From NCBI RefSeq assembly GCF_009731355.2, contig NZ_AP022810.1, positions 2,012,001-2,076,000 of the forward strand: a DNA stretch of 64,000 bases. The letters run 5' to 3'. The DNA comes from Desulfuromonas sp. AOP6. GTDB lineage: Bacteria; Desulfobacterota; Desulfuromonadia; Desulfuromonadales; SZUA-540. Position 1 is the stretch's first letter. Each line of letters starts with the position of its first letter. Of this stretch, positions 1 through 64,000 are shown piece after piece. Below the pieces are notes generated by a model that worked only from the letters and a program-made list of their open reading frames with translations, was not told the origin of the DNA and made no database searches. The position numbers were made by a program, and so were the translations under genes.

Positions 1-690
1 AAGATCGTACTTGGTAATGGGATCGCTGGAAACCTGATATACACCCGATGCCTGTGGATGATCAACCAGCATCGTTTCAATAATCCGGCTCATTTCAAGG
101 GTAGTGAAGCCAGTGTAGATTGCCTTGGTGAAACCCTTCACCGTACCCGATTGAGACAGAAACCAATCGAGAAGGCTTTTATGCCGAGAAAGTTCCCGAC
201 CAATAATAGACGTACGCAGTGTCAGGCAGTGACTGTCCTGAGTCTCACCCAAAAACTTCGTTTTTCCATAAAGGTCTTCGGCATCAGAGAGGTCGCTCTC
301 CTGGTAATTGCCTTTTTTTCCTGAGAAAATACAGTCGGTACTTAAATGGATCAGTCGAGCACCAACAGCCTTGCAGATTACCGCGAGGCGATGTGGCAAT
401 AGGGCATTAATCTCCAGGCTGGGGATACTTTCTTTCGCTGTAGGCCGTTGCTTGACAATACCCACAGCATTAATAACTGCCTCAGGGCGAAAGTCAGCCA
501 TAATCTCGATGAGTCGATCATATGCGCGCACGTCAATCCCGGTATAGGCATTACTGGCGCTAAACAGTTTATAGGGCGCATAAATGTCAATATCCTGACG
601 AAGCGTTACCCTTACTTCATGCCTCTGCGCTAACGTCTTTAGGAGTTGGTGCCCGAGCATACCGTCACCACCAAGAATCAGTATTCGCAC
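1..690 (-). CDS. NAD(P)-dependent sugar-nucleotide reductase, RmlD/WbvR-like (partial, runs off window start)
   Basis: The reading frame opens with GTG at 690 behind an AGGAGGT ribosome site and stays open for 230 codons to the window edge, so the C-terminus is missing. The protein begins RILILGGDGMLGHQLL, a Rossmann GxxGxxG motif, and continues with LSTDCIFSG and YGKTKFLGE, the serine and YxxxK signatures of extended short-chain reductases related to RmlD. It overlaps the end of the CapE/WbjB-like gene by 13 bp, so the two are probably translated together. In known UDP-L-RhaNAc/L-QuiNAc/L-FucNAc pathways a WbvR- or WbjC-type reductase reduces the 4-keto product of the WbjB/CapE enzyme; the lack of a visible cupin domain fits WbvR better, but the end is not seen. 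Confidence 0.85.
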   Translation of the reverse strand, partial: MRILILGGDGMLGHQLLKTLAQRHEVRVTLRQDIDIYAPYKLFSASNAYTGIDVRAYDRLIEIMADFRPEAVINAVGIVKQRPTAKESIPSLEINALLPHRLAVICKAVGARLIHLSTDCIFSGKKGNYQESDLSDAEDLYGKTKFLGETQDSHCLTLRTSIIGRELSRHKSLLDWFLSQSGTVKGFTKAIYTGFTTLEMSRIIETMLVDHPQASGVYQVSSDPITKYDL

Positions 691-1706
691 TCAGCACCTC
701 CTGTGAGTTCCTGCTGAATATAATCAAGGGAAAGCAGCTTTTCTTTGATTTCGGGAACAGTCAGCCGTTGGGTATTATGGGAATTGTAGTCCTGGGCCAA
801 AGAGAGCTGTTCTTCCCCTTCAACAAAGTATTTGTTGTAGTTAAGATCGCGGTTGTCGGCGGGGATACGATAGTAACCCCCAAGATCTTCAGCATGGGAC
901 ATCTCCTCACGGGTCATTAGTGCCTCAAAAAGCTTCTCCCCGTGCCGAGTGCCGATTATTTTAACTTCATTGTTAGCATTGAAGAGTTCCTTGAGCGCCT
1001 GGGCCAAATCACCGATGGTGGCCGCAGGAGCTTTCTGAACAAAGGTATCGCCCTGTTGGCCATGTTCATAAGCATAAAGGACCAGATCTACAGCGTCGTC
1101 CAACGACATCAGGAAACGGGTCATGTTCGGGTCAGTCACCGTCAAAGGTTTGCCTTCTCTGATCAATTTGATAAAGAGTGGAATGACAGAGCCACGCGAA
1201 GCCATCACGTTACCATACCGGGTACAATTAAATGTCGTTTTCGTTTGTTCAATAAACCTCGACTTGGCAACAACGATTTTTTCCATCATAGCCTTGGATA
1301 TTCCCATGGCATTAATTGGGTAAACCGCCTTGTCAGTACTCAAAGCAATCACACGCTCAACGCCTTTAGCGATGGCGGCGTTCAAAACATTTTCTGTACC
1401 CAGGACATTCGTCTTAACTGCCTCTAAAGGATAAAATTCACAGGAAGGAACCTGCTTAAGTGCGGCTGCCTGGAAAACGTAATCGACACTTTCCATGGCA
1501 GTATAAAGACTGTCGTAATCACGAACATTGCCGATATAAAACTTAACCTTGGGGTTGGCCAGATGGATCCGCATATCTTCCTGTTTTTTTTCATCGCGGC
1601 TGAAAACACGAATTTCTTTAATGTTGGTATTAAGAAAACGGCGGAGAACGGCGTTACCGAAGGATCCGGTGCCGCCGGTGATCAATAAAGTTTTGTCTTT
1701 AAACAT
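678..1706 (-). CDS. capE: UDP-GlcNAc 4,6-dehydratase/5-epimerase, CapE/WbjB family
   Basis: This enzyme converts UDP-GlcNAc to a 4-keto-6-deoxy L-sugar nucleotide, the first step to UDP-L-FucNAc, L-RhaNAc or L-QuiNAc. The NAD site GGTGSFG is at residues 11-17, followed by FSRDEKKQ and the MxxxK catalytic pair (Met134, Lys138, in NAMGISK) that replaces the usual YxxxK in CapE/WbjB. Lys126 lies in STDKA. At 342 residues it matches the family length. I chose ATG 1706 because the family starts MFKDK and a GAAAGG ribosome site precedes it; an upstream in-frame ATG at 1754 overlaps the stop of the preceding gene but would add 16 atypical residues. The partial WbvR-like reductase follows directly. 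Confidence 0.92.
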   Translation of the reverse strand: MFKDKTLLITGGTGSFGNAVLRRFLNTNIKEIRVFSRDEKKQEDMRIHLANPKVKFYIGNVRDYDSLYTAMESVDYVFQAAALKQVPSCEFYPLEAVKTNVLGTENVLNAAIAKGVERVIALSTDKAVYPINAMGISKAMMEKIVVAKSRFIEQTKTTFNCTRYGNVMASRGSVIPLFIKLIREGKPLTVTDPNMTRFLMSLDDAVDLVLYAYEHGQQGDTFVQKAPAATIGDLAQALKELFNANNEVKIIGTRHGEKLFEALMTREEMSHAEDLGGYYRIPADNRDLNYNKYFVEGEEQLSLAQDYNSHNTQRLTVPEIKEKLLSLDYIQQELTGGAECEY

Positions 1707-1753
1707 AATGAACCTTTCTATATAATCTTTTGTTTCATTCAAGAATCGGCACA

Positions 1754-2956
1754 TTACTTTGCAATTGTACTAATAAATGAAAAGGTTTCGTTAGCACAGC
1801 GCTCCCAGGAATATATTTTGCTGCGCTCAAAGCTTGCACTAGCCTTTTTATCACGAAGCTCAGGTGAAAGAATATATTCTTTAATAGTACTTAATATATT
1901 AATAGGATCTTCAGGGTCAAAATAAAGACCAGCTTCACCTAATATTTCGGGCATCGGGCCTCGGTTCGAACAAGCAACAGGCAAACCTGCGGCCATTGTT
2001 TCTAGTAAGATATTTGGCATGTTTTCACAACTGGAGGCAAAAACACCAAGATCTGCTTTCTCATAAATATGATGCAACTCTTCATAGGGTATCGCACCGT
2101 GATAATGTACCCATTCATTTCTTGGATCACGTTCTGAGATCACTGTGTTTAATCGTTTCAGGGCAGCGGGATAAGCAGGACCAACTAAGTCTAAGTGAAC
2201 TGGAAACCCGTAAGAGCGCAATGAATTAACTGCTTCAACTACATGCCATTGATGTTTATAAGGTTCAATGATTGAAACATAGACTAACCTATAAGGGTTT
2301 TCATCTGAATATTTATCAATCGAATGTTGAACTTTGGGTAAAATTTTAAATCGAGGATTTAAACCATGCGGAATAGTTGTAACAGAATTATTTAATGGCC
2401 CAGTTACATTCAAAACTGTTTTCCGGGCATAGTCAGTCAAAAAAATCACCCCATCAGCATGGCGGTAAGTAAATGTTTGAGCAATGCGTAACAGTAATAA
2501 CTTGAGACTTATAAAAGAAACCCCATAGCGTTTTAACTCGCGCCATTCGAAAGGGAGAAGATTACGACTCATAGTAACAACAGGCTTAAAGTTACCGCCG
2601 TAACTCCCACCCGGAACGAATAATACATCACAATTTGTATTACGCACTTTTCTTGGTAAAATGAACTTTTGCCACAAGATTCTGTTCAGCAAGCTCTTAT
2701 TTAATGAAGGTGAACTATATTTTCTCAACCAAGGGCGATCTGGTAGCTTGGTAAGCGTTTCATTTCCTCCCCAAACAATAATTTGTTTGATACCGTTATT
2801 TTCTGGAACAACTGCTTTAATTACTTCAACTAGATGAGTTATCCCGCCCCCCCGCCGCAAATTGATAGCATCAATGCCAATTTTTAAACCACGTTTGTTT
2901 TTCTTATCAATATTAATTTTATCGGTCATGCTGTAATCCATGCAATTTGTTAACAT
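1754..2956 (-). CDS. glycosyltransferase family 4 (GT-B fold)
   Basis: A 400-residue retaining GT-B glycosyltransferase, probably adding one sugar to the lipid-linked O-unit on the cytoplasmic side of the inner membrane. The N-terminal acceptor domain has IGIDAINLRRGGGITH. The C-terminal GT4 nucleotide-sugar domain has LVYVSIIEPYKHQ, then DLGVFASSCENMPNILLETM with the conserved E-x7-E pattern and the GLPVACS loop. The start is uncertain: ATGs at 2956, 2941 and 2929 are in frame and none has a strong ribosome site. A run of seven G (coding sense) at 2847-2853 lies in the N-terminal RRGGG codons. The donor and acceptor cannot be told from sequence. Confidence 0.85.
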   Translation of the reverse strand: MLTNCMDYSMTDKINIDKKNKRGLKIGIDAINLRRGGGITHLVEVIKAVVPENNGIKQIIVWGGNETLTKLPDRPWLRKYSSPSLNKSLLNRILWQKFILPRKVRNTNCDVLFVPGGSYGGNFKPVVTMSRNLLPFEWRELKRYGVSFISLKLLLLRIAQTFTYRHADGVIFLTDYARKTVLNVTGPLNNSVTTIPHGLNPRFKILPKVQHSIDKYSDENPYRLVYVSIIEPYKHQWHVVEAVNSLRSYGFPVHLDLVGPAYPAALKRLNTVISERDPRNEWVHYHGAIPYEELHHIYEKADLGVFASSCENMPNILLETMAAGLPVACSNRGPMPEILGEAGLYFDPEDPINILSTIKEYILSPELRDKKASASFERSKIYSWERCANETFSFISTIAK

Positions 2957-3008
2957 AATATTTTAAAAGGTTATATTTTATATAGGCAATACATTGCGAG
3001 TAGCATTC

Positions 3009-4052
3009 CTAATATTTTTTACAATTGAATATAAGCAATATTATTGGAAAAAATGGCAAGAAATATCTGAAATTTATTATTGGGGATATTGTCGAAACCA
3101 TTAAAAAAGAAAAATAAAATATTATCAAAGGGTAACGTTTATCATTTAAGTATTTTAAAGGTAAATATGAAATCTTCATATAATAAATAAATTTAAAAAC
3201 TATCAGGGCTATAGAAATAATCAAAAAAAAGTAAATTAGTATTTGCAACATATCGCCTGGATAGTTTATTTTTACAATACCATTATATATGTATTGAATA
3301 GGTATTAATAAATTAAGAAAAAAGCTACCGATGAAAAAAAAGTTTTCATTTAAATTATATTTTAACACTGATACAAAACCATCATAATTGTGTGAACTTA
3401 TATTAAAAATTTTCACTGACAATATCGAGGAAAGCACAGAGAAGCTAAAATAAATCATGAATAGTACTAAAGCATTAATTGTCTTACCGCACTTTCTTAA
3501 CTTATATATAAATAAAAAGACAAATAAAATTGGCAACAACTGAATCTTCATTAAAGATATCACAACTACCAACAACAATACAAAATACCTTTTTTTAGGA
3601 GCATATATATAAGTCAATACCAGCGACACAAAAAGTAATGTGAAACTGTCTTTGTTGATCATAAGTGAAAAATTGGCTAATGAAACAAATGAAAAATAGT
3701 ATACAAACTTTAGATAATTTCCTGACATTTTGAATGAAACTTTTTCTACAAGAATATAGCTTAATATTATGTTTGATGTATTAATTAAAAATGTAAAAAA
3801 GTACAAGTACCTTTCATCAAAGTGACTATAAATAAAAGTTATTACGTAGTTATTTATTCCAGATATGTCAAATTTACTGTGGCCATAATTTATAAAATTT
3901 ATATACCGAATATGGTCTGGTACGTTTATCCAAGTGACCAAATCATCAAAGTACATTTCTTTATTATTAAAAAACAACAAATAATAAACCACAATAATTA
4001 CAATTAGGGCTAATGCCCTAAAACTCAATCTTAATGTATAGAGACTTATCAT
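3009..4052 (-). CDS. polytopic membrane protein, candidate O-antigen polymerase (Wzy/EpsG-like)
   Basis: A 347-residue, very AT-rich gene encoding about 9-10 hydrophobic segments with few soluble stretches. A periplasmic-type loop with YFDDLVTW and YGHSKFDISG follows the first segment, and the motif MINKDSFTLLF sits mid-protein; NKDS/KD motifs of this kind occur in EpsG-like polymerases. It lies between glycosyltransferases and beside a Wzx flippase, where a Wzy polymerase is expected, and no other Wzy candidate is visible in the locus. The assignment rests on topology and context, because Wzy proteins share little sequence. Four bases separate it from the upstream glycosyltransferase gene. 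Confidence 0.6.
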   Translation of the reverse strand: MISLYTLRLSFRALALIVIIVVYYLLFFNNKEMYFDDLVTWINVPDHIRYINFINYGHSKFDISGINNYVITFIYSHFDERYLYFFTFLINTSNIILSYILVEKVSFKMSGNYLKFVYYFSFVSLANFSLMINKDSFTLLFVSLVLTYIYAPKKRYFVLLLVVVISLMKIQLLPILFVFLFIYKLRKCGKTINALVLFMIYFSFSVLSSILSVKIFNISSHNYDGFVSVLKYNLNENFFFIGSFFLNLLIPIQYIYNGIVKINYPGDMLQILIYFFLIISIALIVFKFIYYMKISYLPLKYLNDKRYPLIIFYFSFLMVSTISPIINFRYFLPFFPIILLIFNCKKY

Positions 4053-4055
4053 ATT

Positions 4056-5270
4056 CTATATAAAATATTTATTAGATATTTCATGAAAATCATATTTTTT
4101 AAGCGTCAATATACATGTGTCAAAAGACCACCTAGCTTCTCCGCAGCGATTAATAAAAATAAATGCATCTTTAACTTTCGATGATTTATATTCATGGTTA
4201 TATATATGATCTGGGTATTTCATTTGTAAATCTTGAAATATACCTGATGGTTCACCTTCATAATAATTTAGAATTGGTAGCCCAGTAGCTAAATATTCTA
4301 CTTCCTTACTTGGGCTCATAACACAATTTTCATTTTCAATATTCACTAAAATATCTGCATTTTTCATTTTTTGGATAGCTTCGTCTCTGGGTATCGGACC
4401 ATGATATTTAATATTATCACTACAAAGAGAATGAACATCTATGCCATTGGAAGGACCATAAATATCAAAATTGATTGTTACTCCTTTCTTTTTTCCTAGG
4501 CCTATCAAGTCATTTATGTATTTAATTGCATTATATGGTTCACGTATTTGTTTATGAAAACTCCCCACATAAACTAGACTAACGATATTGCCAGAACTTA
4601 ATTTCTTGTCATTTGAATAGAATGATTCAATATCAACTGCGTGAGGGATCACAACTGCATTAAATGTCCCGAATGCTTTAAAGTAAGCTTGCTTTGTTTC
4701 TTTATTTGTAAAAACGACTTTATTTGCACCAAAAACTACTTTCTTTTCGAAATAATAATTTAACCTTCTATATAAGTTGAAATTGTTTGGCGGCATTGAA
4801 TCTGAAATTGAAAAAGGGTCGCCATATTCGGCTATCCAATCAAAGGGTTCCTTTGTAATAATTTTATAAAACAGACCGCCTAAGTGTGAAACGAATGTAG
4901 GGCTGTAGGTAATGACATAATCGTATTTTTCAGACCTAAGGCTAAACAACCTAAAAAACAGGGGTAGAAGCCAATACCATAAACCATCGGGCCAAAAAAA
5001 TTTACGATATATATTTTTACTAATTATCTTAAAAGATATGCCTTTGCCATTAGGTGAGGAATTCTTTTGTTTATTATCAAATCTGTCTGCAGAAACTCGG
5101 GCCCCAACCTCGGACAGTATTATATTATTATTCCTCCTCGATTCAGCCCTTGCTGTTAAAAACGTAATCTCATGGCCCTGCTCAGCCCAGATATTTGCAA
5201 TTTTACACCACCTGAAAGAATGTGCGCGACCGATGGGGGGGTAAAAATAATTAACAATCAATATCTTCAT
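4056..5270 (-). CDS. glycosyltransferase family 4, WbuB-like
   Basis: A 404-residue GT-B glycosyltransferase. It begins MKILIVNYFYPPIGRAHSFR, the pattern of WbuB-type transferases. The donor-binding half shows LVYVGSFHKQIREPYN, YHGPIPRDEAIQKM and an NENCVMSPSKEVEYLATG stretch in place of the common E-x7-E. It probably adds an amino sugar to the undecaprenyl-linked O-unit. The gene overlaps the 3' end of wzx by 20 bp, so translation is likely coupled. A tract of seven C (coding sense) at 5235-5241 encodes the Pro-Pro of the start motif and is a potential slippage site. Base composition is strongly AT-rich compared with the LPS genes to the right. Confidence 0.82.
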   Translation of the reverse strand: MKILIVNYFYPPIGRAHSFRWCKIANIWAEQGHEITFLTARAESRRNNNIILSEVGARVSADRFDNKQKNSSPNGKGISFKIISKNIYRKFFWPDGLWYWLLPLFFRLFSLRSEKYDYVITYSPTFVSHLGGLFYKIITKEPFDWIAEYGDPFSISDSMPPNNFNLYRRLNYYFEKKVVFGANKVVFTNKETKQAYFKAFGTFNAVVIPHAVDIESFYSNDKKLSSGNIVSLVYVGSFHKQIREPYNAIKYINDLIGLGKKKGVTINFDIYGPSNGIDVHSLCSDNIKYHGPIPRDEAIQKMKNADILVNIENENCVMSPSKEVEYLATGLPILNYYEGEPSGIFQDLQMKYPDHIYNHEYKSSKVKDAFIFINRCGEARWSFDTCILTLKKYDFHEISNKYFI

Positions 5271-6429
5271 ATTGAAGCCTCAAACATTGCCAAACATTTA
5301 TCATAAGATTTATCATATAAGCAAAAATCATTGAAAAAAGTAGAATTTCAATACTTTGCAGTGCTTCAATTCCTAAAAAATAATATAATGCAAAAACCAG
5401 GGTAGCGGTAACTGTCAATGAAACTAACAATGATTTCAAAATCTTTCCATATTGCATTTTTTTAAGCAATATACTTACTGGAGGAAGGTTAAATAGTGAC
5501 AATATTGTCGTTGCCGAAAGAAGAAGAAAATAGTTTTTCGAATCTGGATATTTCCCGCCATCAATAAATGGAATAAGAAAATAAACACATAAAATAAATA
5601 ATAAGCAAATAGTTACAGCCAAATAAACCTTTTTCCATAGATTTTTAACATAATTTTTTAAAATACTAACATTGCCAATCTGAGACAAAACAACTGTATT
5701 TATTGACAAAACGACAAGTGACAATATGGCCTGATACCTTAATGCAGCACCCAAGGCTGATATATCATAATTTGACCCAAATTTATCAGTTGCAATAAAA
5801 ACAATATAAGGAAATAGTCCCGCCAAAACCGAGTAACTTATTAAGCTTTTTTTATTATTGAGATATGTAAACGATTTACTAATTGAACCAATTTGACTAG
5901 GTACTTTTTTGATCCCGATAATAAATATTAAAAGACTTAAAATTGCATGAGAATACAAAATATAAACGAAGTTGCCCTGCTTATAGTCATACACAATTAA
6001 AATACCTACTATTAGCCACAATATATTTCTTGTAATTTCTAAAAGAGCGTAAGTCTTAAACCTTTCTTGTTTTTGCATTATAATTCTTAATAATTGAAGA
6101 AAAAGACTACTTGTACTCAAAATAATAATTAAAAGAAAGTAACTTAGCCCTTTGTAAAATAAAAAATAATTCGCAGGTAAAAGAATTATAAAAAAATATA
6201 AGTTTGATATATTACATAAAAAGTTTTCTAAAAATTGTTTTGTTTCAACAACATATAGTCTTTCAATTATTCCGCATAGTAATTGAAATAAAATATTATA
6301 AAACGTAAATACAGATATAAAGTATGCGTATTCTTCGACGCTCAATACCCTAATTAAAATAAGTGTAAATATTAATACAAGTACTTTTGAAAAACTGTTC
6401 AAAAAAAACAGGATACTTATGTCTTTCAT
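5251..6429 (-). CDS. O-unit flippase, Wzx-like (MOP/PST superfamily)
   Basis: A 392-residue membrane protein with about 12 predicted hydrophobic helices and almost no soluble domain. It begins MKDISILFFLNSFSKVLVLI and has VEEYAYFISVFTFYNILFQ, the helix 1-2 pattern of polysaccharide transporters of the MOP superfamily. It would flip the undecaprenyl-diphosphate-linked O-unit to the periplasm for the neighbouring Wzy candidate. It is the first gene of the AT-rich island in the transcription direction and overlaps the next gene by 20 bp. A second flippase gene lies at 19207-20670, so this locus may export two different glycans, or one flippase may be redundant. Confidence 0.8.
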   Translation of the reverse strand: MKDISILFFLNSFSKVLVLIFTLILIRVLSVEEYAYFISVFTFYNILFQLLCGIIERLYVVETKQFLENFLCNISNLYFFIILLPANYFLFYKGLSYFLLIIILSTSSLFLQLLRIIMQKQERFKTYALLEITRNILWLIVGILIVYDYKQGNFVYILYSHAILSLLIFIIGIKKVPSQIGSISKSFTYLNNKKSLISYSVLAGLFPYIVFIATDKFGSNYDISALGAALRYQAILSLVVLSINTVVLSQIGNVSILKNYVKNLWKKVYLAVTICLLFILCVYFLIPFIDGGKYPDSKNYFLLLSATTILSLFNLPPVSILLKKMQYGKILKSLLVSLTVTATLVFALYYFLGIEALQSIEILLFSMIFAYMINLMINVWQCLRLQYEDIDC

Positions 6430-6564
6430 AAATAATTTATTACTTAATTCTATTGAAGTGAGAAAGTCTTAAGAAGATCGGGCTTGACAAATGGAAATGT
6501 GAAAACTTTCGAACCCATGGATACAATACCTGCTGCCACCTTAACTCGCCAGCACTTTTCACCT
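6430..6564. other. intergenic gap at the border of the AT-rich island
   Basis: 135 bases between the end of wbpP and the start of wzx. Base composition changes here from GC-rich (right) to strongly AT-rich (left), so this is the likely junction of an acquired O-antigen segment. I see no convincing promoter, terminator or ORF in it. Confidence 0.5.
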
Positions 6565-7650
6565 TTAATATATAAGGTTCGTTGCACAAGAAGCAGGCTT
6601 CGGATTCAGGCTGGCCTCATACCAAGCCAACGATTCCCGCACCCCGTCAACAATACTGTGCGTCGCTTCGTACCCAAACAGGCTGGCAGCTTTGCAGACA
6701 TCGGCCTGAGAATGCAGCACATCACCCGCTCTGAAATCACGGTGGACGGGTTGAACATTGGTCAAATCGGGGTGGCTAATGGCAAGCCCATCCCGCAGCA
6801 AGGTGAATAACTCCAGAAGATTGGTGCGCGCATTCACCGCTACATTGTAAACCTGGTTGATCGCCTCAGGATTTGTCGCCGTTGCTGCCAGCAAATTGGC
6901 CTGCACTGCATTCTGTACATAACAGAAATCCCGACTGGTCTCCCCGGTGCCGTTGATATAAATCGTCTCGCCTCGAAGGAGGGCGGCAATCCATCGGGGA
7001 ATGACTGCCGCATAGGCGCCGTCCGGATCCTGTCGCGGGCCGAACACGTTGAAATAACGCAGGCCGATCGTTTCCAGCCCATAGCAACGGCTGAAAACCT
7101 CGGCATACAATTCGTTAACATACTTGGTGACCGCATAGGGTGACAGCGGTCGACCAATGACATCTTCCACCTTGGGCAAGCCGGGATGATCGCCGTAGGT
7201 CGAACTGCTGGCCGCATAGACAAAACGCTTTACACCCTGATCCCGTGCCGCCACCAGCATGTGCAGTTGGCCGTTGACATTGCTGGCGTGGGAGGTAAGC
7301 GGATCGTCGATGGAGCGTGGCACAGAACCGAGCGCTGCCTGATGCAGCACGTAATCAACCCCGGTGCAGGCATTTTGACAGGTCAGCAGATCGCGGATAT
7401 CACCCTCGACAAAACGGAATCGTGCCCACTGCTCCTTAGTCACCAGAGAACAAACCTCGTCAAGATTAGCCTGTTTGCCAGTGGAGAAGTTATCCAGACC
7501 GACGACGCTCTGGCCGAGTTGGAGCAAAGCTTCCAGCAAGTTGGAACCAATAAAACCGGCGCAGCCGGTCACGAGCCAAACTCTAGGGGACTGTTGAAGG
7601 TCGATTTTTACATTTTCGTAAGTTGCTGACACTTTTTGCTCCCAACCCAA
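6565..7650 (-). CDS. wbpP: UDP-N-acetylglucosamine 4-epimerase, WbpP/TviC family
   Basis: This short-chain epimerase interconverts UDP-GlcNAc and UDP-GalNAc, and can act on the uronic acids. The NAD motif GCAGFIG is at residues 29-35, the SSS stretch at about 148-150 and YAVTK (Tyr172, Lys176) follow. The stretches [26 protein letters not shown] and [20 protein letters not shown] are diagnostic of WbpP rather than GalE. At 361 residues it is slightly longer than WbpP because of an N-terminal lead. It lies downstream of tviB/wbpO and glmS, so GlcN-6-P supply, epimerisation and oxidation toward UDP-GalNAcA (or GlcNAcA) are grouped. Which comes first, epimerisation or oxidation, cannot be decided here. 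Confidence 0.93.
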
Positions 7651-7813
7651 ACCTTTATCGCACGCGAAAAAGACAGATTTTATAAATTAGCGCAGTCTGT
7701 GGTTTCAAGCCACAGGTTTTGACCTAGGGGACAAGCTTAAAAAATGGAGATTTGGCATAGTTGACCTGCTGGCCATTAAAATTATGTTGACCTTGAATCT
7801 TTGTGGCTATGAC
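7651..7813. other. intergenic gap with a small stem-loop
   Basis: 163 bases between tviB and wbpP. A 6-bp hairpin CTGTGG/CCACAG (7697-7702 and 7710-7715, 7-base loop) lies in it, without a T-run on either side, so it is not a clear terminator. The string GGGGACAAGC at about 7727-7736 recurs at about 20706-20715. No ORF is supported. Confidence 0.4.
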
Positions 7814-9130
7814 TCAAAGACCCCAGTAACGCAGACCCTCATTCTCAACCTCTGCTCGTTCCAACACCGCCTTCACATCCACCACCACCCCACAACCGTC
7901 ATCACAGCAGAGCATCTTCAGGGCAGCCGGGGTAAAGCGCTGACGATATACGTCATGAGCCACGGTCCACACCACCGCATCAACAGTGCCGACAGCATCC
8001 ACATCCACCAGTTTCACCCCATACTCATGCCGGGCTTCGTCGACATCAGCCAGGGGATCGGCCACCAGCACCTCGACTTCGTAATCCTGCAGTTCGCGGA
8101 TAATATCGATGACTTTGGAGTTACGGATATCGGGCACGTTTTCTTTAAAGGTCAGCCCAAGAACCAGCACCCGCGCCCCCTTGACAGCCTTGCCAACCTT
8201 GATGAGCTTCTTGACTGTATTTTCGGCCAAGTATTTGCCCATTCCGTCATTGATGCGCCGGCCGGCGAGAATAACTTCAGGGTGATACCCGATGGCCTCT
8301 GCCTTGTAGGTGAGGTAATACGGGTCGACACCTATACAATGGCCGCCGACCAATCCTGGGGTGAAGTTGAGAAAATTCCACTTGGTACCTGCCGCCTCAA
8401 GAACGTCCTTGGTCGGAATGCCAAGCTTGCCGAAGATGATGGCCAGTTCGTTCATGAGGGCGATATTGAGATCGCGCTGAGTGTTCTCAATGACCTTGGC
8501 GGCCTCGGCCACTTTGATCGACGCTGCCCGGTGCACCCCGGCTGTTACGACCAATTCGTAGACACTGGCAATTGTTTCAAGAGTTTCCTTATCTTGCCCG
8601 GAAACAACCTTGACGATTCTGTCGACGGTGTGCACTTTATCGCCAGGGTTGATCCGCTCAGGGGAATAGCCAACCTTAAAATCGACCCCGCACTTCAGGC
8701 CCGACTCGGCCTCCAGAATCGGCACACAAATCTCTTCGGTCACACCGGGATAGACCGTCGACTCGAAGACAACGATAGATCCTGGCGTCAGATTGCGCCC
8801 GATAGTGCGCGACGCCGATTCAACAGGACTCAGGTCGGGCCGGCGATGTTCGTCAATTGGTGTGGGTACGGTGACAATATAAAAACTGGCCTCTTTCAAT
8901 CGGGCCGGGTCAAGGGTGTAATCGATACGCGTTGACGCCATTTGTTCACTTGAAAGCTCTCCGGTGGCATCATAACCACGCCTGAATTCAGCAATTCTCT
9001 TTTCATTAATATCGAAGCCAATCACCTCGGCAACCTTGCCGAAGGCCGCTGCCAGAGGTAGACCGACGTAACCCAAGCCGACAAGGGCAATTTTGGCTTG
9101 CTTCTTTTTAATTGCTTCTACAGTGACCAC
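7814..9130 (-). CDS. tviB: UDP-N-acetylhexosamine 6-dehydrogenase, TviB/WbpO family
   Basis: This NAD-dependent enzyme oxidises C6 of UDP-GlcNAc or UDP-GalNAc twice to the uronic acid. The Rossmann motif ALVGLGYVGLPLA is at residues 15-27, VTVPTPID and FESTVYPGVTEE follow, and GGHCIGVDPYYL carries the catalytic Cys265. The 438-residue length and ERINPGDKVH match TviB/WbpO rather than UDP-glucose dehydrogenase. Translation starts at GTG 9130 behind GGAGG. It lies between glmS and wbpP in the same direction, the usual partnership for Vi-antigen or O6-type GalNAcA. The choice between GlcNAc and GalNAc as substrate is not resolved. Confidence 0.93.
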   Translation of the reverse strand: MVTVEAIKKKQAKIALVGLGYVGLPLAAAFGKVAEVIGFDINEKRIAEFRRGYDATGELSSEQMASTRIDYTLDPARLKEASFYIVTVPTPIDEHRRPDLSPVESASRTIGRNLTPGSIVVFESTVYPGVTEEICVPILEAESGLKCGVDFKVGYSPERINPGDKVHTVDRIVKVVSGQDKETLETIASVYELVVTAGVHRAASIKVAEAAKVIENTQRDLNIALMNELAIIFGKLGIPTKDVLEAAGTKWNFLNFTPGLVGGHCIGVDPYYLTYKAEAIGYHPEVILAGRRINDGMGKYLAENTVKKLIKVGKAVKGARVLVLGLTFKENVPDIRNSKVIDIIRELQDYEVEVLVADPLADVDEARHEYGVKLVDVDAVGTVDAVVWTVAHDVYRQRFTPAALKMLCCDDGCGVVVDVKAVLERAEVENEGLRYWGL

Positions 9131-9237
9131 AACTCCTCCGTCTTACCCAAGCTTCCTATTTTCAAACCCACTATAGTGATTTAAACTGCAAGTATTTATT
9201 GAATTGCGTTTATGCACCACCTAACCAGACCCATCAA

Positions 9238-11079
9238 TCATTCCACCGTCACACTCTTCGCCAAATTACGCGGCTTGTCAACATCGGTCCCTTTCACCAG
9301 AGCCACATGATAAGACAGCAGCTGCAAGGGAACAATGAAGGCAATCGGCGACAGTTCATCAAGAACTTTGGGGACAGCGATATTCTCAACACCATCCTCC
9401 TCGGCCATTTCGGCATGCTCGCAAACAAAGTTGATTAATTGCCCACCGCGCGCGCGAACTTCCTGCAGATTGGACTTAAGCTTTTCTTGCAGGGCGTCAC
9501 TTGGGGCTACTGTAACGACGGGCATATCGGCATCGACAAGGGCCAGCGGGCCATGCTTGAGTTCACCGGCCGCATAGGCCTCGGCATGAATGTAGGAGAT
9601 CTCCTTAAGTTTAAGCGCCCCTTCCATCGCTACCGGATAGTGGGGACCACGGCCAAGAAAGAGGGTGTGGTGTTTAGTTGCAAATCGGGCGGCAAGTTTT
9701 TCAATGACTCCATCGAGCTGCAGCACAGCCTTGATCTGCCTGGGCAAATCTTTTAAGGCAGCGACCAGGTCGGCCTCTTTCTGTGCGGTCAGGTTGGCAC
9801 CCTTGCCACTCTGTTTGCTCAAAGCCAGCGTGAGCCACAACAGCACCACAAGCTGGGTGGTAAACGCCTTGGTGGAAGCGACGCCAATTTCAGGACCCGC
9901 CTGGGTCATCAGCCGCAGTTCCGATTCGCGGACCAGCGAACTGCCCGGCACATTGCAAACGGCCAGCGTGGCCAGATAACCGGCCTGCTTGGCAAAGCGC
10001 AGGGCAGCCAGGGTATCGGCGGTTTCACCCGATTGGGAAATGGCGACAAAGAGGGTATCGGCGGGGACGACCACGCGCCGATAGCGAAATTCACTAGCCG
10101 TTTCGACAGTGCAAGCGACGCCGGCTAAATCCTCCAGCCAGTAACGGGCGACCAGACCGGCATGATAGCTGGTGCCACAGGCGACGATATGCACCTGGCG
10201 CACCCTGGCAAGAAGCTCCTCGGCCGCGGGTCCAAGAACGGCGGTCAGAACATGATCATCCCCCAATTTACCATCCAGGCTTTTACGGATGGCCTCGGGC
10301 TGTTCATAGATTTCTTTCAGCATATAATGCCGGTAACTGCCCTTATCGGCAACCGGATCGCCATGTTCATAGTGCTGCACGGGGCGCGCTACGGCTTGAT
10401 GCTGATAATCCCAGATGTGCACGCCGTCGCGGCTCAGCCGGGCATAGTCCCCTTCTTCAAGGTAAATGAAACGGTCGGTGACTTGCAGCAGCGCCAAAGG
10501 GTCGGAGCCGATGAAATGTTCTTCGCTCCCTTCACCAATGACCAGCGGACTGCCCGAGCGCGCACACATGAGTTCATCGGGGTGATCCAAGTGCATGACA
10601 CCGAGCGCGTAGGCCCCCTCCAGGCGACCCAGCGTCGAGCGCAAAGCCTGAAGCAGATCACAACTTTTGCCATAATAGTGGTCAAGCAGATGGGCAATGA
10701 CCTCGGTATCCGTATCGGACGTAAACGTATAGCCCTCATCCTGCAGGGCAAGCTTGAGACTTTGGTGATTTTCGATAATGCCGTTATGCACCACCGCCAG
10801 CCGCTCGCCAGAGACATGGGGATGGGCATTGGCTGTACTCGGCTTGCCGTGCGTCGCCCAACGGGTGTGGGCAATCCCCGTGTGCCCCTTGATCGGTTCT
10901 TGAGCGAGAAGGGCCTCCAATTCGGCGACCTTGCCCAAAGCCCGCTTTCGAACCAATTGCTGATCATGAACAACTGCCAGCCCGGCAGAATCATAGCCGC
11001 GATATTCGAGGCGACGGAGACCTTCAAGAAGGATGGACGTAACATTTCGCTGAGCAACAGCGCCAACTATGCCACACAT
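9238..11079 (-). CDS. glmS: glutamine--fructose-6-phosphate aminotransferase (isomerizing)
   Basis: GlmS makes glucosamine-6-phosphate from fructose-6-phosphate and glutamine, the first committed step to UDP-GlcNAc. The N-terminal nucleophile Cys2 (MCGIVGAV) of the class II amidotransferase domain is present, with [10 protein letters not shown] and HNGIIENH. Two SIS isomerase domains follow ([47 protein letters not shown]), ending LAKSVTVE. At 613 residues it is full length. Its place between wzz1 and tviB/wbpP suggests dedicated UDP-HexNAc supply for the O-antigen; I infer this, since glmS may equally be the only housekeeping copy. A degenerate piece of the glmS start recurs beside wzz2 at about 20885-20950. 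Confidence 0.97.
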
Positions 11080-11168
11080 AATATTCCCACAATAAACAGA
11101 TTTCTACATGTTTGACGGGTCAAAAAAGACATCCCTAGCTTCGCTCTTTTTGCCTTGTTTGAAACAGC

Positions 11169-12362
11169 TCATTCAGCGGCAGAGGGCTTATTCACACGAG
11201 ACAACCCACCTGCCCTTTTGATGGCTTCAAGGAGAAACGCGAGCAGCATTGAGCCAAAGAGGCCAAGGACACCTGCCAAGGCGACGATCATAACAGAGCG
11301 TGGAGCCACCGGCTTAAGGGAAGGGATAGCAACAGCCATGGCATGGGTGGGCCTGATGGTATTAAGTCGGCTTTCCAATTCAGAAATTTTATGCTTTTGC
11401 ATATCAATTTCCCGCGCATGGTCCACATAAAGTTTGTCCAGTTGGCCTTTACTTTCGTTCACCATGCTTTTACGCCGGTCAGCCTCGCGAAGATTGTCGG
11501 CCATCTCTTTTTCTATCGCCAGCTTTTCGTTTTCCAGGTCGATATAGAGACGCTCCTCCAACCTTGACAACCGCGTGCGGTTATCCTCAATTTGGTTATT
11601 GATCATCAGCAGGGTCATGGCTCTGGCCTCATCGGTGGCTTCACCTATAGCCGACTCGCGATTTTTCTGAGCCGTAGCCAACATCCCTTTTACCTCTTGA
11701 ATCTGTTCCTGAAGAAGTTTCTTCGTCTCACCGATCCTGGCGGCTCTGGCCTTGAGAAGGGCGAGAGTATCCTTGTTGTCTTCAACAGCCCGCTGCGCCT
11801 GCTCCCACTGCGACTTAAGCGCATTTTCGCGGACGGCAAAAACCTTCGGGTCTTCGAGTCTCTGCAGTTCCAACCGCCCATTTTCCACAAGGGCCGTATA
11901 ACGTTGGCGGGTGATATCTAAAATCTTCCCATGATCAGCAATAAGGAGATCGATGATATTCTTATGCGCAGAAGTGATCTTCGAGGCGTCCTTTTGGTCA
12001 GACTTGCTCTTAAGAAGCAACAACTGACTATCCTTGGGTACCTTGACCTTCACCGCAAGATCGGCGACCTGAGTTTCCCGAAACGACACATGCAACACCT
12101 GTGGGATATAGCCTTCTTCCAGTTTGGCAATAATGGTCTGCATGTCTTGCAAGGGTTTCAACTCCTCCCCTTGCCCGACATTGGTCAAAATCTTTCCAAC
12201 CTCGATGGTCGAGCTGTACTCATATACCTTGGGTGTAAGCAGAGCGAAGGCGACGCCACCTATGAAAAACAAAAGAGAGCCCAGAATGATCATTGTCTTG
12301 CGCTGCCACAAAACCCGCAAAATATCAATCAAATCGATTTCATCATCATGCATTTCTTGCAT
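11169..12362 (-). CDS. wzz: Wzz chain-length determinant, copy 1
   Basis: A polysaccharide co-polymerase that sets O-antigen chain length by working with Wzy at the inner membrane. It has a short cytoplasmic N-terminus (MQEMHDDEIDLIDILRVLWQ), a first membrane helix at about residues 33-53, a long periplasmic part rich in coiled coil (about 160-345), and a second helix at about 350-375 in VALAGVLGLFGSMLLAF. There is no C-terminal kinase. The 397-residue length is long for Wzz. Its two ends are nearly identical to those of the second copy at 21008-21964 while the centre differs completely. glmS follows 89 bases downstream. Confidence 0.9.
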   Translation of the reverse strand: MQEMHDDEIDLIDILRVLWQRKTMIILGSLLFFIGGVAFALLTPKVYEYSSTIEVGKILTNVGQGEELKPLQDMQTIIAKLEEGYIPQVLHVSFRETQVADLAVKVKVPKDSQLLLLKSKSDQKDASKITSAHKNIIDLLIADHGKILDITRQRYTALVENGRLELQRLEDPKVFAVRENALKSQWEQAQRAVEDNKDTLALLKARAARIGETKKLLQEQIQEVKGMLATAQKNRESAIGEATDEARAMTLLMINNQIEDNRTRLSRLEERLYIDLENEKLAIEKEMADNLREADRRKSMVNESKGQLDKLYVDHAREIDMQKHKISELESRLNTIRPTHAMAVAIPSLKPVAPRSVMIVALAGVLGLFGSMLLAFLLEAIKRAGGLSRVNKPSAAE

Positions 12363-12575
12363 TACTTAACGTCCCCCGTAAAAAAGTTCAGCACTGGCCC
12401 GACTGATCACAGTTTCAAACAATCGCGAACCTTAAAGGATTAGAACCGGAAAATCAATGAGGGATTTCCTGATAGGAAATACCTCAAGATTTACCCCACT
12501 ACTTCACCGTACATTTCTAGACACGATTACAACAGGTTGTCGATATTGACTGTACTGGACTTTCTTATTGAAAAA
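12363..12575. promoter_or_regulatory. wzz1 upstream region with a palindrome
   Basis: 213 bases between rfbC and wzz1. A perfect 7-bp inverted repeat, ATTTCCT/AGGAAAT with a 3-base spacer, lies at 12464-12480. A related imperfect TTCC...GGAA element lies in the same place upstream of wzz2 (about 22074-22087), and the flanking sequence is recognisably similar. It could be a regulator site inherited by both copies. I find no strong sigma-70 or sigma-54 promoter. Confidence 0.35.
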
Positions 12576-13124
12576 TCAGGAGAAAATTTCTGCCTTGTCA
12601 AAAAGGACCGCTGCTTCATCTTTTTGCGACAAAATGATTTTATTTGTTGCGGGCCATTTCAGCGCCAAACCGGGATCATCCCAGCGTAAACATCTTTCAT
12701 ATTCCGGCGCATAATAGCTTGTCGTTTTATATAAAACCTCAGCCACTTCGGACACCACCAAAAATCCATGGGCAAACCCCTCCGGGATCCAGAGCTGTCG
12801 TTTGTTCTCGGCAGAAAGATGCGCCCCCACCCACTTGCCGAAACTGGGAGAATTTTGACGAATATCCACCGCCACGTCAAACACTTCACCGACAGTGCAG
12901 CGCACGAGCTTGCCCTGGGCAGCCGGAGGCAACTGGTAATGCAGACCGCGCAGAACCCCTCTTACCGAGCGGGAGTGGTTATCCTGCACGAACCGAACAT
13001 CCAAACCTGTGGCCTCACGGAAAGCACGTTCGTTGTAACTTTCGTAGAAAAAACCCCGTTCGTCACCAAAGACTTTGGGTTCGAGGATTAAGACGTCTGG
13101 GATTTCTGTTTGGATTACGTTCAT
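12576..13124 (-). CDS. rfbC: dTDP-4-dehydrorhamnose 3,5-epimerase
   Basis: RmlC epimerises C3 and C5 of dTDP-4-keto-6-deoxyglucose, the third step to dTDP-L-rhamnose. The cupin fold is shown by EPKVFGDERGFFYESYN, RGVLRGLHYQLPP with the catalytic His, LVRCTVGEVFDVAVDIR, and PEGFAHGFLV. The length of 182 is normal. It is the last of four rml genes (order rfbB, S23 gene, rfbD, rfbA, GxxExxY gene, rfbC) and is separated from rfbA by a GxxExxY gene and two hairpin repeats. wzz1 follows after 213 bases. Confidence 0.96.
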   Translation of the reverse strand: MNVIQTEIPDVLILEPKVFGDERGFFYESYNERAFREATGLDVRFVQDNHSRSVRGVLRGLHYQLPPAAQGKLVRCTVGEVFDVAVDIRQNSPSFGKWVGAHLSAENKRQLWIPEGFAHGFLVVSEVAEVLYKTTSYYAPEYERCLRWDDPGLALKWPATNKIILSQKDEAAVLFDKAEIFS

Positions 13125-13138
13125 TTGAAGCCTTTCTT

Positions 13139-13229
13139 ACAGGGATGCAGGGAATACAGGGGATGAGGTCAAAAACCAAAACAAGACCCTGGTTTTATCC
13201 TGTTCATCCCTTTTATCCCTGTTAATACG
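13139..13229. repeat. 91-bp hairpin repeat, unit A
   Basis: One of two imperfect direct copies (with 13260-13350) of a 91-bp element beginning ACAGGGATG, with AGGGGATG-like blocks of about 9-base period, and ending TTTTATCCCTGTTAATACG. The two ends of the unit are imperfect inverted repeats, so a hairpin can form. It does not encode protein. It lies just upstream of the rfbC start in the operon. Confidence 0.8.
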
Positions 13230-13257
13230 ATTTCACACTTAAATTCAAAACCTTTAG

Positions 13258-13286
13258 TTACAGGGATGAAGGGGATGCAGGGGATG
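13258..13286. repeat. inverted repeat, outer side of GxxExxY gene 1 (left)
   Basis: This 29-base stretch, made of ACAGGGATG, AAGGGGATG and CAGGGGATG blocks, matches the reverse complement of 13740-13768 at 26 of 29 positions, including 19 in a row. The pair encloses the GxxExxY gene. It is also the start of hairpin unit B. Confidence 0.8.
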
Positions 13287-13350
13287 TTTTAAAAACCTAA
13301 AACAAGATCTTGGCTTTATCCTGTTCATCCCTTTTATCCCTGTTGATACG
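13260..13350. repeat. 91-bp hairpin repeat, unit B
   Basis: Second copy of the 91-bp element, 121 bases after the first. It shares with unit A the end TCCTGTTCATCCCTTTTATC followed by CCTGTT and ATACG. It differs at scattered positions, so the duplication is not recent. It directly follows the GxxExxY gene in the transcription direction. Confidence 0.8.
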
Positions 13351-13360
13351 CTTTTTGTTT

Positions 13361-13735
13361 TTAATCATTGAAGTGGTTATTAAACCGCCGATACTCTAAT
13401 TTTGGATTACCAAAGTTAATCAGCAATCCGACCTCTATTTTGGTTGCCTTCAGGTAATTGAGAACCTGGGCGACATGCTCTGGCGCCAAGGCCTTTACAG
13501 CCTTGAGTTCTACAAGGACTTTGTCCTCCACAACAAGGTCTGCAACAAAGTGCCCTACGATCACTCCTCTGAAGGGCACATTTAACGGCACTTGTGAACT
13601 TGCCCGCATTCCTTCGTCACGCAAGGCTACCAACAAGGCATTCTCGTAAACAGATTCAAGAAATCCTGATCCCAATTCGTTGCTGACTTGAAAGGATGTC
13701 TTAAGAATACGTTGGGTCAGATCTTCAAGCAGCAT
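13361..13735 (-). CDS. GxxExxY family protein (PD-(D/E)XK-like fold), copy 1
   Basis: A 124-residue protein of the GxxExxY family, which is assigned to the PD-(D/E)XK nuclease superfamily; its function is unknown. The name motif is GFLESVY at about residues 24-30, and a nuclease-like core D...ELK lies in ADLVVEDKVLVELKAVK at about 65-81, followed by VLNYLKAT and LLINFGNP. The reading frame is intact. It is inserted between rfbA and rfbC, on the operon strand, and bounded by 29-base inverted repeats; the right-hand repeat supplies the last codons and the stop of rfbA. It is probably a passenger rather than a part of rhamnose synthesis. Confidence 0.88.
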   Translation of the reverse strand: MLLEDLTQRILKTSFQVSNELGSGFLESVYENALLVALRDEGMRASSQVPLNVPFRGVIVGHFVADLVVEDKVLVELKAVKALAPEHVAQVLNYLKATKIEVGLLINFGNPKLEYRRFNNHFND

Positions 13736-13739
13736 GCAT

Positions 13740-13768
13740 TATCCCTTGAATCCCCTTCATCCCTGTAA
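13740..13768. repeat. inverted repeat, outer side of GxxExxY gene 1 (right)
   Basis: Reverse complement partner of 13258-13286 (26 of 29 positions). It overlaps the 3' end of rfbA: the codons Leu-Gln-Gly and the TGA stop of rfbA are read from it, which suggests that the cassette went in at the very end of rfbA. Confidence 0.8.
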
Positions 13769-14635
13769 ATTGTCTTCAAGGATTCGCGCCAGGTACTCCC
13801 GATAACTCGACTTGGGCGTTTGGGAAATGACTTTTTCCATCTCCTTGCGTGTCAAAAAACCTTTCATGAAGGCCACTTCTTCGAGGCAGGCGATCTTGAG
13901 TCCCTGTCGTGCTTCAAGGGTGCCGATAAAATGACTGGCTTCTAGCAGGCTCGTGTGGGTGCCGGTATCCAGCCAGGCGATGCCACGCCCGAGTTTTTCC
14001 ACGGCCAACTCACCTCTGCGCAGATATTCCATATTGAGGTCGGTAATTTCAAGTTCTCCACGCGCAGAGGGCTTCTGGTGGCGAACCAGTTCGGACACCT
14101 TGCCATCGTAGAGATAGAGCCCGGGGACGGCATAATGAGATTTTGGTTTTTGGGGTTTCTCTTCGATACTCAGAACCTTGCCGTCCTTGTCAAATTCAAC
14201 CACCCCATAGCGCTCGGGATCGGCTACAGGATACCCGAAAACGCGAGCGCCCTCTGAGAAGTCCCTGACAATACGATCCAGTCCCATTTTTCCATAAAAA
14301 ATATTGTCTCCAAGGATCAGTGCGACCGGATCGCCTGCAATGAACCCCTCCCCCACCTGAAAGGCCTGGGCAATACCCTTGGGTTCGGCCTGAACAGCGT
14401 AGGACAGCTGCACGCCAAAACGGCTGCCGTCTCCTAAAAGCGCCTCGAAGCGAGGTGTATCCTGAGGCGTAGAGATGATCAGAATTTCCCGGATGCCCGC
14501 CGTCATGAGTGTTGCCAGAGGATAATAGATCATCGGCTTGTCATAGACAGGCTGCAGCTGCTTGCTGGCCACCAGGGTCAGCGGATAGAGCCGCGTACCG
14601 GCGCCCCCGGCAAGAACGATACCTTTTTTGATCAT
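13757..14635 (-). CDS. rfbA: glucose-1-phosphate thymidylyltransferase
   Basis: RmlA joins dTTP and glucose-1-phosphate to form dTDP-glucose, the first rhamnose step. The nucleotidyltransferase signature [16 protein letters not shown] is at residues 5-20, with [27 protein letters not shown] and [20 protein letters not shown]. The length of 292 is normal. The start is ATG 14635. The final residues NLQG differ from the usual C-terminus because they are encoded by the inverted repeat at 13740-13768. The GxxExxY gene starts 21 bases after the stop. Confidence 0.97.
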
Positions 14636-14653
14636 GATTGAAATCCTTATCGA

Positions 14654-14719
14654 GTTTTAAGTTTTAAGTTTTAGGTGTTAGGTAAGAAATCTTAAAACTT
14701 GAGACCTTTAACTTAAAAC
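14654..14719. repeat. gene-free inverted heptad repeat between rfbD and rfbA
   Basis: The left arm has GTTTTAA heptads repeated about three times (14654-14674); the right arm (about 14691-14719) reads GTTTTAAG...GTTTTAAG on the opposite strand, so the element can fold. It lies between the two genes, and the TAA stop of rfbD (14713-14715) falls inside its right arm. This is the same layout as the gene-bearing cassettes but with no gene inside. Confidence 0.7.
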
Positions 14720-15654
14720 CTTTCTTGAAAATATTTCCCCAAACTCTCCCGCCACTCCGGCACCTGCCTCCCTGTAGCCGCCTTATACTTCTCTTTCGAC
14801 ATTACAGAATACTTGGGTCTTTGGGCGGGCAAAGGATACCCTTCTGTCGGAATCGGCAGGATGTTTTCAACCTTCAAACTTTCGGACTTACGCGCTTGAT
14901 CGATAATCTCCACCGCGAACTGATACCAGCTGCATTCGCCTTCGTTGGAAAAATGGTAAACACCGTAGGGGCTGGGAGGGGTGAGGGGTGAGGGGTGAGG
15001 CGTGTCACCTAAAGTCAACAGCTGAAAAATGGCCTCGGCCAGATCATCGGTCCAGGTTGGTGTTCCCCACTGGTCGTCGACCACTTTGAGCTCGGTACGT
15101 TCTTTGGCCAGACGAATCATGGTCTCGACAAAATTGTTGCCGCCAAGGCCATACAACCAACTGGTGCGGACAATAAAATACTTCTTCAAGCCGGATTCGA
15201 TGATTCTCTGCTCGCCAAGAAGTTTGCTTTGGCCATAGACCGACAGGGGCCCGGTGGGATCCTCTTCGTGGTAGGGCTCCTTTTTATCCCCGGAGAAGAC
15301 AAAGTCCGTGGACACATGCACCAGCACGGCATCTATCTCTGACGCCAACTGGGCCAATAGCCCAGGCCCCTCGCCATTAACCTGCATGGCCAATTCATGT
15401 TGAGTCTCACAACCATCAACGTTGGTATAGGCGGCGCAGTTGAGAATAATATCAGGTGCACTGTCCTGTAGGGCCAAAACCTGCGACCGGTTGGTTATGT
15501 CGAAATCAGGCAGACCGTAAGCCATAAGCTGGTAGCCTGGCGGCAGCACCCGCTTCACTGCGGAGGCCAGCATACCGTTGGCGCCGATGAGGGCGATGGT
15601 GCGGGAGACGCTCGGCGGGGAGTGGGGAGTTGGGAGTTGGGAGTTGGATGTCAT
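14713..15654 (-). CDS. rfbD: dTDP-4-dehydrorhamnose reductase with repeat-encoded segments
   Basis: RmlD reduces the 4-keto group to give dTDP-L-rhamnose. The Rossmann motif IALIGANGMLA begins near residue 20, STDFVFSGDK and YGQSKLLGEQ give the Ser and YxxxK catalytic site, and RTSWLYG and GTPTWTDDLA are typical. The start ATG 15654 has GGAG six bases upstream and overlaps the stop of the S23 gene as ATGA. Two segments are odd: residues about 4-15 (NSQLPTPHSPPS) come from the inverted heptad repeat, and an internal TPHPSPLTPPSP (from 14974-15008) comes from another heptad repeat, inserted in frame before YGVYHFSNEG. Both lie outside recognised catalytic motifs, so the enzyme is probably active. 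Confidence 0.95.
   Translation of the reverse strand: MTSNSQLPTPHSPPSVSRTIALIGANGMLASAVKRVLPPGYQLMAYGLPDFDITNRSQVLALQDSAPDIILNCAAYTNVDGCETQHELAMQVNGEGPGLLAQLASEIDAVLVHVSTDFVFSGDKKEPYHEEDPTGPLSVYGQSKLLGEQRIIESGLKKYFIVRTSWLYGLGGNNFVETMIRLAKERTELKVVDDQWGTPTWTDDLAEAIFQLLTLGDTPHPSPLTPPSPYGVYHFSNEGECSWYQFAVEIIDQARKSESLKVENILPIPTEGYPLPAQRPKYSVMSKEKYKAATGRQVPEWRESLGKYFQERF
14974..15008. repeat. in-frame heptad repeat inside rfbD
   Basis: Five 7-base units, GGGAGGG, GTGAGGG (twice), GTGAGGC and GTGTCAC, lie inside the rfbD reading frame and are translated on the minus strand as a Pro/Ser/Thr-rich loop. The units match the gene-free repeat at 52224-52258. Confidence 0.8.
15617..15650. repeat. inverted heptad repeat, left side of S23 gene
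   Basis: GGGAGTT heptads. Positions 15621-15639 match the reverse complement of 16001-16019 at 17 of 19 bases. It encodes the N-terminal residues of rfbD. Confidence 0.8.
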
Positions 15655-16004
15655 ACGTTGCTCCACTTTTTGTGCAAACCGGTCAGAAGTCGACCGACGG
15701 AGTCGGCCAAAGCAATGGCTGGGTGTTCTGCTGAAACGAATCCTAACATAACAGCGAGCTTTAACTGTGTTTCCAGTTCCGCCAAAGACCCGCGTGAGAT
15801 GCCGATAAATTGCAGATATTCTTTCGTATGGTTACGCCCTGAACCTTCAGCAAGGTTACTCGGAATCGATACCGCTGCACGACGCATCTGCTGTGATAAT
15901 CCGTAACGCTCTTCCGCAGGAAAGCATGATGTCAAATCATACACAGCCTTGGCCAATTCCATACTGATTCGCCAAGCCTCCAGTTTTTCATGCGGCTTTC
16001 CCAC
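15651..16004 (-). CDS. four helix bundle protein, S23/23S rRNA intervening-sequence family
   Basis: A small helical protein of the family first seen in intervening sequences of 23S rRNA genes, also related to Avd of diversity-generating retroelements; its function outside those settings is unknown. The family signature is clear: KLEAWRISMELAKAVYDLT, QMRRAAVSIPSNLAEGSGR and FIGISRGSLAELETQL. I chose GTG 16004 because GGGGAG lies just upstream and the longer reading frame to 16076 overlaps the end of rfbB with atypical residues. It is inserted between rfbB and rfbD on the operon strand and is enclosed by inverted heptad repeats. Its stop overlaps the rfbD start (ATGA). Confidence 0.88.
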   Translation of the reverse strand: MGKPHEKLEAWRISMELAKAVYDLTSCFPAEERYGLSQQMRRAAVSIPSNLAEGSGRNHTKEYLQFIGISRGSLAELETQLKLAVMLGFVSAEHPAIALADSVGRLLTGLHKKWSNV

Positions 16005-16025
16005 TCTCAACTCCCCACTACCTAC
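16001..16025. repeat. inverted heptad repeat, right side of S23 gene
   Basis: The minus strand reads TAGTGGGGAGTTGAGAGTGG, partner of 15621-15639. It starts a few bases after the rfbB stop (16030-16032) and supplies the ribosome site and GTG start of the S23 gene. Confidence 0.78.
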
Positions 16026-16029
16026 TTCC

Positions 16030-17082
16030 TCAAAGCACACCCAGCCGTTCGCGGCGATAGCTTCCATCCTGCACACGACGGCACCATTCAGAATTTTTCA
16101 GATACCATTCAACCGTTTTGCGAATGCCGGATTCGAAAGTTTCTTCGGGCTTCCACCCCAGTTCGCGCTGGATCTTGCTGGCGTCAATGGCGTAACGCAG
16201 ATCGTGGCCAGGGCGATCCTGGACATAAGTGATAAGTGAGGCGTAAGGAGAAAAGGCGGAGGGCGCCAGCTCGTCAAGCAGGGAACAGATTGCGCGCACC
16301 ACTTCGATGTTCTGCTTTTCGTTGTGCCCGCCGATGTTGTAGGTCTCCCCGACCTTGCCTTCGGTTACCACTTTGTAAAGAGCGCGGGCATGATCGTCGA
16401 CATAAAGCCAGTCGCGCACCTGGTTCCCTTTGCCGTAGACGGGGAGCGGCTTGCCTTCAAGGGCGTTGAGGATCATCAAGGGGATGAGTTTTTCGGGGAA
16501 ATGGTAAGGTCCGTAATTGTTGGAGCAGTTGGTGATCAGGGTCGGCAGACCGTAGGTACGCCGCCAGGCGCGCACCAGGTGATCAGAGCTGGCCTTACTG
16601 GCGCTGTAGGGGGAACTGGGCGCGTAAGGTGTCTGCTCGGTAAAGAGATCTTCCGGCCCTTCCAGGTCCCCGTAGACTTCATCGGTAGAGATATGATGAA
16701 AACGAAATGCCGCCTTGCGGTGTGCATCCAGGCTCTGCCAATAGGACCGTGCCGCCTCAAGCAAGGTATAGGTGCCGACGATATTGGTTTCGATAAAAGC
16801 GGCCGGACCGTCAATGGAGCGATCGACATGGCTTTCCGCCGCAAGATGCATGACTGCGTCGGGCTGGTGCTGGGAGAAAACGCGACCGAGTTCAGCACGG
16901 TTGCAGATATCGATCTGTTCAAAGGCATAGCGGTCGCTACGACTGACAGCGGCCAGGGATTCCAGATTGCCTGCGTAGGTCAGCTTGTCGACATTGACCA
17001 CGGCGTCAGCTGTATTCTGAATGATATGACGGATAACCGCCGAGCCTATAAATCCGGCCCCGCCGGTGACGAGCAGTTTCAT
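16030..17082 (-). CDS. rfbB: dTDP-glucose 4,6-dehydratase
   Basis: RmlB dehydrates dTDP-glucose to dTDP-4-keto-6-deoxyglucose. The NAD motif GGAGFIGS is at residues 7-14, the catalytic STDEVYGD (Asp134, Glu135) follows, and YSASK (Tyr159, Lys163) completes the site; [11 protein letters not shown] is near the C-terminus. The start is ATG 17082, with AGGGGAGA upstream and the family start MKLLVTGG; a longer frame to 17142 would add 20 atypical residues. It is the first rml gene in the transcription direction, and the S23 cassette starts just after its stop. Confidence 0.97.
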
Positions 17083-17163
17083 AAAAATCTCCCCTCTTTG
17101 GGATTGAATTACGTTAAACTGTTCGATTGAAAGAAATCGCAAAAGAAAAGACTTGCCGAGAAC

Positions 17164-18135
17164 TTAACCAACAATATCTCTTAAAACAGCCTTGAAACCA
17201 CTGGTGTTCCTATACCCGCCCTTAGCCAACAGGCTGCCGACGGCAATTACTCTGGGGAAAAGCCACTTACCTCGCGCTCTCATGCGATTTTCTATTGTCA
17301 GAATTTTTTGTTTGGTACGTATTTTGAGTTCAGTCAGTCGGTTGCGGTATTTTTCAGGGGCGTTTTTCTCCGCTGTTTCAACAGCTGAAACAAAAATTTT
17401 CAGTTGATCAACCTGTGTGCGCACCAGATTTGCCGCCTCTTTACAAAACTGCTTGTGAAGTGAATGAAAGAATGCATGAGCTTTTGTGACTTTGGTCGTT
17501 CTGTTGGCTATAAATTGTGATTCATTGGCTTCATGCCGCCGGTAATATTGCAACACGGTGCTATCAACCATCCTGGCATTCAGGCCGTCAGCGAACCATA
17601 CTAGCCAGCTATCGTGCCCCTTAAAGCCAGTAGGGATTGGCATACACAGCTCTAGAAGCTCTCGTCTAATACCGCAGCAACAACCCATGACAAAACTATC
17701 CATCGAAAATCCAGCCGTGCGGATTTGCCCAACTTTAGTCAAACCAACCTCATTTAGAGCCCCATCCGTAAGGGCCGCGTCATTCATTACCAGCAACGCT
17801 TCCGGATTGCGTTCGGCAACTCCCAGCATGTGTTCGATTTTTTCCGGGAACCAAACGTCGTCCTGATCACTTAGAAAGACCAAGTCGCCGGTAGTTTTCA
17901 TGAGTGCAGTGTTGAAGTTGCCGCAATAGCCCAGGTTCTGCTCGTTGCGGTGGAACTCAACGGTAAAGGGTGAGGTTTTGGCGAATTCACGGACGATGGT
18001 TTCGGTTTCATCGGTCGAGCAGTCATCTGTGATGATTACCTCATCCGGCTGTCGGGTTTGGTCTACGAAGCTTTGGAGTTGCTCTTGTATGTATTGGGCA
18101 CCGTTGTAGGTGGCCATTGCTATGGAGATTTTCAT
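17164..18135 (-). CDS. glycosyltransferase family 2, rhamnosyltransferase-like
   Basis: A 323-residue GT-A fold inverting transferase. The nucleotide-sugar site shows MATYNGAQYIQEQLQSF, VIITDDCSTDET and the metal-binding FLSDQDDVW (DxD) near residues 90-98. The pattern is common in transferases that add rhamnose, and the neighbouring rml genes fit that, but the donor is not proven. It overlaps the stop of the methyltransferase gene by 4 bp (18132-18135). The C-terminal part is basic and helical and lacks obvious membrane helices, so the protein is likely cytoplasmic or peripheral. Confidence 0.85.
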   Translation of the reverse strand: MKISIAMATYNGAQYIQEQLQSFVDQTRQPDEVIITDDCSTDETETIVREFAKTSPFTVEFHRNEQNLGYCGNFNTALMKTTGDLVFLSDQDDVWFPEKIEHMLGVAERNPEALLVMNDAALTDGALNEVGLTKVGQIRTAGFSMDSFVMGCCCGIRRELLELCMPIPTGFKGHDSWLVWFADGLNARMVDSTVLQYYRRHEANESQFIANRTTKVTKAHAFFHSLHKQFCKEAANLVRTQVDQLKIFVSAVETAEKNAPEKYRNRLTELKIRTKQKILTIENRMRARGKWLFPRVIAVGSLLAKGGYRNTSGFKAVLRDIVG

Positions 18136-19187
18136 TTAGGCTTTTCGACTAAGGCTGTAAGAAATTCTTCATTTTTAGAGGTTCGCGGAAAAATACTTTT
18201 CAGCCATTGAAAAAATGGCAACTTTGTTGGAATGCCATCATAAGGCGATTGGCCCAACTTCATACGATAACTCTTCAATGCTATATTTTTTCTGACTTCT
18301 TGGCGCGAATAAAATTTAATATTGACAAAACCATGAAATCTTAGGAAGTCCCTTAGGCTAGGATTGCTAAAGAGCACCAAGTGACGAGGAGTTTCTAATC
18401 CCCGCCAGTTTTTACCATAAATACTTACCCCAAGGCTCTCTATGTTGGGTGTATCTATATATAAAATTCCACCGGGCTTCAGCAGTCTATAGGCTGTACT
18501 CACAAGTTCGGCAGGGTCATGAACATGCTCAATCACATGATTGATCGTAATGGCATCAAAAACTTCCTTCATGTCAGAAAATTGCTCAACACCCCCCTCT
18601 AACACATCAAGCCCGTTTTCCCTAGCAACAGTTAAAGCTTTCGGATCTGGATCAACGCCCTTAACATTCCACCCAACCTCAGCTACCAGGGATAAAAAAT
18701 CGCCATTACCACAACCAACATCCAAAAGAGTTTGCCCTACCTGAGGCTTTGGAAGATATCGAAATTGTGCCTTCATAGCCTTTCGAAAATGCGGATAGAG
18801 CAATAGCAACACTGCACCTAGGCCAATAGCTGGTGTTCTTTTTGTTCCATGGTGATAGTTGCAATATCCGTTGACAAGCATTCGGCGGAATTTTCGCAAC
18901 TTGCTCAATTCTTCAAATGGCTTTTGGTCTTTAATCACCGTTTCATGTGTATAGTATGTGCCATAAGCTTTATGGATACTATTTCGATCAGGCCGTGGAT
19001 CAAGGTAGGCGCAAGTGCAATCCCTGCACTGATAAAGATTCCACTTGCCATTCGCCACAAAGAAGACATTGTCTACTAATTGTTCATACAATAACTTGCG
19101 ACTCTGTGCACCGCAAATAGGGCACGAAAAAACCCTTTCGAGTTCGTTTTCTGGCCAAGGGGTATCCCAACATTGTTTATCTGGCAT
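18132..19187 (-). CDS. class I SAM-dependent methyltransferase with N-terminal zinc ribbon
   Basis: A 351-residue protein. The N-terminus carries a four-cysteine zinc site (CPICG and CRDCTCAYLDPRP), and a Rossmann methyltransferase domain follows with LLDVGCGNGDFLS, VDPDPKALTVA and the motif-IV-like ITINHVIEHV. Proteins of this layout often sit in O-antigen loci and methylate sugars or cap chains. The start ATG 19187 is preferred over an upstream in-frame TTG at 19199. It lies between a flippase and a GT2. The substrate is unknown. Confidence 0.85.
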   Translation of the reverse strand: MPDKQCWDTPWPENELERVFSCPICGAQSRKLLYEQLVDNVFFVANGKWNLYQCRDCTCAYLDPRPDRNSIHKAYGTYYTHETVIKDQKPFEELSKLRKFRRMLVNGYCNYHHGTKRTPAIGLGAVLLLLYPHFRKAMKAQFRYLPKPQVGQTLLDVGCGNGDFLSLVAEVGWNVKGVDPDPKALTVARENGLDVLEGGVEQFSDMKEVFDAITINHVIEHVHDPAELVSTAYRLLKPGGILYIDTPNIESLGVSIYGKNWRGLETPRHLVLFSNPSLRDFLRFHGFVNIKFYSRQEVRKNIALKSYRMKLGQSPYDGIPTKLPFFQWLKSIFPRTSKNEEFLTALVEKPK

Positions 19188-19206
19188 CGCACATCTCAAA
19201 ATTCAT

Positions 19207-20670
19207 TTATTTGCCATTCCGAAATGCAACAGTTAACGGAATGAATCGAGCTACAATATCCTTAATTTCTTTAGGCATATTATGAATGGCCCACAAAACA
19301 GAGGTAAAAAACACTGCGACTACTGTTGTCAGCCACACCCAACCAGCGTACTGATTTCTGACCAATATTAATCCCAGGCACATCAAAAAAATCGGAAAAA
19401 ACAGAAAAGATTTTGATTGCTTAAAAATTTTTGCCCAATACAGTAACAAGGAGGCGTCCACTGCGGCCCTAATAGAAAACGCAATTGCCGCTCCGGAGAT
19501 ACCAAAAAAATGCAATCCAATATACAACAGCGCGAAGTAGGGTAACACTTCCCCCAAGTGGCACTTAGCAACGACATCAGGCCGCCCAGACGCTTGTAGG
19601 AGCGCATGAGGAATGCGGGCTATTGCATTCGCCCAGAATCCTAACAAAATAATTTGCCCTACCAAACTTGCCTGATCAGCAAATTCTCTCCCAATCCAGA
19701 TAGAGAGAAACCAATCCATCAGGAAAATACCCAATAAGAATAAAGGTGTTATAACCACAGCCAAAGACTTGATTGCCTTATCCGCCAACATCCACCCATC
19801 TGGCCCAATCCCTGCTTGAGCCAGACGCGGGAACAAAGCAGATGATAGCGCAATCGGTATAATATTGCTCCTTTCACCCAATTGAAATGGAACTGTATAA
19901 AAAGTGACGTACTTTGCGCCAAGAAGGGCGCCAATAACAAACCTGTCAAGAATGACCATCATAGGCCCAACCACCGAAGAAACTGTCACCCAACCACCAA
20001 AGCGTAGCAGATCTCCGGCCAAACCTTTTGAAACTGAATACTTAAATCCTGAGATAACATATGAGTAACACCGCTGGAACAATAAAGTTATGACTAAAGT
20101 TCGGGTAAGTATGGTAGCAACAATGAGCCCAGTCAGATCTGGGCCAACAAGTACAGCAACAGCCAGTGGAATAGTTTGAAGCAATATTGAACCGCTTACC
20201 GAAATGATATTGAGCTCAAGAAACTTATAACACCCCTGCAATGTCCCTGTTAGTACCCCTGCCATGGTTGCAATCGGGACCGCCAAAGAGAGCCAGGGGA
20301 TAGCCGCTAAAATTTCCGGTTTTAAGGGCCCCTCTACGGTAAAATGGTGGCCAAAAAAATATAGTGCGACGGGCCACATCAATAAAGCGCCCAACACGCT
20401 CATACCAGAATTCATCGCTAATGCTGTCCAAAAGGTTTCAGCTTTTTCAGCAGACTTTTCTTTCCCTAACATGGCAATTCGTTGAGCAGTAGCGCGCCCC
20501 AAGCCAAGGTCAAAAAGCCCGAAATAGCCAAGCAATAGCCAGGCAATTGCCAGGACGCCATAGCGCGAGACACCAATCTCGTCGATATATATCGGTATTG
20601 TGATCAGCGAAATACCCAAAGGCAGAATCGTGCCTATCAGATTGTATGTTGTGTGTTTTCGAATGCTCAT
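19207..20670 (-). CDS. O-unit flippase, Wzx-like, copy 2
   Basis: A 487-residue polytopic protein with about 14 hydrophobic segments. It begins MSIRKHTTYNLIGTILPLGI, has IDEIGVSRYGVLAIAWLLLGYFGLFDLGLGRAT, the MOP/Wzx pattern, and charged loops between helices. It is unlike the flippase at 5251-6429 in length and base composition. Together with the methyltransferase and GT2 that follow, it could serve a rhamnose-containing glycan separate from the AT-rich island's O-unit. A rho-independent terminator lies upstream at 20715-20749, so it should have its own promoter, which I cannot identify. Confidence 0.88.
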   Translation of the reverse strand: MSIRKHTTYNLIGTILPLGISLITIPIYIDEIGVSRYGVLAIAWLLLGYFGLFDLGLGRATAQRIAMLGKEKSAEKAETFWTALAMNSGMSVLGALLMWPVALYFFGHHFTVEGPLKPEILAAIPWLSLAVPIATMAGVLTGTLQGCYKFLELNIISVSGSILLQTIPLAVAVLVGPDLTGLIVATILTRTLVITLLFQRCYSYVISGFKYSVSKGLAGDLLRFGGWVTVSSVVGPMMVILDRFVIGALLGAKYVTFYTVPFQLGERSNIIPIALSSALFPRLAQAGIGPDGWMLADKAIKSLAVVITPLFLLGIFLMDWFLSIWIGREFADQASLVGQIILLGFWANAIARIPHALLQASGRPDVVAKCHLGEVLPYFALLYIGLHFFGISGAAIAFSIRAAVDASLLLYWAKIFKQSKSFLFFPIFLMCLGLILVRNQYAGWVWLTTVVAVFFTSVLWAIHNMPKEIKDIVARFIPLTVAFRNGK

Positions 20671-20714
20671 ATTGGGTGATTCTTAGTGAAGGCTTAAACA
20701 CCTAAGGGGACAAG

Positions 20715-20749
20715 CCAATTTTAAAAAGAGGCCTGACCTCCTTCAGGCC
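20715..20749 (-). terminator. rho-independent terminator after wzz2
   Basis: On the minus strand, GGCCTGA and TCAGGCC arms (20743-20749 and 20730-20736) form a perfect 7-bp stem with a 6-base loop, followed by TCTTTTTAAAA. It should end the wzz2 transcript before wzx2. Confidence 0.8.
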
Positions 20750-20884
20750 CATTCGTACCCTACGCGAGGATCAGGCCAGATTGACGACAGTTTCCCTCAA
20801 AACGCCCACGTTCTTGGGCAGCGGCTGCTACCCTTCAGCAAATACGTTCAACTTACTAAACAAGAAATGTACCAGGGCACCAAG

Positions 20885-20950
20885 CCGCAGGTCAACAGCG
20901 CCAACTGTGTGGCACACGTCATTTCCAAGCAAATAAATTTCCACATGTCT
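20885..20950 (-). pseudogene. degenerate copy of the glmS 5' end
   Basis: The plus strand here contains CAACAGCGCCAACT, identical to the segment covering the first codons of glmS (about 11058-11071), followed by further partial matches (CACAC, AATAA, CACATGT) through the glmS leader. It stands in the same position relative to wzz2 as the real glmS start does to wzz1. The start codon and frame are destroyed. I read it as the edge of the duplicated wzz-glmS segment. Confidence 0.6.
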
Positions 20951-21007
20951 GGAGCGTAAAAACTCCAAAAGCGCTAACTACACTCTTTTCACTTACCGGT
21001 AACGAGT

Positions 21008-21964
21008 TCACTCCACGCCAGACACCCCACTCACGCGAGACAGTCCCCCTGCCCTTTTGATGGCTTCAAAAAGAAAAGCGAGCAGCATTGAGCCAAAGAG
21101 TCCAAGAACACCAGCCACGGCGACAATCAATGTCTTTTTAGGTTTAACTGGTTTGGCAGGAACCGTTGGCTCTTTCGTCACGTTCGTACTTGTCAACATT
21201 CCCAACTTTAAGCGCAGATTTTCAATTAAAACTTCGGATGCCAAAATCTCGGCCTGGAGATCCTTTAATTTTTCTCGCAAACCATTTAAATACATTTGCT
21301 GATTCTGTATTTCACTGGAATAGATGAGCATCGATATGGCATTCGATGACCCCTCGGCCAAGGGTTTTTGTCTGATCTTTTCAAGTGCTTGTATTTTGTT
21401 AGATATATTGGACGAAATCACGTTGGACTGCTTTTCAAGCAGAGTTATTTTCCCCTCGAAATTTTTGTATTTTATTTCTTCCAACCTGATTTGTTTAAAT
21501 ATTATCTTTTTCTCGCCAGAAAGCTTCTCTTGAATATCGCTCTGAATATGCTGGAGCAATTCTTCCAAAACAGCCACAGCTTGAACCGGGTCACCACTTT
21601 GAATACTCATTTTAACCAAGTTTGTATCCCTGGGAATTTCGACTTTAACATCAGGATACTCTCTGCCGGTGATCTTTAGTTTTTGCTGAATTGCCTTATT
21701 GTAGGCACCTCCCCGGATTGTCTCTTTTATGGTGCCTGGCAAAACGACCATCATTTCATTGAGAGTCTCCCCATTGGTGTCGGAAATGAGGCGGATGCCT
21801 GGCTCGATAATGGTGGACACCTCATAGACCTTGGGCAATACCAGGCTGATGCCTGCAGCAGCCAGGGTAACCACCAGGGTGATTGCAAAAATCATGACTT
21901 TGCGCTGCCACAAAACCCGCAGAATATCAATCAAATCGATTTCATCATTGTGCATTTCTTGCAT
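21008..21964 (-). CDS. wzz: Wzz chain-length determinant, copy 2
   Basis: A 318-residue co-polymerase with the same plan as copy 1: cytoplasmic MQEMHNDEIDLIDILRVLWQ, first helix at about residues 25-45, a periplasmic coiled-coil part at about 140-250, and a second helix in VAVAGVLGLFGSMLLAF near 278-298. The first 20 residues and the last 40 are nearly identical to copy 1 in protein and DNA, while the middle is different in sequence and 79 residues shorter. Two Wzz proteins usually give two modal chain lengths, or one serves each of two glycans. A terminator follows at 20715-20749. Confidence 0.9.
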   Translation of the reverse strand: MQEMHNDEIDLIDILRVLWQRKVMIFAITLVVTLAAAGISLVLPKVYEVSTIIEPGIRLISDTNGETLNEMMVVLPGTIKETIRGGAYNKAIQQKLKITGREYPDVKVEIPRDTNLVKMSIQSGDPVQAVAVLEELLQHIQSDIQEKLSGEKKIIFKQIRLEEIKYKNFEGKITLLEKQSNVISSNISNKIQALEKIRQKPLAEGSSNAISMLIYSSEIQNQQMYLNGLREKLKDLQAEILASEVLIENLRLKLGMLTSTNVTKEPTVPAKPVKPKKTLIVAVAGVLGLFGSMLLAFLFEAIKRAGGLSRVSGVSGVE

Positions 21965-22303
21965 ATATGATCATCCCCATAAAATTCAGTCTCTCATCTT
22001 TTGCCAGGAGACTGTCCCTATACTTAACCAAGCGCGAAGTATAAAGATTCAGAAAACCCTATGCAATCAGAAATTCCCTTATAGGAAAACCTTTTACCGA
22101 TCTACACCTTTCTGCCGTATTTTCAGGATAAGGATTTACGGAGACCTGAACAGGAGCGGGGTAAATTCAAGTGACAGGTGCACCACATCGGGCTTCATCG
22201 AAGACTTCCTGAGGCGTCAGTTAGTCGAGGACGACAACGGCAAGGCGTGCCTTGTCTGACTAAATCGCATCAAAAGAGACCACCAGCTTATCATCCTCGC
22301 ATT
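21965..22303. promoter_or_regulatory. wzz2 upstream region
   Basis: 339 bases between gmhB and wzz2. The part nearest wzz2 resembles the wzz1 leader, including an imperfect TTCC/GGAA dyad at about 22074-22087. A short palindrome, CAAGGC GT GCCTTG, lies near 22241-22254 beyond the gmhB stop without a T-run. I see no supported gene and no clear promoter boxes. Confidence 0.4.
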
Positions 22304-22873
22304 CTACACCTCACCTTTAACACCCAAAACATGATGAGCGGCAACCAGCAGATCATCGGTTATGGCGTCAGCCAATACGCCGGCGCCCTGAGCATATTCT
22401 ATCTCTCCATACCCCGTGCGCACCAAAACAGTATAGCAACCTGCGGCCCGGCCTGCTTCGAGATCGGCGCGCTTGTCGCCGATCATGATGGAGGCGGACA
22501 GATCGATATTCCAGTCCTTCGCTGCCTGCAGCAGCATTCCCGGTTTTCCCTTGCGGCAATCACAGTCGCCCTCCCCTGTCTTCGTACCGAAGTCGGGATG
22601 ATGGGGGCAAAGATAGAAGGCGTCGATGCCGGTGCCATGCTGGGTCAGTTCGTGTTGCATATGAGCATGGAGCCTGTTGACGTCGTCCTCGGTGAAATAG
22701 CCACGGGCGATACCCGACTGGTTGGTCACCACCACGAGGAGAAATCCCGCCTCCTTCAAACGCTGAATGGCCTCGATGGCGCCGGGGATAAATTCGAAAT
22801 CTTCGAGGCGATGGAGATAATCCTTCTCGACATTGATGGTGCCGTCACGGTCGAGAAAAACGGCTCTTACCAT
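22304..22873 (-). CDS. gmhB: D-glycero-beta-D-manno-heptose-1,7-bisphosphate 7-phosphatase
   Basis: A HAD-family phosphatase that removes the C7 phosphate in ADP-heptose synthesis. It starts MVRAVFLDRDGTIN with the nucleophile and acid Asp residues of DxD (residues 8 and 10), and has VVVTNQSGIARGYF, the zinc-binding Cys/His set in YLCPHHPDF and CDCRKGKPGML, and MIGDKRADLEAG. I chose ATG 22873 because AGGA precedes it and the family begins here. It follows hldE1, separated by the frameshifted GxxExxY cassette. It is the only gmhB in the window, although hldE and gmhA occur twice. Confidence 0.95.
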   Translation of the reverse strand: MVRAVFLDRDGTINVEKDYLHRLEDFEFIPGAIEAIQRLKEAGFLLVVVTNQSGIARGYFTEDDVNRLHAHMQHELTQHGTGIDAFYLCPHHPDFGTKTGEGDCDCRKGKPGMLLQAAKDWNIDLSASIMIGDKRADLEAGRAAGCYTVLVRTGYGEIEYAQGAGVLADAITDDLLVAAHHVLGVKGEV

Positions 22874-22888
22874 AAAAATAATCCTTTT

Positions 22889-22917
22889 CACCACCAAGGC
22901 TCCAAGTCACCAAGAAA
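22889..22917. repeat. inverted repeat, left side of GxxExxY pseudogene
   Basis: The sequence reads ACCACCAAGG then CTCCAAGTCACCAAG and matches the reverse complement of 23301-23329 at 23 of 29 positions. It lies just upstream of the gmhB ribosome site. Confidence 0.78.
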
Positions 22918-22919
22918 AA

Positions 22920-23332
22920 CTAACGAGCCAATCGGGTAATGCCATGCTTTATCAAGGGGGTGTTGAAATTTATGAGAAAACCCAGTCGATGGCTGGAAAG
23001 CTTGAGATAGGTGAGCAATTGAGAAACATGCACGGGAAGAATTTTTCTACGGCCTTCAGTTCTATGACTATCTGGTCCTCAACCACCATATCCAGCCTGA
23101 GCCCCGCATCGAGCCTGATACCATCGTACACGACTGGAAGAGAGACCTGCCTTTGGACAACCAGTTTTCTTTTCAGCAGTTCATGAGCAAGGCAGGCTTC
23201 ATAGACATTTTCAAGAAGACCCGGCCCCAATTTGGAGTGAACAGAAAAAGCGGCATCGACAATTGATGCAGCAATTTCATCTGTCTTTTCTGGAATTGCT
23301 TTACTTGGTGTCTTTGTGGCTTGGTGGTTCAA
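22920..23332 (-). pseudogene. GxxExxY family gene, copy 2, frameshifted
   Basis: The first part encodes IVDAAFSVHSKLGPGLLENVYEACL, containing the GLLENVY family motif, and DMVVEDQIVIELKAVEK with the nuclease-like D...ELK. At a run of five A (coding sense, 23042-23046) the frame is lost and ends in unrelated residues at 22970. In the neighbouring frame the rest of the family continues as VSQLLTYLKLSSHRLGFLINF to a stop at 22920, so a one-base deletion in the A-run is the likely cause. The only start is TTG 23332, inside the right inverted repeat. A sequencing error in the homopolymer is the alternative. Confidence 0.85.
23301..23329. repeat. inverted repeat, right side of GxxExxY pseudogene
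   Basis: The minus strand reads ACCACCAAGCC then ACAAAGACACCAAG, partner of 22889-22917. It begins 9 bases after the last base of the hldE1 stop, and its codons form the first ten residues of the pseudogene frame. Confidence 0.78.
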
Positions 23333-23337
23333 TCGAT

Positions 23338-24807
23338 TTAGTCCTGATAAGCCTGCAAAATTTTTTCAACAATATTCGTCGTGGACTTGCCGTCGACGAA
23401 GGTGATGAGCTCGACGCGGCCGCCATAGCTTTCAACGACGTCCTTGCCGACGACCTGGTCGGCCTGGTAGTCGCCCCCTTTGACAAGGATATGGGGACGG
23501 ACTTCGCGGATGAGTTCGAGGGGGGTGTCTTCGTCAAAAATGACGACGTAGTCGATGCAGTCGAGGGCGGCGAGAATATGGGCGCGCTCGTCCTGATCGA
23601 TGAGGGGGCGTTTGGGCCCCTTGAGGCGGCGGATGGAGGCGTCGGAGTTGAGACCGAGGACCAGCAGATCACCGAGGCGTCTGGCTTTCTGCAGGTATTT
23701 GACGTGCCCGACATGCAGCAGGTCGAAACAGCCGTTGGTGAAGACGATAGTGCGTCCCTTTTGACGCTCGTTTTCGAGCAGGCGCTTGACGGAGGCGGCG
23801 CTGCGGATTTTGAGATCGCTGTCTTTGTGCTGGTGGGACAGCTCTTCGAGAATTTCTTCGGGAGAGACCGTGGATGTGCCGACCTTGCCGACGACGATGC
23901 CGGCTGCCAGGTTGGACAGACGGGCGGCCTGGTTGACGGATACCCCGGCGGCCAGACAGACGCCGAGGGAAGCGAGCACGGTGTCGCCGGCACCGGAGAC
24001 ATCGAAGACCTCGCGGGCCAGGGTGGGGAAGTGCTCTTCCTGCCCGTCCGGAAGAAACAGGGTCATCCCCTCTTCGCTGCGCGTCACCACCAGGGCATCC
24101 AGCGCCAGTTCATCGAAAAGTTGCCGACCCGCCCGGCGCAGGCTTGTCTCGTCGGCAATGGTGATCCCCACGGCCAGCTGGGTTTCCTTGCGATTGGGAG
24201 TCAGCAGGGTGGCGCCGCGGTACTTGCGGTAATCGGTGCCCTTGGGATCGATGACCACGGGGAGATCGGCGGCCTGGCCGAGGGCGATAATTTCCTGGAC
24301 GACTCTCTCCGTGAGAACGCCTTTGAGGTAATCGGACAGCAGAATCCCCTGCACGTCGGGCAGCAACTGCCGGACTTTCGCCAGCAGGCGTTCCTCGTCT
24401 GCAGTGGAGATGGGGGTACAGACCTCGCGATCGATGCGCAGCATCTGCTGATTGCTGGCGAGGATACGGCTTTTGCGGCTGGTGGTCCGGCCCGCGTCCC
24501 AGACCAGGCCATCGACATCGATGCGGCGCGCCTGCAGCAGTTCCTGCAGCCTGCGGCCGTCGGCGTCCTCTCCGAGAACACTGGCGACGCGCACCCGGCA
24601 GCCGAGGGACAACAGATTGTTGGCCACGTTGCCAGCCCCACCCAAGCGCAGGTCTTCCCCTGTGATGTTTACTATGGGAACCGGCGCTTCCGGCGAAATG
24701 CGGTCGGATTTTCCCCAGAGATACTCGTCGAGCATCAGGTCGCCGACCACCAGGATGGATAGATTTTCAAAGGATTCCAGCAGTTTTTCCGTTTCGCCGT
24801 AATTCAT
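23338..24807 (-). CDS. hldE: bifunctional heptose-7-phosphate kinase/heptose-1-phosphate adenylyltransferase, copy 1
   Basis: HldE phosphorylates D-glycero-D-manno-heptose-7-phosphate at C1 and later adds AMP. The N-terminal ribokinase domain (about 1-320) has LVVGDLMLDEYLWGKSDRIS, LRLGGAGNVANN, LASNQQMLRIDRE and the catalytic DVSGAGDTVLA. The C-terminal cytidylyltransferase-like domain (about 350-489) has FTNGCFDLLHVGHVKYLQ with the HxGH site. I chose ATG 24807 because it lies after the gmhA stop and begins MNYGETEK; the upstream start at 24861 would overlap gmhA. A second full copy lies at 29383-30852. gmhA1 precedes it by 8 bases. Confidence 0.96.
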   Translation of the reverse strand: MNYGETEKLLESFENLSILVVGDLMLDEYLWGKSDRISPEAPVPIVNITGEDLRLGGAGNVANNLLSLGCRVRVASVLGEDADGRRLQELLQARRIDVDGLVWDAGRTTSRKSRILASNQQMLRIDREVCTPISTADEERLLAKVRQLLPDVQGILLSDYLKGVLTERVVQEIIALGQAADLPVVIDPKGTDYRKYRGATLLTPNRKETQLAVGITIADETSLRRAGRQLFDELALDALVVTRSEEGMTLFLPDGQEEHFPTLAREVFDVSGAGDTVLASLGVCLAAGVSVNQAARLSNLAAGIVVGKVGTSTVSPEEILEELSHQHKDSDLKIRSAASVKRLLENERQKGRTIVFTNGCFDLLHVGHVKYLQKARRLGDLLVLGLNSDASIRRLKGPKRPLIDQDERAHILAALDCIDYVVIFDEDTPLELIREVRPHILVKGGDYQADQVVGKDVVESYGGRVELITFVDGKSTTNIVEKILQAYQD

Positions 24808-24814
24808 GGTTGAT

Positions 24815-25414
24815 CTATGCACTTTCCGCAGGGGTACAAAGAGCCTCTTCCACCAGGTCACAGAGGATGTGAATGATGGTCAGGTGGGCTTCTTGAATGT
24901 AAGGAGTGTGAGCAGCGGGAACAACCAGGGCCAGATCCGTGACTTGGGCGATGGGGCCGCCGTCTTTGCCGGCAAGAGCAATCGTCGTACAACCACGTTC
25001 CTGTGCGAGGTTAAGAGCTCTTAGAACATTGGGAGACTGACCGCTGGTGGAAATGCCTAAAACAATATCGCCTGGGGCGGCCAGGGCTTCTACCTGGCGG
25101 CTGAACACCTCGTCAAAGCCGAAATCGTTGCCGACGGCCGTCAGGATGGAGGTGTCGGTGGTCAGCGCGATGGCCGGCAGGGCCTTGCGGTTGCGCAGAA
25201 AGCGACCCACGAATTCTGCCGCCATATGCTGGGCGTCAGCGGCGGAACCGCCGTTTCCCATGACCAGCAGCTTATTGCCCCGGGCCATGGCATCGATAAG
25301 AGTCAGGGCGCAGCGCCGGATATCGGGGACCATCTGCTGCACCACCTTTTCCAAGGTGCGCATATGGCCGCTCAGGTGTTCGTTGATTTTGGGCGAGATA
25401 CGATCTTCAGGCAT
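24815..25414 (-). CDS. gmhA: sedoheptulose-7-phosphate isomerase, copy 1
   Basis: GmhA converts sedoheptulose-7-phosphate to D-glycero-D-manno-heptose-7-phosphate, the first heptose step. The SIS-domain motifs are LLVMGNGGSAADAQHMAAEF near residue 55, LTTDTSILTAVGNDFGFDEVF and VLGISTSGQSPNVLRAL. The 199-residue length is normal. A good sigma-70 promoter lies just upstream (25463-25491). It heads the gmhA1-hldE1-gmhB group. A paralogue lies at 31805-32389. Confidence 0.95.
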   Translation of the reverse strand: MPEDRISPKINEHLSGHMRTLEKVVQQMVPDIRRCALTLIDAMARGNKLLVMGNGGSAADAQHMAAEFVGRFLRNRKALPAIALTTDTSILTAVGNDFGFDEVFSRQVEALAAPGDIVLGISTSGQSPNVLRALNLAQERGCTTIALAGKDGGPIAQVTDLALVVPAAHTPYIQEAHLTIIHILCDLVEEALCTPAESA

Positions 25415-25462
25415 GGGATTGTCTCGATGATCAGTGTTTAGATGTCGGATAAAACTCGCTTA

Positions 25463-25491
25463 ACTATACCGATTACCTCAGGAAATAACAA
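25463..25491 (-). promoter_or_regulatory. sigma-70 promoter for gmhA1-hldE1-gmhB
   Basis: On the minus strand, a TTGTTA -35 box (25486-25491) and a TATAGT -10 box (25463-25468) are separated by exactly 17 bases. The start of transcription would fall about 40 bases before the gmhA1 ATG. Confidence 0.65.
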
Positions 25492-25506
25492 GATAGATAC
25501 TCTTTT

Positions 25507-26238
25507 TCAGCGTTTGGCATCCTCGTACCCTTGTAAGAGCACCAGCCAATCTTCGTGGCTGAAATGGAAGTTGGGGTGACGGTCCTGGATTTTTTTGAGG
25601 GAACGCAGCAGACGCGCCACATTATGCTGTTTCCACGAACCGGGTTTTCGGAAGCAGCCTTGGTCGAAATCGATGAGGTAGACTTGCCCTTGTCCATCCA
25701 GAAGGATGTTGTTGGCGTTGAGATCGGCGTGAAAGACATTGGCGTCGTGGAAGCGCCTGATGCAGCGGCCAACGGCCAGCCAGACGGCTTCGGGTTGCGG
25801 GGCCTTTTTCAGCCGGTCGGCCAGAGTGCTGGTGTCGGCAAGACGCTCGGTGATCAGGTCCGCCCGATAGACGCCAAAACCCGATACCACACTGGCTGCT
25901 ACTGGCCGAGGAACCGGAAGTCCCTGGGCATAGAGCACCGCCAGCAGACGCCATTCCCGCCAGGCGCGGGATCGTCCGGGGTGCCACCCCAGATAGTGGT
26001 CGTGAAAAAGCTTGGCGACCAGACCGCCGCGACGATAGTGCCGCAGCACCCAATCCTGCCCTTGATAGCGAAGAAAATAGGCCTCGCCCCGGCCGAGAGC
26101 TTTGCCGACCAGAAAGCCGCCCGCGGCAAGCTTTTCCGGATCGAAAATGTCGTCGGAAGGCTTTGCAATCCGCGCGGCATCGTATAGAATGTGCCGATTT
26201 CCACTTCTGACGATGCGAGGATCCAGTTCAGATGTCAT
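25507..26238 (-). CDS. kdkA: 3-deoxy-D-manno-octulosonic acid kinase (KdkA/InaA family)
   Basis: A eukaryotic-kinase-like protein that phosphorylates Kdo of the LPS inner core at the cytoplasmic membrane face. The N-lobe has YFLRYQGQDWVLRHYRRGG with the ATP-site Arg/Lys region, and the catalytic loop is FHADLNANNILLD (Asp near residue 194), followed by the metal-binding IDFDQGCFRKP. It is about 243 residues. ATGs at 26250 and 26238 are both possible; I chose the second. It is transcribed divergently from the GT9 gene and the two 5' ends overlap by 7 bases. A WaaP-type heptose kinase is the alternative, but length and motifs favour KdkA. Confidence 0.88.
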   Translation of the reverse strand: MTSELDPRIVRSGNRHILYDAARIAKPSDDIFDPEKLAAGGFLVGKALGRGEAYFLRYQGQDWVLRHYRRGGLVAKLFHDHYLGWHPGRSRAWREWRLLAVLYAQGLPVPRPVAASVVSGFGVYRADLITERLADTSTLADRLKKAPQPEAVWLAVGRCIRRFHDANVFHADLNANNILLDGQGQVYLIDFDQGCFRKPGSWKQHNVARLLRSLKKIQDRHPNFHFSHEDWLVLLQGYEDAKR

Positions 26239-27302
26239 TATCCCTGCCATTATCGGCTCCCCCGAAGAGCCTCTGTATTTTACGTTTGTCCGCCCTGGGC
26301 GATGTCACCCATGTGCTGCCGACCCTGCGAACCCTGCAGCAGCACTGGCCACAATGTCACATATCCTGGGTTATTGGCAAGACCGAAGCGAGCCTGGTCT
26401 GCGACATCCCCGGCGTTGAATTTATCATTTTTGACAAGTCCCAAGGCGTGAAAGCCTACCGGGAGCTGCACGAAAAACTTAAAAACAGGCGCTTCGACGT
26501 GCTGTTGCACATGCAGGCCGCCTTGCGGGCCAGCCTGGCCAGCCTGTTGATCCGCGCCGACATCCGCCTGGGCTTCGACCGCGCCCGCGCCACCAACGCA
26601 CAGTGGCTCTTTACCAACGCCCGCATCGCCCCCCAGAAACGCCAGCACGTTCTGGACGGTTTTCTGGAATTTGCCAAAGCGCTTGGACTGGAGCCCGCTC
26701 CTCTGCGCTGGGACATCCCCATTCCCTCTGCAGCCCGAGAGGCCGCCGGCAAGATGCTGCCTGACGAGTCTTTCCTGGCTATCAATCCCTGCTCCAGCGC
26801 GCGTGCCCGCAACTGGCGCAACTGGAGCGTGGAGTCCTACGCCGCCGTCATCGACCATGCCTTTGAGACCCACGGCCTGCGCACCGTGCTGACGGGCGGG
26901 CCGGCCGCCAACGAAAAAGCCTATGCCGAGGCCATCGTCACCGCCTGCCGTCACACGCCCGTCAACCTGGTGGGCGGCACCACTCTCAAGCAGATGCTTG
27001 CCGTGCTCGATAAAGCCGCAGTCGTCATCGCCCCCGACACCGGTCCCGCCCATATGGCCAACGCCCTGGGGAAGAAAGTCATCGGCCTCTATGCCACCTC
27101 GAACCCCGAGCGCACCGGCCCCTATTGCCACCGGGAACTGACGGTCAGCAGATATCCTGAGGCAATTGAAGCGGAATACGGCAAAAGCGTGGAAGAACTG
27201 CGCTGGGGCAAGCGGGTCAGGAATCCGGAGGCGATGTTGATGATCACAACAGATGAGGTTATTGAGTGCCTTACTCAAGTTATGGGTAGCAATTCAGACT
27301 GA
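26232..27302 (+). CDS. glycosyltransferase family 9, heptosyltransferase I-like
   Basis: A 356-residue GT-B enzyme of the ADP-heptose:LPS heptosyltransferase family. It starts with SLCILRLSALGDVTHVLPTL (the N-terminal GD acceptor motif), and has INPCSSARARNWRNWSVESYAAVI, LTGGPAANEKAYAEAI, NLVGGTTLKQMLAVL and the donor-site VVIAPDTGPAHMANALG. ASNPERTGPY-like sequence (ATSNPERTGPY) follows. It probably adds the first heptose to Kdo, with waaF (37975-39027) adding the second. It is on the plus strand, unlike most of the locus, with kdkA divergent and the LtaS-like gene downstream. Confidence 0.9.
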   Translation: MSLSLPLSAPPKSLCILRLSALGDVTHVLPTLRTLQQHWPQCHISWVIGKTEASLVCDIPGVEFIIFDKSQGVKAYRELHEKLKNRRFDVLLHMQAALRASLASLLIRADIRLGFDRARATNAQWLFTNARIAPQKRQHVLDGFLEFAKALGLEPAPLRWDIPIPSAAREAAGKMLPDESFLAINPCSSARARNWRNWSVESYAAVIDHAFETHGLRTVLTGGPAANEKAYAEAIVTACRHTPVNLVGGTTLKQMLAVLDKAAVVIAPDTGPAHMANALGKKVIGLYATSNPERTGPYCHRELTVSRYPEAIEAEYGKSVEELRWGKRVRNPEAMLMITTDEVIECLTQVMGSNSD

Positions 27303-27310
27303 CTTTCCGC

Positions 27311-27316
27311 TATAAT
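27311..27316 (+). promoter_or_regulatory. possible -10 box before the LtaS-like gene
   Basis: TATAAT matches the -10 consensus exactly, 54 bases before the LtaS-like ATG, but no good -35 box stands at the right distance. It is a weak call. Confidence 0.35.
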
Positions 27317-27369
27317 CCCTGGCAGACAATTTATGCGAGCAAATCTGCATCTTAGCAGGGATTCACCAC

Positions 27370-29358
27370 ATGGTTAAACAGGTTTCATCTCCACTGCGCG
27401 CCGTACTCTTTTCTGTTGGCGTTTTTTCTATCCTACGCCTGGGCTATTGGGCAACCTACCCGGCCTATTTCGAGAAACTATCCCCGATCGAGATTTTCAA
27501 GGCTTTTGCTGTCGGCTGGCGTTTTGATCTGTCGATTACGGTTGCTGCAGGTAGCATTTTTTTTCTGGCACTGGTCCTGCCTTTTCCCATCGTAGACACC
27601 CCTCGGCTGCAAAAAGTCTCTCTCTGGAGTCTTTTCAGCTTTTTGAGCGTCCTCTGGATCGTGAACATTGCGGATCTGTTTTATTTTGGCGAAGTCTATC
27701 GCCACGTCGGGCGCGAAATCCTGTTACTCAAACACGACTGGGGCATGCTGATTGAACTCGCGCTTCAATCCCGCCTGACGGAAATGGCCCTGGCCTGTCT
27801 TGCCCTACTGGGCTTGGCCTTTCTTTGGCATGCCCTTGTAGTTCGGCCTGCATCAGCGCCGCCAGCCGACTCCAGTTTTTCCTGGAGGCGTTCATTCTCA
27901 TATACAGTTTTCATGCTCCTGCTTCTGCTACTGGGTGCGCGAGGTGGCCTGGTACAGGGAAAACCCATCAGCATGGTGGATGCCTACATGGCCGGCAATG
28001 AGAAACAAGCCTCTCTGGCCCTTAACGGTGCCTTTTCATTAGTGCATTCCATTCGCCTTGGTCTCAAGAAATCCTATGATTCCAGCCAGTCTTTGACCTA
28101 CCTGAGCCCGCAGGAATTGAACCTATGGCAAGCTCAATTCGTTGAAGACAAAGGAGAAGATCCCTTTATTCGTATTTTGTCTGATGATAATACCCCCGAA
28201 AATAAAAATATTGTTATTGTTCTGCTTGAAAGCTGGAGCTACCGGTACATAGATGGCCTGGCAGGCAGCGATTATGGCGCCACCCCTTTTATTGACAGCC
28301 TGATTCCTAAAGCACGGGTTTGGGACAATACTTTTGCCGCGGGGCAGCGCAGCATTGAGGGCATCCAAGCCGTTTTAACTTCGGTACCCGTGCTGGAAAG
28401 CCAGCCCATCATCGGTTGGGGGCAGGAACTGAACCGGATGACACGTTTGGCTGCTTTATTGGGTGAGCGAGGCTATCATTCCGTGATGGTCCAATCCTCC
28501 AATCGCCGCTCGTTTCATCTGGATAGCATTGCCGCGGCCCTGGGGTTCAATGCCTATTTCGGCAAGGAAGACCTGCCGATAAGACGACAGTATCCCGGAG
28601 AAGTGCCGCGTTTTGGCTGGGACTTCGAAGCCTTGATGTTCATGGCGGATTATCTTGCCTCCCCCAAAGTAAAGCATCAGCCGTTTTTGTCCTTTGTTTT
28701 CACGGGCACAACGCACGAACCCTTTCCTGATCCCGGCCGGGAGTTTCATCTGTACCCGCACCATGCCGGCAAGGAAGAGGCGTACCTGAACACCTTGAGA
28801 TACAGCGACTGGTCGCTTCAGCAGTTTATGGCAAAGGCCGCCGAACAGCCCTGGTATAAGAACACGGTCTTCGTATTCATTGCCGATCATGTTTTAAGAT
28901 CAGAGGGCACGTCCCTGGAGAGCGAGTTCGAAATCCCGCTCATTATCTACACGCCGGATGGATCTATCGAACCGGGTCGCGACAGTCGATACGCCTCTCA
29001 GTATGACGTTCTGCCCACCCTCATGACCTTGCTGGATGTGCCGGACAACCTGGCGACTTACGGAAAGTCATTACTGCTCCCCGCTGGCGACCTGGAGGGG
29101 GCCCAGGTGCAACGTGGCGGCGTGACAGGCTGGATCGACAGCAAAGGCTGGTTCACCTTTTCACGGCATACCGACCTGGATTCAGGAGGGCTGTACGAGC
29201 ACGACTTGGATACGCTGGCGCAAAACAGCAAAGCTGTAAAAGCCAGAATGCAGGTGGCAGATCATCGTTTAAGCAGAAATCTATGGTTTCCTGAGCCGAA
29301 GGGAAAATCCTACGTAAAAACTGAAAAAAACGACGACGGAACGGATCAGCGCATCTAA
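27370..29358 (+). CDS. LTA-synthase/phosphoethanolamine-transferase-like membrane sulfatase-fold protein
   Basis: A 662-residue protein with about five N-terminal membrane helices (residues 10-190) and a periplasmic alkaline-phosphatase/sulfatase-fold domain from about 270. Family motifs are IVIVLLESWSYRYIDG (metal-binding Glu287), TPFIDSLIP, GQRSIEGIQAV, FTGTTHEPFPDPG (His) and FVFIADHVLRSEG (Asp-His). Members transfer phosphoglycerol or phosphoethanolamine from phospholipids to glycans. The usual nucleophile in this position is Thr; here it reads Ser (Ser328). In an LPS core locus it probably decorates core or O-antigen, but the donor and acceptor are not known. It follows the GT9 gene by 67 bases. 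Confidence 0.85.
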   Translation: MVKQVSSPLRAVLFSVGVFSILRLGYWATYPAYFEKLSPIEIFKAFAVGWRFDLSITVAAGSIFFLALVLPFPIVDTPRLQKVSLWSLFSFLSVLWIVNIADLFYFGEVYRHVGREILLLKHDWGMLIELALQSRLTEMALACLALLGLAFLWHALVVRPASAPPADSSFSWRRSFSYTVFMLLLLLLGARGGLVQGKPISMVDAYMAGNEKQASLALNGAFSLVHSIRLGLKKSYDSSQSLTYLSPQELNLWQAQFVEDKGEDPFIRILSDDNTPENKNIVIVLLESWSYRYIDGLAGSDYGATPFIDSLIPKARVWDNTFAAGQRSIEGIQAVLTSVPVLESQPIIGWGQELNRMTRLAALLGERGYHSVMVQSSNRRSFHLDSIAAALGFNAYFGKEDLPIRRQYPGEVPRFGWDFEALMFMADYLASPKVKHQPFLSFVFTGTTHEPFPDPGREFHLYPHHAGKEEAYLNTLRYSDWSLQQFMAKAAEQPWYKNTVFVFIADHVLRSEGTSLESEFEIPLIIYTPDGSIEPGRDSRYASQYDVLPTLMTLLDVPDNLATYGKSLLLPAGDLEGAQVQRGGVTGWIDSKGWFTFSRHTDLDSGGLYEHDLDTLAQNSKAVKARMQVADHRLSRNLWFPEPKGKSYVKTEKNDDGTDQRI

Positions 29359-29382
29359 CAGCTGCGACGACGTCCTCTGCTT

Positions 29383-30852
29383 TTACTCCTGGTAGGCCTG
29401 TAAAATTTTTTCAACGATATTGGTCGTGGACTTTCCGTCAACAAAAGTGATGAGTTCAACGTGCCCCCCATAGCTTTCAACGATCTCTTTACCAACAACC
29501 TGGTCAGGCTGGTAGTCTCCCCCCTTGACAAGGATATGGGGACGGACTTCACGAATGAGTTCAAGGGGAGTGTCTTCGTCGAAAATCACGACATAGTCAA
29601 CACAGTCGAGAGCCGCGAGAATATGGGCGCGTTCTTCCTGATCGATGAAAGGGCGTTTGGCCCCCTTAAGGCGACGGATGGAGGTGTCAGAGTTGAGCCC
29701 CAGAACCAGCAGATCACCCAAGCGCCGGGCTTTCTGCAGGTATTTGACGTGACCGACATGCAGCAGATCAAAACAGCCGTTGGTGAAAACGATGGTACGG
29801 CCACGCTCTCGGGCCTGTTGCATTTCAGCTGAAATCAGGCAGCGCGATTTGATCTTCCGGTCGGTATCCAGGTGCTGCCCTTCGACGACCTCCAGAATTT
29901 CATGGGGTGAAACCGTCGACGTCCCCACCTTGCCGACCACCACCCCGGCAGCAACGTTAGCAAGATAAGCCGTGTCTTCCAAAGAAAGACCACCAGCCAA
30001 TCCTACTCCAAACAGGCACAAAACAGTATCCCCAGCACCCGAAACATCATAAACTTCCCGAGCCTCAGTCGGCAGATCCACCTCCGTGCCATTGCGCTTA
30101 AAAAGAGACATTCCTTCTTCACTGCGCGTCAATACCAATACATCGAGATCAAGTTCGCGGCAAAGCTTGCGACCGGCAACGCGCAGGGTAGCATCGTCTG
30201 TTATCTCTATTTGGGATGCCAGCTGGGCTTCTTTACGATTGGGGGTCAGGAGGGTCGCCCCTTTATACTTGCTATAATCGGAGCCTTTTGGATCGACCAC
30301 CACAGGAATACCTGCTTGGCGCCCAGCATCGATAATCTCACGCAAGACCAGCGGGGTGAGCACGCCCTTGAGGTAATCGGAAAGCAAAACCACATCGACA
30401 TGATTCATTTGACGCCTGATGTAGGCAACCAAGGCATCTTCCTGCATTCCAAGAATGGCCTCGCAACTTTCCCTGTCGATACGCAGCATTTGCTGGTTGC
30501 TGGCCAGCACTCGGGTTTTGCGGCTGGTTGTGCGGCCTGGCACCTGTTGTACGCCGTCGATCCCTACCTGTAATTCCTGAAGCCTCCTGCGTAGCAGCTT
30601 GCCATCCTCATCTTCGCCCAAGACGCTTGCCACATCCACCTGACAGCCAAGTCGCAAAAGATTGTTGATGACATTACCGGCTCCGCCAAGGCGAAGGTCA
30701 TGCCGTTTGACATCTACCACCTGAACCGGCGCCTCGGGAGAAATACGATCGGCATTTCCCCACAGATATTCATCCAGCATCAGGTCGCCGACCACCAGAG
30801 CCCTGATGCTCGGCAGACCACTCAGAAAACTCTCGACAGCTGTGCGCTTCAT
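29383..30852 (-). CDS. hldE: bifunctional heptose-7-phosphate kinase/adenylyltransferase, copy 2
   Basis: A complete 489-residue HldE with both domains: the kinase with VVGDLMLDEYLWGNADRIS, RLGGAGNVINN and DVSGAGDTVLCLF, and the adenylyltransferase with FTNGCFDLLHVGHVKYLQ. The C-terminal 140 residues are nearly identical to copy 1; the kinase domain is more divergent. It is the last gene of the gmhA2-DHS-like-hldE2 set, and its start overlaps the DHS-like stop by 4 bases. It converges with the plus-strand LtaS-like gene. All catalytic motifs are present, so there is no sign of decay. Confidence 0.95.
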   Translation of the reverse strand: MKRTAVESFLSGLPSIRALVVGDLMLDEYLWGNADRISPEAPVQVVDVKRHDLRLGGAGNVINNLLRLGCQVDVASVLGEDEDGKLLRRRLQELQVGIDGVQQVPGRTTSRKTRVLASNQQMLRIDRESCEAILGMQEDALVAYIRRQMNHVDVVLLSDYLKGVLTPLVLREIIDAGRQAGIPVVVDPKGSDYSKYKGATLLTPNRKEAQLASQIEITDDATLRVAGRKLCRELDLDVLVLTRSEEGMSLFKRNGTEVDLPTEAREVYDVSGAGDTVLCLFGVGLAGGLSLEDTAYLANVAAGVVVGKVGTSTVSPHEILEVVEGQHLDTDRKIKSRCLISAEMQQARERGRTIVFTNGCFDLLHVGHVKYLQKARRLGDLLVLGLNSDTSIRRLKGAKRPFIDQEERAHILAALDCVDYVVIFDEDTPLELIREVRPHILVKGGDYQPDQVVGKEIVESYGGHVELITFVDGKSTTNIVEKILQAYQE

Positions 30853-31808
30853 TTATTTTTTACTCCCAACCTGTCTAGCACGGCCAGAGCAAACAAAGGA
30901 ATGTTAATTTCATGATGACCGGTTATAGCAAAACCCCGGCCGCTGCCGGAAGTAGGTCGCTTGACGACATTTTGCAAAGGACGATAGTGTTGAAGCATGT
31001 CGAAGTTGGCGGTAGTGAAATTATCGACATGGTGTCCCAGGTTTTGTACCACAGAAAGAGCTTTCAGGAAAACTTCAGGGAGAAGCACGGCAGACCCGAC
31101 ATTTAGCCAGACGCCGCTACTCAAATCAGCCACCACGGCGGCCAGCAGTCGGAAGTCACGATAGCTCATTTCACCCGTGACGGCACCATCGGCTTGCGGA
31201 TGCTGGTGGATGATGTCGGTACCAATGGCGACATGCACCGTAGCAGGGACACCATGTTTGTGACAAGTAGCAAGCACACTGTAGTCGGCATAGGGATGTT
31301 GCCTTTCAACAATTGCCTCAGCAATCGCCCGGCCATACCCTATTCCGCGCGGCAAGCCCTCAGCAAGGGCGCTGTTCATGCCCGAACCGGTCTCTTCGGC
31401 AAAACCGAAATCCCCCGAATGTAGAACAGCCCCGACATCTTCAGAGGTTTTGCCCGTCAAGGAGACTTCGAAATCATGGATGGCGGCAGAGCCGTTCATG
31501 ACGATGGCGGAGATCACGCCAGCTTCGATCAGGCTGCGAATGACGGGTTGAAGGCCGCACTTGATAACGTGCCCCCCCATGGCAAGGACAACAGGCCGAC
31601 CAGCACCACGGGCGGAAACGACCGCATCGACGACACCCCGCAGGCTATCGGCGCCAAGCAACCTTGGCAACGCCGTGAAAAAGTCTTCGAAGGACATTCC
31701 CTGGCGCAGAGGCGCGGCGAAGTGTTCCTCAATATTCACCTTGTTGTCCCGAGAAGAAATGGGATAGGTTTTGATGGAGGAAAGGTCGATGGGTTGATAT
31801 GGTTTCAT
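30849..31808 (-). CDS. deoxyhypusine-synthase-like protein of unknown role
   Basis: I do not know the function. The 319-residue protein has a Rossmann-type core with RPVVLAMGGHVIKCGLQPVI, SAIVMNGSAAIHDFEVSLTG, IGTDIIHQHP and LNVGSAVLLPEVFLKAL, a pattern like the deoxyhypusine synthase NAD-binding fold. Bacteria lack eIF5A, the substrate of true deoxyhypusine synthase. No signal peptide or membrane helix is seen, so it is likely cytoplasmic. It is sandwiched between gmhA2 and hldE2 with 4-base overlaps on both sides, which indicates a role tied to this second heptose set. Confidence 0.7.
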   Translation of the reverse strand: MKPYQPIDLSSIKTYPISSRDNKVNIEEHFAAPLRQGMSFEDFFTALPRLLGADSLRGVVDAVVSARGAGRPVVLAMGGHVIKCGLQPVIRSLIEAGVISAIVMNGSAAIHDFEVSLTGKTSEDVGAVLHSGDFGFAEETGSGMNSALAEGLPRGIGYGRAIAEAIVERQHPYADYSVLATCHKHGVPATVHVAIGTDIIHQHPQADGAVTGEMSYRDFRLLAAVVADLSSGVWLNVGSAVLLPEVFLKALSVVQNLGHHVDNFTTANFDMLQHYRPLQNVVKRPTSGSGRGFAITGHHEINIPLFALAVLDRLGVKNK

Positions 31809-32389
31809 GCTTCCCCCTGACCAGAAAAGAGCCGACGCTCCACCAGATCACAAAGCAGGTGGATAATCATCAGGTGACATTCCTGCACGTGCGGCGTCTG
31901 TTCGATAGGTACGACAAGGGGGAAATCAACACGGGGAGCAATGCTTCCGCCGTTGCGGCCCAGAAGCGCCATGGTCTGGCAACCGGCAGCCTTGGCAGCT
32001 TCCAGGGCCAAAGCCACATTGGGAGAATTGCCGCTGGTGGAGATTCCGATGACCAAATCGCCGGGCAGGGCAAGCGCCTCGACCTGACGCTTGAATATTT
32101 CATTGAAGCCATAGTCGTTGCCGACAGCTGTCAAAATGGAGGTATCGGTAGAGAGGGCGATAGCTGGTAGCGCCTTGCGCTCCATCATAAAACGGCCGAC
32201 CAGCTCGGCAGCAAAGTGTTGGGCATCGGCGGCAGAGCCGCCGTTACCCATGATCAAAATCTTTCCACCACCGGACAGGGTCTGCTGCAAAAGCTCAACA
32301 GCACCGGCAATCGAATCCGTCATCTGTGATGCAACTATTTCAACAGCTCTTATATGTCCTTCGAGATACAGCCGTATTTCCTCATTCAT
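31805..32389 (-). CDS. gmhA: sedoheptulose-7-phosphate isomerase, copy 2
   Basis: A 194-residue SIS-domain isomerase with ILIMGNGGSAADAQHFAAEL, LSTDTSILTAVGNDYGFNEIF and VIGISTSGNSPNVALAL. It is clearly paralogous to gmhA1 (24815-25414), the SIS core being the most conserved part. It heads the gmhA2-DHS-like-hldE2 group; its stop overlaps the start of the DHS-like gene by 4 bases. A sigma-70 promoter lies 45 bases upstream at 32434-32462. Confidence 0.94.
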   Translation of the reverse strand: MNEEIRLYLEGHIRAVEIVASQMTDSIAGAVELLQQTLSGGGKILIMGNGGSAADAQHFAAELVGRFMMERKALPAIALSTDTSILTAVGNDYGFNEIFKRQVEALALPGDLVIGISTSGNSPNVALALEAAKAAGCQTMALLGRNGGSIAPRVDFPLVVPIEQTPHVQECHLMIIHLLCDLVERRLFSGQGEA

Positions 32390-32599
32390 AACCGCTCGTT
32401 TCTCCCGTTCGCAATCAGATCACCAAGGCCCTTAAAATAAAATCTAGACAAGGGAATGTCAATTTATTCCTCGGATTCTCTTATACCGTGGAAAGGGGCT
32501 CAATGCTCCCAGATAAGCCTCTGACATCTTGACAAACATCGGTTTTCAAACTAGCCTCGACCTCATCCATAAACAACGTAAGGAAAGCCTTAAAATCCC
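32390..32599. other. divergent intergenic region
   Basis: 210 bases between gmhA2 (minus) and a GT4 gene (plus). The minus-strand promoter is clear; for the plus strand only a weak TTATAC box near 32482 is visible. No ORF is supported. Confidence 0.5.
32434..32462 (-). promoter_or_regulatory. sigma-70 promoter for gmhA2-DHS-like-hldE2
   Basis: On the minus strand a perfect TTGACA -35 box (32457-32462) and a TATTTT -10 box (32434-32439) are separated by 17 bases. Confidence 0.68.
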
Positions 32600-33691
32600 A
32601 TGAAAAAGATACGCGTCCTTTGCCTGACTTCTTTTAGCGACCTCCCTGAAGCGCACATGTTTATCAAGCTGAAAGAGGCCGGAATCGACTTGCATGTCAT
32701 TGCCAGCCCCGGCGCACCCCATAACGACACAATCCGCAAGGCAGGTGTGCCTCTTGAAGAGATTAAACTTAAAGGGCGCTTTGACCTGCATGGTATCCGC
32801 TATATTCGCAACAAACTAAAGCGGGAGCCTTTCGACATCCTGCACATGTTCAACAATCGCACAACCTCAAACGGTCTTCTAGCCGCAACAGGTATCCCTA
32901 TAAAGATCATATGCTATAGAGGAATTGAGGGAAATGTCAGTTATCTTGACCCGGCCTCATGGACAACCTACCTTCACCCCAAGGTTGACAGAATCATCTG
33001 TGTTGCCGAAGCTATTCGAAAGACGCTATTAAAAGTTGGAATAGGTCCCCTCCGGCTTACCCCTGAAAAGGTGGTGACGATTCACAAGGGACACGAACTT
33101 GCCTGGTACAATGCTACTCCCGCTGATCTAACGGTACTAGACATCCCCAAGGATGCTTTTGTTATTGGCTGCATCGCCAATGACCGACCGCGTAAAGGGC
33201 TTCACATTCTGATTGAGGCCATGAATTATCTCCCCACCGATGGCTCCGTCCATCTCCTTCTCATCGGAAAAATGGATTCCTCCAAGTTGCTTCCTCTTAT
33301 CGGATCCAGTCCCAATGCAAAAAATATCCACCTCACAGGCTTCCGAACCGATGCCCCTGCCTTGATAGCTGCATGCAGCACAGCGGTTCTTCCTGCCCTG
33401 AAAAGAGAGGGGCTACCCAAAGCCATTATAGAGGCCATGGTGTATGCCATCCCCCCCATAGTGACCCGCTCCGGCGGCAGTCCTGAACTTGTTGTTGAGA
33501 ATGAAAGTGGCTTAGTGGTTTCGCCCGGCAACCCAAAGGAGTTAGCCGGAGCGATCAGATCCCTATATGACAATAGGGCATTGGCCAAGAAGATGGGGGA
33601 AGCAGCGCGAAACAGGATTAGGCTTGATTTCCGTCACGCGACAACAGTAGGAAAAACCTTGGAAGTGTATCAACAGCTTTTGGAAAGTTAA
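32600..33691 (+). CDS. glycosyltransferase family 4
   Basis: A 363-residue GT-B transferase, likely of the LPS core. It has MKKIRVLCLTSFSDLPEAHM, RVLHM-like FDILHMFNNRTTSNGLLA, VGCIANDRPRKGLHILIEAM-type sequence (VIGCIANDRPRKGLHIL), and the donor site AVLPALKREGLPKAIIEAM with SGGSPELVVENESGL. It is a plus-strand gene and converges with the WaaE-like GT2, 29 bases apart. The donor and acceptor are unknown. Confidence 0.85.
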   Translation: MKKIRVLCLTSFSDLPEAHMFIKLKEAGIDLHVIASPGAPHNDTIRKAGVPLEEIKLKGRFDLHGIRYIRNKLKREPFDILHMFNNRTTSNGLLAATGIPIKIICYRGIEGNVSYLDPASWTTYLHPKVDRIICVAEAIRKTLLKVGIGPLRLTPEKVVTIHKGHELAWYNATPADLTVLDIPKDAFVIGCIANDRPRKGLHILIEAMNYLPTDGSVHLLLIGKMDSSKLLPLIGSSPNAKNIHLTGFRTDAPALIAACSTAVLPALKREGLPKAIIEAMVYAIPPIVTRSGGSPELVVENESGLVVSPGNPKELAGAIRSLYDNRALAKKMGEAARNRIRLDFRHATTVGKTLEVYQQLLES

Positions 33692-33720
33692 GCGCCCCAA
33701 ATAACAAAAATGCTCGTTGG

Positions 33721-34488
33721 CTAAACTCTATTTTTTTGACGTAACCAAAGGTCACTATATTTAAGAAATCTCGAAAATGCTCCTGTAGCTGCAACCATAA
33801 AACCTGCAGCACCATCAAGAAAGCCTCTTTTTACGACGTACACTCTCAAAAAAAACATAATCGAGTGTGTAATAGAATCAGCAAAAGTGCAACGAACGCC
33901 CTCGGCATGTTTTGCCTCTGCCCACAACGCAGAATATCTTGCTGATTTTGCAACCCAGCTCTCCAAGTTTGTGTAACTATAATGAAGAAGATCATTTTTA
34001 AGATAATGAAGATTCATATCTGATCCGAATATGACGCGTTCATGAACCACCGCATCGTTATACTGGGCTCTCTTTCTAGGATAGAGCCGTACTACATAAT
34101 CCGGATACCAACCACTATGCCTGACAAAAGAACCAAATGCCCACGTTAGACGAGGAACGGCATACACCTTATCTCTTGCGTCAGTTTCGACAACACCCTG
34201 TATTTCTTTTGATAATTTTTCCGTAACTTCCTCATCGCCATCGATAGCAAATATCCAATCTCCACTAGCATAGCTTTCCGCTAATTGGCGCTGCGCGCCA
34301 AATCCATGCCACACATTTTCAATGTAAACGTTTTTTGTATATTTTCTACATATTTCGACGGTCAAGTCTGTACTTCCAGAATCCAATATAATGAGTTCAT
34401 CAGCCCACGAAAGACTTCGCAGACAGGATTCTATTTTTGACTCTTCGTTCTTAACTATCATCACAACAGATATTGTGGCCTTATCCAT
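33721..34488 (-). CDS. glycosyltransferase family 2, WaaE/KdtX-like
   Basis: A 255-residue GT-A transferase of the LPS core beta-1,4-glucosyltransferase type. It starts MDKATISVVMIVKNEESKIE, has ELIILDSGSTDLTVEI, IFAIDGDEEVTEKL (DxD), and SGWYPDYVVRLYPRKRAQYND, which marks the WaaE/KdtX subgroup. A C-terminal hydrophobic segment (IMFFLRVYVVKRGFLDGAAGFMV) may bind the membrane. I chose ATG 34488; the frame extends to 34530 but would overlap the upstream gene by 50 bases. It overlaps the pyruvyltransferase gene by 8 bases. Confidence 0.86.
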   Translation of the reverse strand: MDKATISVVMIVKNEESKIESCLRSLSWADELIILDSGSTDLTVEICRKYTKNVYIENVWHGFGAQRQLAESYASGDWIFAIDGDEEVTEKLSKEIQGVVETDARDKVYAVPRLTWAFGSFVRHSGWYPDYVVRLYPRKRAQYNDAVVHERVIFGSDMNLHYLKNDLLHYSYTNLESWVAKSARYSALWAEAKHAEGVRCTFADSITHSIMFFLRVYVVKRGFLDGAAGFMVAATGAFSRFLKYSDLWLRQKNRV

Positions 34489-35413
34489 GATAAACCTTAA
34501 AGTCTTTCTTAAGTTCTTCCAACTTTTCACAAAGTCTTTCTGTCAAAGAAGAAGTTACTTCATCTTTGCTCAGGTAAAAAACTGCATCCCTTGAATACAA
34601 AGTGATAGTCTTAGCCAGCGAATCGATATCCGAATCTGAGCAACACCTAAAATTGCGGGGTAGCCGATCCCACTTTTCAGGCCCAATATGTAATTTCCGA
34701 ACAAACCCTTTAGCGGAATTTTCAATAAACTGACCAACGGGCATCCGATATTGGTTGAGGAAGGGCAAAACCTTCGTTTCTATATTAAGATTGATCGAAG
34801 CAGTGAAATCCTGCCATTTCTCTGGCATAAACTTGGGGCTAAACCTTACAGGCATCCATGGCACCCTCAAAGCATCCGCAACAATAGCTCCATGCATGGC
34901 TTCAGTAATCAAGTGCTTGGTTCCGCGCAAATCAGCAAGTATTTTATCTACTGACTGTTTAGCAGATATGTATTTCACACCTGCCCTCTCACAGACACTG
35001 TGCCAATCAATAAAAACCTCACTCCTATGATGAGGCATGAACCCGACTGGAAAACAGCCTGAGGGGTCAGGCATAGCAACAGTCCTAAGAAGAAAGGCCC
35101 CATCGACAATAGCCATTTCACTTGGCAATCCGAGCCTTTTGGCGGTAAGTGGCCCCCTCACACAATAAATTTTCCATCGCTCATCAATTTTAGGGGGGGA
35201 TCCAAACCCCATACCGGAGCTGAAAACCACAATTGAATTTGATTTTCCAAGAGTGCGTTTGACACGCTGTTGGTCCAGCAAAGTTCCTATACCAAGGAAG
35301 GCAGTACTATCATTTACGGCCAGCAACTCAGGAATCAAGCGTGGCCATAACCACGGATTTAAGTCATCTCCAAAATTTCCGCCAACAGTATGCGAGTATT
35401 CGAGATACATCAA
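34481..35413 (-). CDS. polysaccharide pyruvyl transferase family protein
   Basis: A 310-residue protein of the WcaK/ExoV-type family, which adds ketal pyruvate to sugars, although some members act differently. Motifs are TVGGNFGDDLNPWLWPRL, FLGIGTLLDQ, CVRGPLTAKRLGL and HLITEAMHGAIVADALRVPW with the conserved (S/T)E-x-HG pattern. It has a promoter of its own (35518-35546) and precedes the WaaE-like gene. It could place pyruvate on core or O-antigen. ATG 35413 or the next codon (Met2) is the start. Confidence 0.82.
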   Translation of the reverse strand: MMYLEYSHTVGGNFGDDLNPWLWPRLIPELLAVNDSTAFLGIGTLLDQQRVKRTLGKSNSIVVFSSGMGFGSPPKIDERWKIYCVRGPLTAKRLGLPSEMAIVDGAFLLRTVAMPDPSGCFPVGFMPHHRSEVFIDWHSVCERAGVKYISAKQSVDKILADLRGTKHLITEAMHGAIVADALRVPWMPVRFSPKFMPEKWQDFTASINLNIETKVLPFLNQYRMPVGQFIENSAKGFVRKLHIGPEKWDRLPRNFRCCSDSDIDSLAKTITLYSRDAVFYLSKDEVTSSLTERLCEKLEELKKDFKVYHG

Positions 35414-35517
35414 AAACCTCCCCCAAAACCGATTTAGCCATACCCGAAAAACGCGAGTTACAGTATCCAGGTAAAACCCAGCTATTCATTCCCTAAAAAC
35501 GAGTCCCTGCGGAACCA

Positions 35518-35546
35518 GTTATATTTATCTAATTTTTATCAATCAA
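35518..35546 (-). promoter_or_regulatory. sigma-70 promoter for the pyruvyltransferase gene
   Basis: On the minus strand, TTGATT (35541-35546) and TATAAC (35518-35523) are separated by 17 bases in an AT-rich stretch between waaL and the pyruvyltransferase gene. Confidence 0.6.
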
Positions 35547-35580
35547 CAATAATGGATACTGATTTTTTGCTACCAAGGAG

Positions 35581-36825
35581 TCAAATTCTTTCTGATGAGC
35601 TCAAAAATCTAAGGGAAGAATAAAAAACGAACAAAGAGAAACTGTAGACAATCATGAATGGCGACCGAGACACCCAACTTTCTGTAAGGCCGAATATGGC
35701 AAAAGACACTACGATCAGCAATCCAGTTAAAGCCACCCGGCGCTGACAGTCGTTTGCCGAATTTTGCCATCCCCTGAAAAACAAACCGACCGGCACCACA
35801 ATGAGTGCTACGAGCATGGACAACATCCCAAGCGACCCTGCATTCCCAAGCATTTCGAAGTAAATACTGTGGGCATGGCTGTATTCGTGATTAAGTTGCG
35901 TTTTGCCAGCGCTCATTGCCGCAATGCTATCGTGTTTGAAGTCTCCGAGGCCGGATCCGACCAGCGGGTTCTGCTGAAACTGCTCCCAGGCTATCCCCCA
36001 CATGAGGATGCGATGCCCCAGTGAGGTATTCAGATTCTGTCCTGTAGAAAAATCCTTAAAATTGACAAAGACCTGACTAAGGCGAGGACCGATTTGATCA
36101 TTAAAGCTTATTGCGCCTCCGGCAAGCAAAAGCATGACAAAACCGACAACAACAAGATTTCTACGACAGAAAAACGCTTTTCCCATCAGCATGGATAGAA
36201 AAAAAAGAGCAACAGGCAAAACCAACCACCCTCCACGCGCTCCACTTAAAAGGCTCGCGCCAAGGGCGGCCGCCAAAGACAAACTCAACAGCAGCCAGTG
36301 GCTGTTACCGTCTTTATAAACCAGAGACACAAAAAGGATAACAGCAAACAGCATGGCGACATCGCCAAAGACAATTGCGTTAGTGATCCCCTGCGCTCTT
36401 CCAAATCCAAGTAAAAAGGTCTGATAAATCGCCACCCCAAATAGCACGAATGACCCCAGGCAAATTCCTTTCAGGTAGGCAATGGAAAGGTCAACCTTGA
36501 CCTTCGCGGCGCCGATTGTCAGAACAAAAAAACCTAACAGGTAACTCAACTTGGTCAGTCTCTTGATTCCTTGCCCCAAATCATCGGCATTCACCAAGCT
36601 GGCCACAGCGGCCAAGAGGAATACGATAACCGCATAAAAAAACAATTTTAGTCCCTTGGGAATTTCATCCCAGGCGGTGCCCTTCAGCAAAAGAAGACCA
36701 AACAGACACGCCACCAGAAACAAGCTGCTGTGCCAACTCTTTACGGTTCCAAACAGAACAGGAAAGGCGAAACACAATCCGTAAAATATCTGTGTACGTT
36801 TATCGTTCAAGGCGTCAAGCACCAT
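35581..36825 (-). CDS. waaL: O-antigen ligase
   Basis: WaaL joins undecaprenyl-linked O-antigen to lipid A-core in the periplasm. The 414-residue protein has about 12 membrane helices and a large periplasmic loop with MWGIAWEQFQQNPLVGSGLG and HAHSIYFEMLGNAG, which includes the Wzy_C/ligase-type His and G..G patterns. ALGASLLSGARGGWL precedes it. It overlaps the stop of the GT4 gene by 11 bases, so it is translated with the core operon. A separate Wzy candidate lies at 3009-4052, which supports this one as the ligase. Confidence 0.88.
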   Translation of the reverse strand: MVLDALNDKRTQIFYGLCFAFPVLFGTVKSWHSSLFLVACLFGLLLLKGTAWDEIPKGLKLFFYAVIVFLLAAVASLVNADDLGQGIKRLTKLSYLLGFFVLTIGAAKVKVDLSIAYLKGICLGSFVLFGVAIYQTFLLGFGRAQGITNAIVFGDVAMLFAVILFVSLVYKDGNSHWLLLSLSLAAALGASLLSGARGGWLVLPVALFFLSMLMGKAFFCRRNLVVVGFVMLLLAGGAISFNDQIGPRLSQVFVNFKDFSTGQNLNTSLGHRILMWGIAWEQFQQNPLVGSGLGDFKHDSIAAMSAGKTQLNHEYSHAHSIYFEMLGNAGSLGMLSMLVALIVVPVGLFFRGWQNSANDCQRRVALTGLLIVVSFAIFGLTESWVSRSPFMIVYSFSLFVFYSSLRFLSSSERI

Positions 36826-37912
36826 ATTTACAGTTCTCCTTCAACACATTTACCAAGCTAGCGAGATTATGACCTCTATCGAATTTTTTTAAAGCAATCT
36901 GGCGTCCACGTGCACCAAAAGCTACCCTGAGTGACGAGTCTTTCAATAAACAAAGTACCCTTTCTTTGAGGGCGTGGATGTCGCCAAAAGGAACCAGAAA
37001 ACCTGTTTCGCCATCCTGAACAATTTCCGGGTTACTGCTAACATCAAAAGCTACAATTGGCTTTCCTGCAGCCATGGCTTCAATCAGCACATAGCCGAAC
37101 CCCTCCCACCTTGAGGGAAGCACAAAGACATCCACGCTGGCCATGAATGCGTTCATATTTTCAACAAAACCGATAAAATCAATTTTGCCACACGCTCCTT
37201 GTGCAGCAGCGTAATCCTCTAGTTCTTTTAGTAATTTACCCTCACCAGCGACCTTGATTTTGAAGTCAATCCCTGCTGTGTTTAATTGAACCGCAAGATC
37301 GATCAGAGCCTTCTGATTTTTCTGATAGGATAACCGTCCAGCGCTGCCGATGATTACCGGTCTGTTTCGTTCGTCTAACTGCAGTTTCTTTTCATCTTGA
37401 AGATCCCGAAAGTCGATCCCATTATAAATGACGTGGATTTTTTCTTCTGGAAATAGATGAGCATTGTTTTGGAGAATAGTCTTTTTGGTCTGAAAAGAAT
37501 TCGCAATAATTTCTGTCACAATCTTTTTGAAGAGTATGCGATTGAGAAATGTATTTTTGATCGGGATAGCACTTCCGCGGCGATAGATGATTTTCGGAAC
37601 ATGGGCTAAGCGCGCTGCGATTCCGGCTGCTTTAAGATCGGAAGGGAGATTGAGAATAACTACCTGGGTACGAGACTTTTTAAACCACCGTATCAGTGAC
37701 CATATTTTAATAAAATTGAGTCCACTCAAATTCCCAATGCACACAGGTTTAGTGGGGATACTGGCCTGAGTTGCTTTTTTGAGGAGATCCCCGGTGGGGT
37801 GGGCAGCAATAGTTACCTGAAACCCTTCCTTCACAAGGAATTCAGCCGCCTCTAGGTGCCATTTTTCGCCACCACCCCAGGCACGACAGGAATTGAAAAG
37901 ACAGATATTCAT
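36815..37912 (-). CDS. glycosyltransferase family 4
   Basis: A 365-residue GT-B transferase, likely of the outer core. Motifs are MNICLFNSCRAWGGGEKWHL, VIYNGIDFRDL, VIGSAGRLSYQKNQKALIDL, VDVFVLPSRWEGFGYVLIEAMA (E-x7-E) and GKPIVAFDVSSNPEIVQDGE. ATG 37912 fits the family start; the frame extends five codons further. It lies between waaF and waaL, where a core glucosyl- or galactosyltransferase is expected. The donor is unknown. Confidence 0.88.
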   Translation of the reverse strand: MNICLFNSCRAWGGGEKWHLEAAEFLVKEGFQVTIAAHPTGDLLKKATQASIPTKPVCIGNLSGLNFIKIWSLIRWFKKSRTQVVILNLPSDLKAAGIAARLAHVPKIIYRRGSAIPIKNTFLNRILFKKIVTEIIANSFQTKKTILQNNAHLFPEEKIHVIYNGIDFRDLQDEKKLQLDERNRPVIIGSAGRLSYQKNQKALIDLAVQLNTAGIDFKIKVAGEGKLLKELEDYAAAQGACGKIDFIGFVENMNAFMASVDVFVLPSRWEGFGYVLIEAMAAGKPIVAFDVSSNPEIVQDGETGFLVPFGDIHALKERVLCLLKDSSLRVAFGARGRQIALKKFDRGHNLASLVNVLKENCKYGA

Positions 37913-37974
37913 TGAGCACACACACACATGGAGACTGCCGACTGTGCTAACAGCAGCATTCTTAACTAAGAGGG

Positions 37975-39027
37975 TTATTTCAAAATTTCTCGTGCCGCGG
38001 AAACCACCATTTCACTCGTCACTAGGATCATGCAGCGATGGTCGGTCGGGCAGACGCGCTTAAGGCAAGGCGCGCACTCAACATTTTGGTAAGCGACACG
38101 ATAGCGCGCAGTCCAGGGATAAGTCGTGGTGTGATCCGTTGGGCCGAATATAGCAACTGTTGGCACTTGCAGTGCGGCTGCCACATGCATCGGCCCGGAG
38201 TCGTTACTGATGATCAAAGAGCAATGTGCAATGACCGCCATCATCTCGCGTACAGACGTTTCACCGACCAGATTAAGCGCTTGGTGCCGCATCTGCTGGA
38301 CAATATCCTGGCCTATCGCCTTTTCACCCGGCCCGCCTATAACGACCACCTGAAACCCGAATTCTTCCGCCAGAGTATCGGCAACCTGGGCGAAGCGCTC
38401 GGGATACCAGCGTTTGGCGGAACCATAAGCGGCACCAGGATTGACACCGAGCCAACACCCCTCGCCAAGACGTTTGAGTGCATGTTCCCGTTCGGCGGGC
38501 GTGATAACAAGCTGAAGTTCACCGCTGCCTCCCGTGATCCCAAATGCTTTAAGCATTTCCAGGTAATGGCGTGAATGATGTTGCGATCGGACTTTGTCCG
38601 TTAAAGGCACCGAACCGGTGAGCAGCAACCGTCGACCATCCGTAGAAAATCCAATACGGCGCGGAATACCTGCGAGAAAAGTCAGCAATGCGGCCTCAAA
38701 AGCCTTTTGCAATAGAATGGCCAGGTCAAATCGCTCCGAGCGAAGTTTCCGAACAAACCTCAGGAAACCAGCCGCCCCACTGTGGTCACCTTTCCGATCA
38801 TAAACCAACACCCGATCACAACAGGGATGAGGAGAAAACAACTGGGCAACCAGGGGATTGGCGGCGACAACGATCTCGGCGCCAGGAAAAGTGTGGCGAA
38901 TGGCTGCCAGAGCGGGCGTCATCATGACCCCGTCCCCAATCCAATTGGTTGCTCGCACCAGAATCTTTTTGGGAGAAGACCCTATTGAAAAATTTTCAAC
39001 TCGACTAGCCAAGCGTTTCCGCCTCAT
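37975..39027 (-). CDS. waaF: lipopolysaccharide heptosyltransferase II
   Basis: WaaF adds the second heptose to the inner core from ADP-heptose. The 350-residue GT9 protein has KILVRATNWIGDGVMMTPAL, GVNPGAAYGSAKRWYPERFA, VVVIGGPGEKAIGQDI, NLVGETSVREMMAVIAHC and IISNDSGPMHVAAALQVPTVA, the clear WaaF set, and ends with Cys-rich NVECAPCLKRVCPTDHRC. The start ATG 39027 overlaps the Trm112-like stop by 23 bases. It precedes a GT4 gene. Confidence 0.95.
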   Translation of the reverse strand: MRRKRLASRVENFSIGSSPKKILVRATNWIGDGVMMTPALAAIRHTFPGAEIVVAANPLVAQLFSPHPCCDRVLVYDRKGDHSGAAGFLRFVRKLRSERFDLAILLQKAFEAALLTFLAGIPRRIGFSTDGRRLLLTGSVPLTDKVRSQHHSRHYLEMLKAFGITGGSGELQLVITPAEREHALKRLGEGCWLGVNPGAAYGSAKRWYPERFAQVADTLAEEFGFQVVVIGGPGEKAIGQDIVQQMRHQALNLVGETSVREMMAVIAHCSLIISNDSGPMHVAAALQVPTVAIFGPTDHTTTYPWTARYRVAYQNVECAPCLKRVCPTDHRCMILVTSEMVVSAAREILK

Positions 39028-39175
39028 CCATCAGCATCACCGGGATGTCATCCCGGATGGGAAAAGCCAGACAGCAGGAATCACAAACCAGCCGACTTTG
39101 GGTTTCTTCATAGCGCACCACCCCCTTGCATTGAGGGCAGGCGAGGAGTTCTAAAAGTTCTTTATTCAGGGGCAT
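39005..39175 (-). CDS. Trm112-family small zinc protein
   Basis: A 56-residue protein starting MPLNKELLELLACPQCKGVV, with two Cys pairs, CPQC and CDSC, and AFPIRDDIPVMLMDEAE, the standard bacterial Trm112/YcaR pattern. Its partner in bacteria is unknown; in eukaryotes Trm112 activates methyltransferases. It overlaps the end of lpxK by 14 bases and the start of waaF by 23 bases. The link with lpxK recurs in Proteobacteria (ycaR follows lpxK in E. coli). It is easily missed because of its size and the overlaps. Confidence 0.9.
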   Translation of the reverse strand: MPLNKELLELLACPQCKGVVRYEETQSRLVCDSCCLAFPIRDDIPVMLMDEAETLG

Positions 39176-40256
39176 GATCTCTCCCGGGAATGATTTGATG
39201 GAGTTTCTGAAAGAAGCCTTCCTCATCAAAAAGATGCATCGCAAGCGGAACCTGATAGCAGGGAACGGAAAAATCACCAAGGTCCAGTTTTACAGCGTCC
39301 TTTTCGGTGGTGATCAGATAATCCGCGCCTTCGGCCAGGCGGCTCAACCGCTTCACCAACTGAATATCATAAACCACATGATCGGACAGGGCAAGGTTTT
39401 CGACAAGCAGCAGACCCTTGGCGGCAAGCGCCTCAAAGAAGGAAGTCGGGTCGGCGATGCCGGCAAAGGCCACTCCTTTTTTAGTCTGCAGACGCGCCAG
39501 CGGAACAACTTCGCCGGCAAGACTAATTGCCTCGGACGCCAGCAGATGCTGGCTGTAATAAGCGGGCTTTTCGGCATAAAGAGGAGGGGCGGAGGGAGAA
39601 CCTGAACCTTCTGGGCAGCGGGTAAAAACCAGCAGATCGGCTCTTTTCACGGCAGAGGGAAACTCCCGCAGCAGGCCGGCCGGCAAAACCTGGCCGTTGC
39701 CCAGGGGCTTGCTACCGTCAAGGAGCAGGATATCCACATCGCGCTGAACGGCGAGATGCTGAAAGCCGTCATCGAGAATGATCCGTTCGGCCTGATAGCG
39801 TTCTACGGCGGTACGGACGCCATCAGCCCTTTTGCGGGCGACAAAAACCAGCGCTTGCGGGTTTCGCCGGGCCAGCAGAAAAGGCTCATCCCCGCACAGG
39901 TCGGCGGCCATTTGCGGCCCTTCACCAACGCTGACCACCCCTACCCGTTCCTGCAGCGCACCACCATACCCACGACTGACCACAGCTACCCGCAGACCCT
40001 GCGACAGAAAATGTTTGACGAGGGCGTCGACCACGGGTGTCTTGCCGGTGCCGCCGGCGGTAATATTGCCAACGGAGATGACCGGAACGGGAGACCGGAA
40101 GGAAGAGAGCACTCCACAGCGGTACAGTGCGGCGCGGCAAAGCCCCACCAATCCATAGAGCCAACCAAGGGGGATGAGCACGCCTAGCAGAAGAAGATCC
40201 AGAAAGCCGTCAGGTCCCTGCAACACCAGGCGTCTATGCCAGGACAATATCTTCAC
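39162..40256 (-). CDS. lpxK: tetraacyldisaccharide 4'-kinase
   Basis: LpxK phosphorylates the 4' position of lipid A disaccharide on the inner face of the inner membrane. One N-terminal hydrophobic segment (residues about 19-45) anchors it. The Walker A is VGNITAGGTGKTPVV near residue 60, followed by VVSRGYGG, LDDGFQHLAVQRDVDILLLD and ADYLITTEKDAVKL. The 364-residue length is typical. It follows waaA with one base between them. Confidence 0.96.
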   Translation of the reverse strand: MKILSWHRRLVLQGPDGFLDLLLLGVLIPLGWLYGLVGLCRAALYRCGVLSSFRSPVPVISVGNITAGGTGKTPVVDALVKHFLSQGLRVAVVSRGYGGALQERVGVVSVGEGPQMAADLCGDEPFLLARRNPQALVFVARKRADGVRTAVERYQAERIILDDGFQHLAVQRDVDILLLDGSKPLGNGQVLPAGLLREFPSAVKRADLLVFTRCPEGSGSPSAPPLYAEKPAYYSQHLLASEAISLAGEVVPLARLQTKKGVAFAGIADPTSFFEALAAKGLLLVENLALSDHVVYDIQLVKRLSRLAEGADYLITTEKDAVKLDLGDFSVPCYQVPLAMHLFDEEGFFQKLHQIIPGRDHAPE

Positions 40257-40257
40257 A

Positions 40258-41550
40258 TCAGGATTCCAGCAAGGATTTCATAACGCCGAGGGTCTTGCGC
40301 GTGGCGCCGGCATTGCTGGCCAGCACGCCGTTACCGTTATTCCCCAGGACGCGACGGGCGCGGTTGTCTTTTAGGAGGTTGCGGATCTGAAGGACGAGGT
40401 CCTGCCTGTCGGCCACCTGGACGCCGCCTTTGGCCGAGAGCAGCAGGCGGGAGATTTCCTTGAAATTGTGCATGTAGGGCCCAAAGAGCACGGGTTTTTT
40501 CAGCAAAGCAGGCTCCAGAATGTTGTGCCCACCGACAGGGACAAGACTGCCGCCCACAAAAACCAGATCGGCCGTCGCATAGAGATCGAGCATTTCTCCC
40601 ATCGTATCGACCAGCAGGACTTCACCGGGCTGCACCCATTTCGTATCTTTCTGCAGGGAGCTTCGCAGAACATAGGGAATTTTTTCGCTGACCAGCAACT
40701 CTCCCACGACCTTGCACCGTTCGACGTGTCGTGGCACCAAAACAAGAACAACAGCAATTCCCTCGGCGACCAACTGCCGATAGGCTTCGATAAGAATTTC
40801 GTGTTCGCCCGATCGGGTGCTGCCGGCCACCCAGATCATCGTCTCTTCAGGCAACCGAAATTTTTCTTTGAGAGCGGTGATGCGGGTCGGTTCGGGGACC
40901 ACAACCTGCATGTCAAATTTAAGATTCCCGGGGACGCAAACACGCTCGGAAGGGGCGCCAAGATAGGCGATGCGCTGCGCGTCCGTCTCGCTCTGCATAC
41001 AGAAAGAGGAAAAGTTCTGGAGAACGGGACGCAGCAGCGGCCGAATGAATTTATAGCGGGGGAAGGAACGGTCGGAGATACGGCCGTTGACAAGGAGAAT
41101 GGGGATGCCCGCTTTATAAGCCTGGTGAATGAAGTTGGGCCAGATCTCCGTCTCCACGATCACGAGCAGATCAAGGGGAAGTTGCCGGAATATGCGGCGG
41201 GCAATCCAGGAAAGGTCGTAAGGAAAGAAGACGCACAGGTCAGCGAGACCGGAATCCCTGGCGATGGTCTGGCCGGTGAATGTCATGGTGGACAGAATCA
41301 GGGAAGACTGGGGATAGGCCTCCTTGACCTGGCGCAGCAGCGGCATGGCCGCCCGCACTTCCCCCACGGAGACGGCATGGACCCAGATGAGGGGCTTGCC
41401 CTGAAGGCCGGTCAGGCGATCGCGGGAATAGAGGCCGATCCGTTCCCCCAGTCCGCGCCAGCCGTTGCCGTACCTTATCCCCTTGAGCAACGCATAGGGG
41501 AGCAGCACCACGCTGGCCAGCAGAAGTATGACATCATACAGCAGATACAC
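40258..41550 (-). CDS. waaA: Kdo transferase (3-deoxy-D-manno-octulosonic-acid transferase)
   Basis: WaaA adds Kdo to lipid IVA at the cytoplasmic membrane. A membrane anchor is followed by GT30 motifs: WVHAVSVGEVRAAMPLL, PQSSLILSTMTFTGQ, IVETEIWPNF, NGRISDRSFPRYKFI, VAGSTRSGEHEILI, VPRHVERC and FVGGSLVPVGGHN. I chose GTG 41550 because GGAG lies upstream and the family begins VYLLYD; an ATG at 41586 also has a ribosome site and would overlap the acyltransferase gene by 53 bases. The residue count is about 430, the usual length. Whether it adds one or two Kdo is not visible. Confidence 0.94.
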   Translation of the reverse strand: MYLLYDVILLLASVVLLPYALLKGIRYGNGWRGLGERIGLYSRDRLTGLQGKPLIWVHAVSVGEVRAAMPLLRQVKEAYPQSSLILSTMTFTGQTIARDSGLADLCVFFPYDLSWIARRIFRQLPLDLLVIVETEIWPNFIHQAYKAGIPILLVNGRISDRSFPRYKFIRPLLRPVLQNFSSFCMQSETDAQRIAYLGAPSERVCVPGNLKFDMQVVVPEPTRITALKEKFRLPEETMIWVAGSTRSGEHEILIEAYRQLVAEGIAVVLVLVPRHVERCKVVGELLVSEKIPYVLRSSLQKDTKWVQPGEVLLVDTMGEMLDLYATADLVFVGGSLVPVGGHNILEPALLKKPVLFGPYMHNFKEISRLLLSAKGGVQVADRQDLVLQIRNLLKDNRARRVLGNNGNGVLASNAGATRKTLGVMKSLLES

Positions 41551-42205
41551 CACAGCTCTCCAAATGGGCACGGGCCTGTTTCTCATTCTCTTCCATCGCA
41601 GCCTGCAGTCGCTGCCTGAAGGCTTCCACGGATTCGTCGTCCCGATAAGTCAGCGGTTTACCAAAAGAATAGACTCCCCGGCCAAAAGGGTATGGCAGCA
41701 GAAAGCGGTCCCAGGAGCGAAAACGATGCCCCCGGCTGGCGGCAAAGGCCATGGGGACGACGGGGCGACCACTCAGGCGGGCCAACTGGACGACTCCTTC
41801 TTTCACCTCATGGCGCGGTCCACGCGGACCGTCGGGCGTAATCACCAGATCAAAGGGCTCCTTAGCCAGCCCGAGCAGATGCCGGAAGGCTGCCCGTCCC
41901 CCGCGGGAGGAGGAACCGCGCACGGCATCCTGACCGAAATAGGCCATGGTACGGGCGATCAGTTCCCCATCCTTGGAGGCGCTGATGAGAATCTTGGCAC
42001 CCGGCCCATGGTAGCCACAGGCCATGAGCAGCAGCTGGTCGTGCCAGAAAGAGAGGATAACCTGCTCCCCTCGCTCCCAGAATCCCTGGGGGTGATCCGT
42101 TCCAATGGTGTCAATACGAAGAGACCAATACAAAAAGCGGATTACGCCAGCACCCAAAAAAGGCACCAGGGCCAGCAGTATTTTATCGAGAACCTTTTTC
42201 AGCAT
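41534..42205 (-). CDS. DUF374 lysophospholipid acyltransferase-like protein (LpxJ-like)
   Basis: A 223-residue acyltransferase with one N-terminal membrane helix. The HxxxxD catalytic motif is in FWHDQLLLMACGYHG, and TPDGPRGPRHEVKEGVVQLA gives the DUF374 signature. The family includes LpxJ, described as a late lipid A acyltransferase of Helicobacter and Campylobacter. No LpxL/LpxM is visible in the window, so this gene may supply lipid A secondary acylation; this is an inference. It lies between msbA and waaA, with two bases to msbA. Confidence 0.85.
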   Translation of the reverse strand: MLKKVLDKILLALVPFLGAGVIRFLYWSLRIDTIGTDHPQGFWERGEQVILSFWHDQLLLMACGYHGPGAKILISASKDGELIARTMAYFGQDAVRGSSSRGGRAAFRHLLGLAKEPFDLVITPDGPRGPRHEVKEGVVQLARLSGRPVVPMAFAASRGHRFRSWDRFLLPYPFGRGVYSFGKPLTYRDDESVEAFRQRLQAAMEENEKQARAHLESCGVSAV

Positions 42206-42207
42206 GA

Positions 42208-43941
42208 TCAGGCCTGAAACTGCATGTCGTAAAGTTTTTTATACAAGCCGTTATTGGCCAGCAGCTCTTCATGACGGCCGACTTCACAGACACGCCCCTG
42301 CTCGAGCACCACGATTTTATCGGCATGGAGTATCGTCGAAAGTCGGTGGGCAATGACAAAGGTAGTACGGTTCTTCATCAGATTGACCAAAGCCTGCTGC
42401 ACCATGGCCTCGCTCTCCGTATCCAGTGCACTGGTTGCTTCGTCAAGAATGAGAATGGGGGTATCTTTCAAAATGGCGCGGGCGATGCATATGCGCTGCC
42501 GCTGTCCGCCGGACAGACGCAGACCGCGATCGCCGATTTCCGTGTCGAATCCTTCAGGCAAGGCCTGGATAAACTGGTCGGCATAGGCCTGCTGGGCTGC
42601 CCTGGCCACTTCTTCTTCAGAAGCCTCGGGACGTCCGTAACGAATGTTGTTGGCCAGGGTGTCGTTAAACAGGAAGGTTTCCTGGTCGACCATGGCAATA
42701 TGGGCCTTCAGGCTGTCCAGCGTCAGGTCCCGAATGTCGTGGCCGTCGATCAGCACGGCACCAGACTGGGGGTCATAGAAGCGGTTCAGCAGGGAGACGA
42801 TGGTCGACTTGCCGGCGCCGCTGGGTCCCACCAGGGCCACGACCTCTCCCTGCCTGGCTTCCAGATTGACATCCTGCAAGACCGGTTCGTCGCCATAGGA
42901 AAAGGAGACATGCTCAAAGCGCACCTCGCCCCTGACGTTGGTCAGAGGCCTGGCGCCAGGGCGGTCGACGATCTCATGGGGGGTCTCCAGCAATTCGAAA
43001 ACCCGCTCGGCGGCGCCGATGGCCTGCTGTGTCCGGTTGTACATTTTGGACAGCCGTTTGGCCGGGGTGTACATGAACATGATGGCCCCGATAACGGAAA
43101 AGAGCTCCCCCTGTGTCATGGCACCGGACATGACCCGGTGCAGACCGAACCAGAGCACCGCCGCCACCCCGAAAGAGGACATGATCTCCATGACCGGTGA
43201 CGAGCCCGCGTCGTACTTGATGACCTTGCGCAAGAATCGGTAGTAAAAAAGGTTGCGATCCCGGAAGCGACCGACCTCCCTTTCTTCCGTACCGAAAGCC
43301 TTGATGACCTTGATGCCGGAGAAGGTCTGTTCCAGCACCTGGGTCAGGGTGCCCATGGCCCCTTGCCCACTGCGAGTGTACTGTTTGATTTTTTTCCCGA
43401 TGGCCGAAGCAGGCCAGGCCGCCAGCGGCAGCACGACAAAGGCCATCAGCGCCAGCTGCCAGTCGCCATGGAAGGCGACGATGGTGAGGGCGACCAGGGT
43501 GAGGCCCTCGCGCAGGGTGCCGACCAGGACTTCGGCGACAGCCGCCTGCATCACCGTCACATCGTTGAGGATACGCGACATCAACGTCCCCGAGGATGTT
43601 TTGGAGTAGTAGCGCATGCTCAGGTTAAGGGAGTGGCCGAAAAGGTCATTGCGGAGATCCTGCATGACCAGTTGCCCCGCAGTCTTGATGGTGTATTCCT
43701 GCACAAAGCGGGAGAGACCTTTAATGGCGGCCAGCCCGAGGACAAAGATGGGCACCAGGTTGACCAGGGAGACGTCGCCGGCAACAACGAGACGATCGAT
43801 AAAGGGTTGAATCAGCTTGGCGGCGGCGGCGTCGGAGCCGGCCACACCCAGGGAAGCCACCATGGAGAAGAAGATCCGCCAGCGGCAGGTGCGCGTGTAG
43901 CCAAGCAGCCGTAAATAGATCTGGGTCCCTTGGCTCTTCAT
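42208..43941 (-). CDS. msbA: lipid A export ATP-binding/permease protein
   Basis: MsbA flips lipid A-core to the outer face of the inner membrane. The N-terminal half has six membrane helices; the C-terminal ATPase has ALVGPSGAGKSTIVSLL (Walker A), LRLSGGQRQRICIARAIL (signature) and ILILDEATSALD (Walker B). The length of 577 is normal. I chose ATG 43941 because it overlaps the lpxB stop (ATGA); the longer frame to 43998 has no family similarity. Acyltransferase, waaA and lpxK follow in the same operon. Confidence 0.96.
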   Translation of the reverse strand: MKSQGTQIYLRLLGYTRTCRWRIFFSMVASLGVAGSDAAAAKLIQPFIDRLVVAGDVSLVNLVPIFVLGLAAIKGLSRFVQEYTIKTAGQLVMQDLRNDLFGHSLNLSMRYYSKTSSGTLMSRILNDVTVMQAAVAEVLVGTLREGLTLVALTIVAFHGDWQLALMAFVVLPLAAWPASAIGKKIKQYTRSGQGAMGTLTQVLEQTFSGIKVIKAFGTEEREVGRFRDRNLFYYRFLRKVIKYDAGSSPVMEIMSSFGVAAVLWFGLHRVMSGAMTQGELFSVIGAIMFMYTPAKRLSKMYNRTQQAIGAAERVFELLETPHEIVDRPGARPLTNVRGEVRFEHVSFSYGDEPVLQDVNLEARQGEVVALVGPSGAGKSTIVSLLNRFYDPQSGAVLIDGHDIRDLTLDSLKAHIAMVDQETFLFNDTLANNIRYGRPEASEEEVARAAQQAYADQFIQALPEGFDTEIGDRGLRLSGGQRQRICIARAILKDTPILILDEATSALDTESEAMVQQALVNLMKNRTTFVIAHRLSTILHADKIVVLEQGRVCEVGRHEELLANNGLYKKLYDMQFQA

Positions 43942-45134
43942 GAGAGAACCTTCCCCTGGCTCATTTCGGCTGCCATCTGCGCCACCCGTGTCGAACAACC
44001 GGGCGGGCCCATCTTTTCTTTAACCAGAGCCAGACCGCGGAGCATCCGGTCATGGTAGTCCCTGTCATCCAGAATACGAAGAATTTCAGCACCGATGTTT
44101 TCCGCCGTCGCTTCACCCTGCAGGAATTCTTTGACCACTTCCTCGCCGGCGACAATGTTGACCAGGCTGACATGAGGCACCTTGACCAAACGCCTGGCAA
44201 TGGCGAAGCTGACGGGCGACATGCGGTAGACAACGGCCATGGGAGTCTCCGCCAGAGCTGTCTGCAGAGTCACCGTGCCGGATACGCAGATCACCGCGTT
44301 GCAGGCATGGGCCAGATCATAGATGCTCTCATCTTCTATCAGAGTCACCGGCAGATCTTCTTCAGCCAGCAGCTCGTCGAATATTTTCCGGTCCAGCGAG
44401 GGCGCCACGGGTAGCAGAAATCTGGCCAACGGCTTGTCCCGAAGAATAAGTCGAGCACTTTGCACCAGGGTATTGAAACTATAACGGACCTCGCTGCGGC
44501 GACTGCCGGGAAAAAGTCCGATAACGGGAACATCGGTCTCGATCCCGTAGCGACCGAGGAAGTCGTGCCGCTCCGGCAGGTCCTGCGCCTCATCCATGAG
44601 GGGATTGCCCACAAACACGGCCTCCAGATCGAGACCGCGAAAGTAGGCTTCTTCAAAGGGGAAAATAAAGGCCAGCCTGTCGACATAACGGGCAATGGTA
44701 TTCACCCTTCCCTTTTTCCAGGCCCAGACTTTTGGACTGATGTAATAGAGAACCGGTATACCCGCCGCCTTGGCATGGCGCGCCAGGCGAAGATTGAAGC
44801 CGGGATAGTCAACGAGGATGACAAGATCAGGCCTTGATTCTCCGACCAGAACGGTACGCAGCTTCTGCATGGCCCTGGCGATGACCCGGATATTGGCCAG
44901 CACTTCGACCGCCCCCATGACCGCCAGTTCGTCACTGGGGATGAGGATGTCACAACCGGCTGCGGCCATACGCTTGCCACCAACGCCAAAAAACGACAGT
45001 CCGGGGTCCACCTTGGCAGCCGCCCTGATAAGGTTGGCGCCATGCAGATCCCCGGATGCTTCACCGGTCACAATAAGGGCCCTGCGCTTAGTCTCCTGAC
45101 TGCTCAAAATCTCTCCCGACAGAGGCCTGTTCAA
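43938..45134 (-). CDS. lpxB: lipid-A-disaccharide synthase
   Basis: LpxB joins lipid X and UDP-diacylglucosamine to the beta-1,6 disaccharide. It has ALIVTGEASGDLHGANLI, GFGGKRMAAAGCD-type sequence (FFGVGGKRMAAAGCD), VLYYISPKVWAWKKGR, FVGNPLMDEA and LFPGSRRSEV, with VSGTVTLQTAL and HVSLVNIVAG. It is 398 residues, slightly longer than usual through its N-terminus. It directly follows lpxA in this operon, without the lpxI or Gfo/Idh gene that some relatives carry between them. Confidence 0.96.
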   Translation of the reverse strand: MNRPLSGEILSSQETKRRALIVTGEASGDLHGANLIRAAAKVDPGLSFFGVGGKRMAAAGCDILIPSDELAVMGAVEVLANIRVIARAMQKLRTVLVGESRPDLVILVDYPGFNLRLARHAKAAGIPVLYYISPKVWAWKKGRVNTIARYVDRLAFIFPFEEAYFRGLDLEAVFVGNPLMDEAQDLPERHDFLGRYGIETDVPVIGLFPGSRRSEVRYSFNTLVQSARLILRDKPLARFLLPVAPSLDRKIFDELLAEEDLPVTLIEDESIYDLAHACNAVICVSGTVTLQTALAETPMAVVYRMSPVSFAIARRLVKVPHVSLVNIVAGEEVVKEFLQGEATAENIGAEILRILDDRDYHDRMLRGLALVKEKMGPPGCSTRVAQMAAEMSQGKVLS

Positions 45135-45905
45135 TCAGCGGGCAATGCCTCGCTGGCTGTTCTGAATAAAATCGACAAAGACCTGCAGCTCCGGCGTCTT
45201 GGCCACATCCTGATCGATCTTGGCCAGAGCGTCTTCCATGCGCAGTCCGGAACGGAAGATCAGCTTATAGGCCTGTTTGATGCCCCGAACGGCTTCATCG
45301 GAGAAACCACGGCGCTTGAGGCCGATGAGATTGAGCCCGACGGTCTTGGCCCGATCGCCCTGGGCAATGGTGTAAGGCGGTATATCCTGGGCTACCATGG
45401 AACCGCCACTGACCATCACATGGCAACCGACGCGGGTAAACTGATGCACAGCGGAAAGGCCGCCCAGAATGGCGTGGTCATCGACCTGCACGTGCCCGGC
45501 CAGGGTGGCGCCGTTGGCCAGAATAACCTGGTTGCCGACGACGCAGTCGTGGGCAACGTGGGAATAGGCCATGAGCAGACATTGATTACCCAGGATCGTT
45601 TCGCCGCCGCCATCCTCGGTACCACGGTGCAGGGTGGCAAATTCACGGATCGTATTGCCGTCGCCAATGCGCAGAAAGGATTTTTCCCCATGGAATTTCA
45701 GATCCTGAGGGACTGCGCCCACGGAAGCAAACTGAAAAATCCTGTTGTTTTTACCGATCTCGGTCCACCCTTCAATAACACAGTGAGGACCAATGACGGT
45801 GCCGGCGCCGATGCGGACATGTTCGCCGATAACGGTGTAAGGCCCCACCTCGACGGTAGGATCAAGCTGGGCACCCGGACTGATAATGGCAGTAGAATGA
45901 ATCAT
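45135..45905 (-). CDS. lpxA: UDP-N-acetylglucosamine acyltransferase
   Basis: LpxA transfers 3-hydroxyacyl from ACP to UDP-GlcNAc, the first lipid A step. The left-handed beta helix of hexapeptide repeats is seen in IISPGAQLDPTVEVGPYTVI and following, with the catalytic His in LLMAYSHVAHDCVVGNQVI and the GLNLIGLKRRGF motif. ATG 45905 (MIHSTAI) is the family start; the frame extends 10 codons further. It ends next to lpxB with no gap. LpxA, FabZ and LpxD are consecutive, the usual set. Confidence 0.96.
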   Translation of the reverse strand: MIHSTAIISPGAQLDPTVEVGPYTVIGEHVRIGAGTVIGPHCVIEGWTEIGKNNRIFQFASVGAVPQDLKFHGEKSFLRIGDGNTIREFATLHRGTEDGGGETILGNQCLLMAYSHVAHDCVVGNQVILANGATLAGHVQVDDHAILGGLSAVHQFTRVGCHVMVSGGSMVAQDIPPYTIAQGDRAKTVGLNLIGLKRRGFSDEAVRGIKQAYKLIFRSGLRMEDALAKIDQDVAKTPELQVFVDFIQNSQRGIAR

Positions 45906-45912
45906 AACGGTA

Positions 45913-46356
45913 TCAGGACTCCTGACGGGGGGCAAAAGTGGCCTTCAACTCAGCTTCGGCGACCAGAACATCCTCGACATAAGCCTTACCGGAAAAGCAG
46001 TAAAGCCCGCGTTTGCAGTTGCTCAACTCCAGTTCAATGCGCAACACGTCGCCGGGGAGGACCGGCTTGCGAAACCGGGCATTGTCGATACCGGCAAAAT
46101 AGGTCACCTTGTCGTCACCGACTTTGTTGACCACGATGGCATACAGACCACCCACCTGGGCCATGGCTTCGATAATGAGAACGCCCGGCATGATAGGATG
46201 ACCCGGGAAGTGCCCCTGGAAAAAGGGCTCATTGATGGTGACGTTCTTGATGCCAACGGCCTTTTTGCCTTCCTCCAGTTCAACGATACGATCTACCAGC
46301 AGGAACGGGTAGCGATGGGGAAGGAGCTTCAATATTTCCTGGGTATTGAGAACCAT
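45913..46356 (-). CDS. fabZ: 3-hydroxyacyl-[acyl-carrier-protein] dehydratase
   Basis: FabZ dehydrates beta-hydroxyacyl-ACP in fatty acid synthesis and so competes with lipid A synthesis for the same substrate. The 147-residue hot-dog fold protein has [16 protein letters not shown] and the catalytic [19 protein letters not shown] (His, Glu). The length and motifs are standard. It lies between lpxD (4 bases) and lpxA, the conserved arrangement. Confidence 0.97.
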
Positions 46357-46360
46357 GCCT

Positions 46361-47401
46361 CTATTTCTCCTTTAAAAGCTTTTCAAGGGCTTCCACCTGA
46401 TTTTTAAGTCGGGTCAGCTCGCGACGCATCTCGGGCAGTTTGGCGAAACTCATGGAGGCCTTCAGCCAGTCTTTGTGTGGAATGGCCGGCACCCCCGAAA
46501 GCACCTGATTTCCTTCGGTGTGGCTGGTAACCCCTCCGCGGCCGCCGATCATGACATTGTCGCCGACACGCAGATGTCCGGCCGTGGCAGCCTGTCCGCC
46601 AAAGGTGCAATGGTTGCCGATGATCGTACTGCCGGCTATCCCCACCTGCGCCGCCATCACCGTATCCTCGCCGATGGTGACGTTGTGGGCGACCTGCACC
46701 ATGTTATCGAGTTTGGCCCCGCGGCGGATGCGCGTCTCCCCCATGGCGGCGCGGTCGATACAGCTGCAGGCACCGATTTCCACGTCATCCTCTATGACAA
46801 CAATGCCGACTTGGGGAATCTTGAAATAGCGGGGTCCATCGGGAGCAAAGCCGAAACCATCAGAGCCGATCACCGCACCAGGTTGCAGAATCACCCGAGC
46901 GCCCAGCCGGCACTCTTCCCGCACGATGGCTCCGGCGTGAAGCACACAGTCCTCGCCGACCTGAACACCGTCATAAAGGGTGACCCCGGGATAGAGGATC
47001 GTGCCACGGCCGACCTTGACACCCTCACCGAGGGTGCAACCGGGATAGACGGTAACGTCCTCCTCCAGGATGGCCGAGGGATGAATCCAGGCCCCCTCCA
47101 TTACGCCTTTGGGCTCCGGGCGAGTAACCTCCAGGTGGGTCAGAATCTTGGCGAAGGCCAGATAGGGATTTTTGACCACCAACAAATTGAGTCCGGGAGC
47201 CTCCACGCCAGGGGCCACGATAACAGCCGAAGCGCGGGTCGTCTTGGCCTTGGCCGCGTATTTAGGGTTGGCAATAAAGGTGATATCCCCTTCGCGGGCG
47301 TCGTCAATGGGCGCGACATGGCCGATCCGGATCGATTCATCCCCAAGGACGGAACCTCCGACCAGACCGGCAAGCTCTCCGAGAGTTGCCGTCGTCGCCA
47401 T
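46361..47401 (-). CDS. lpxD: UDP-3-O-(3-hydroxyacyl)glucosamine N-acyltransferase
   Basis: LpxD adds the second hydroxyacyl chain in lipid A synthesis. Residues about 1-100 form the uridine-binding domain ([30 protein letters not shown]), followed by a hexapeptide-repeat beta helix ([29 protein letters not shown] with the catalytic His) and a C-terminal helix. It is 346 residues, the family length. It follows skp by two bases. Confidence 0.96.
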
Positions 47402-47403
47402 AA

Positions 47404-47931
47404 TTACTTGCCGCCCTGTTTTTTGAACTGAGCGTTGTAGCGCTCGATAACCTTATCGGTAAGATCTGCCGATTTGTCGGCGTAAAGAACAGAACTCTCC
47501 GACTTCTCAAAAACCATGGACATCCCCTCGCTGGCGCCGATGTCCTGCACGATCTTGAGGAGATCTTCGATGATCTGACGGGTGAAATCAGCGTCCTTCT
47601 GCTGCAATTCTTCCTGAATGTCTTTGGTGAAACGCTGGAACTCCTTGAGTTTCTGCTGATAGTCGCGCTCCTTGGCGGAACGGGCATCGGCACTCAGTGC
47701 CATGGACTGTTTTTCCAGTTCATCCTTGAGCTTCTTGATCTCTTCCTGGCGAACCTGGATAGTCCCCTCATAGTTTTTGACCGAATTGGCAATTTTTTCT
47801 TTGGCGGCCTTGCCTGATTCAGAGAGGTTCAGGGCCTTTTGCAGATCAACATAACCGACTTTGACCTCGGCAAAGGCAGGGGCGGCAATCAGGGCAAAAA
47901 CCAGCATAATGGGTGCGATCAATCTTTTCAT
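47404..47931 (-). CDS. skp: periplasmic chaperone Skp/OmpH
   Basis: Skp carries unfolded outer-membrane proteins across the periplasm to BamA. A signal peptide (MKRLIAPIMLVFALIAAPAFA) of 21 residues precedes EVKVGYVDLQKALNLSESGK. The remainder is a long charged coiled coil (about 45-130) of the OmpH type, then a C-terminal KVIERYNAQFK. The length of 175 is normal. It sits between bamA and lpxD, as is common. Confidence 0.94.
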   Translation of the reverse strand: MKRLIAPIMLVFALIAAPAFAEVKVGYVDLQKALNLSESGKAAKEKIANSVKNYEGTIQVRQEEIKKLKDELEKQSMALSADARSAKERDYQQKLKEFQRFTKDIQEELQQKDADFTRQIIEDLLKIVQDIGASEGMSMVFEKSESSVLYADKSADLTDKVIERYNAQFKKQGGK

Positions 47932-47956
47932 GAAAAACTCCTTTTAGATAATGGAC

Positions 47957-50200
47957 TTAGAAAAACCGGCCAATGGAAAACTCAAACCTTGAACGATCCT
48001 CGTCTTCTTTCGGATCGAGATTGTACCCCCACTCAAGGCGCAAAGGCCCCATGGGACTGTTCCAGCGAATACCCCAACCGGCGCTGTAGCGCATGCTGGA
48101 GAAATACTCCTCATCTTTGCTCCAGGCGTTGCCGATATCGAAGAACAGCAGGCCCTTGAAACCAAGCTCCCGGATGAGCGGGAAGGTGTATTCGGCGTTG
48201 AAGAAGGCCTCTTTTTCGCCCCCGACAAAGTCACCGTTTTCGTCCTGGGGACCAACTTCACGGGTTGCGAATCCCCGCAGGGTGTTGATGCCACCCAGAA
48301 AAAACTTTTCGTCGATGGGAATCTCTTCCGTACTGCGCAGCTTATGGACATAACCGACCTGTCCATGCAGGGAGAAGACGGAGCCCCATTTCCAGGGGAA
48401 GAAGACCCGGTGGTCGGCAATATATTTGCTGAAATATTCCGTCCCCCCCAGACCGGCAATTTCCCAGGAGAGCTCGCCAAGGTGACCGCGGGTCGGATCG
48501 GGCCGGTAGTCAGTCGTATTGAGGGAAAAGGAGGAAAAGAGGGACGACAGGGTGGAGCGACCGGCCTGCTCCTGCCAGTAGATGCTGGCAAAGGGGTCGA
48601 TATCGTAAATTTCCTTTTCCTCGTAACGGTAGACGAAGAAGAGTCGGGTGTTTTCAGTGAGGGGAACACCAAGTTTAATATCGCCGCCTGTGGTTTTTTT
48701 GGAGAAATCGGTATATTCGCGGTCGGTGTTGTAAATGTCGCCGCCCAAAGCGAAATCCGTATCGAGAAAATAGGGGTCGAGCAGTCCGAACTGATAGGTG
48801 GTGGTTGTTCCGCCCAGGGAAGCCGAAAGGTTCATACGCAGCGCCCTGCCCAAGAAGTTCTCCTGGGAAACCGAGCCCTGGGCGATAAAGCCGTCCACGG
48901 AAGAATAGCCGCCGCCAATACTGAAGGTGCCTGTCGGTTTCTCCTTGACCTCCACGTCCACATCGAGATGAGCCTCATCCTTACCCTTGCTGGTAGAGAC
49001 ATTCACCTCTTCGAAAAACCCCAGATTGTTGACCTTGCTCCGGCTCGACTTGATCAGACTGGCGTTGTACAGATCGCCTTCGAGCAGGTGCATCTGGCGT
49101 CGGATAATTTTGTCCCGCGTCCTGGTATTGCCGGTAATGCGGATGCGGTCGATGCTGACCTGGATCCCCTGCTCGATGTCATAGAGAATATTGACCCGTC
49201 GCTCCTCATGATCAAGCCGGGTAACGGGCGAAACATTCACATAGGCATAGCCCTGATTGGCGTACAGATCGTTGAGAACCGTCACGTCGCCGCGCAGGAT
49301 TTCCCGGCTGAAGACATCACCCTGTTTAAGCTTGAGCAGATCGAAAAGTTCGCCTTTTTCACGGATGAGATCCCCCTGCAGGCTGATATCGCCCACCCGG
49401 TACTGCTCGCCCTCTTCGATCTCGATCAGCACATCCATGTACTCTTTGTCGTCGCTGAAGGTGATCTGGGGCTGCATGACTTTCACCTGCACATAGCCCT
49501 TGTTGTAATACTGGTCGGCAATAATCTCCAGATCGATCTGCAGAACTTCTTCGCGGTAGGTTCCGCGGTCGGTCAGCCAGGAAAGCCACCACTTCTCTTT
49601 GGTCTGGATGGCCTTCTTGAGCTCCTTGTCGGTAAAGACCGTATTGCCCTGCAACCGGATAGAACGAACCAGAACCTTCTGTCCCTCGGTGATCTCAAAA
49701 TGAACAGTGGCCTCGTTGCGCTCGCCAGTTTCTACCCTGGGCTCGATGCGCACCCCGTGGTAGCCTTCTTCGACATAAGCGTTGCGAATGGCCTCGACGC
49801 TTTTTTCAAGGGACTTTGGATGAAAGATACTGGCAGATCGCATGGCAACGAGAGGACGCAGTTTTTCATCTTTAAGTTTCTTGTTGCCGGAAAAATCGAT
49901 TTTGCGGACAAGAGGCCTCTCGACCACCTGATAGGAAAGGATCTGCCGATTTCCATCCTGGTTCAACTCCGCGGTAATGTCGGAGAAGTGCCCCAACTTG
50001 AAAATGGCCTTGACATCCCGGTCAATCACCTCGGCAGACACCGTGGTACCCGCCTGAGCCGAGAGAACGGCGGTAATAGCCGAAACCTGCACGCGCTGGT
50101 TCCCGCTGACGGTTACCTGATCGACCTTGTAATCCTCAGCCCAGGCCACCATCGGCGACAGAAACAACAATGCAAGTCCGATCAGCGCTCTTCTGGTCAT
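47957..50200 (-). CDS. bamA: outer membrane protein assembly factor BamA
   Basis: BamA inserts beta-barrel proteins, including LptD, into the outer membrane. The start ATG 50200 opens a signal peptide (RALIGLALLFLSPMVAWA). Five POTRA repeats cover about residues 25-425, and a C-terminal barrel ends FSIGRFF, with the terminal Phe. Barrel features include FLGGINTLRGFATREVGP (the LRGF lid motif) and GWGIRWNSPMGPLRLEWGY. The mature length of about 725 residues fits the family. It precedes skp, and lolD lies 77 bases upstream. Confidence 0.96.
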   Translation of the reverse strand: MTRRALIGLALLFLSPMVAWAEDYKVDQVTVSGNQRVQVSAITAVLSAQAGTTVSAEVIDRDVKAIFKLGHFSDITAELNQDGNRQILSYQVVERPLVRKIDFSGNKKLKDEKLRPLVAMRSASIFHPKSLEKSVEAIRNAYVEEGYHGVRIEPRVETGERNEATVHFEITEGQKVLVRSIRLQGNTVFTDKELKKAIQTKEKWWLSWLTDRGTYREEVLQIDLEIIADQYYNKGYVQVKVMQPQITFSDDKEYMDVLIEIEEGEQYRVGDISLQGDLIREKGELFDLLKLKQGDVFSREILRGDVTVLNDLYANQGYAYVNVSPVTRLDHEERRVNILYDIEQGIQVSIDRIRITGNTRTRDKIIRRQMHLLEGDLYNASLIKSSRSKVNNLGFFEEVNVSTSKGKDEAHLDVDVEVKEKPTGTFSIGGGYSSVDGFIAQGSVSQENFLGRALRMNLSASLGGTTTTYQFGLLDPYFLDTDFALGGDIYNTDREYTDFSKKTTGGDIKLGVPLTENTRLFFVYRYEEKEIYDIDPFASIYWQEQAGRSTLSSLFSSFSLNTTDYRPDPTRGHLGELSWEIAGLGGTEYFSKYIADHRVFFPWKWGSVFSLHGQVGYVHKLRSTEEIPIDEKFFLGGINTLRGFATREVGPQDENGDFVGGEKEAFFNAEYTFPLIRELGFKGLLFFDIGNAWSKDEEYFSSMRYSAGWGIRWNSPMGPLRLEWGYNLDPKEDEDRSRFEFSIGRFF

Positions 50201-50277
50201 CCAGATCACATCCTCACTAAAAACCTTCGAAAAATGGAACATTATAGATTAAGTCCAAAAAGGGTGTAAATCAAAAA

Positions 50278-50967
50278 CTATTCCCGTATGCGGCCGTCTT
50301 CCATGCAGACCACCCGGTCAAGACGGGAGGCCAGGGCCTCGTTGTGGGTGACAATAATCATGGTCAACCCCCTGGTCTGGTGCAGATGATTGAGGAGCCG
50401 GTAAATCTCCTCGCTGGTTCCACTGTCGAGATTACCGGTGGGTTCATCCGCCAGCAGCAGGCGGGGTCCCATGACCAGCGCCCGGGCAATGGCTACCCGC
50501 TGCTGTTCCCCCCCGGACAGCTGTCCCGGTTTGTGTGTCAGGCGATGAGAGAGACCAACCTCGTCCAGCAGTCCCTCCGCCAGAGTTCTGGCCTCAACCT
50601 TGGATCTGCGGGCGATAAGCGCCGGCATCATGACATTCTCCAGGGCGGTGAACTCAGGGAGCAGTTGGTGAAACTGAAAGACGAATCCAGCCGTCCGGTT
50701 GCGAAAAGCATCGAGGTCGCTGCCCTTGAGGGTAAAGACGTCACGCCCTTCGACAGTAACCCTCCCGGAAGTCGGCTGGTCGAGACCGCCCAGAATATGC
50801 ATAAAAGTGGTCTTGCCAGCCCCCGAGGAACCGACGATGGCCACTCTTTCACCTCGATGAATCGACAGGTCGATACCACGCAGAACATCGACCTGGCCAC
50901 TGGCGGTCTGAAACGACTTCTGCAGCCCGTCGACCTGGATAAGGATGTTCGTCTGCAGGTCATTCAT
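50278..50967 (-). CDS. lolD: lipoprotein-releasing system ATP-binding protein
   Basis: LolD powers release of outer-membrane lipoproteins from the inner membrane. ABC motifs are [18 protein letters not shown] (Walker A), [16 protein letters not shown] (signature) and [19 protein letters not shown] (Walker B). At 229 residues it is a standard LolD/MacB ATPase. It overlaps the end of lolC by 8 bases. No LolA or LolB is in the window. Confidence 0.95.
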
Positions 50968-52213
50968 AGCGCAGAGCCTCGGCCGGGTCCATCCTGGCTG
51001 CTCGCCAGGCAGGATAAATGGTGGCCAGCAGAGAAATAGTCATGGCCACCAGGACGACGGCGGTCACATCGGCGGAATGGACCACGGAAGGAAAACGGTC
51101 CATGCCGTAGACCGACTGATCGAAAATCTTCACCTTGAAGACCTGCTCTACCCACTTGATGATCGGATCGGCATTTTTGGCGAAAAACAGCCCCAGTATT
51201 GTTCCCAGGGCCGTGCCGACGGTGCCGACGATAAGACCTTCCAGGACAAAGATCTTCATGATGCTGCGAGAAGTCGCTCCCATGGCCCGCAGCACAGCGA
51301 TATCCTTGTGCTTTTCCATCACCACCATAATCAGGGTGGTGGCAATATTGAAGGCCGCGACCAAAACGATGATCCCCAGCACAATGAAAAGCCCGAGTTT
51401 CTCCAGTTTGAGGGCCGAAAGAAAAGAGCCGAACAGCTCTTCCCAGGAGCGCACCATGTAAGGGTAGGTAAAATCCTGGCGCAGTTCCGAGGCCACCAGA
51501 CGGGCGTTATCGAAACTGTCTACCTCGATTTCGACGCCGCTCGCTCGTTCCGGCAGATCAAAGAAGGTCTGAGCCTGGCCGAGGGAAACGTAGGCAAAAT
51601 ACGTGTCCATGAAGCCGCCGCGATGCCGGAATATGCCGACGATCTCAAAAGGTTTCATTTTGGGGATCATGCCGAAGGGCGTGATGGTGAACATCGGCGG
51701 AATGACGTTGAGGCGGTCGCCAACGGCCACCCCCAGGGAGGTGGCGGTGTCGAGACCGATGACGATGCCGGGAATGGGGCGGTCGGCCCGGAAGAGGAGA
51801 TCTTCAACATCCCGGTCTTCGACGGTGAGGAATTTCTGTACGAAAATCTTGTTCCCCGGTTCGATCCCCTTGACATTGACGGCGGCAACATTCCCACGGG
51901 CCAGCAGCATGGCTTCCTTCGACACGAAGGGCGCCGCGCTGACCACGTGAGGCGAGGCCGCAAGAGCTTTTTCCGTTACCTGGTCGTAATCCCGAATCTC
52001 TTTGCCGTGTGACTGGATGAGCACGTGGGGGACATTGCCCAGGATCTGCTGGCGGACACCGTCGTGAAAACCCGTCATGACCGCCAGCACAACAATGAGC
52101 GCAGCCACGCCCAATGTGACGCCGGCAATGGAGATAAAGGAGATAACCGAGATAAAAGTCTGTTTGCGCTTCGCCCGCAGATAACGCAGACTGACAAACC
52201 ATTCGTAGCCCAT
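50960..52213 (-). CDS. lolC: lipoprotein-releasing system permease LolC/LolE
   Basis: A 417-residue permease partner of LolD. The N-terminus is [20 protein letters not shown] with a first helix ([20 protein letters not shown]), a large periplasmic domain (about 50-265) and three C-terminal helices ending [18 protein letters not shown]. This fits the LolC/LolE family of MacB-type permeases. Only one permease is present, so it may act as a homodimer (LolF-like). It lies downstream of lysS, past a heptad-repeat element. Confidence 0.94.
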
Positions 52214-52223
52214 GAAGAATTCC

Positions 52224-52300
52224 GTGAGGGGTAAGGAGTGAGGAGTGAGGCGTCAAGGGAAAGGCTCACACCTCTCCTCGCAGGCCTCACTCAACCCTGA
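52224..52300. repeat. gene-free inverted heptad repeat between lysS and lolC
   Basis: GTGAGGG, GTAAGGA, GTGAGGA, GTGAGGC and GTCAAGG heptads occupy 52224-52258. The plus strand at about 52265-52297 reads CCTCAC-type blocks, which are an imperfect inverse of them. It lies 10 bases before the lolC start and ends just before the lysS stop. The heptads are those found inside rfbD. Confidence 0.7.
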
Positions 52301-52301
52301 T

Positions 52302-53798
52302 TTACTTGCTTTCCCGCCGCAACTGGGGAAAGAGGATTACGTCGCGAATCGAGGCGGAGTCGGTGAGGAGCATCACCAGACGATCGATGCCGATCCCTTC
52401 TCCCGCCGCGGGTGGAAGGCCATATTCGAGGGCGCGGACATAATCCTCATCCATGGCATGCGCCTCTTCATCTCCGGCCTCTTTCTCGGCAAGTTGCTTG
52501 GTAAAACGATCCTTCTGGTCGACCGGATCGTTGAGCTCGGAAAAGGCATTGGCCAGCTCCCGGCCGACGATGAACAGTTCGAAACGGTCAACGACGTCAG
52601 GGTTCTGTTCATTTTTCCGCGAGAGCGGCGAAACCTCGGTGGGATATTCGGTGATAAAGGTCGGATTCCACAGGTTGGGTTCGACGACCTCGTCAAAAAT
52701 CTCGGTCAGCAGCTTGCCAAAACCGATATGGTCATCGAGCTCAAGGCCCAGGCTCTTGGCATAGGTCAGGGAACGATCCCTGTCCTCAAGAATGGCCGGA
52801 TCGATCTTCCCGTACTTGACGATGGATTCCTTCAGGGTCAGGCGATCCCAGGGGGCCGTCAGGTTCACCTCACGGCCGCCATAGGTAAAGACCAGGCTGC
52901 CAACCACTTCCTGAGCCACACGGCAGATGAGTTTCTCGGTGAAATCCATCAGCTCCCGATAGGTGGCATAGGCCTGGTAGAACTCCATCATGGTGAACTC
53001 GGGGTTGTGCTGGATGGAAATACCCTCGTTGCGGAAATTGCGGTTGATTTCGAAGACGCGATCGAATCCGCCCACCACCAGGCGCTTGAGATAGAGCTCG
53101 GGAGCAATGCGCAGAAAGAGATCCATCTTGAGGGTGTTGTGGTGGGTGACGAAGGGCTTGGCCGTGGCACCGCCGGCAATGGGCTGCATCATGGGGGTTT
53201 CAACTTCGAGGAAGTCGTGATTTTCCATGTATTCGCGGATGAGGCGAATGATGCGGGTGCGCTTCTGGAAGACCTCACGAACCTCGGGGTTGACCATGAG
53301 GTCGAGGTAGCGCTGGCGATAGCGGGTCTCAACGTCGGTCAGGCCATGCCACTTTTCCGGCAGCGGCAGCAGGGATTTGGTCAGAATACGAATCTGTTCG
53401 GCACGGACAGACAGCTCTCCGGTCTTGGTGCGGAAAGGCTTGCCGGAAAAGCCGACGATATCGCCGATATCCAGGCGCCGAAACTGTTCAAAGGCCTCCT
53501 CCCCCACCGTGTCGCGGCCGACATAGACCTGCAGGCGACCCTTGCGATCCTGGACCTGGATAAAAGCGGCCTTGCCGAAGTCTCGTCGGGCCATGATGCG
53601 GCCGGCGAGGGTGTAGTGATGCGGGCTGTCTTTCAACGCCTCCGCATCCTGGTTCTCATGAGCAGCCAGCACATCGGCGGAGGTATGGGCGACCGGATAA
53701 TCGTTAGCATAGGGGTTGACTCCCTGCTGACGCAGGTCGTCTACCTTGGTGCGCCGCTGAAGCAGCAGATCGTTCAGTTCTTCCATGAAATTCAACAC
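52302..53798 (-). CDS. lysS: lysyl-tRNA synthetase (class II)
   Basis: LysS charges tRNA-Lys. The N-terminal anticodon-binding OB-fold (about 50-150) carries [20 protein letters not shown]; the class II core has motif 1 in the [19 protein letters not shown] region ([10 protein letters not shown]), motif 2 [20 protein letters not shown] and motif 3 [13 protein letters not shown]. At 498 residues it is standard. It lies between prfB and lolC with its own promoter. Confidence 0.97.
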
Positions 53799-53823
53799 CT
53801 TTCATCCCGGTTTGGCGAGGGGT

Positions 53824-53852
53824 ACGATATACTCAGGACGTCCTCAAGTCAA
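53824..53852 (-). promoter_or_regulatory. sigma-70 promoter for lysS
   Basis: On the minus strand, TTGACT (53847-53852) and TATCGT (53824-53829) are 17 bases apart; a TATATC reading with 15-base spacing is also possible. It lies 26-54 bases before the lysS ATG. Confidence 0.5.
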
Positions 53853-53924
53853 GGAGCAAGGATTAGTCGCCCAAAGACATGAGACATGGCCGCGAAGTGT
53901 CCGCCTCCCTCTGTCAAAACCGGC

Positions 53925-55020
53925 TTATTTTTTACTTAAAAGATAGGCTTCGATAAAGCCGTCCAGCTCCCCATCGAGTATCGCATCGGTATTGCCCACC
54001 TCGTAACCGGTCCGATGATCCTTCACAAGCCGATAGGGATGCAATACATAGGAACGGATCTGGCTCCCCCAGCCGATCTCCTTTTTCTCGCCGGCTATAA
54101 CCGAGGCCTCCTCTTCTTTCCGGCTCACCTCCATCTCATAGAGGCGGGCCTTGAGCTGCTTGAGGGCCACGGCCCGGTTCTTGTGCTGGGAACGTTCGTT
54201 CTGGCAGGCCACGACAATCCCGGAGGGGATGTGGGTGATACGGATGGCCGAATCGGTCTTATTGACATGCTGGCCACCGGCGCCGCTGGCCCGGTAGGTA
54301 TCGACCTTCAGGTCTTTTTCGTTGATCTCGATCTCGATATCGTCGGAGAGTTCAGGAAAGACGAAGACCGAGCAGAAGGAGGTATGGCGACGGGCATTGG
54401 CATCAAAGGGGGAGATGCGCACCAGGCGGTGGATCCCCATTTCGGCCCGCAGATAGCCGTAGGCGTATTCCCCTTCGACATTAAAGGTGGCCCCTTTGAC
54501 TCCCGCTTCGTCGCCGGGCTGATAATCGGTAATCTCGGTACGAAATCCTTTGCGCTCACAGTAACGAAGATACATGCGCAGCAGCATCTCGGCCCAATCC
54601 TGCGCTTCAGTGCCGCCGGCGCCGGCATTGATGCTGACGATGGCGTTGTTGGCGTCATGCTCCCCGGAAAGCATGCGCGCGAACTCCATCTTGGCGACCT
54701 TTTGCTGCAGATCGGGGAGAACCGCTTTGATCTCCTGCAGGGTGGCCTCATCCTCTTCGGCTTCACCGAGTTCGACAAGAACCTGGAGATCCTCCAGATC
54801 CTGAGCCGCCTCATCCCAGGCGCCGACCCAGCGATGCAAGGAGGTGCGTTCCTTGAGACGTTCCTGGGCCTGTTCCCCCCGGTTCCAGAAATCCGGATGG
54901 GCTATTTCCGCTTCCAGTTCGGCAATACGTTCTTTCTTGGTATCGACGTCAAAGGTACCTCCTCAGCTCTTCGAGCTTGAGCTTGATCTCTTTGAGTCCC
55001 TCTTTTTCATCACGAAACAT
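53925..55020 (-). CDS. prfB: peptide chain release factor 2 with programmed +1 frameshift
   Basis: RF2 ends translation at UGA and UAA. The gene starts at ATG 55020, reads 23 codons (MFRDEKEGLKEIKLKLEELR...) to an in-frame TGA at 54949-54951, and continues in the +1 frame to 53925. All autoregulatory parts are visible: a Shine-Dalgarno-like AGGAGGT at 54957-54963, then CTT TGA C. The shifted frame reads DVDTKKERIAELE. The tripeptide recognition region and the GGQ catalytic motif (ASGAGGQHVNKTDSAIR) are present. Gene length corresponds to about 364 residues. A reader that ignores the shift would call a truncated gene. Confidence 0.96.
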
Positions 55021-55051
55021 GGCATACCCCTTTTAAAAATTCAGGAGGGGG

Positions 55052-55080
55052 ATTATAGCCGCTGATACTTTTTTCCACAA
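55052..55080 (-). promoter_or_regulatory. sigma-70 promoter for prfB
   Basis: On the minus strand a perfect TATAAT -10 box (55052-55057) stands 17 bases after TTGTGG (55075-55080). Confidence 0.65.
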
Positions 55081-55106
55081 GGTTTCTTTCCCGGTTTCTT
55101 TACTGC

Positions 55107-56636
55107 TCAACCGCGCATTTTTCGACGGGTACGCAGGAGCCAGAAGACAGCAAGAACCAGGGCCAGGACGGGACCGACATCGCCGTAACGGGTATAGACG
55201 GTGGGCGTGCTGCCGAGGCCGACCTCTTCGTTAAGATAGCCACGTTCGAAAATCGGAGTCTGCCGGTCGATGACGCCGAGGGGAGAGATCACCGCCGAGA
55301 TGCCGGTGTTGGCAGCGCGCGCCACCCAGACACGATTTTCGATGGCCCGGAACCGGGTCATGGCAAGGTGCTGATAAGGGGCCGACGAGCGGCCGAACCA
55401 GGCGTCATTGGTGATATTGACCAGCAGGTCACTGCCACGGCGCACATAGTCGCGGGCCAATTCTGGGAAAATACCCTCAAAGCAGACAAGAGTGCCGAGG
55501 CGGGCTCCGTTCATGGGCAGCGGGCTGATGACGCCGGGAGAGAAATCCCCGACACCCACCACCAGTTTGTCGATGAAAGGCAGATAGGCGCCGAAGGGGA
55601 CATATTCGCCAAAGGGGACCAGATGGACCTTATCACTGCGCCCCAAAGTTTCGCCTTGCGCATCGAGCAGAAAGGCACTGTTGAGATAGCGGAAAGAACG
55701 GTTGATGACCTGATAGGCGGGGCTGCCGAAGAGCAGGAAGGCATTCGTGTCCTCTGGCACAGCCGCGACCTGTTTGGCCAATTCCTCCCCCTCCTGAAAA
55801 TAAAAGGGGGTGGCACTTTCCGGCCAGATGATCAGATCGAGGTCGTCCTTTGCAGCCGCCTGTCGGGACAGTTCACCGTACAGAGCTACCGTTTCGGCCT
55901 GGTAGGCCGGATCCCATTTGAGAGACTGGTCAATGTTTCCCTGAATCAAACCGACCCGCAACACCTTCTCGGGTGGACCGGTGAAGGCTGGCTGGCGGAA
56001 ATGACCGTAACCCAGATTGAGCCCAAGCAGCAGAAAGAAGACCCCCCAGGCCCGCCAGGGCAGCACGGAAAAGAGGCCCATGCATCGCTGACGCAGGGTC
56101 TGCGCCAGCACGGCATTGCTCAGAACAAGCAGAAAACTGAGGCCATAGATTCCAAGGATATCAGCCGACTGAATGACGAGGAGATGGTTCTGGGAGTAGC
56201 CGAGCGAGGCCCAGGGAAAACCGGAGAGCAGAAAAGAGCGCAGGAACTCCAGGGCAACCCACAACACGGGCAGGGTCAGGATGATCGAGAGCCCGCTTTT
56301 TTCGCGCAGGCGGCTGGCCGCCCAGGTGACAATGGCGAAAAAAAGGGACAGGTAGGCGACGAGCAGCAGATAGGCGACCAGGGAAAAAACGGGGGCCAAT
56401 CGTCCGTAGGTGGTCATGACGATATTAAGCCAGTAGAGCACCACACCAAAAAAGGCCATCCCTGCGGTAAAACCGCTACGAAAGGGCCTTTTTTCCATGA
56501 CCAGAAAAAGCGGCACCAAAGCCACCCAGGCGAGCAGGGACAGGGCGGGGCGAGGAAAAGAGAGGGCGAGCAGACCGCCGGAGAGCGCCGATATCGCCGT
56601 CACCCGATCGGGCAGCAGATGCCTCATCCTTTTCAT
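55107..56636 (-). CDS. lnt: apolipoprotein N-acyltransferase
   Basis: Lnt adds the third acyl chain to lipoproteins in the inner membrane. About eight N-terminal helices are followed by a periplasmic nitrilase domain (from about 215) with the Glu-Lys-Cys triad: LIIWPESATPF (Glu), KVHLVPFGEYVPFG (Lys) and LGTLVCFEGIFPEL (Cys). The start ATG 56636 overlaps the stop of the corC-like gene by 4 bases (ATGA). Length is about 509 residues, normal for Lnt. It fits well with the LolCD lipoprotein export genes nearby. Confidence 0.95.
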   Translation of the reverse strand: MKRMRHLLPDRVTAISALSGGLLALSFPRPALSLLAWVALVPLFLVMEKRPFRSGFTAGMAFFGVVLYWLNIVMTTYGRLAPVFSLVAYLLLVAYLSLFFAIVTWAASRLREKSGLSIILTLPVLWVALEFLRSFLLSGFPWASLGYSQNHLLVIQSADILGIYGLSFLLVLSNAVLAQTLRQRCMGLFSVLPWRAWGVFFLLLGLNLGYGHFRQPAFTGPPEKVLRVGLIQGNIDQSLKWDPAYQAETVALYGELSRQAAAKDDLDLIIWPESATPFYFQEGEELAKQVAAVPEDTNAFLLFGSPAYQVINRSFRYLNSAFLLDAQGETLGRSDKVHLVPFGEYVPFGAYLPFIDKLVVGVGDFSPGVISPLPMNGARLGTLVCFEGIFPELARDYVRRGSDLLVNITNDAWFGRSSAPYQHLAMTRFRAIENRVWVARAANTGISAVISPLGVIDRQTPIFERGYLNEEVGLGSTPTVYTRYGDVGPVLALVLAVFWLLRTRRKMRG

Positions 56637-57496
56637 TCCCCGCTTTCCTGCAGATACTCGGGAGATTCCCGGTGAACGCGCACCTTGCCGATCTTGCGCG
56701 AATCGCATTCGACCACCGTCAGGTGCAGGTCACCGTCACGCAGTTCCTCGCCGCGCACCGGAATGCGTCCCAGCAGATTAAAGACATAGCCGCCGACCGT
56801 ATCGAACTTGTCCCGCGGAATCTCGATATCGAAATGTTCTTCGACCTCTTCGATGTTCAGGCGGCCGTCAACAAGGACGGTGGATTCATCCTCTTCGACC
56901 AGCCAATCCTCTTCCAGGTCATACTCGTCCTGGATGTCTCCCACGATCTCCTCCAGCAGGTCTTCAATAGTAATGAGCCCGGAAGTGCCACCATATTCGT
57001 CGATGGCGATGGCGATATGGACACGCCGCGTGCGGAAATCCTGCAGCAGGTTTTCGATATTTTTGGTTTCCGGCACGAAAAACGGCGTGCGCATAACCTG
57101 ACTGATAACGAGATCTTCGTTGTGGCGCCCCCAGAAACGCAGAAGATCTTTGGCGTAAACCATGCCGACAATGCGATCATTGCTCCCTTCGTAGATAGGG
57201 ATACGCGAATGCCCTGAAGAGATAATGGCCTCCAGCAACTCATCGAGGCTGGCTGTCAGGCTGCAGCAAACCATGTCCGTACGCGGCACCATGATTTCGC
57301 GCACGATCGTATCGCCGAACTCGAAGATGGAGGAGAGCATGTCCCCCTCCCCCTCGTTGATCAGCCCTTCCTCTTCGGATTGTTCGATAATGTTCTGCAG
57401 GTCTTTTTCGGTCATGGGCCGCCGGCGACCGAACAGCAGGCCGCGAAGACCGGTCATCCACGAAGGCGGTTTGTCATGGGGACTGTCATCGTCCAC
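56633..57496 (-). CDS. CBS-domain protein, CorC/HlyC family
   Basis: A 287-residue cytoplasmic protein with two CBS domains (residues about 65-195; VREIMVPRTDMVC, GHSRIPIYEGSNDRIVGMVY, IAIDEYGGTSGLITIEDLLE) and a C-terminal CorC_HlyC domain (IEEVEEHFDIEIPRDKFDTV). E. coli corC (ybeX) lies in the same ybeY-ybeX-lnt order, which matches this operon. A magnesium/cobalt efflux role was proposed for CorC; no membrane domain is present. It sits between dgkA-PAP2 and lnt. Confidence 0.92.
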   Translation of the reverse strand: MDDDSPHDKPPSWMTGLRGLLFGRRRPMTEKDLQNIIEQSEEEGLINEGEGDMLSSIFEFGDTIVREIMVPRTDMVCCSLTASLDELLEAIISSGHSRIPIYEGSNDRIVGMVYAKDLLRFWGRHNEDLVISQVMRTPFFVPETKNIENLLQDFRTRRVHIAIAIDEYGGTSGLITIEDLLEEIVGDIQDEYDLEEDWLVEEDESTVLVDGRLNIEEVEEHFDIEIPRDKFDTVGGYVFNLLGRIPVRGEELRDGDLHLTVVECDSRKIGKVRVHRESPEYLQESGE

Positions 57497-57541
57497 GGGA
57501 ATTCTCCTTGAATCGGTAATGTTATGACCGTCCGCAGACGG

Positions 57542-58270
57542 TCAGGCAAAAAGCCAGAACAGCAGCCAGGTGACGCCGGCGCCCAACAGGGCACCCGCCA
57601 CCACCTCGCGCAGAGTATGAATTTTAAGGAGCAGGCGGCTCTGGCTGACCATGGCCGCCAACCCCAGGGTCAGCAGGGCGATCACCGGACCGACCTGGGC
57701 CAGCACGATGGAGGTGGCGATGGAAAAAGAGATCGCCGCATGGCCGCTGGGCATGCCTCCATGCAGGGGCGTCCCTTTTCCCAGCAGCGCTTTGAGCAGA
57801 ACCACCAGAATGGTGACCACCAGCACGGAGACCACGGCCAGCTCCCCCGGCGGGTGCCCCAGAAGGCTCAACCCCTGCCCCAGAACCGGAAAGAGGTAAT
57901 GGGACAGCGCCAGATACCCCATGACCACCGCCCCGATACTGGCAATAAGGACGGCGCCGGCGGCGACGTCCTTGACCCGGCCGGCCAGAGGATGATATTC
58001 GGGCGAGACGAGATCGACGAAGACCTCCAGGGCCGTATTGATCATTTCGGCGAAGAGTACCAGGGTGACGGCAAAAGCGAGTAGAATGAACTCAAGAGCG
58101 GTCACCTGAAAAAACAGCGCCAGAAAGAGCAGCACCAGCGCCGCGACAAAGTGATAACGCATGTGCCGCTGGGAACGGGCCGCCCAGATAATCCCTTCAA
58201 TAGCGCAGTTGACGCTCTGAATCCACCCGGAAGGTTTCATCCCTTCTTTCAAGCCGCCTCCCCGCTTCAC
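57542..58270 (-). CDS. diacylglycerol kinase-PAP2 phosphatase fusion
   Basis: A 242-residue fused membrane protein. Residues about 1-120 are a DgkA-type kinase, with FAEMINTALEVFVDLVSPEY (the E-x-x-N-T-A-x-E catalytic motif) and AGRVKDVAAGAVL. Residues about 125-242 are a PAP2 phosphatase, with GKGTPLHGGMPSGHAAISFS (PSGH) and SRLLLKIHTLREVVAGALLG (SR...H...EVxxG). It may recycle diacylglycerol or undecaprenyl carriers and has about seven hydrophobic segments. It overlaps the ybeY stop by 4 bases. The Arg of the first PAP2 motif (KxxxxxxRP) is not obvious. Confidence 0.9.
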   Translation of the reverse strand: MKRGGGLKEGMKPSGWIQSVNCAIEGIIWAARSQRHMRYHFVAALVLLFLALFFQVTALEFILLAFAVTLVLFAEMINTALEVFVDLVSPEYHPLAGRVKDVAAGAVLIASIGAVVMGYLALSHYLFPVLGQGLSLLGHPPGELAVVSVLVVTILVVLLKALLGKGTPLHGGMPSGHAAISFSIATSIVLAQVGPVIALLTLGLAAMVSQSRLLLKIHTLREVVAGALLGAGVTWLLFWLFA

Positions 58271-58722
58271 GCCGCCAGGAATTCGTCCCGGATGGTGGCG
58301 AATATCTCCCGTTCTTTAGTTTCCATGATCCTGGCCTGTTCCTCGGTGCCGCGCTCGTGATCATAACCAAGCAGATGCAGAATCCCGTGAATCAGAAGAA
58401 AATACAGTTCGCTCTCAAAACTGACAGCGGCCTCTTCGGCGTCGCGGGCAGCCGTGTCGGCGGAGATAAGCACATCGCCGAGCAGCAACGGATTCAGGCC
58501 GGCGCCCTCCCCCTCCTGCATGGCGAAGGAGATGACGTTGGTCGGACGGTCTTTGTGCAGATAATCGCGATTGATCTCGCGAATCTGCTCATCCGACAGA
58601 ATAACGACGGACAGTTCGGCCTCAGGACATCCCGAGACGCTTAAGATCCTCCGAGCTACTTTTCGCAGGTCCAGCTTCCTTATCTTTAACCTCTTTTGGC
58701 GGTTCTCGATCTGAATCTTCAA
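58267..58722 (-). CDS. ybeY: endoribonuclease YbeY
   Basis: YbeY is a zinc-dependent single-strand endoribonuclease needed for 16S rRNA 3' maturation and ribosome quality control. The 151-residue protein has the zinc site HGILHLLGYDHERGTEEQ, plus LLGDVLISADTA and TNVISFAMQEGEG. Start ATG 58722 is preferred because MKIQIENRQ matches the family. Its 5' end overlaps the 3' end of the pgpH-like gene by 101 bases in another frame. It starts the ybeY-dgkA-corC-lnt run. Confidence 0.94.
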   Translation of the reverse strand: MKIQIENRQKRLKIRKLDLRKVARRILSVSGCPEAELSVVILSDEQIREINRDYLHKDRPTNVISFAMQEGEGAGLNPLLLGDVLISADTAARDAEEAAVSFESELYFLLIHGILHLLGYDHERGTEEQARIMETKEREIFATIRDEFLAA

Positions 58723-60997
58723 CGTTCTTCCTTTTGTTCGGATCTTTCTCCCTCTCCTTGAAAGCAGGTTCGGGATAGTCGATACGATGATGAAAAATGC
58801 CGGACAATATACGGTTGAAGCTCTTGGCGATATTGTGCAGGTCTTTCAGAGTCAGTTCACACTCGTCCAACTGACCGTCGATGAAAATGTTGTTGATAAT
58901 CTTCTGCACCATCCCCTGAATACGGGCCGGCGTTGGATCGGTCAAGGTCCGGCTGGCCGCTTCCACCGCGTCAGCCAGCATGATGAGAGCCGCTTCCCGT
59001 GTCTGCGGCTTGGGTCCGGGATAGCGGTACTCCCGCTCGTCCACCTGCTGCACACCGGGGTCTTCCTTGCTTTTGGCCTTGTCATAAAAGAACTTGATAA
59101 GGGCGGTGCCGTGATGCTGGCGGATGATATCCACCAAAGGATCACCCAACTTGATTTCACGGGCCAACTCGGCGCCATCCTTGACGTGAGACATGAGGAT
59201 CAGCGCACTCATGGAAGGGGCCAGCTTGTCGTGTTTGTTCTCCAGATTGCCGATATTTTCAACAAAGTAGAGTGGTTTGCGAATCTTGCCGATGTCGTGG
59301 TAGTAGGCGGCCACCCTGGCCAGCAGGGGATTGGCGTTAATGGCCTCGGCAGCGGCTTCCACCAGATTACCGACAATGATCGAGTGATGGTAGGTTCCCG
59401 GTGCCTGAATCATCAGTTCCCTGAGAACAGGCGTATTCATGTTGGCCAGTTCCAGCAGCTTGATGTCGGTGGTGTACTTGAAAAGATACTCCACCAAAGG
59501 AACGGTGCCTGTCACGATCACCGCACAGAAGAAACCACCGGCCAGACCGAAACCGAGTTTGTAGAGGAGCTGGACATCCATGGCCCGTCCCGCCATGAGA
59601 TGCAGAGCCAGAATCATCAGAATGTTGGCGACGGAGATCCACATCCCGGCCCGGTAGAGGGTCGTGCGCTGCTTGCACTGGCGAACCCAGTGGGCGCCGG
59701 TAAGGCTGCCAACCAGAGTGTAGAGCGTTATAAAGAGGCTGTTGCCGAACAGCAGGCCCATCAGCACAGAAAAGACCAGGGTAAAGATGAGGGCAATTTC
59801 AGAATTGAGAACGATACGAACCAGAACGGCGCCGACCGCAAAGGGAAAGACATAGTAATAGGTCGATGACTCAATGTAAGGGAACGAGGTTTCCAGGGCG
59901 GTGGAAATAAAGATGGCGATCTTGACCAGGAGGAACAGACCCAGAAACGCGGCCGTCAGAAAGAGGAAATCCCGTGTCCTGGGGTGGTATTTACGAATAT
60001 TGATCTGGGCAAAGCTGTGGGCGGTCAGGATGAGCAGGGCGATCCCCCCCAACATGCCGAGGCCCATGCGAAAGACGCTCAGGTCACCCCCCAGTTCACG
60101 CAACGCTCTTAGTTTTTTGATATGTTCGGCAGTGACCTTCTCTCCCTCGCGTACAATCATCTCGCCCTTTTTCATCTGAAAGAGGACAGGTTTGACCTCC
60201 TCGGCTGCTTTGCGCTTTCTCGCCTCGGTCTCACTTTTGTTGAACGTGAGATTGGGACGCAGCAGCTTCTGAATGACGGCAAAGACAAGGGTACGATTCT
60301 TTTCCGACAATCCGTCAAGGGTCTTGAGCTTGGAACGCGCAAAATCCTGCGCCTCTCCCAGCCCGACCACCTGGCCGAGATTCTGGCCGGGCGCTTCCTT
60401 CTGTGTCAGCAGATCGCGGATGACAATCCCTTTTTCCCGGTCTGCTTCAAAGAGTTGCAGGTTACCGACCACCTGCCGGTTCAGGGTCTGGATGAGAATG
60501 TTGCGCAGGGAAACCTGATACTCCTCCAGGGGAGAGAGCTCGGCCAGGGCGCCCACTTCATCAGCAGTCAGGTTGATGCCGACAAGTCCCTCGACCTCCT
60601 TGAGCATGCTCTGAGAATCGCCCCCCTTGCCCTTGGCGCCCTGGATCGTCTTCAGGGCCTGCAGAAGCCGGTCTAAGATCTCCTGGCCCGCCTTGGGATC
60701 AAAGTCATACAGAGCCAGGGTGGCATCATGGGCTTCCTGCTGCTTTTTCTCAGTCAACTCCAGATCAGGGATAAGCATATCCCTGGGTGCCTTGATGTCC
60801 CGCGAAGCAATATCGCCCGGCGCGTAATAATCAGGGACGAATCCTCCCTTGGGGATAATGACCACGGTCAGCAGTACCGCCAGAGCAAAAAGAAGCAGCA
60901 GGCGGACGTAGCGATCTTCCAGGGAAAAACGGAATCCCGTGGGCAGCCCCTTCGGCTTTCGGGGGGACGATTCGTTTTTACGTTCGTTTTTAGTCAT
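58622..60997 (-). CDS. 7TM HD-domain phosphohydrolase, PgpH-like
   Basis: A 791-residue protein with one N-terminal helix (about 31-50), an extracytoplasmic 7TMR-HDED domain (about 50-300), seven membrane helices (about 305-505) and a cytoplasmic HDIG domain (about 530-720) with ARVAAYYHDIGKIRKP and ILMSHVKDGAELAREI. Family members such as PgpH in Firmicutes hydrolyse cyclic-di-AMP; which nucleotide is used here is not known. The C-terminus (about 735-791) is highly charged and overlaps the ybeY start by 101 bases. It follows phoH by 12 bases. phoH-HD-ybeY is a widely conserved order. Confidence 0.93.
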   Translation of the reverse strand: MTKNERKNESSPRKPKGLPTGFRFSLEDRYVRLLLLFALAVLLTVVIIPKGGFVPDYYAPGDIASRDIKAPRDMLIPDLELTEKKQQEAHDATLALYDFDPKAGQEILDRLLQALKTIQGAKGKGGDSQSMLKEVEGLVGINLTADEVGALAELSPLEEYQVSLRNILIQTLNRQVVGNLQLFEADREKGIVIRDLLTQKEAPGQNLGQVVGLGEAQDFARSKLKTLDGLSEKNRTLVFAVIQKLLRPNLTFNKSETEARKRKAAEEVKPVLFQMKKGEMIVREGEKVTAEHIKKLRALRELGGDLSVFRMGLGMLGGIALLILTAHSFAQINIRKYHPRTRDFLFLTAAFLGLFLLVKIAIFISTALETSFPYIESSTYYYVFPFAVGAVLVRIVLNSEIALIFTLVFSVLMGLLFGNSLFITLYTLVGSLTGAHWVRQCKQRTTLYRAGMWISVANILMILALHLMAGRAMDVQLLYKLGFGLAGGFFCAVIVTGTVPLVEYLFKYTTDIKLLELANMNTPVLRELMIQAPGTYHHSIIVGNLVEAAAEAINANPLLARVAAYYHDIGKIRKPLYFVENIGNLENKHDKLAPSMSALILMSHVKDGAELAREIKLGDPLVDIIRQHHGTALIKFFYDKAKSKEDPGVQQVDEREYRYPGPKPQTREAALIMLADAVEAASRTLTDPTPARIQGMVQKIINNIFIDGQLDECELTLKDLHNIAKSFNRILSGIFHHRIDYPEPAFKEREKDPNKRKNVEDSDREPPKEVKDKEAGPAKSSSEDLKRLGMS

Positions 60998-61009
60998 AGA
61001 AAAATAGAT

Positions 61010-62005
61010 TCAGTCCTTTTTCGCGACCGGCTGAGGCGCGGCATCCCGGCAGGCCCGATCATAAGCCTGCACGATACTCTGCACGATAGGATGACGGACG
61101 ACATCACGGTCTGAAAAATACTGCAGGGAAATACCGTCGATCCCTTGAAGAAAATCGGCGGCCTGCACAAGCCCCGAAAGACGACCGGCGGGGAGGTCAA
61201 TCTGCGTCCTGTCACCGGTGACCACCGCACGGCTACCGAAACCCAGGCGGGTGAGAAACATTTTCATCTGTTCGGTGGTCGTATTCTGGGCCTCATCCAG
61301 TATGACGAAGGCGTCGTTGAGGGTTCTTCCCCGCATGAAGGCCAAAGGTGCTACTTCGACAATCCCCTGCTCGATAAGCTGCTGCCCCTTGTCCATTCCC
61401 ATCATATCGAAAAGGGCGTCGTAAAGGGGGCGCAGGTAGGGGTTCACTTTTTCCGCCAGATCGCCCGGCAAAAACCCAAGCTTTTCACCAGCCTCAACAG
61501 CCGGACGCACCAGCACGATGCGGCTGACCTCTTTTTTGAGCAGGAAAGAGACCGCCATGGCCATGGCCAGATAGGTCTTTCCCGTACCGGCCGGACCGAT
61601 ACCAAAAACGACATCCTTGGTCCGAATGGCGTCGATATACTGTTTTTGCGCCAGGCTCTTGGGGGAGATGATTTTTTTGCGGGCGGAAATAAAAATGGTG
61701 TCCAGGAAGATGGACTTCAAGGAAGCCTTGGAGTCACTGCTGAGGATACGGACAGCGTAATCGATGTCCGTGGGGTACAGGGGATAATCCTCTTGCAGCA
61801 GGGCTTGCAGTTCCGCCATCAACCGGACGGTGAGGTCAACCTGAGACCCCTCCCCCTCGATGGTGAGCTCCAGCCCCCGGGAGCCGATACGGACCCCCAG
61901 AGAACGCTCTACCTGCTTCAGATTCTTATTCTGTTGACCGAACAAGAGGTTCGCCAGGCGCTGATCCTCAGCGACGAACCTCTTTCGCGTGTTACTCGTA
62001 TCCAA
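61010..62005 (-). CDS. phoH: PhoH family ATPase
   Basis: PhoH-like proteins are ATPases of RNA-metabolism type; the reaction is not well known. The protein has an N-terminal KH-like part (VERSLGVRIGSRGLELTIEG), Walker A in FGIGPAGTGKTYLAMAMA and Walker B in FVILDEAQNTTTEQMKMFLT. I chose TTG 62005 because an AAGGGA ribosome site lies six bases upstream and the family begins here; an earlier GTG (62026) and TTG (62071) are in frame but lack good ribosome sites. No ATG start exists. It is divergent from eno and heads the phoH-pgpH-ybeY group. Confidence 0.93.
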   Translation of the reverse strand: MDTSNTRKRFVAEDQRLANLLFGQQNKNLKQVERSLGVRIGSRGLELTIEGEGSQVDLTVRLMAELQALLQEDYPLYPTDIDYAVRILSSDSKASLKSIFLDTIFISARKKIISPKSLAQKQYIDAIRTKDVVFGIGPAGTGKTYLAMAMAVSFLLKKEVSRIVLVRPAVEAGEKLGFLPGDLAEKVNPYLRPLYDALFDMMGMDKGQQLIEQGIVEVAPLAFMRGRTLNDAFVILDEAQNTTTEQMKMFLTRLGFGSRAVVTGDRTQIDLPAGRLSGLVQAADFLQGIDGISLQYFSDRDVVRHPIVQSIVQAYDRACRDAAPQPVAKKD

Positions 62006-62152
62006 AAAATGTCCCTTTGTTGGCACATATATTCGAGGGCGCAGAATATCACCGGGCAGAAATAAAATCAAATCATTTCAACACCCCTGTCACCCCCCCC
62101 TTTTCGCCATGCCGCCGGTCGAAAAAGGGGTTTCAAATTAACCCCGTTGTGC

Positions 62153-62160
62153 TATATAAA
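62153..62160 (+). promoter_or_regulatory. possible -10 box for eno
   Basis: TATATAAA lies about 60 bases before the eno ATG; no good -35 box stands at 16-18 bases. A small stem, GCCGG AACG CCGGC, lies just after it in the leader. The upstream stretch at about 62089-62100 contains a long C run. Confidence 0.35.
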
Positions 62161-62200
62161 GACCCTGTCGCCGGAACGCCGGCCTATATCATTCTTTTGA

Positions 62201-63508
<1,308 letters not shown>

Positions 63509-63526
63509 TTGAACGATCGTTAGAGC

Positions 63527-63568
63527 AACTCAAAGGGCCCGCGGCATGATACGCGGGCCCTTTGAGTT
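63527..63568. terminator. bidirectional terminator between eno and the 63593 gene
   Basis: A perfect 17-bp inverted repeat (63527-63543 and 63552-63568; arms AACTCAAAGGGCCCGCG and its complement) with an 8-base loop. The arms carry AAA/TTT near their ends. It ends both eno on the plus strand and the small membrane protein gene on the minus strand. Confidence 0.85.
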
Positions 63569-63592
63569 CGACACTGATCGACAACTCTATTT

Positions 63593-63973
63593 TCAGGGGA
63601 CGAAGAGCCGGTAGGTGCTCCCTTCCTTCTCCCGCCTCAGCAGACCCTTTCGAGACATCTCAAGAAGAAGCCCCTGCATGGTCTTGCGATCCTGCTCGGG
63701 GAAATAGCCATAAAGCTCCGTTTGGAGCATCCCCTCCTGCCCGGCCAGGCAATTGAGAACCCTGGTATCCATGGAAAGATCTTCGGCGGGCTCGGTGCTG
63801 GGTGCCGCCGGTGCGGGCTCTGGCAGAACAGCCTGCTGACGATCCCCCTGGTCCGGTTCAGCAGCAGGCCGCGTCTCCTGGCGGATCTCCTGTTCGACCT
63901 CCTTGAGTTTCTTCACACCCAGATAACCCGCCGCGGCCGCAGCCGCCAGAAACACCATAAATCCCACCCCCAT
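63593..63973 (-). CDS. small single-pass membrane protein with C-terminal winged-helix-like domain, function unknown
   Basis: I do not recognise this gene. The 126-residue protein has one N-terminal membrane helix (about 3-19; MGVGFMVFLAAAAAAGYLG), a charged and Pro/Ala-rich linker (about 25-68), and a compact domain with MDTRVLNCLAGQEGMLQTEL and EMSRKGLLRREKEGSTYRLF, a pattern like a winged helix. The linker GC-bias is normal for the genome. It lies convergently behind eno, with the bidirectional terminator between. A regulatory or DNA-binding role on the membrane is possible but not shown. Confidence 0.65.
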   Translation of the reverse strand: MGVGFMVFLAAAAAAGYLGVKKLKEVEQEIRQETRPAAEPDQGDRQQAVLPEPAPAAPSTEPAEDLSMDTRVLNCLAGQEGMLQTELYGYFPEQDRKTMQGLLLEMSRKGLLRREKEGSTYRLFVP

Positions 63974-64000
63974 GAGCTCTCCTCCCTTCGGGACAACGTC

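Follow-up and report, generated by a model that had tools for sequence, protein, structure and literature searches.

Three small genes in the window, the whole 64,000-nucleotide stretch of the Desulfuromonas sp. AOP6 genome analysed here, lie among lipopolysaccharide genes, and the locus raises the question of what brought them there and why each is enclosed by inverted runs of short repeat units. Two are GxxExxY genes and one belongs to the S23 family ("four helix bundle protein"), both of which are, on our reading, widely distributed and annotated but have no generally accepted role. The first-pass annotation had proposed cassettes that insert at the 3' ends of genes and whose ends pair in RNA. 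A listing of inverted pairs up to 1500 nt apart over the whole window, compiled independently of that annotation, contains 55 pairs, among which those of the three elements rank third (13258-13285), ninth (15618-15640) and first (22880-22918). Profile searches confirm the family assignments and identify the three genes as the only PF13366/TIGR04256 and PF05635/TIGR02436 matches at E ≤ 0.001 in the 3.27 Mb genome. The measured unit periods of 9 (13263-13286), 7 (15618-15647) and 8 (22892-22914) agree with the roughly 7-9 bases noted earlier, and the frameshift in the second GxxExxY gene is borne out, with a break near 23036-23048. The elements measure 405-511 bp from arm to arm and hold one gene apiece, and their arm sequences are all different (Table 1).

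Table 1. Gene-bearing and gene-less elements of the window, in coordinate order; arms are named in the sense of the enclosed gene.
Feature	Position	Strand	Remarks
Mini-element 1, gene-less, GxxExxY type	13137-13229	no strand	arms TTACAGGGATG... / ...ATCCCTGTTAA; 86% identical to mini-element 2
Mini-element 2, gene-less, palindromic	13258-13351	no strand	94 nt
GxxExxY element 1, 3' arm			outer arm of mini-element 2 (13258-13351)
First GxxExxY gene, predicted PD-(D/E)XK nuclease	13361-13735	minus	TIGR04256 E 2.5e-41; PF13366 139 bits
GxxExxY element 1, 5' arm	13741-13768	minus	28 nt, 93% complementary to 13258-13285
Imperfect heptamer palindrome (AGTTTTA)n, gene-less	14653-14719	no strand	between rfbA and rfbD; S23 type by period
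S23 element, 3' arm	15618-15647	minus	(GGGAGTT)n on plus strand
S23 four-helix-bundle gene	15651-16004	minus	TIGR02436 E 5.6e-32; PF05635 118.6 bits
S23 element, 5' arm	16000-16022	minus	23 nt, 87% complementary to 15618-15640; 7 nt past rfbB stop
GxxExxY element 2, 3' arm	22880-22918	minus	39 nt, 77% complementary to 23300-23338
Second GxxExxY gene, frameshifted	22920-23300	minus	both pieces match TIGR04256 in different frames
GxxExxY element 2, 5' arm	23300-23338	minus	CACCAAG-type cores; immediately 3' of hldE (ORF 23338-24861)

The elements are fitted closely to their neighbours. As had been noted, the repeat supplies the stop codon of rfbA (13757-13759; ORF 13757-14635), which lies inside the 5' arm of GxxExxY element 1, and the 5' arm of the S23 element follows within a few bases of the rfbB stop. 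On their other sides, the S23 element, located between rfbB and rfbD, carries a gene whose stop appears to overlap the likely rfbD start, its arm probably being read as early rfbD codons; the 3' arm of GxxExxY element 2 immediately precedes the likely gmhB ATG; and mini-element 1 starts 12 nt from the rfbC start. Since the elements abut both neighbours, a description confined to gene 3' ends does not cover the arrangement: the abutment of gene ends stands, but what is filled are junctions between two genes. The repeat at 23301-23329 does belong to an inverted pair, but the ORF as originally drawn (22920-23332) includes it at its 5' end.

Similar arms also occur without a gene. The repeat at 13258-13286, previously read as the arm of a single gene, is an arm of that gene's inverted pair and at the same time the outer arm of mini-element 2, of which mini-element 1 is a second copy. 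A 93% identical copy of mini-element 2 lies between rfbA and rfbD in genome G007, and the same junction in genome G001 carries a GxxExxY-type mini-element instead of the heptamer palindrome of the window. Gene-less CACCAAG-type arm pairs are found at three further places in the AOP6 genome, one of them a tandem array of four.

This anatomy is general. The genome and its relatives yielded 162 gene loci, 157 of them with both flanks (91 GxxExxY, 66 S23), and arms scoring at least 16 within 220-nt flanks enclose 75/91 GxxExxY and 53/66 S23 genes (16 and 13 loci, respectively, fall below this threshold) against 30/347 neighbouring ORFs, so that the enrichment check proposed in the first-pass annotation comes out in favour of its cassette family. 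With 450-nt flanks the counts are 81/91 and 55/66, against 51/910 and 26/660 for cross-genome pairings of flanks. Across phyla, where 78 of 80 S23 and 27 of 30 GxxExxY loci retained flanks, arms are present at 62/78 (null 20/390) and 22/27 (null 13/216), again far above the controls. The unit length follows the gene family. Among arm pairs scoring at least 16 and no longer than 70 nt (58/91 GxxExxY and 45/66 S23 loci, the set also used for the pairing test below), the period is 7 in 39 of the 45 S23 pairs and 8-10 in 54 of the 58 GxxExxY pairs; the cross-phylum proportions are 48/62 and 19/22. The median arm holds 4.6-4.9 heptamers or about 2.8-2.9 longer units, a count for which the gene end is approximate on the 3' side of 72 cross-phylum loci, and three cores hold for 68 of 122 GxxExxY loci.

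Arm sequence also tracks protein sequence: between taxonomic families, arm similarity rises with protein identity (Spearman 0.395 and 0.314), a correlation equalled by 0 of 1000 permutations and absent from the reverse-sense control (-0.009 and -0.188), although whole elements inherited from a common ancestor can show such co-variation even if the protein does not bind the arms. A conserved motif shared by all loci beyond the arms was considered and set aside, k-mers there being only weakly enriched (AAAGGTTT, among 52 genomes, in 11 on one side and 12 on the other). All three frames are open in 50/113 S23 3' arms and 23/103 5' arms, a trend only. The elements are patchily distributed, with some association with surface-polysaccharide genes and with clusters visible on contigs; the excess of clusters is inflated, because 15 contigs were chosen after the tables had been seen, partly for visible clusters.

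Comparison of orthologous junctions with and without an element shows gain or loss between species. The rfbA-rfbC gap measures 28-248 nt in relatives, 513 nt in G031, where it holds an S23 gene, and 664 nt in the window. The hldE-gmhB gap is at most 207 nt in 28 of 33 genomes and is occupied by S23 genes in G021, G022, G040 and G061 and by GxxExxY genes in G000, G001 and G049, the G001 gene being an unbroken copy of the window's frameshifted one. Between the window and G007, which belongs to another taxonomic family, the S23 genes share 96.4% identity and are much more alike than their flanks (rfbD 83-85%, rfbB 79%), whereas the first GxxExxY gene, at 81.5% between the same genomes, is no more alike than the flanks. 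The hldE-gmhB S23 proteins of G021, G022 and G040 (65-76% identical) have diverged about as much as hldE (66-71%), which also fits an old insertion followed by repeated loss. The search for empty sites in relatives succeeded between species and not between strains, no strain-level empty site having been found there or along the plasmid and phage routes, from which four S23 plasmid loci were retrieved. No target-site duplication was seen by eye in the between-species comparisons at rfbC-rfbA, rfbD-rfbB and hldE-gmhB. GxxExxY genes occur on 6 plasmid and 0 phage records, with 2 viral contigs from a pattern scan, and S23 genes on 38 plasmid records, mostly cyanobacterial; the segment 13258-13380 has no match among plasmids.

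The two proteins differ in what they might contribute to movement. GxxExxY is a predicted PD-(D/E)XK nuclease (Pfam name PDDEXK_3; PF13366/TIGR04256), and its E, D, ExK and Q residues are kept in 99-100% of 92 sequences and invariant in 35. The earlier statement that no mobilising enzyme is visible meets a candidate exception in this family but holds for S23, where no PD-(D/E)XK-like catalytic motif is seen in the sequence, so that the mover of the S23 element is missing. A predicted GxxExxY model from three sequences has a helix-helix-three strands-helix order, and at its weak confidence (pLDDT 69.7) it matched no solved fold at E ≤ 0.001; a sequence match to the ketol-acid reductoisomerase 5e4r (E 4e-4) was taken as chance. 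The sole solved relative found by sequence for the window S23 protein is 2gsc (E 9.4e-32).

We propose that the three window genes are probably compact selfish mobile elements of two families, each consisting of arms and one gene, recognised by their own protein and accompanied by mini-elements mobilised in trans. The best reading of the two families is that of mostly co-directional, intervening-sequence-like mobile elements, one of them related in kind to the intervening sequence (IVS) of 23S rRNA. Each element comprises a 5' arm, a single gene and a 3' arm, one arm repeating in inverted orientation the series of short units that makes up the other: usually 4-5 heptamers in the S23 family, and about three cores spaced 8-10 nt apart in the GxxExxY family. 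It lies in a gene junction, mostly oriented like the genes on either side, from where the host transcript can express its gene; as the upstream gene can find its stop in the 5' arm and the downstream gene its start in the 3' arm, an insertion might cause little damage. We infer that each element's protein recognises the units in its own arms and aids the placing of copies at other junctions, in the GxxExxY family presumably by nuclease action, and that the mini-elements may have lost their interior by deletion and then spread with the protein supplied in trans.

The element type closest to hand suggests a different route, by RNA. The IVS of Coxiella contains an S23 ORF with heptamers upstream of it and a 28-bp terminal stem, and is an RNase III substrate (PMC4990558). 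Here, as in the 23S rRNA IVSs of Coxiella and Leptospira, which span about 430 nt and carry tandem heptamers ahead of the S23 ORF (PMC4990558), S23 genes lie between inverted terminal repeats, but the IVS is located within rRNA and excised, whereas the present elements lie between protein genes, and no Rfam match at the gathering score, rRNA included, was obtained for the window or for the 20 loci searched among the 80 cross-phylum S23 loci. The arms could pair in the transcript and the element be excised by RNase III or a similar enzyme, as rRNA IVSs are from rRNA, and then spread through RNA. The window S23 protein also resembles Avd, the partner of a reverse transcriptase (PMC10053308), with a match to the DivGenRetAVD profile (E 3.9e-5) that lies under that model's cut-off. 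Both neighbours are co-directional at 51/86 GxxExxY and 49/63 S23 loci, and both opposite at only 7 and 5, an orientation also expected if the gene needs read-through expression. The claim that the ends pair in RNA was put to one test, in which transitions between arms that would still allow G-U pairing in the sense RNA were counted against those that would break the pair, and it found no backing there: 243 compatible and 257 incompatible changes pooled (95% interval of the fraction 0.44-0.53), with 144 and 153 in the genome and its relatives (GxxExxY 81 and 77, S23 63 and 76). The cross-phylum S23 loci lean away from pairing (60 and 82, p 0.08) and the cross-phylum GxxExxY loci towards it (39 and 22, p 0.04), where a weak effect is possible. 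On this one test there is no overall sign that pairing of the arms is selected, a further difference from the rRNA IVS; we set that reading aside and consider spread through RNA unlikely.

Two other explanations detach the repeats from the genes. In Geobacter metallireducens, tandem 7-9-mers of three classes, of which classes 1 and 2 are paired on opposite strands, are labelled as predicted global regulator binding sites in a paper whose main text, as available, does not mention S23 (PMC2700814). The arms described here, which likewise include gene-less pairs, might by analogy be sites of a host regulator between which the genes landed as cargo, but this is very improbable: period and unit number track the enclosed gene family and arm sequence tracks the protein, neither of which one would expect from a host regulator, and no two of the window elements share an arm sequence. 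Alternatively, small genes with a patchy, clustered distribution and some association with surface polysaccharides could be retained for a host function such as defence or toxin-antitoxin activity and moved by other elements, leaving the repeats as scars. To this we attach the least probability, given that each window element holds one gene, that gene-less derivatives share the same ends and that decay is visible in the window frameshift and in remnants.

The mobile-element reading finds a parallel in MITEs and REPINs, in that gene-less copies with the same type of end exist in the same genome. The RAYT gene bears the same ends as the REPIN. REPINs are short, palindromic and gene-less (PMC3116915), and gene-less palindromes are thus common to both systems; unlike REPIN/RAYT, the elements here enclose a gene for S23 or for a predicted PD-(D/E)XK nuclease rather than for a Y1 or DDE transposase, and their arms are iterated units. 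The heptamers GGGAATC and GGGGA(C/T)T of Xanthomonas and Nostoc share the unit length of the S23 arms and prefer about four units, and two Xanthomonas genomes contain 70 and 75 of them as inverted pairs (PMC4692102). That paper treats them as quadruplex-forming and generally unassociated with mobile elements, and its main text, as available, does not use the term S23 (PMC4692102), yet we find Xanthomonas S23 genes flanked by GGGAATC-type heptamers (loci L190 and L206) and Nostoc plasmid S23 genes flanked by TAGGGAG or AACAGGG heptamers. In the accessible parts of the open-licence literature, no link of non-rRNA S23 or GxxExxY genes to flanking repeats was found; one figure legend names "23S rRNA IVP" among CRISPR-associated genes (PMC10910872). 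More tentatively, and with somewhat less than even confidence, we suggest an unrecognised class of mobile elements spread over many phyla, in which the protein family fixes unit length and number (4-5 heptamers for S23, one per subunit of its pentameric ring, which would wrap around a single strand, and three 8-10-nt cores for GxxExxY), and of which rRNA IVSs, the Xanthomonas and Nostoc heptamers and the Geobacter pairs would be members or remains.

That each gene family goes with its own repeat length across many phyla suggests a role for two very common and unexplained proteins. If the proposal is true, how rRNA intervening sequences arose, a point that PMC4990558 calls unclear, could be tested outside rRNA, several orphan classes of bacterial short tandem repeats would share one explanation, and the tolerance of operons to insertions would be accounted for by elements that terminate one gene and begin the next. 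The pairing of arms and proteins, finally, provides many natural examples of a protein sequence with its matching target.

The first-pass annotation had described small genes lying between LPS genes inside inverted short-period repeats, and this description is correct: such repeats form an inverted pair, here called arms, around each of three genes in the window, which encode either S23 (PF05635/TIGR02436), a four-helix-bundle protein, or GxxExxY (PF13366/TIGR04256), a predicted PD-(D/E)XK nuclease. At E ≤ 0.001 no further member of either family was found in the organism's own genome (G000; one contig, 3.27 Mb), and arm enrichment in relatives and across phyla makes the window one instance of a general rule. 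A solo S23-type array also lies inside a gene, where four GAGGGGT heptamers (14976-15004, within the rfbD ORF) add a Pro/Thr/Ser-rich stretch.

Element genes of the window; names of the surrounding LPS genes are assignments of the initial sequence-only reading
Feature	Position	Strand	Location
GxxExxY gene	13361-13735	minus	between rfbA and rfbC
S23 gene	15651-16004	minus	between rfbB and rfbD
GxxExxY gene, frameshifted	about 22920-23300	minus	between hldE and gmhB

Among 98 genomes, counting the own one, 61 contain GxxExxY and 59 contain S23 (S23 above the family cut-off in 48). From the own genome and relatives we fetched 162 loci (92 GxxExxY and 70 S23; 157 with both flanks), namely the higher-scoring search rows, with most fragments and the low-scoring tail excluded, and called arms at an inverted-alignment score of at least 16 between the two flanks. 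With 450-nt flanks, arms surround 81 of 91 GxxExxY and 55 of 66 S23 genes, versus 51/910 and 26/660 when flanks are paired across genomes. With 220-nt flanks the counts are 75/91 and 53/66, compared with 30/347 for neighbouring ORFs at the same loci. Direct flank-to-flank repeats are also common by the same score in the 450-nt set (59/91 GxxExxY, 29/66 S23) and, in the cases listed, are mostly longer palindromic units copied on either side.

The repeat period goes with the gene family. Of the arm pairs from the own genome and relatives that score at least 16 and span no more than 70 nt, 39 of 45 S23 pairs fit a period of 7 best and 3 more a period of 14; for 54 of 58 GxxExxY pairs the best fit is a period of 8, 9 or 10. 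An S23 profile scan beyond the order yielded 80 named loci from many phyla, with arms at 62 of the 78 that have flanks (null 20/390) and periods of 7 in 48, 14 in 4, 8 in 7 and others in 3; heptamers are still visible by eye in several sub-threshold loci. GxxExxY occurs in 26 of 50 cross-phylum S23 genomes checked, with arms at 22 of 27 flanked loci (null 13/216) and a period of 8-10 in 19 of those 22. The median S23 arm has 4.9 units in relatives and 4.6 across phyla (4-5 units in 37/99 and 47/109 arms, respectively); for GxxExxY arms the median is 2.8-2.9, with three cores at both ends in 68 of 122 loci. Inverted heptamer arms accompany three of four fetched Nostoc-group plasmid S23 genes (L178 falls below score), and GGGAATC-type heptamers flank two Xanthomonas S23 genes. 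A GGGAATC repeat is known from Xanthomonas, in a paper whose main text does not mention S23 (PMC4692102).

For pairs drawn from different taxonomic families, the more alike the proteins, the more alike their arms (Spearman 0.395 for GxxExxY and 0.314 for S23; none of 1000 permutations as high); reversing one arm leaves no positive correlation (-0.009 and -0.188). This co-variation could also be explained by common descent of whole elements. G007, a relative from another family, carries elements at the same two rfb junctions as the window. Over 331 nt the S23 genes of G007 and the window share 96.4% identity, the flanking genes being at 83-85% (rfbD), 77% (rfbA), 79% (rfbC) and 79% (rfbB); identity falls steeply on the rfbB side and more gently towards rfbD, where the first 150 nt stand at 87-92%. 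The GxxExxY gene, at 81.5%, matches the level of its flanks, and possibly came with the operon or was inherited. The two parts of the G007 rfbB match are separated by an extended run of GGGAGTT-type heptamers whose halves are inverted (L129, G007 contig 23, about 3440-3560).

Junctions with and without an element, which the first pass proposed to compare, do exist among relatives. G001, of the same genus, lacks the S23 element at rfbD-rfbB and, at rfbC-rfbA, both the GxxExxY element and the two mini-elements, gene-less palindromes with arms; at rfbA-rfbD, the site of a heptamer palindrome in the window, it has a GxxExxY-type mini-element. Among the matches listed, relatives with both genes (32 junctions plus a second, 28-nt junction in G025) have rfbA-rfbC gaps of 28-248 nt except G031, whose 513 nt contain an S23 gene; the gap is 664 nt in the window, and in G007 the junction contains a GxxExxY gene. 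In 28 of 33 relatives the gap between hldE and gmhB does not exceed 207 nt; the junction holds an S23 gene in G021, G022, G040 and G061 and a GxxExxY gene in G000, G001 and G049, the remaining long gaps being those of G035 (374 nt, part of it unaligned) and of G043, with 2304 nt. In our reading of the S23 cases, the 5' arm would supply the hldE stop and the first gmhB codons can be read from the 3' arm. In G007 the gap is 156 nt and retains GTGAGGA-type arms, between which the stretch reads like an S23 gene end, not reported by tblastn at 1e-3. The window's two hldE copies (23337-24753 and 29382-30798, 6045 bases apart) contain stretches 72-85% identical; only the first has an element, none being seen after the stop of the second.

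Gene-less copies are widespread. Mini-element 13258-13351 has matches in 28 of 58 genomes (the own genome counted), with 14 in G007, 21 in G023 and 18 in G022, many one-arm only; own-genome matches are only the two window copies and the element's single arm. Gene-less arms resembling those of the second GxxExxY element (CACCAAG-type) occur at three other own-genome places: as a mini-element of about 138 nt repeated four times in tandem at 730403-730914 of contig 1 (L308), and near 2628.7 kb and 384.9 kb.

PD-(D/E)XK nucleases are expected to keep E/D/ExK motif residues, and E23, D63, E73, K75 and Q87 are kept in 99-100% of 92 aligned GxxExxY sequences, as would fit the predicted nuclease. A predicted GxxExxY structure (pLDDT 69.7; order helix-helix-three strands-helix) matched no solved fold at E ≤ 0.001. 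A sequence match of the protein to residues 207-284 of a ketol-acid reductoisomerase (5e4r_A, E 4e-4) was taken as chance. The only solved S23 relative by sequence is 2gsc (XCC0516), with five chains, and the S23 protein of Xanthomonas campestris is described as a homopentamer (PMC4990558). The 4-5 heptamers in an arm and the five subunits hint at, but do not prove, one unit for each subunit. A 7-bp period does not match the DNA helical repeat and would speak for a single strand. In the wobble count (G-U-compatible versus incompatible transitions between paired arms), no selection for RNA pairing is apparent overall, leaving the suggestion that the ends pair in RNA without overall support from this measure. 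The Coxiella rRNA intervening sequence is built like the S23 elements here, with an S23 ORF, a 28-bp terminal stem and tandem heptamers before the ORF (PMC4990558). A figure 6 legend elsewhere lists '23S rRNA IVP' (S23) with the genes that accompany CRISPR adaptation modules (PMC10910872).

Element genes are co-directional with both neighbours at 51/86 GxxExxY and 49/63 S23 loci and opposite to both at 7/86 and 5/63. On 12 contigs with at least two fetched elements (of 15 given; contigs not chosen blindly), 11 neighbouring pairs lie within 10 kb, whereas 2000 random placements lead one to expect 0.7 and never gave more than 5; nine of the 11 pairs join one GxxExxY with one S23. Homologues of 11 window-region proteins occur in the flanks of 22/92 GxxExxY and 19/70 S23 fetched loci, and of 1/30 and 12/80 cross-phylum loci; such operons are therefore a frequent, not exclusive, element site. 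In Betaproteobacteria, S23 elements adjoin rfb homologues at L184 and L186 (Deefgea) and L181 (Nitrosomonadales). We consider it likely that S23 and GxxExxY loci represent two related families of mobile elements, compact in build and with iterated ends specific to the encoded protein.
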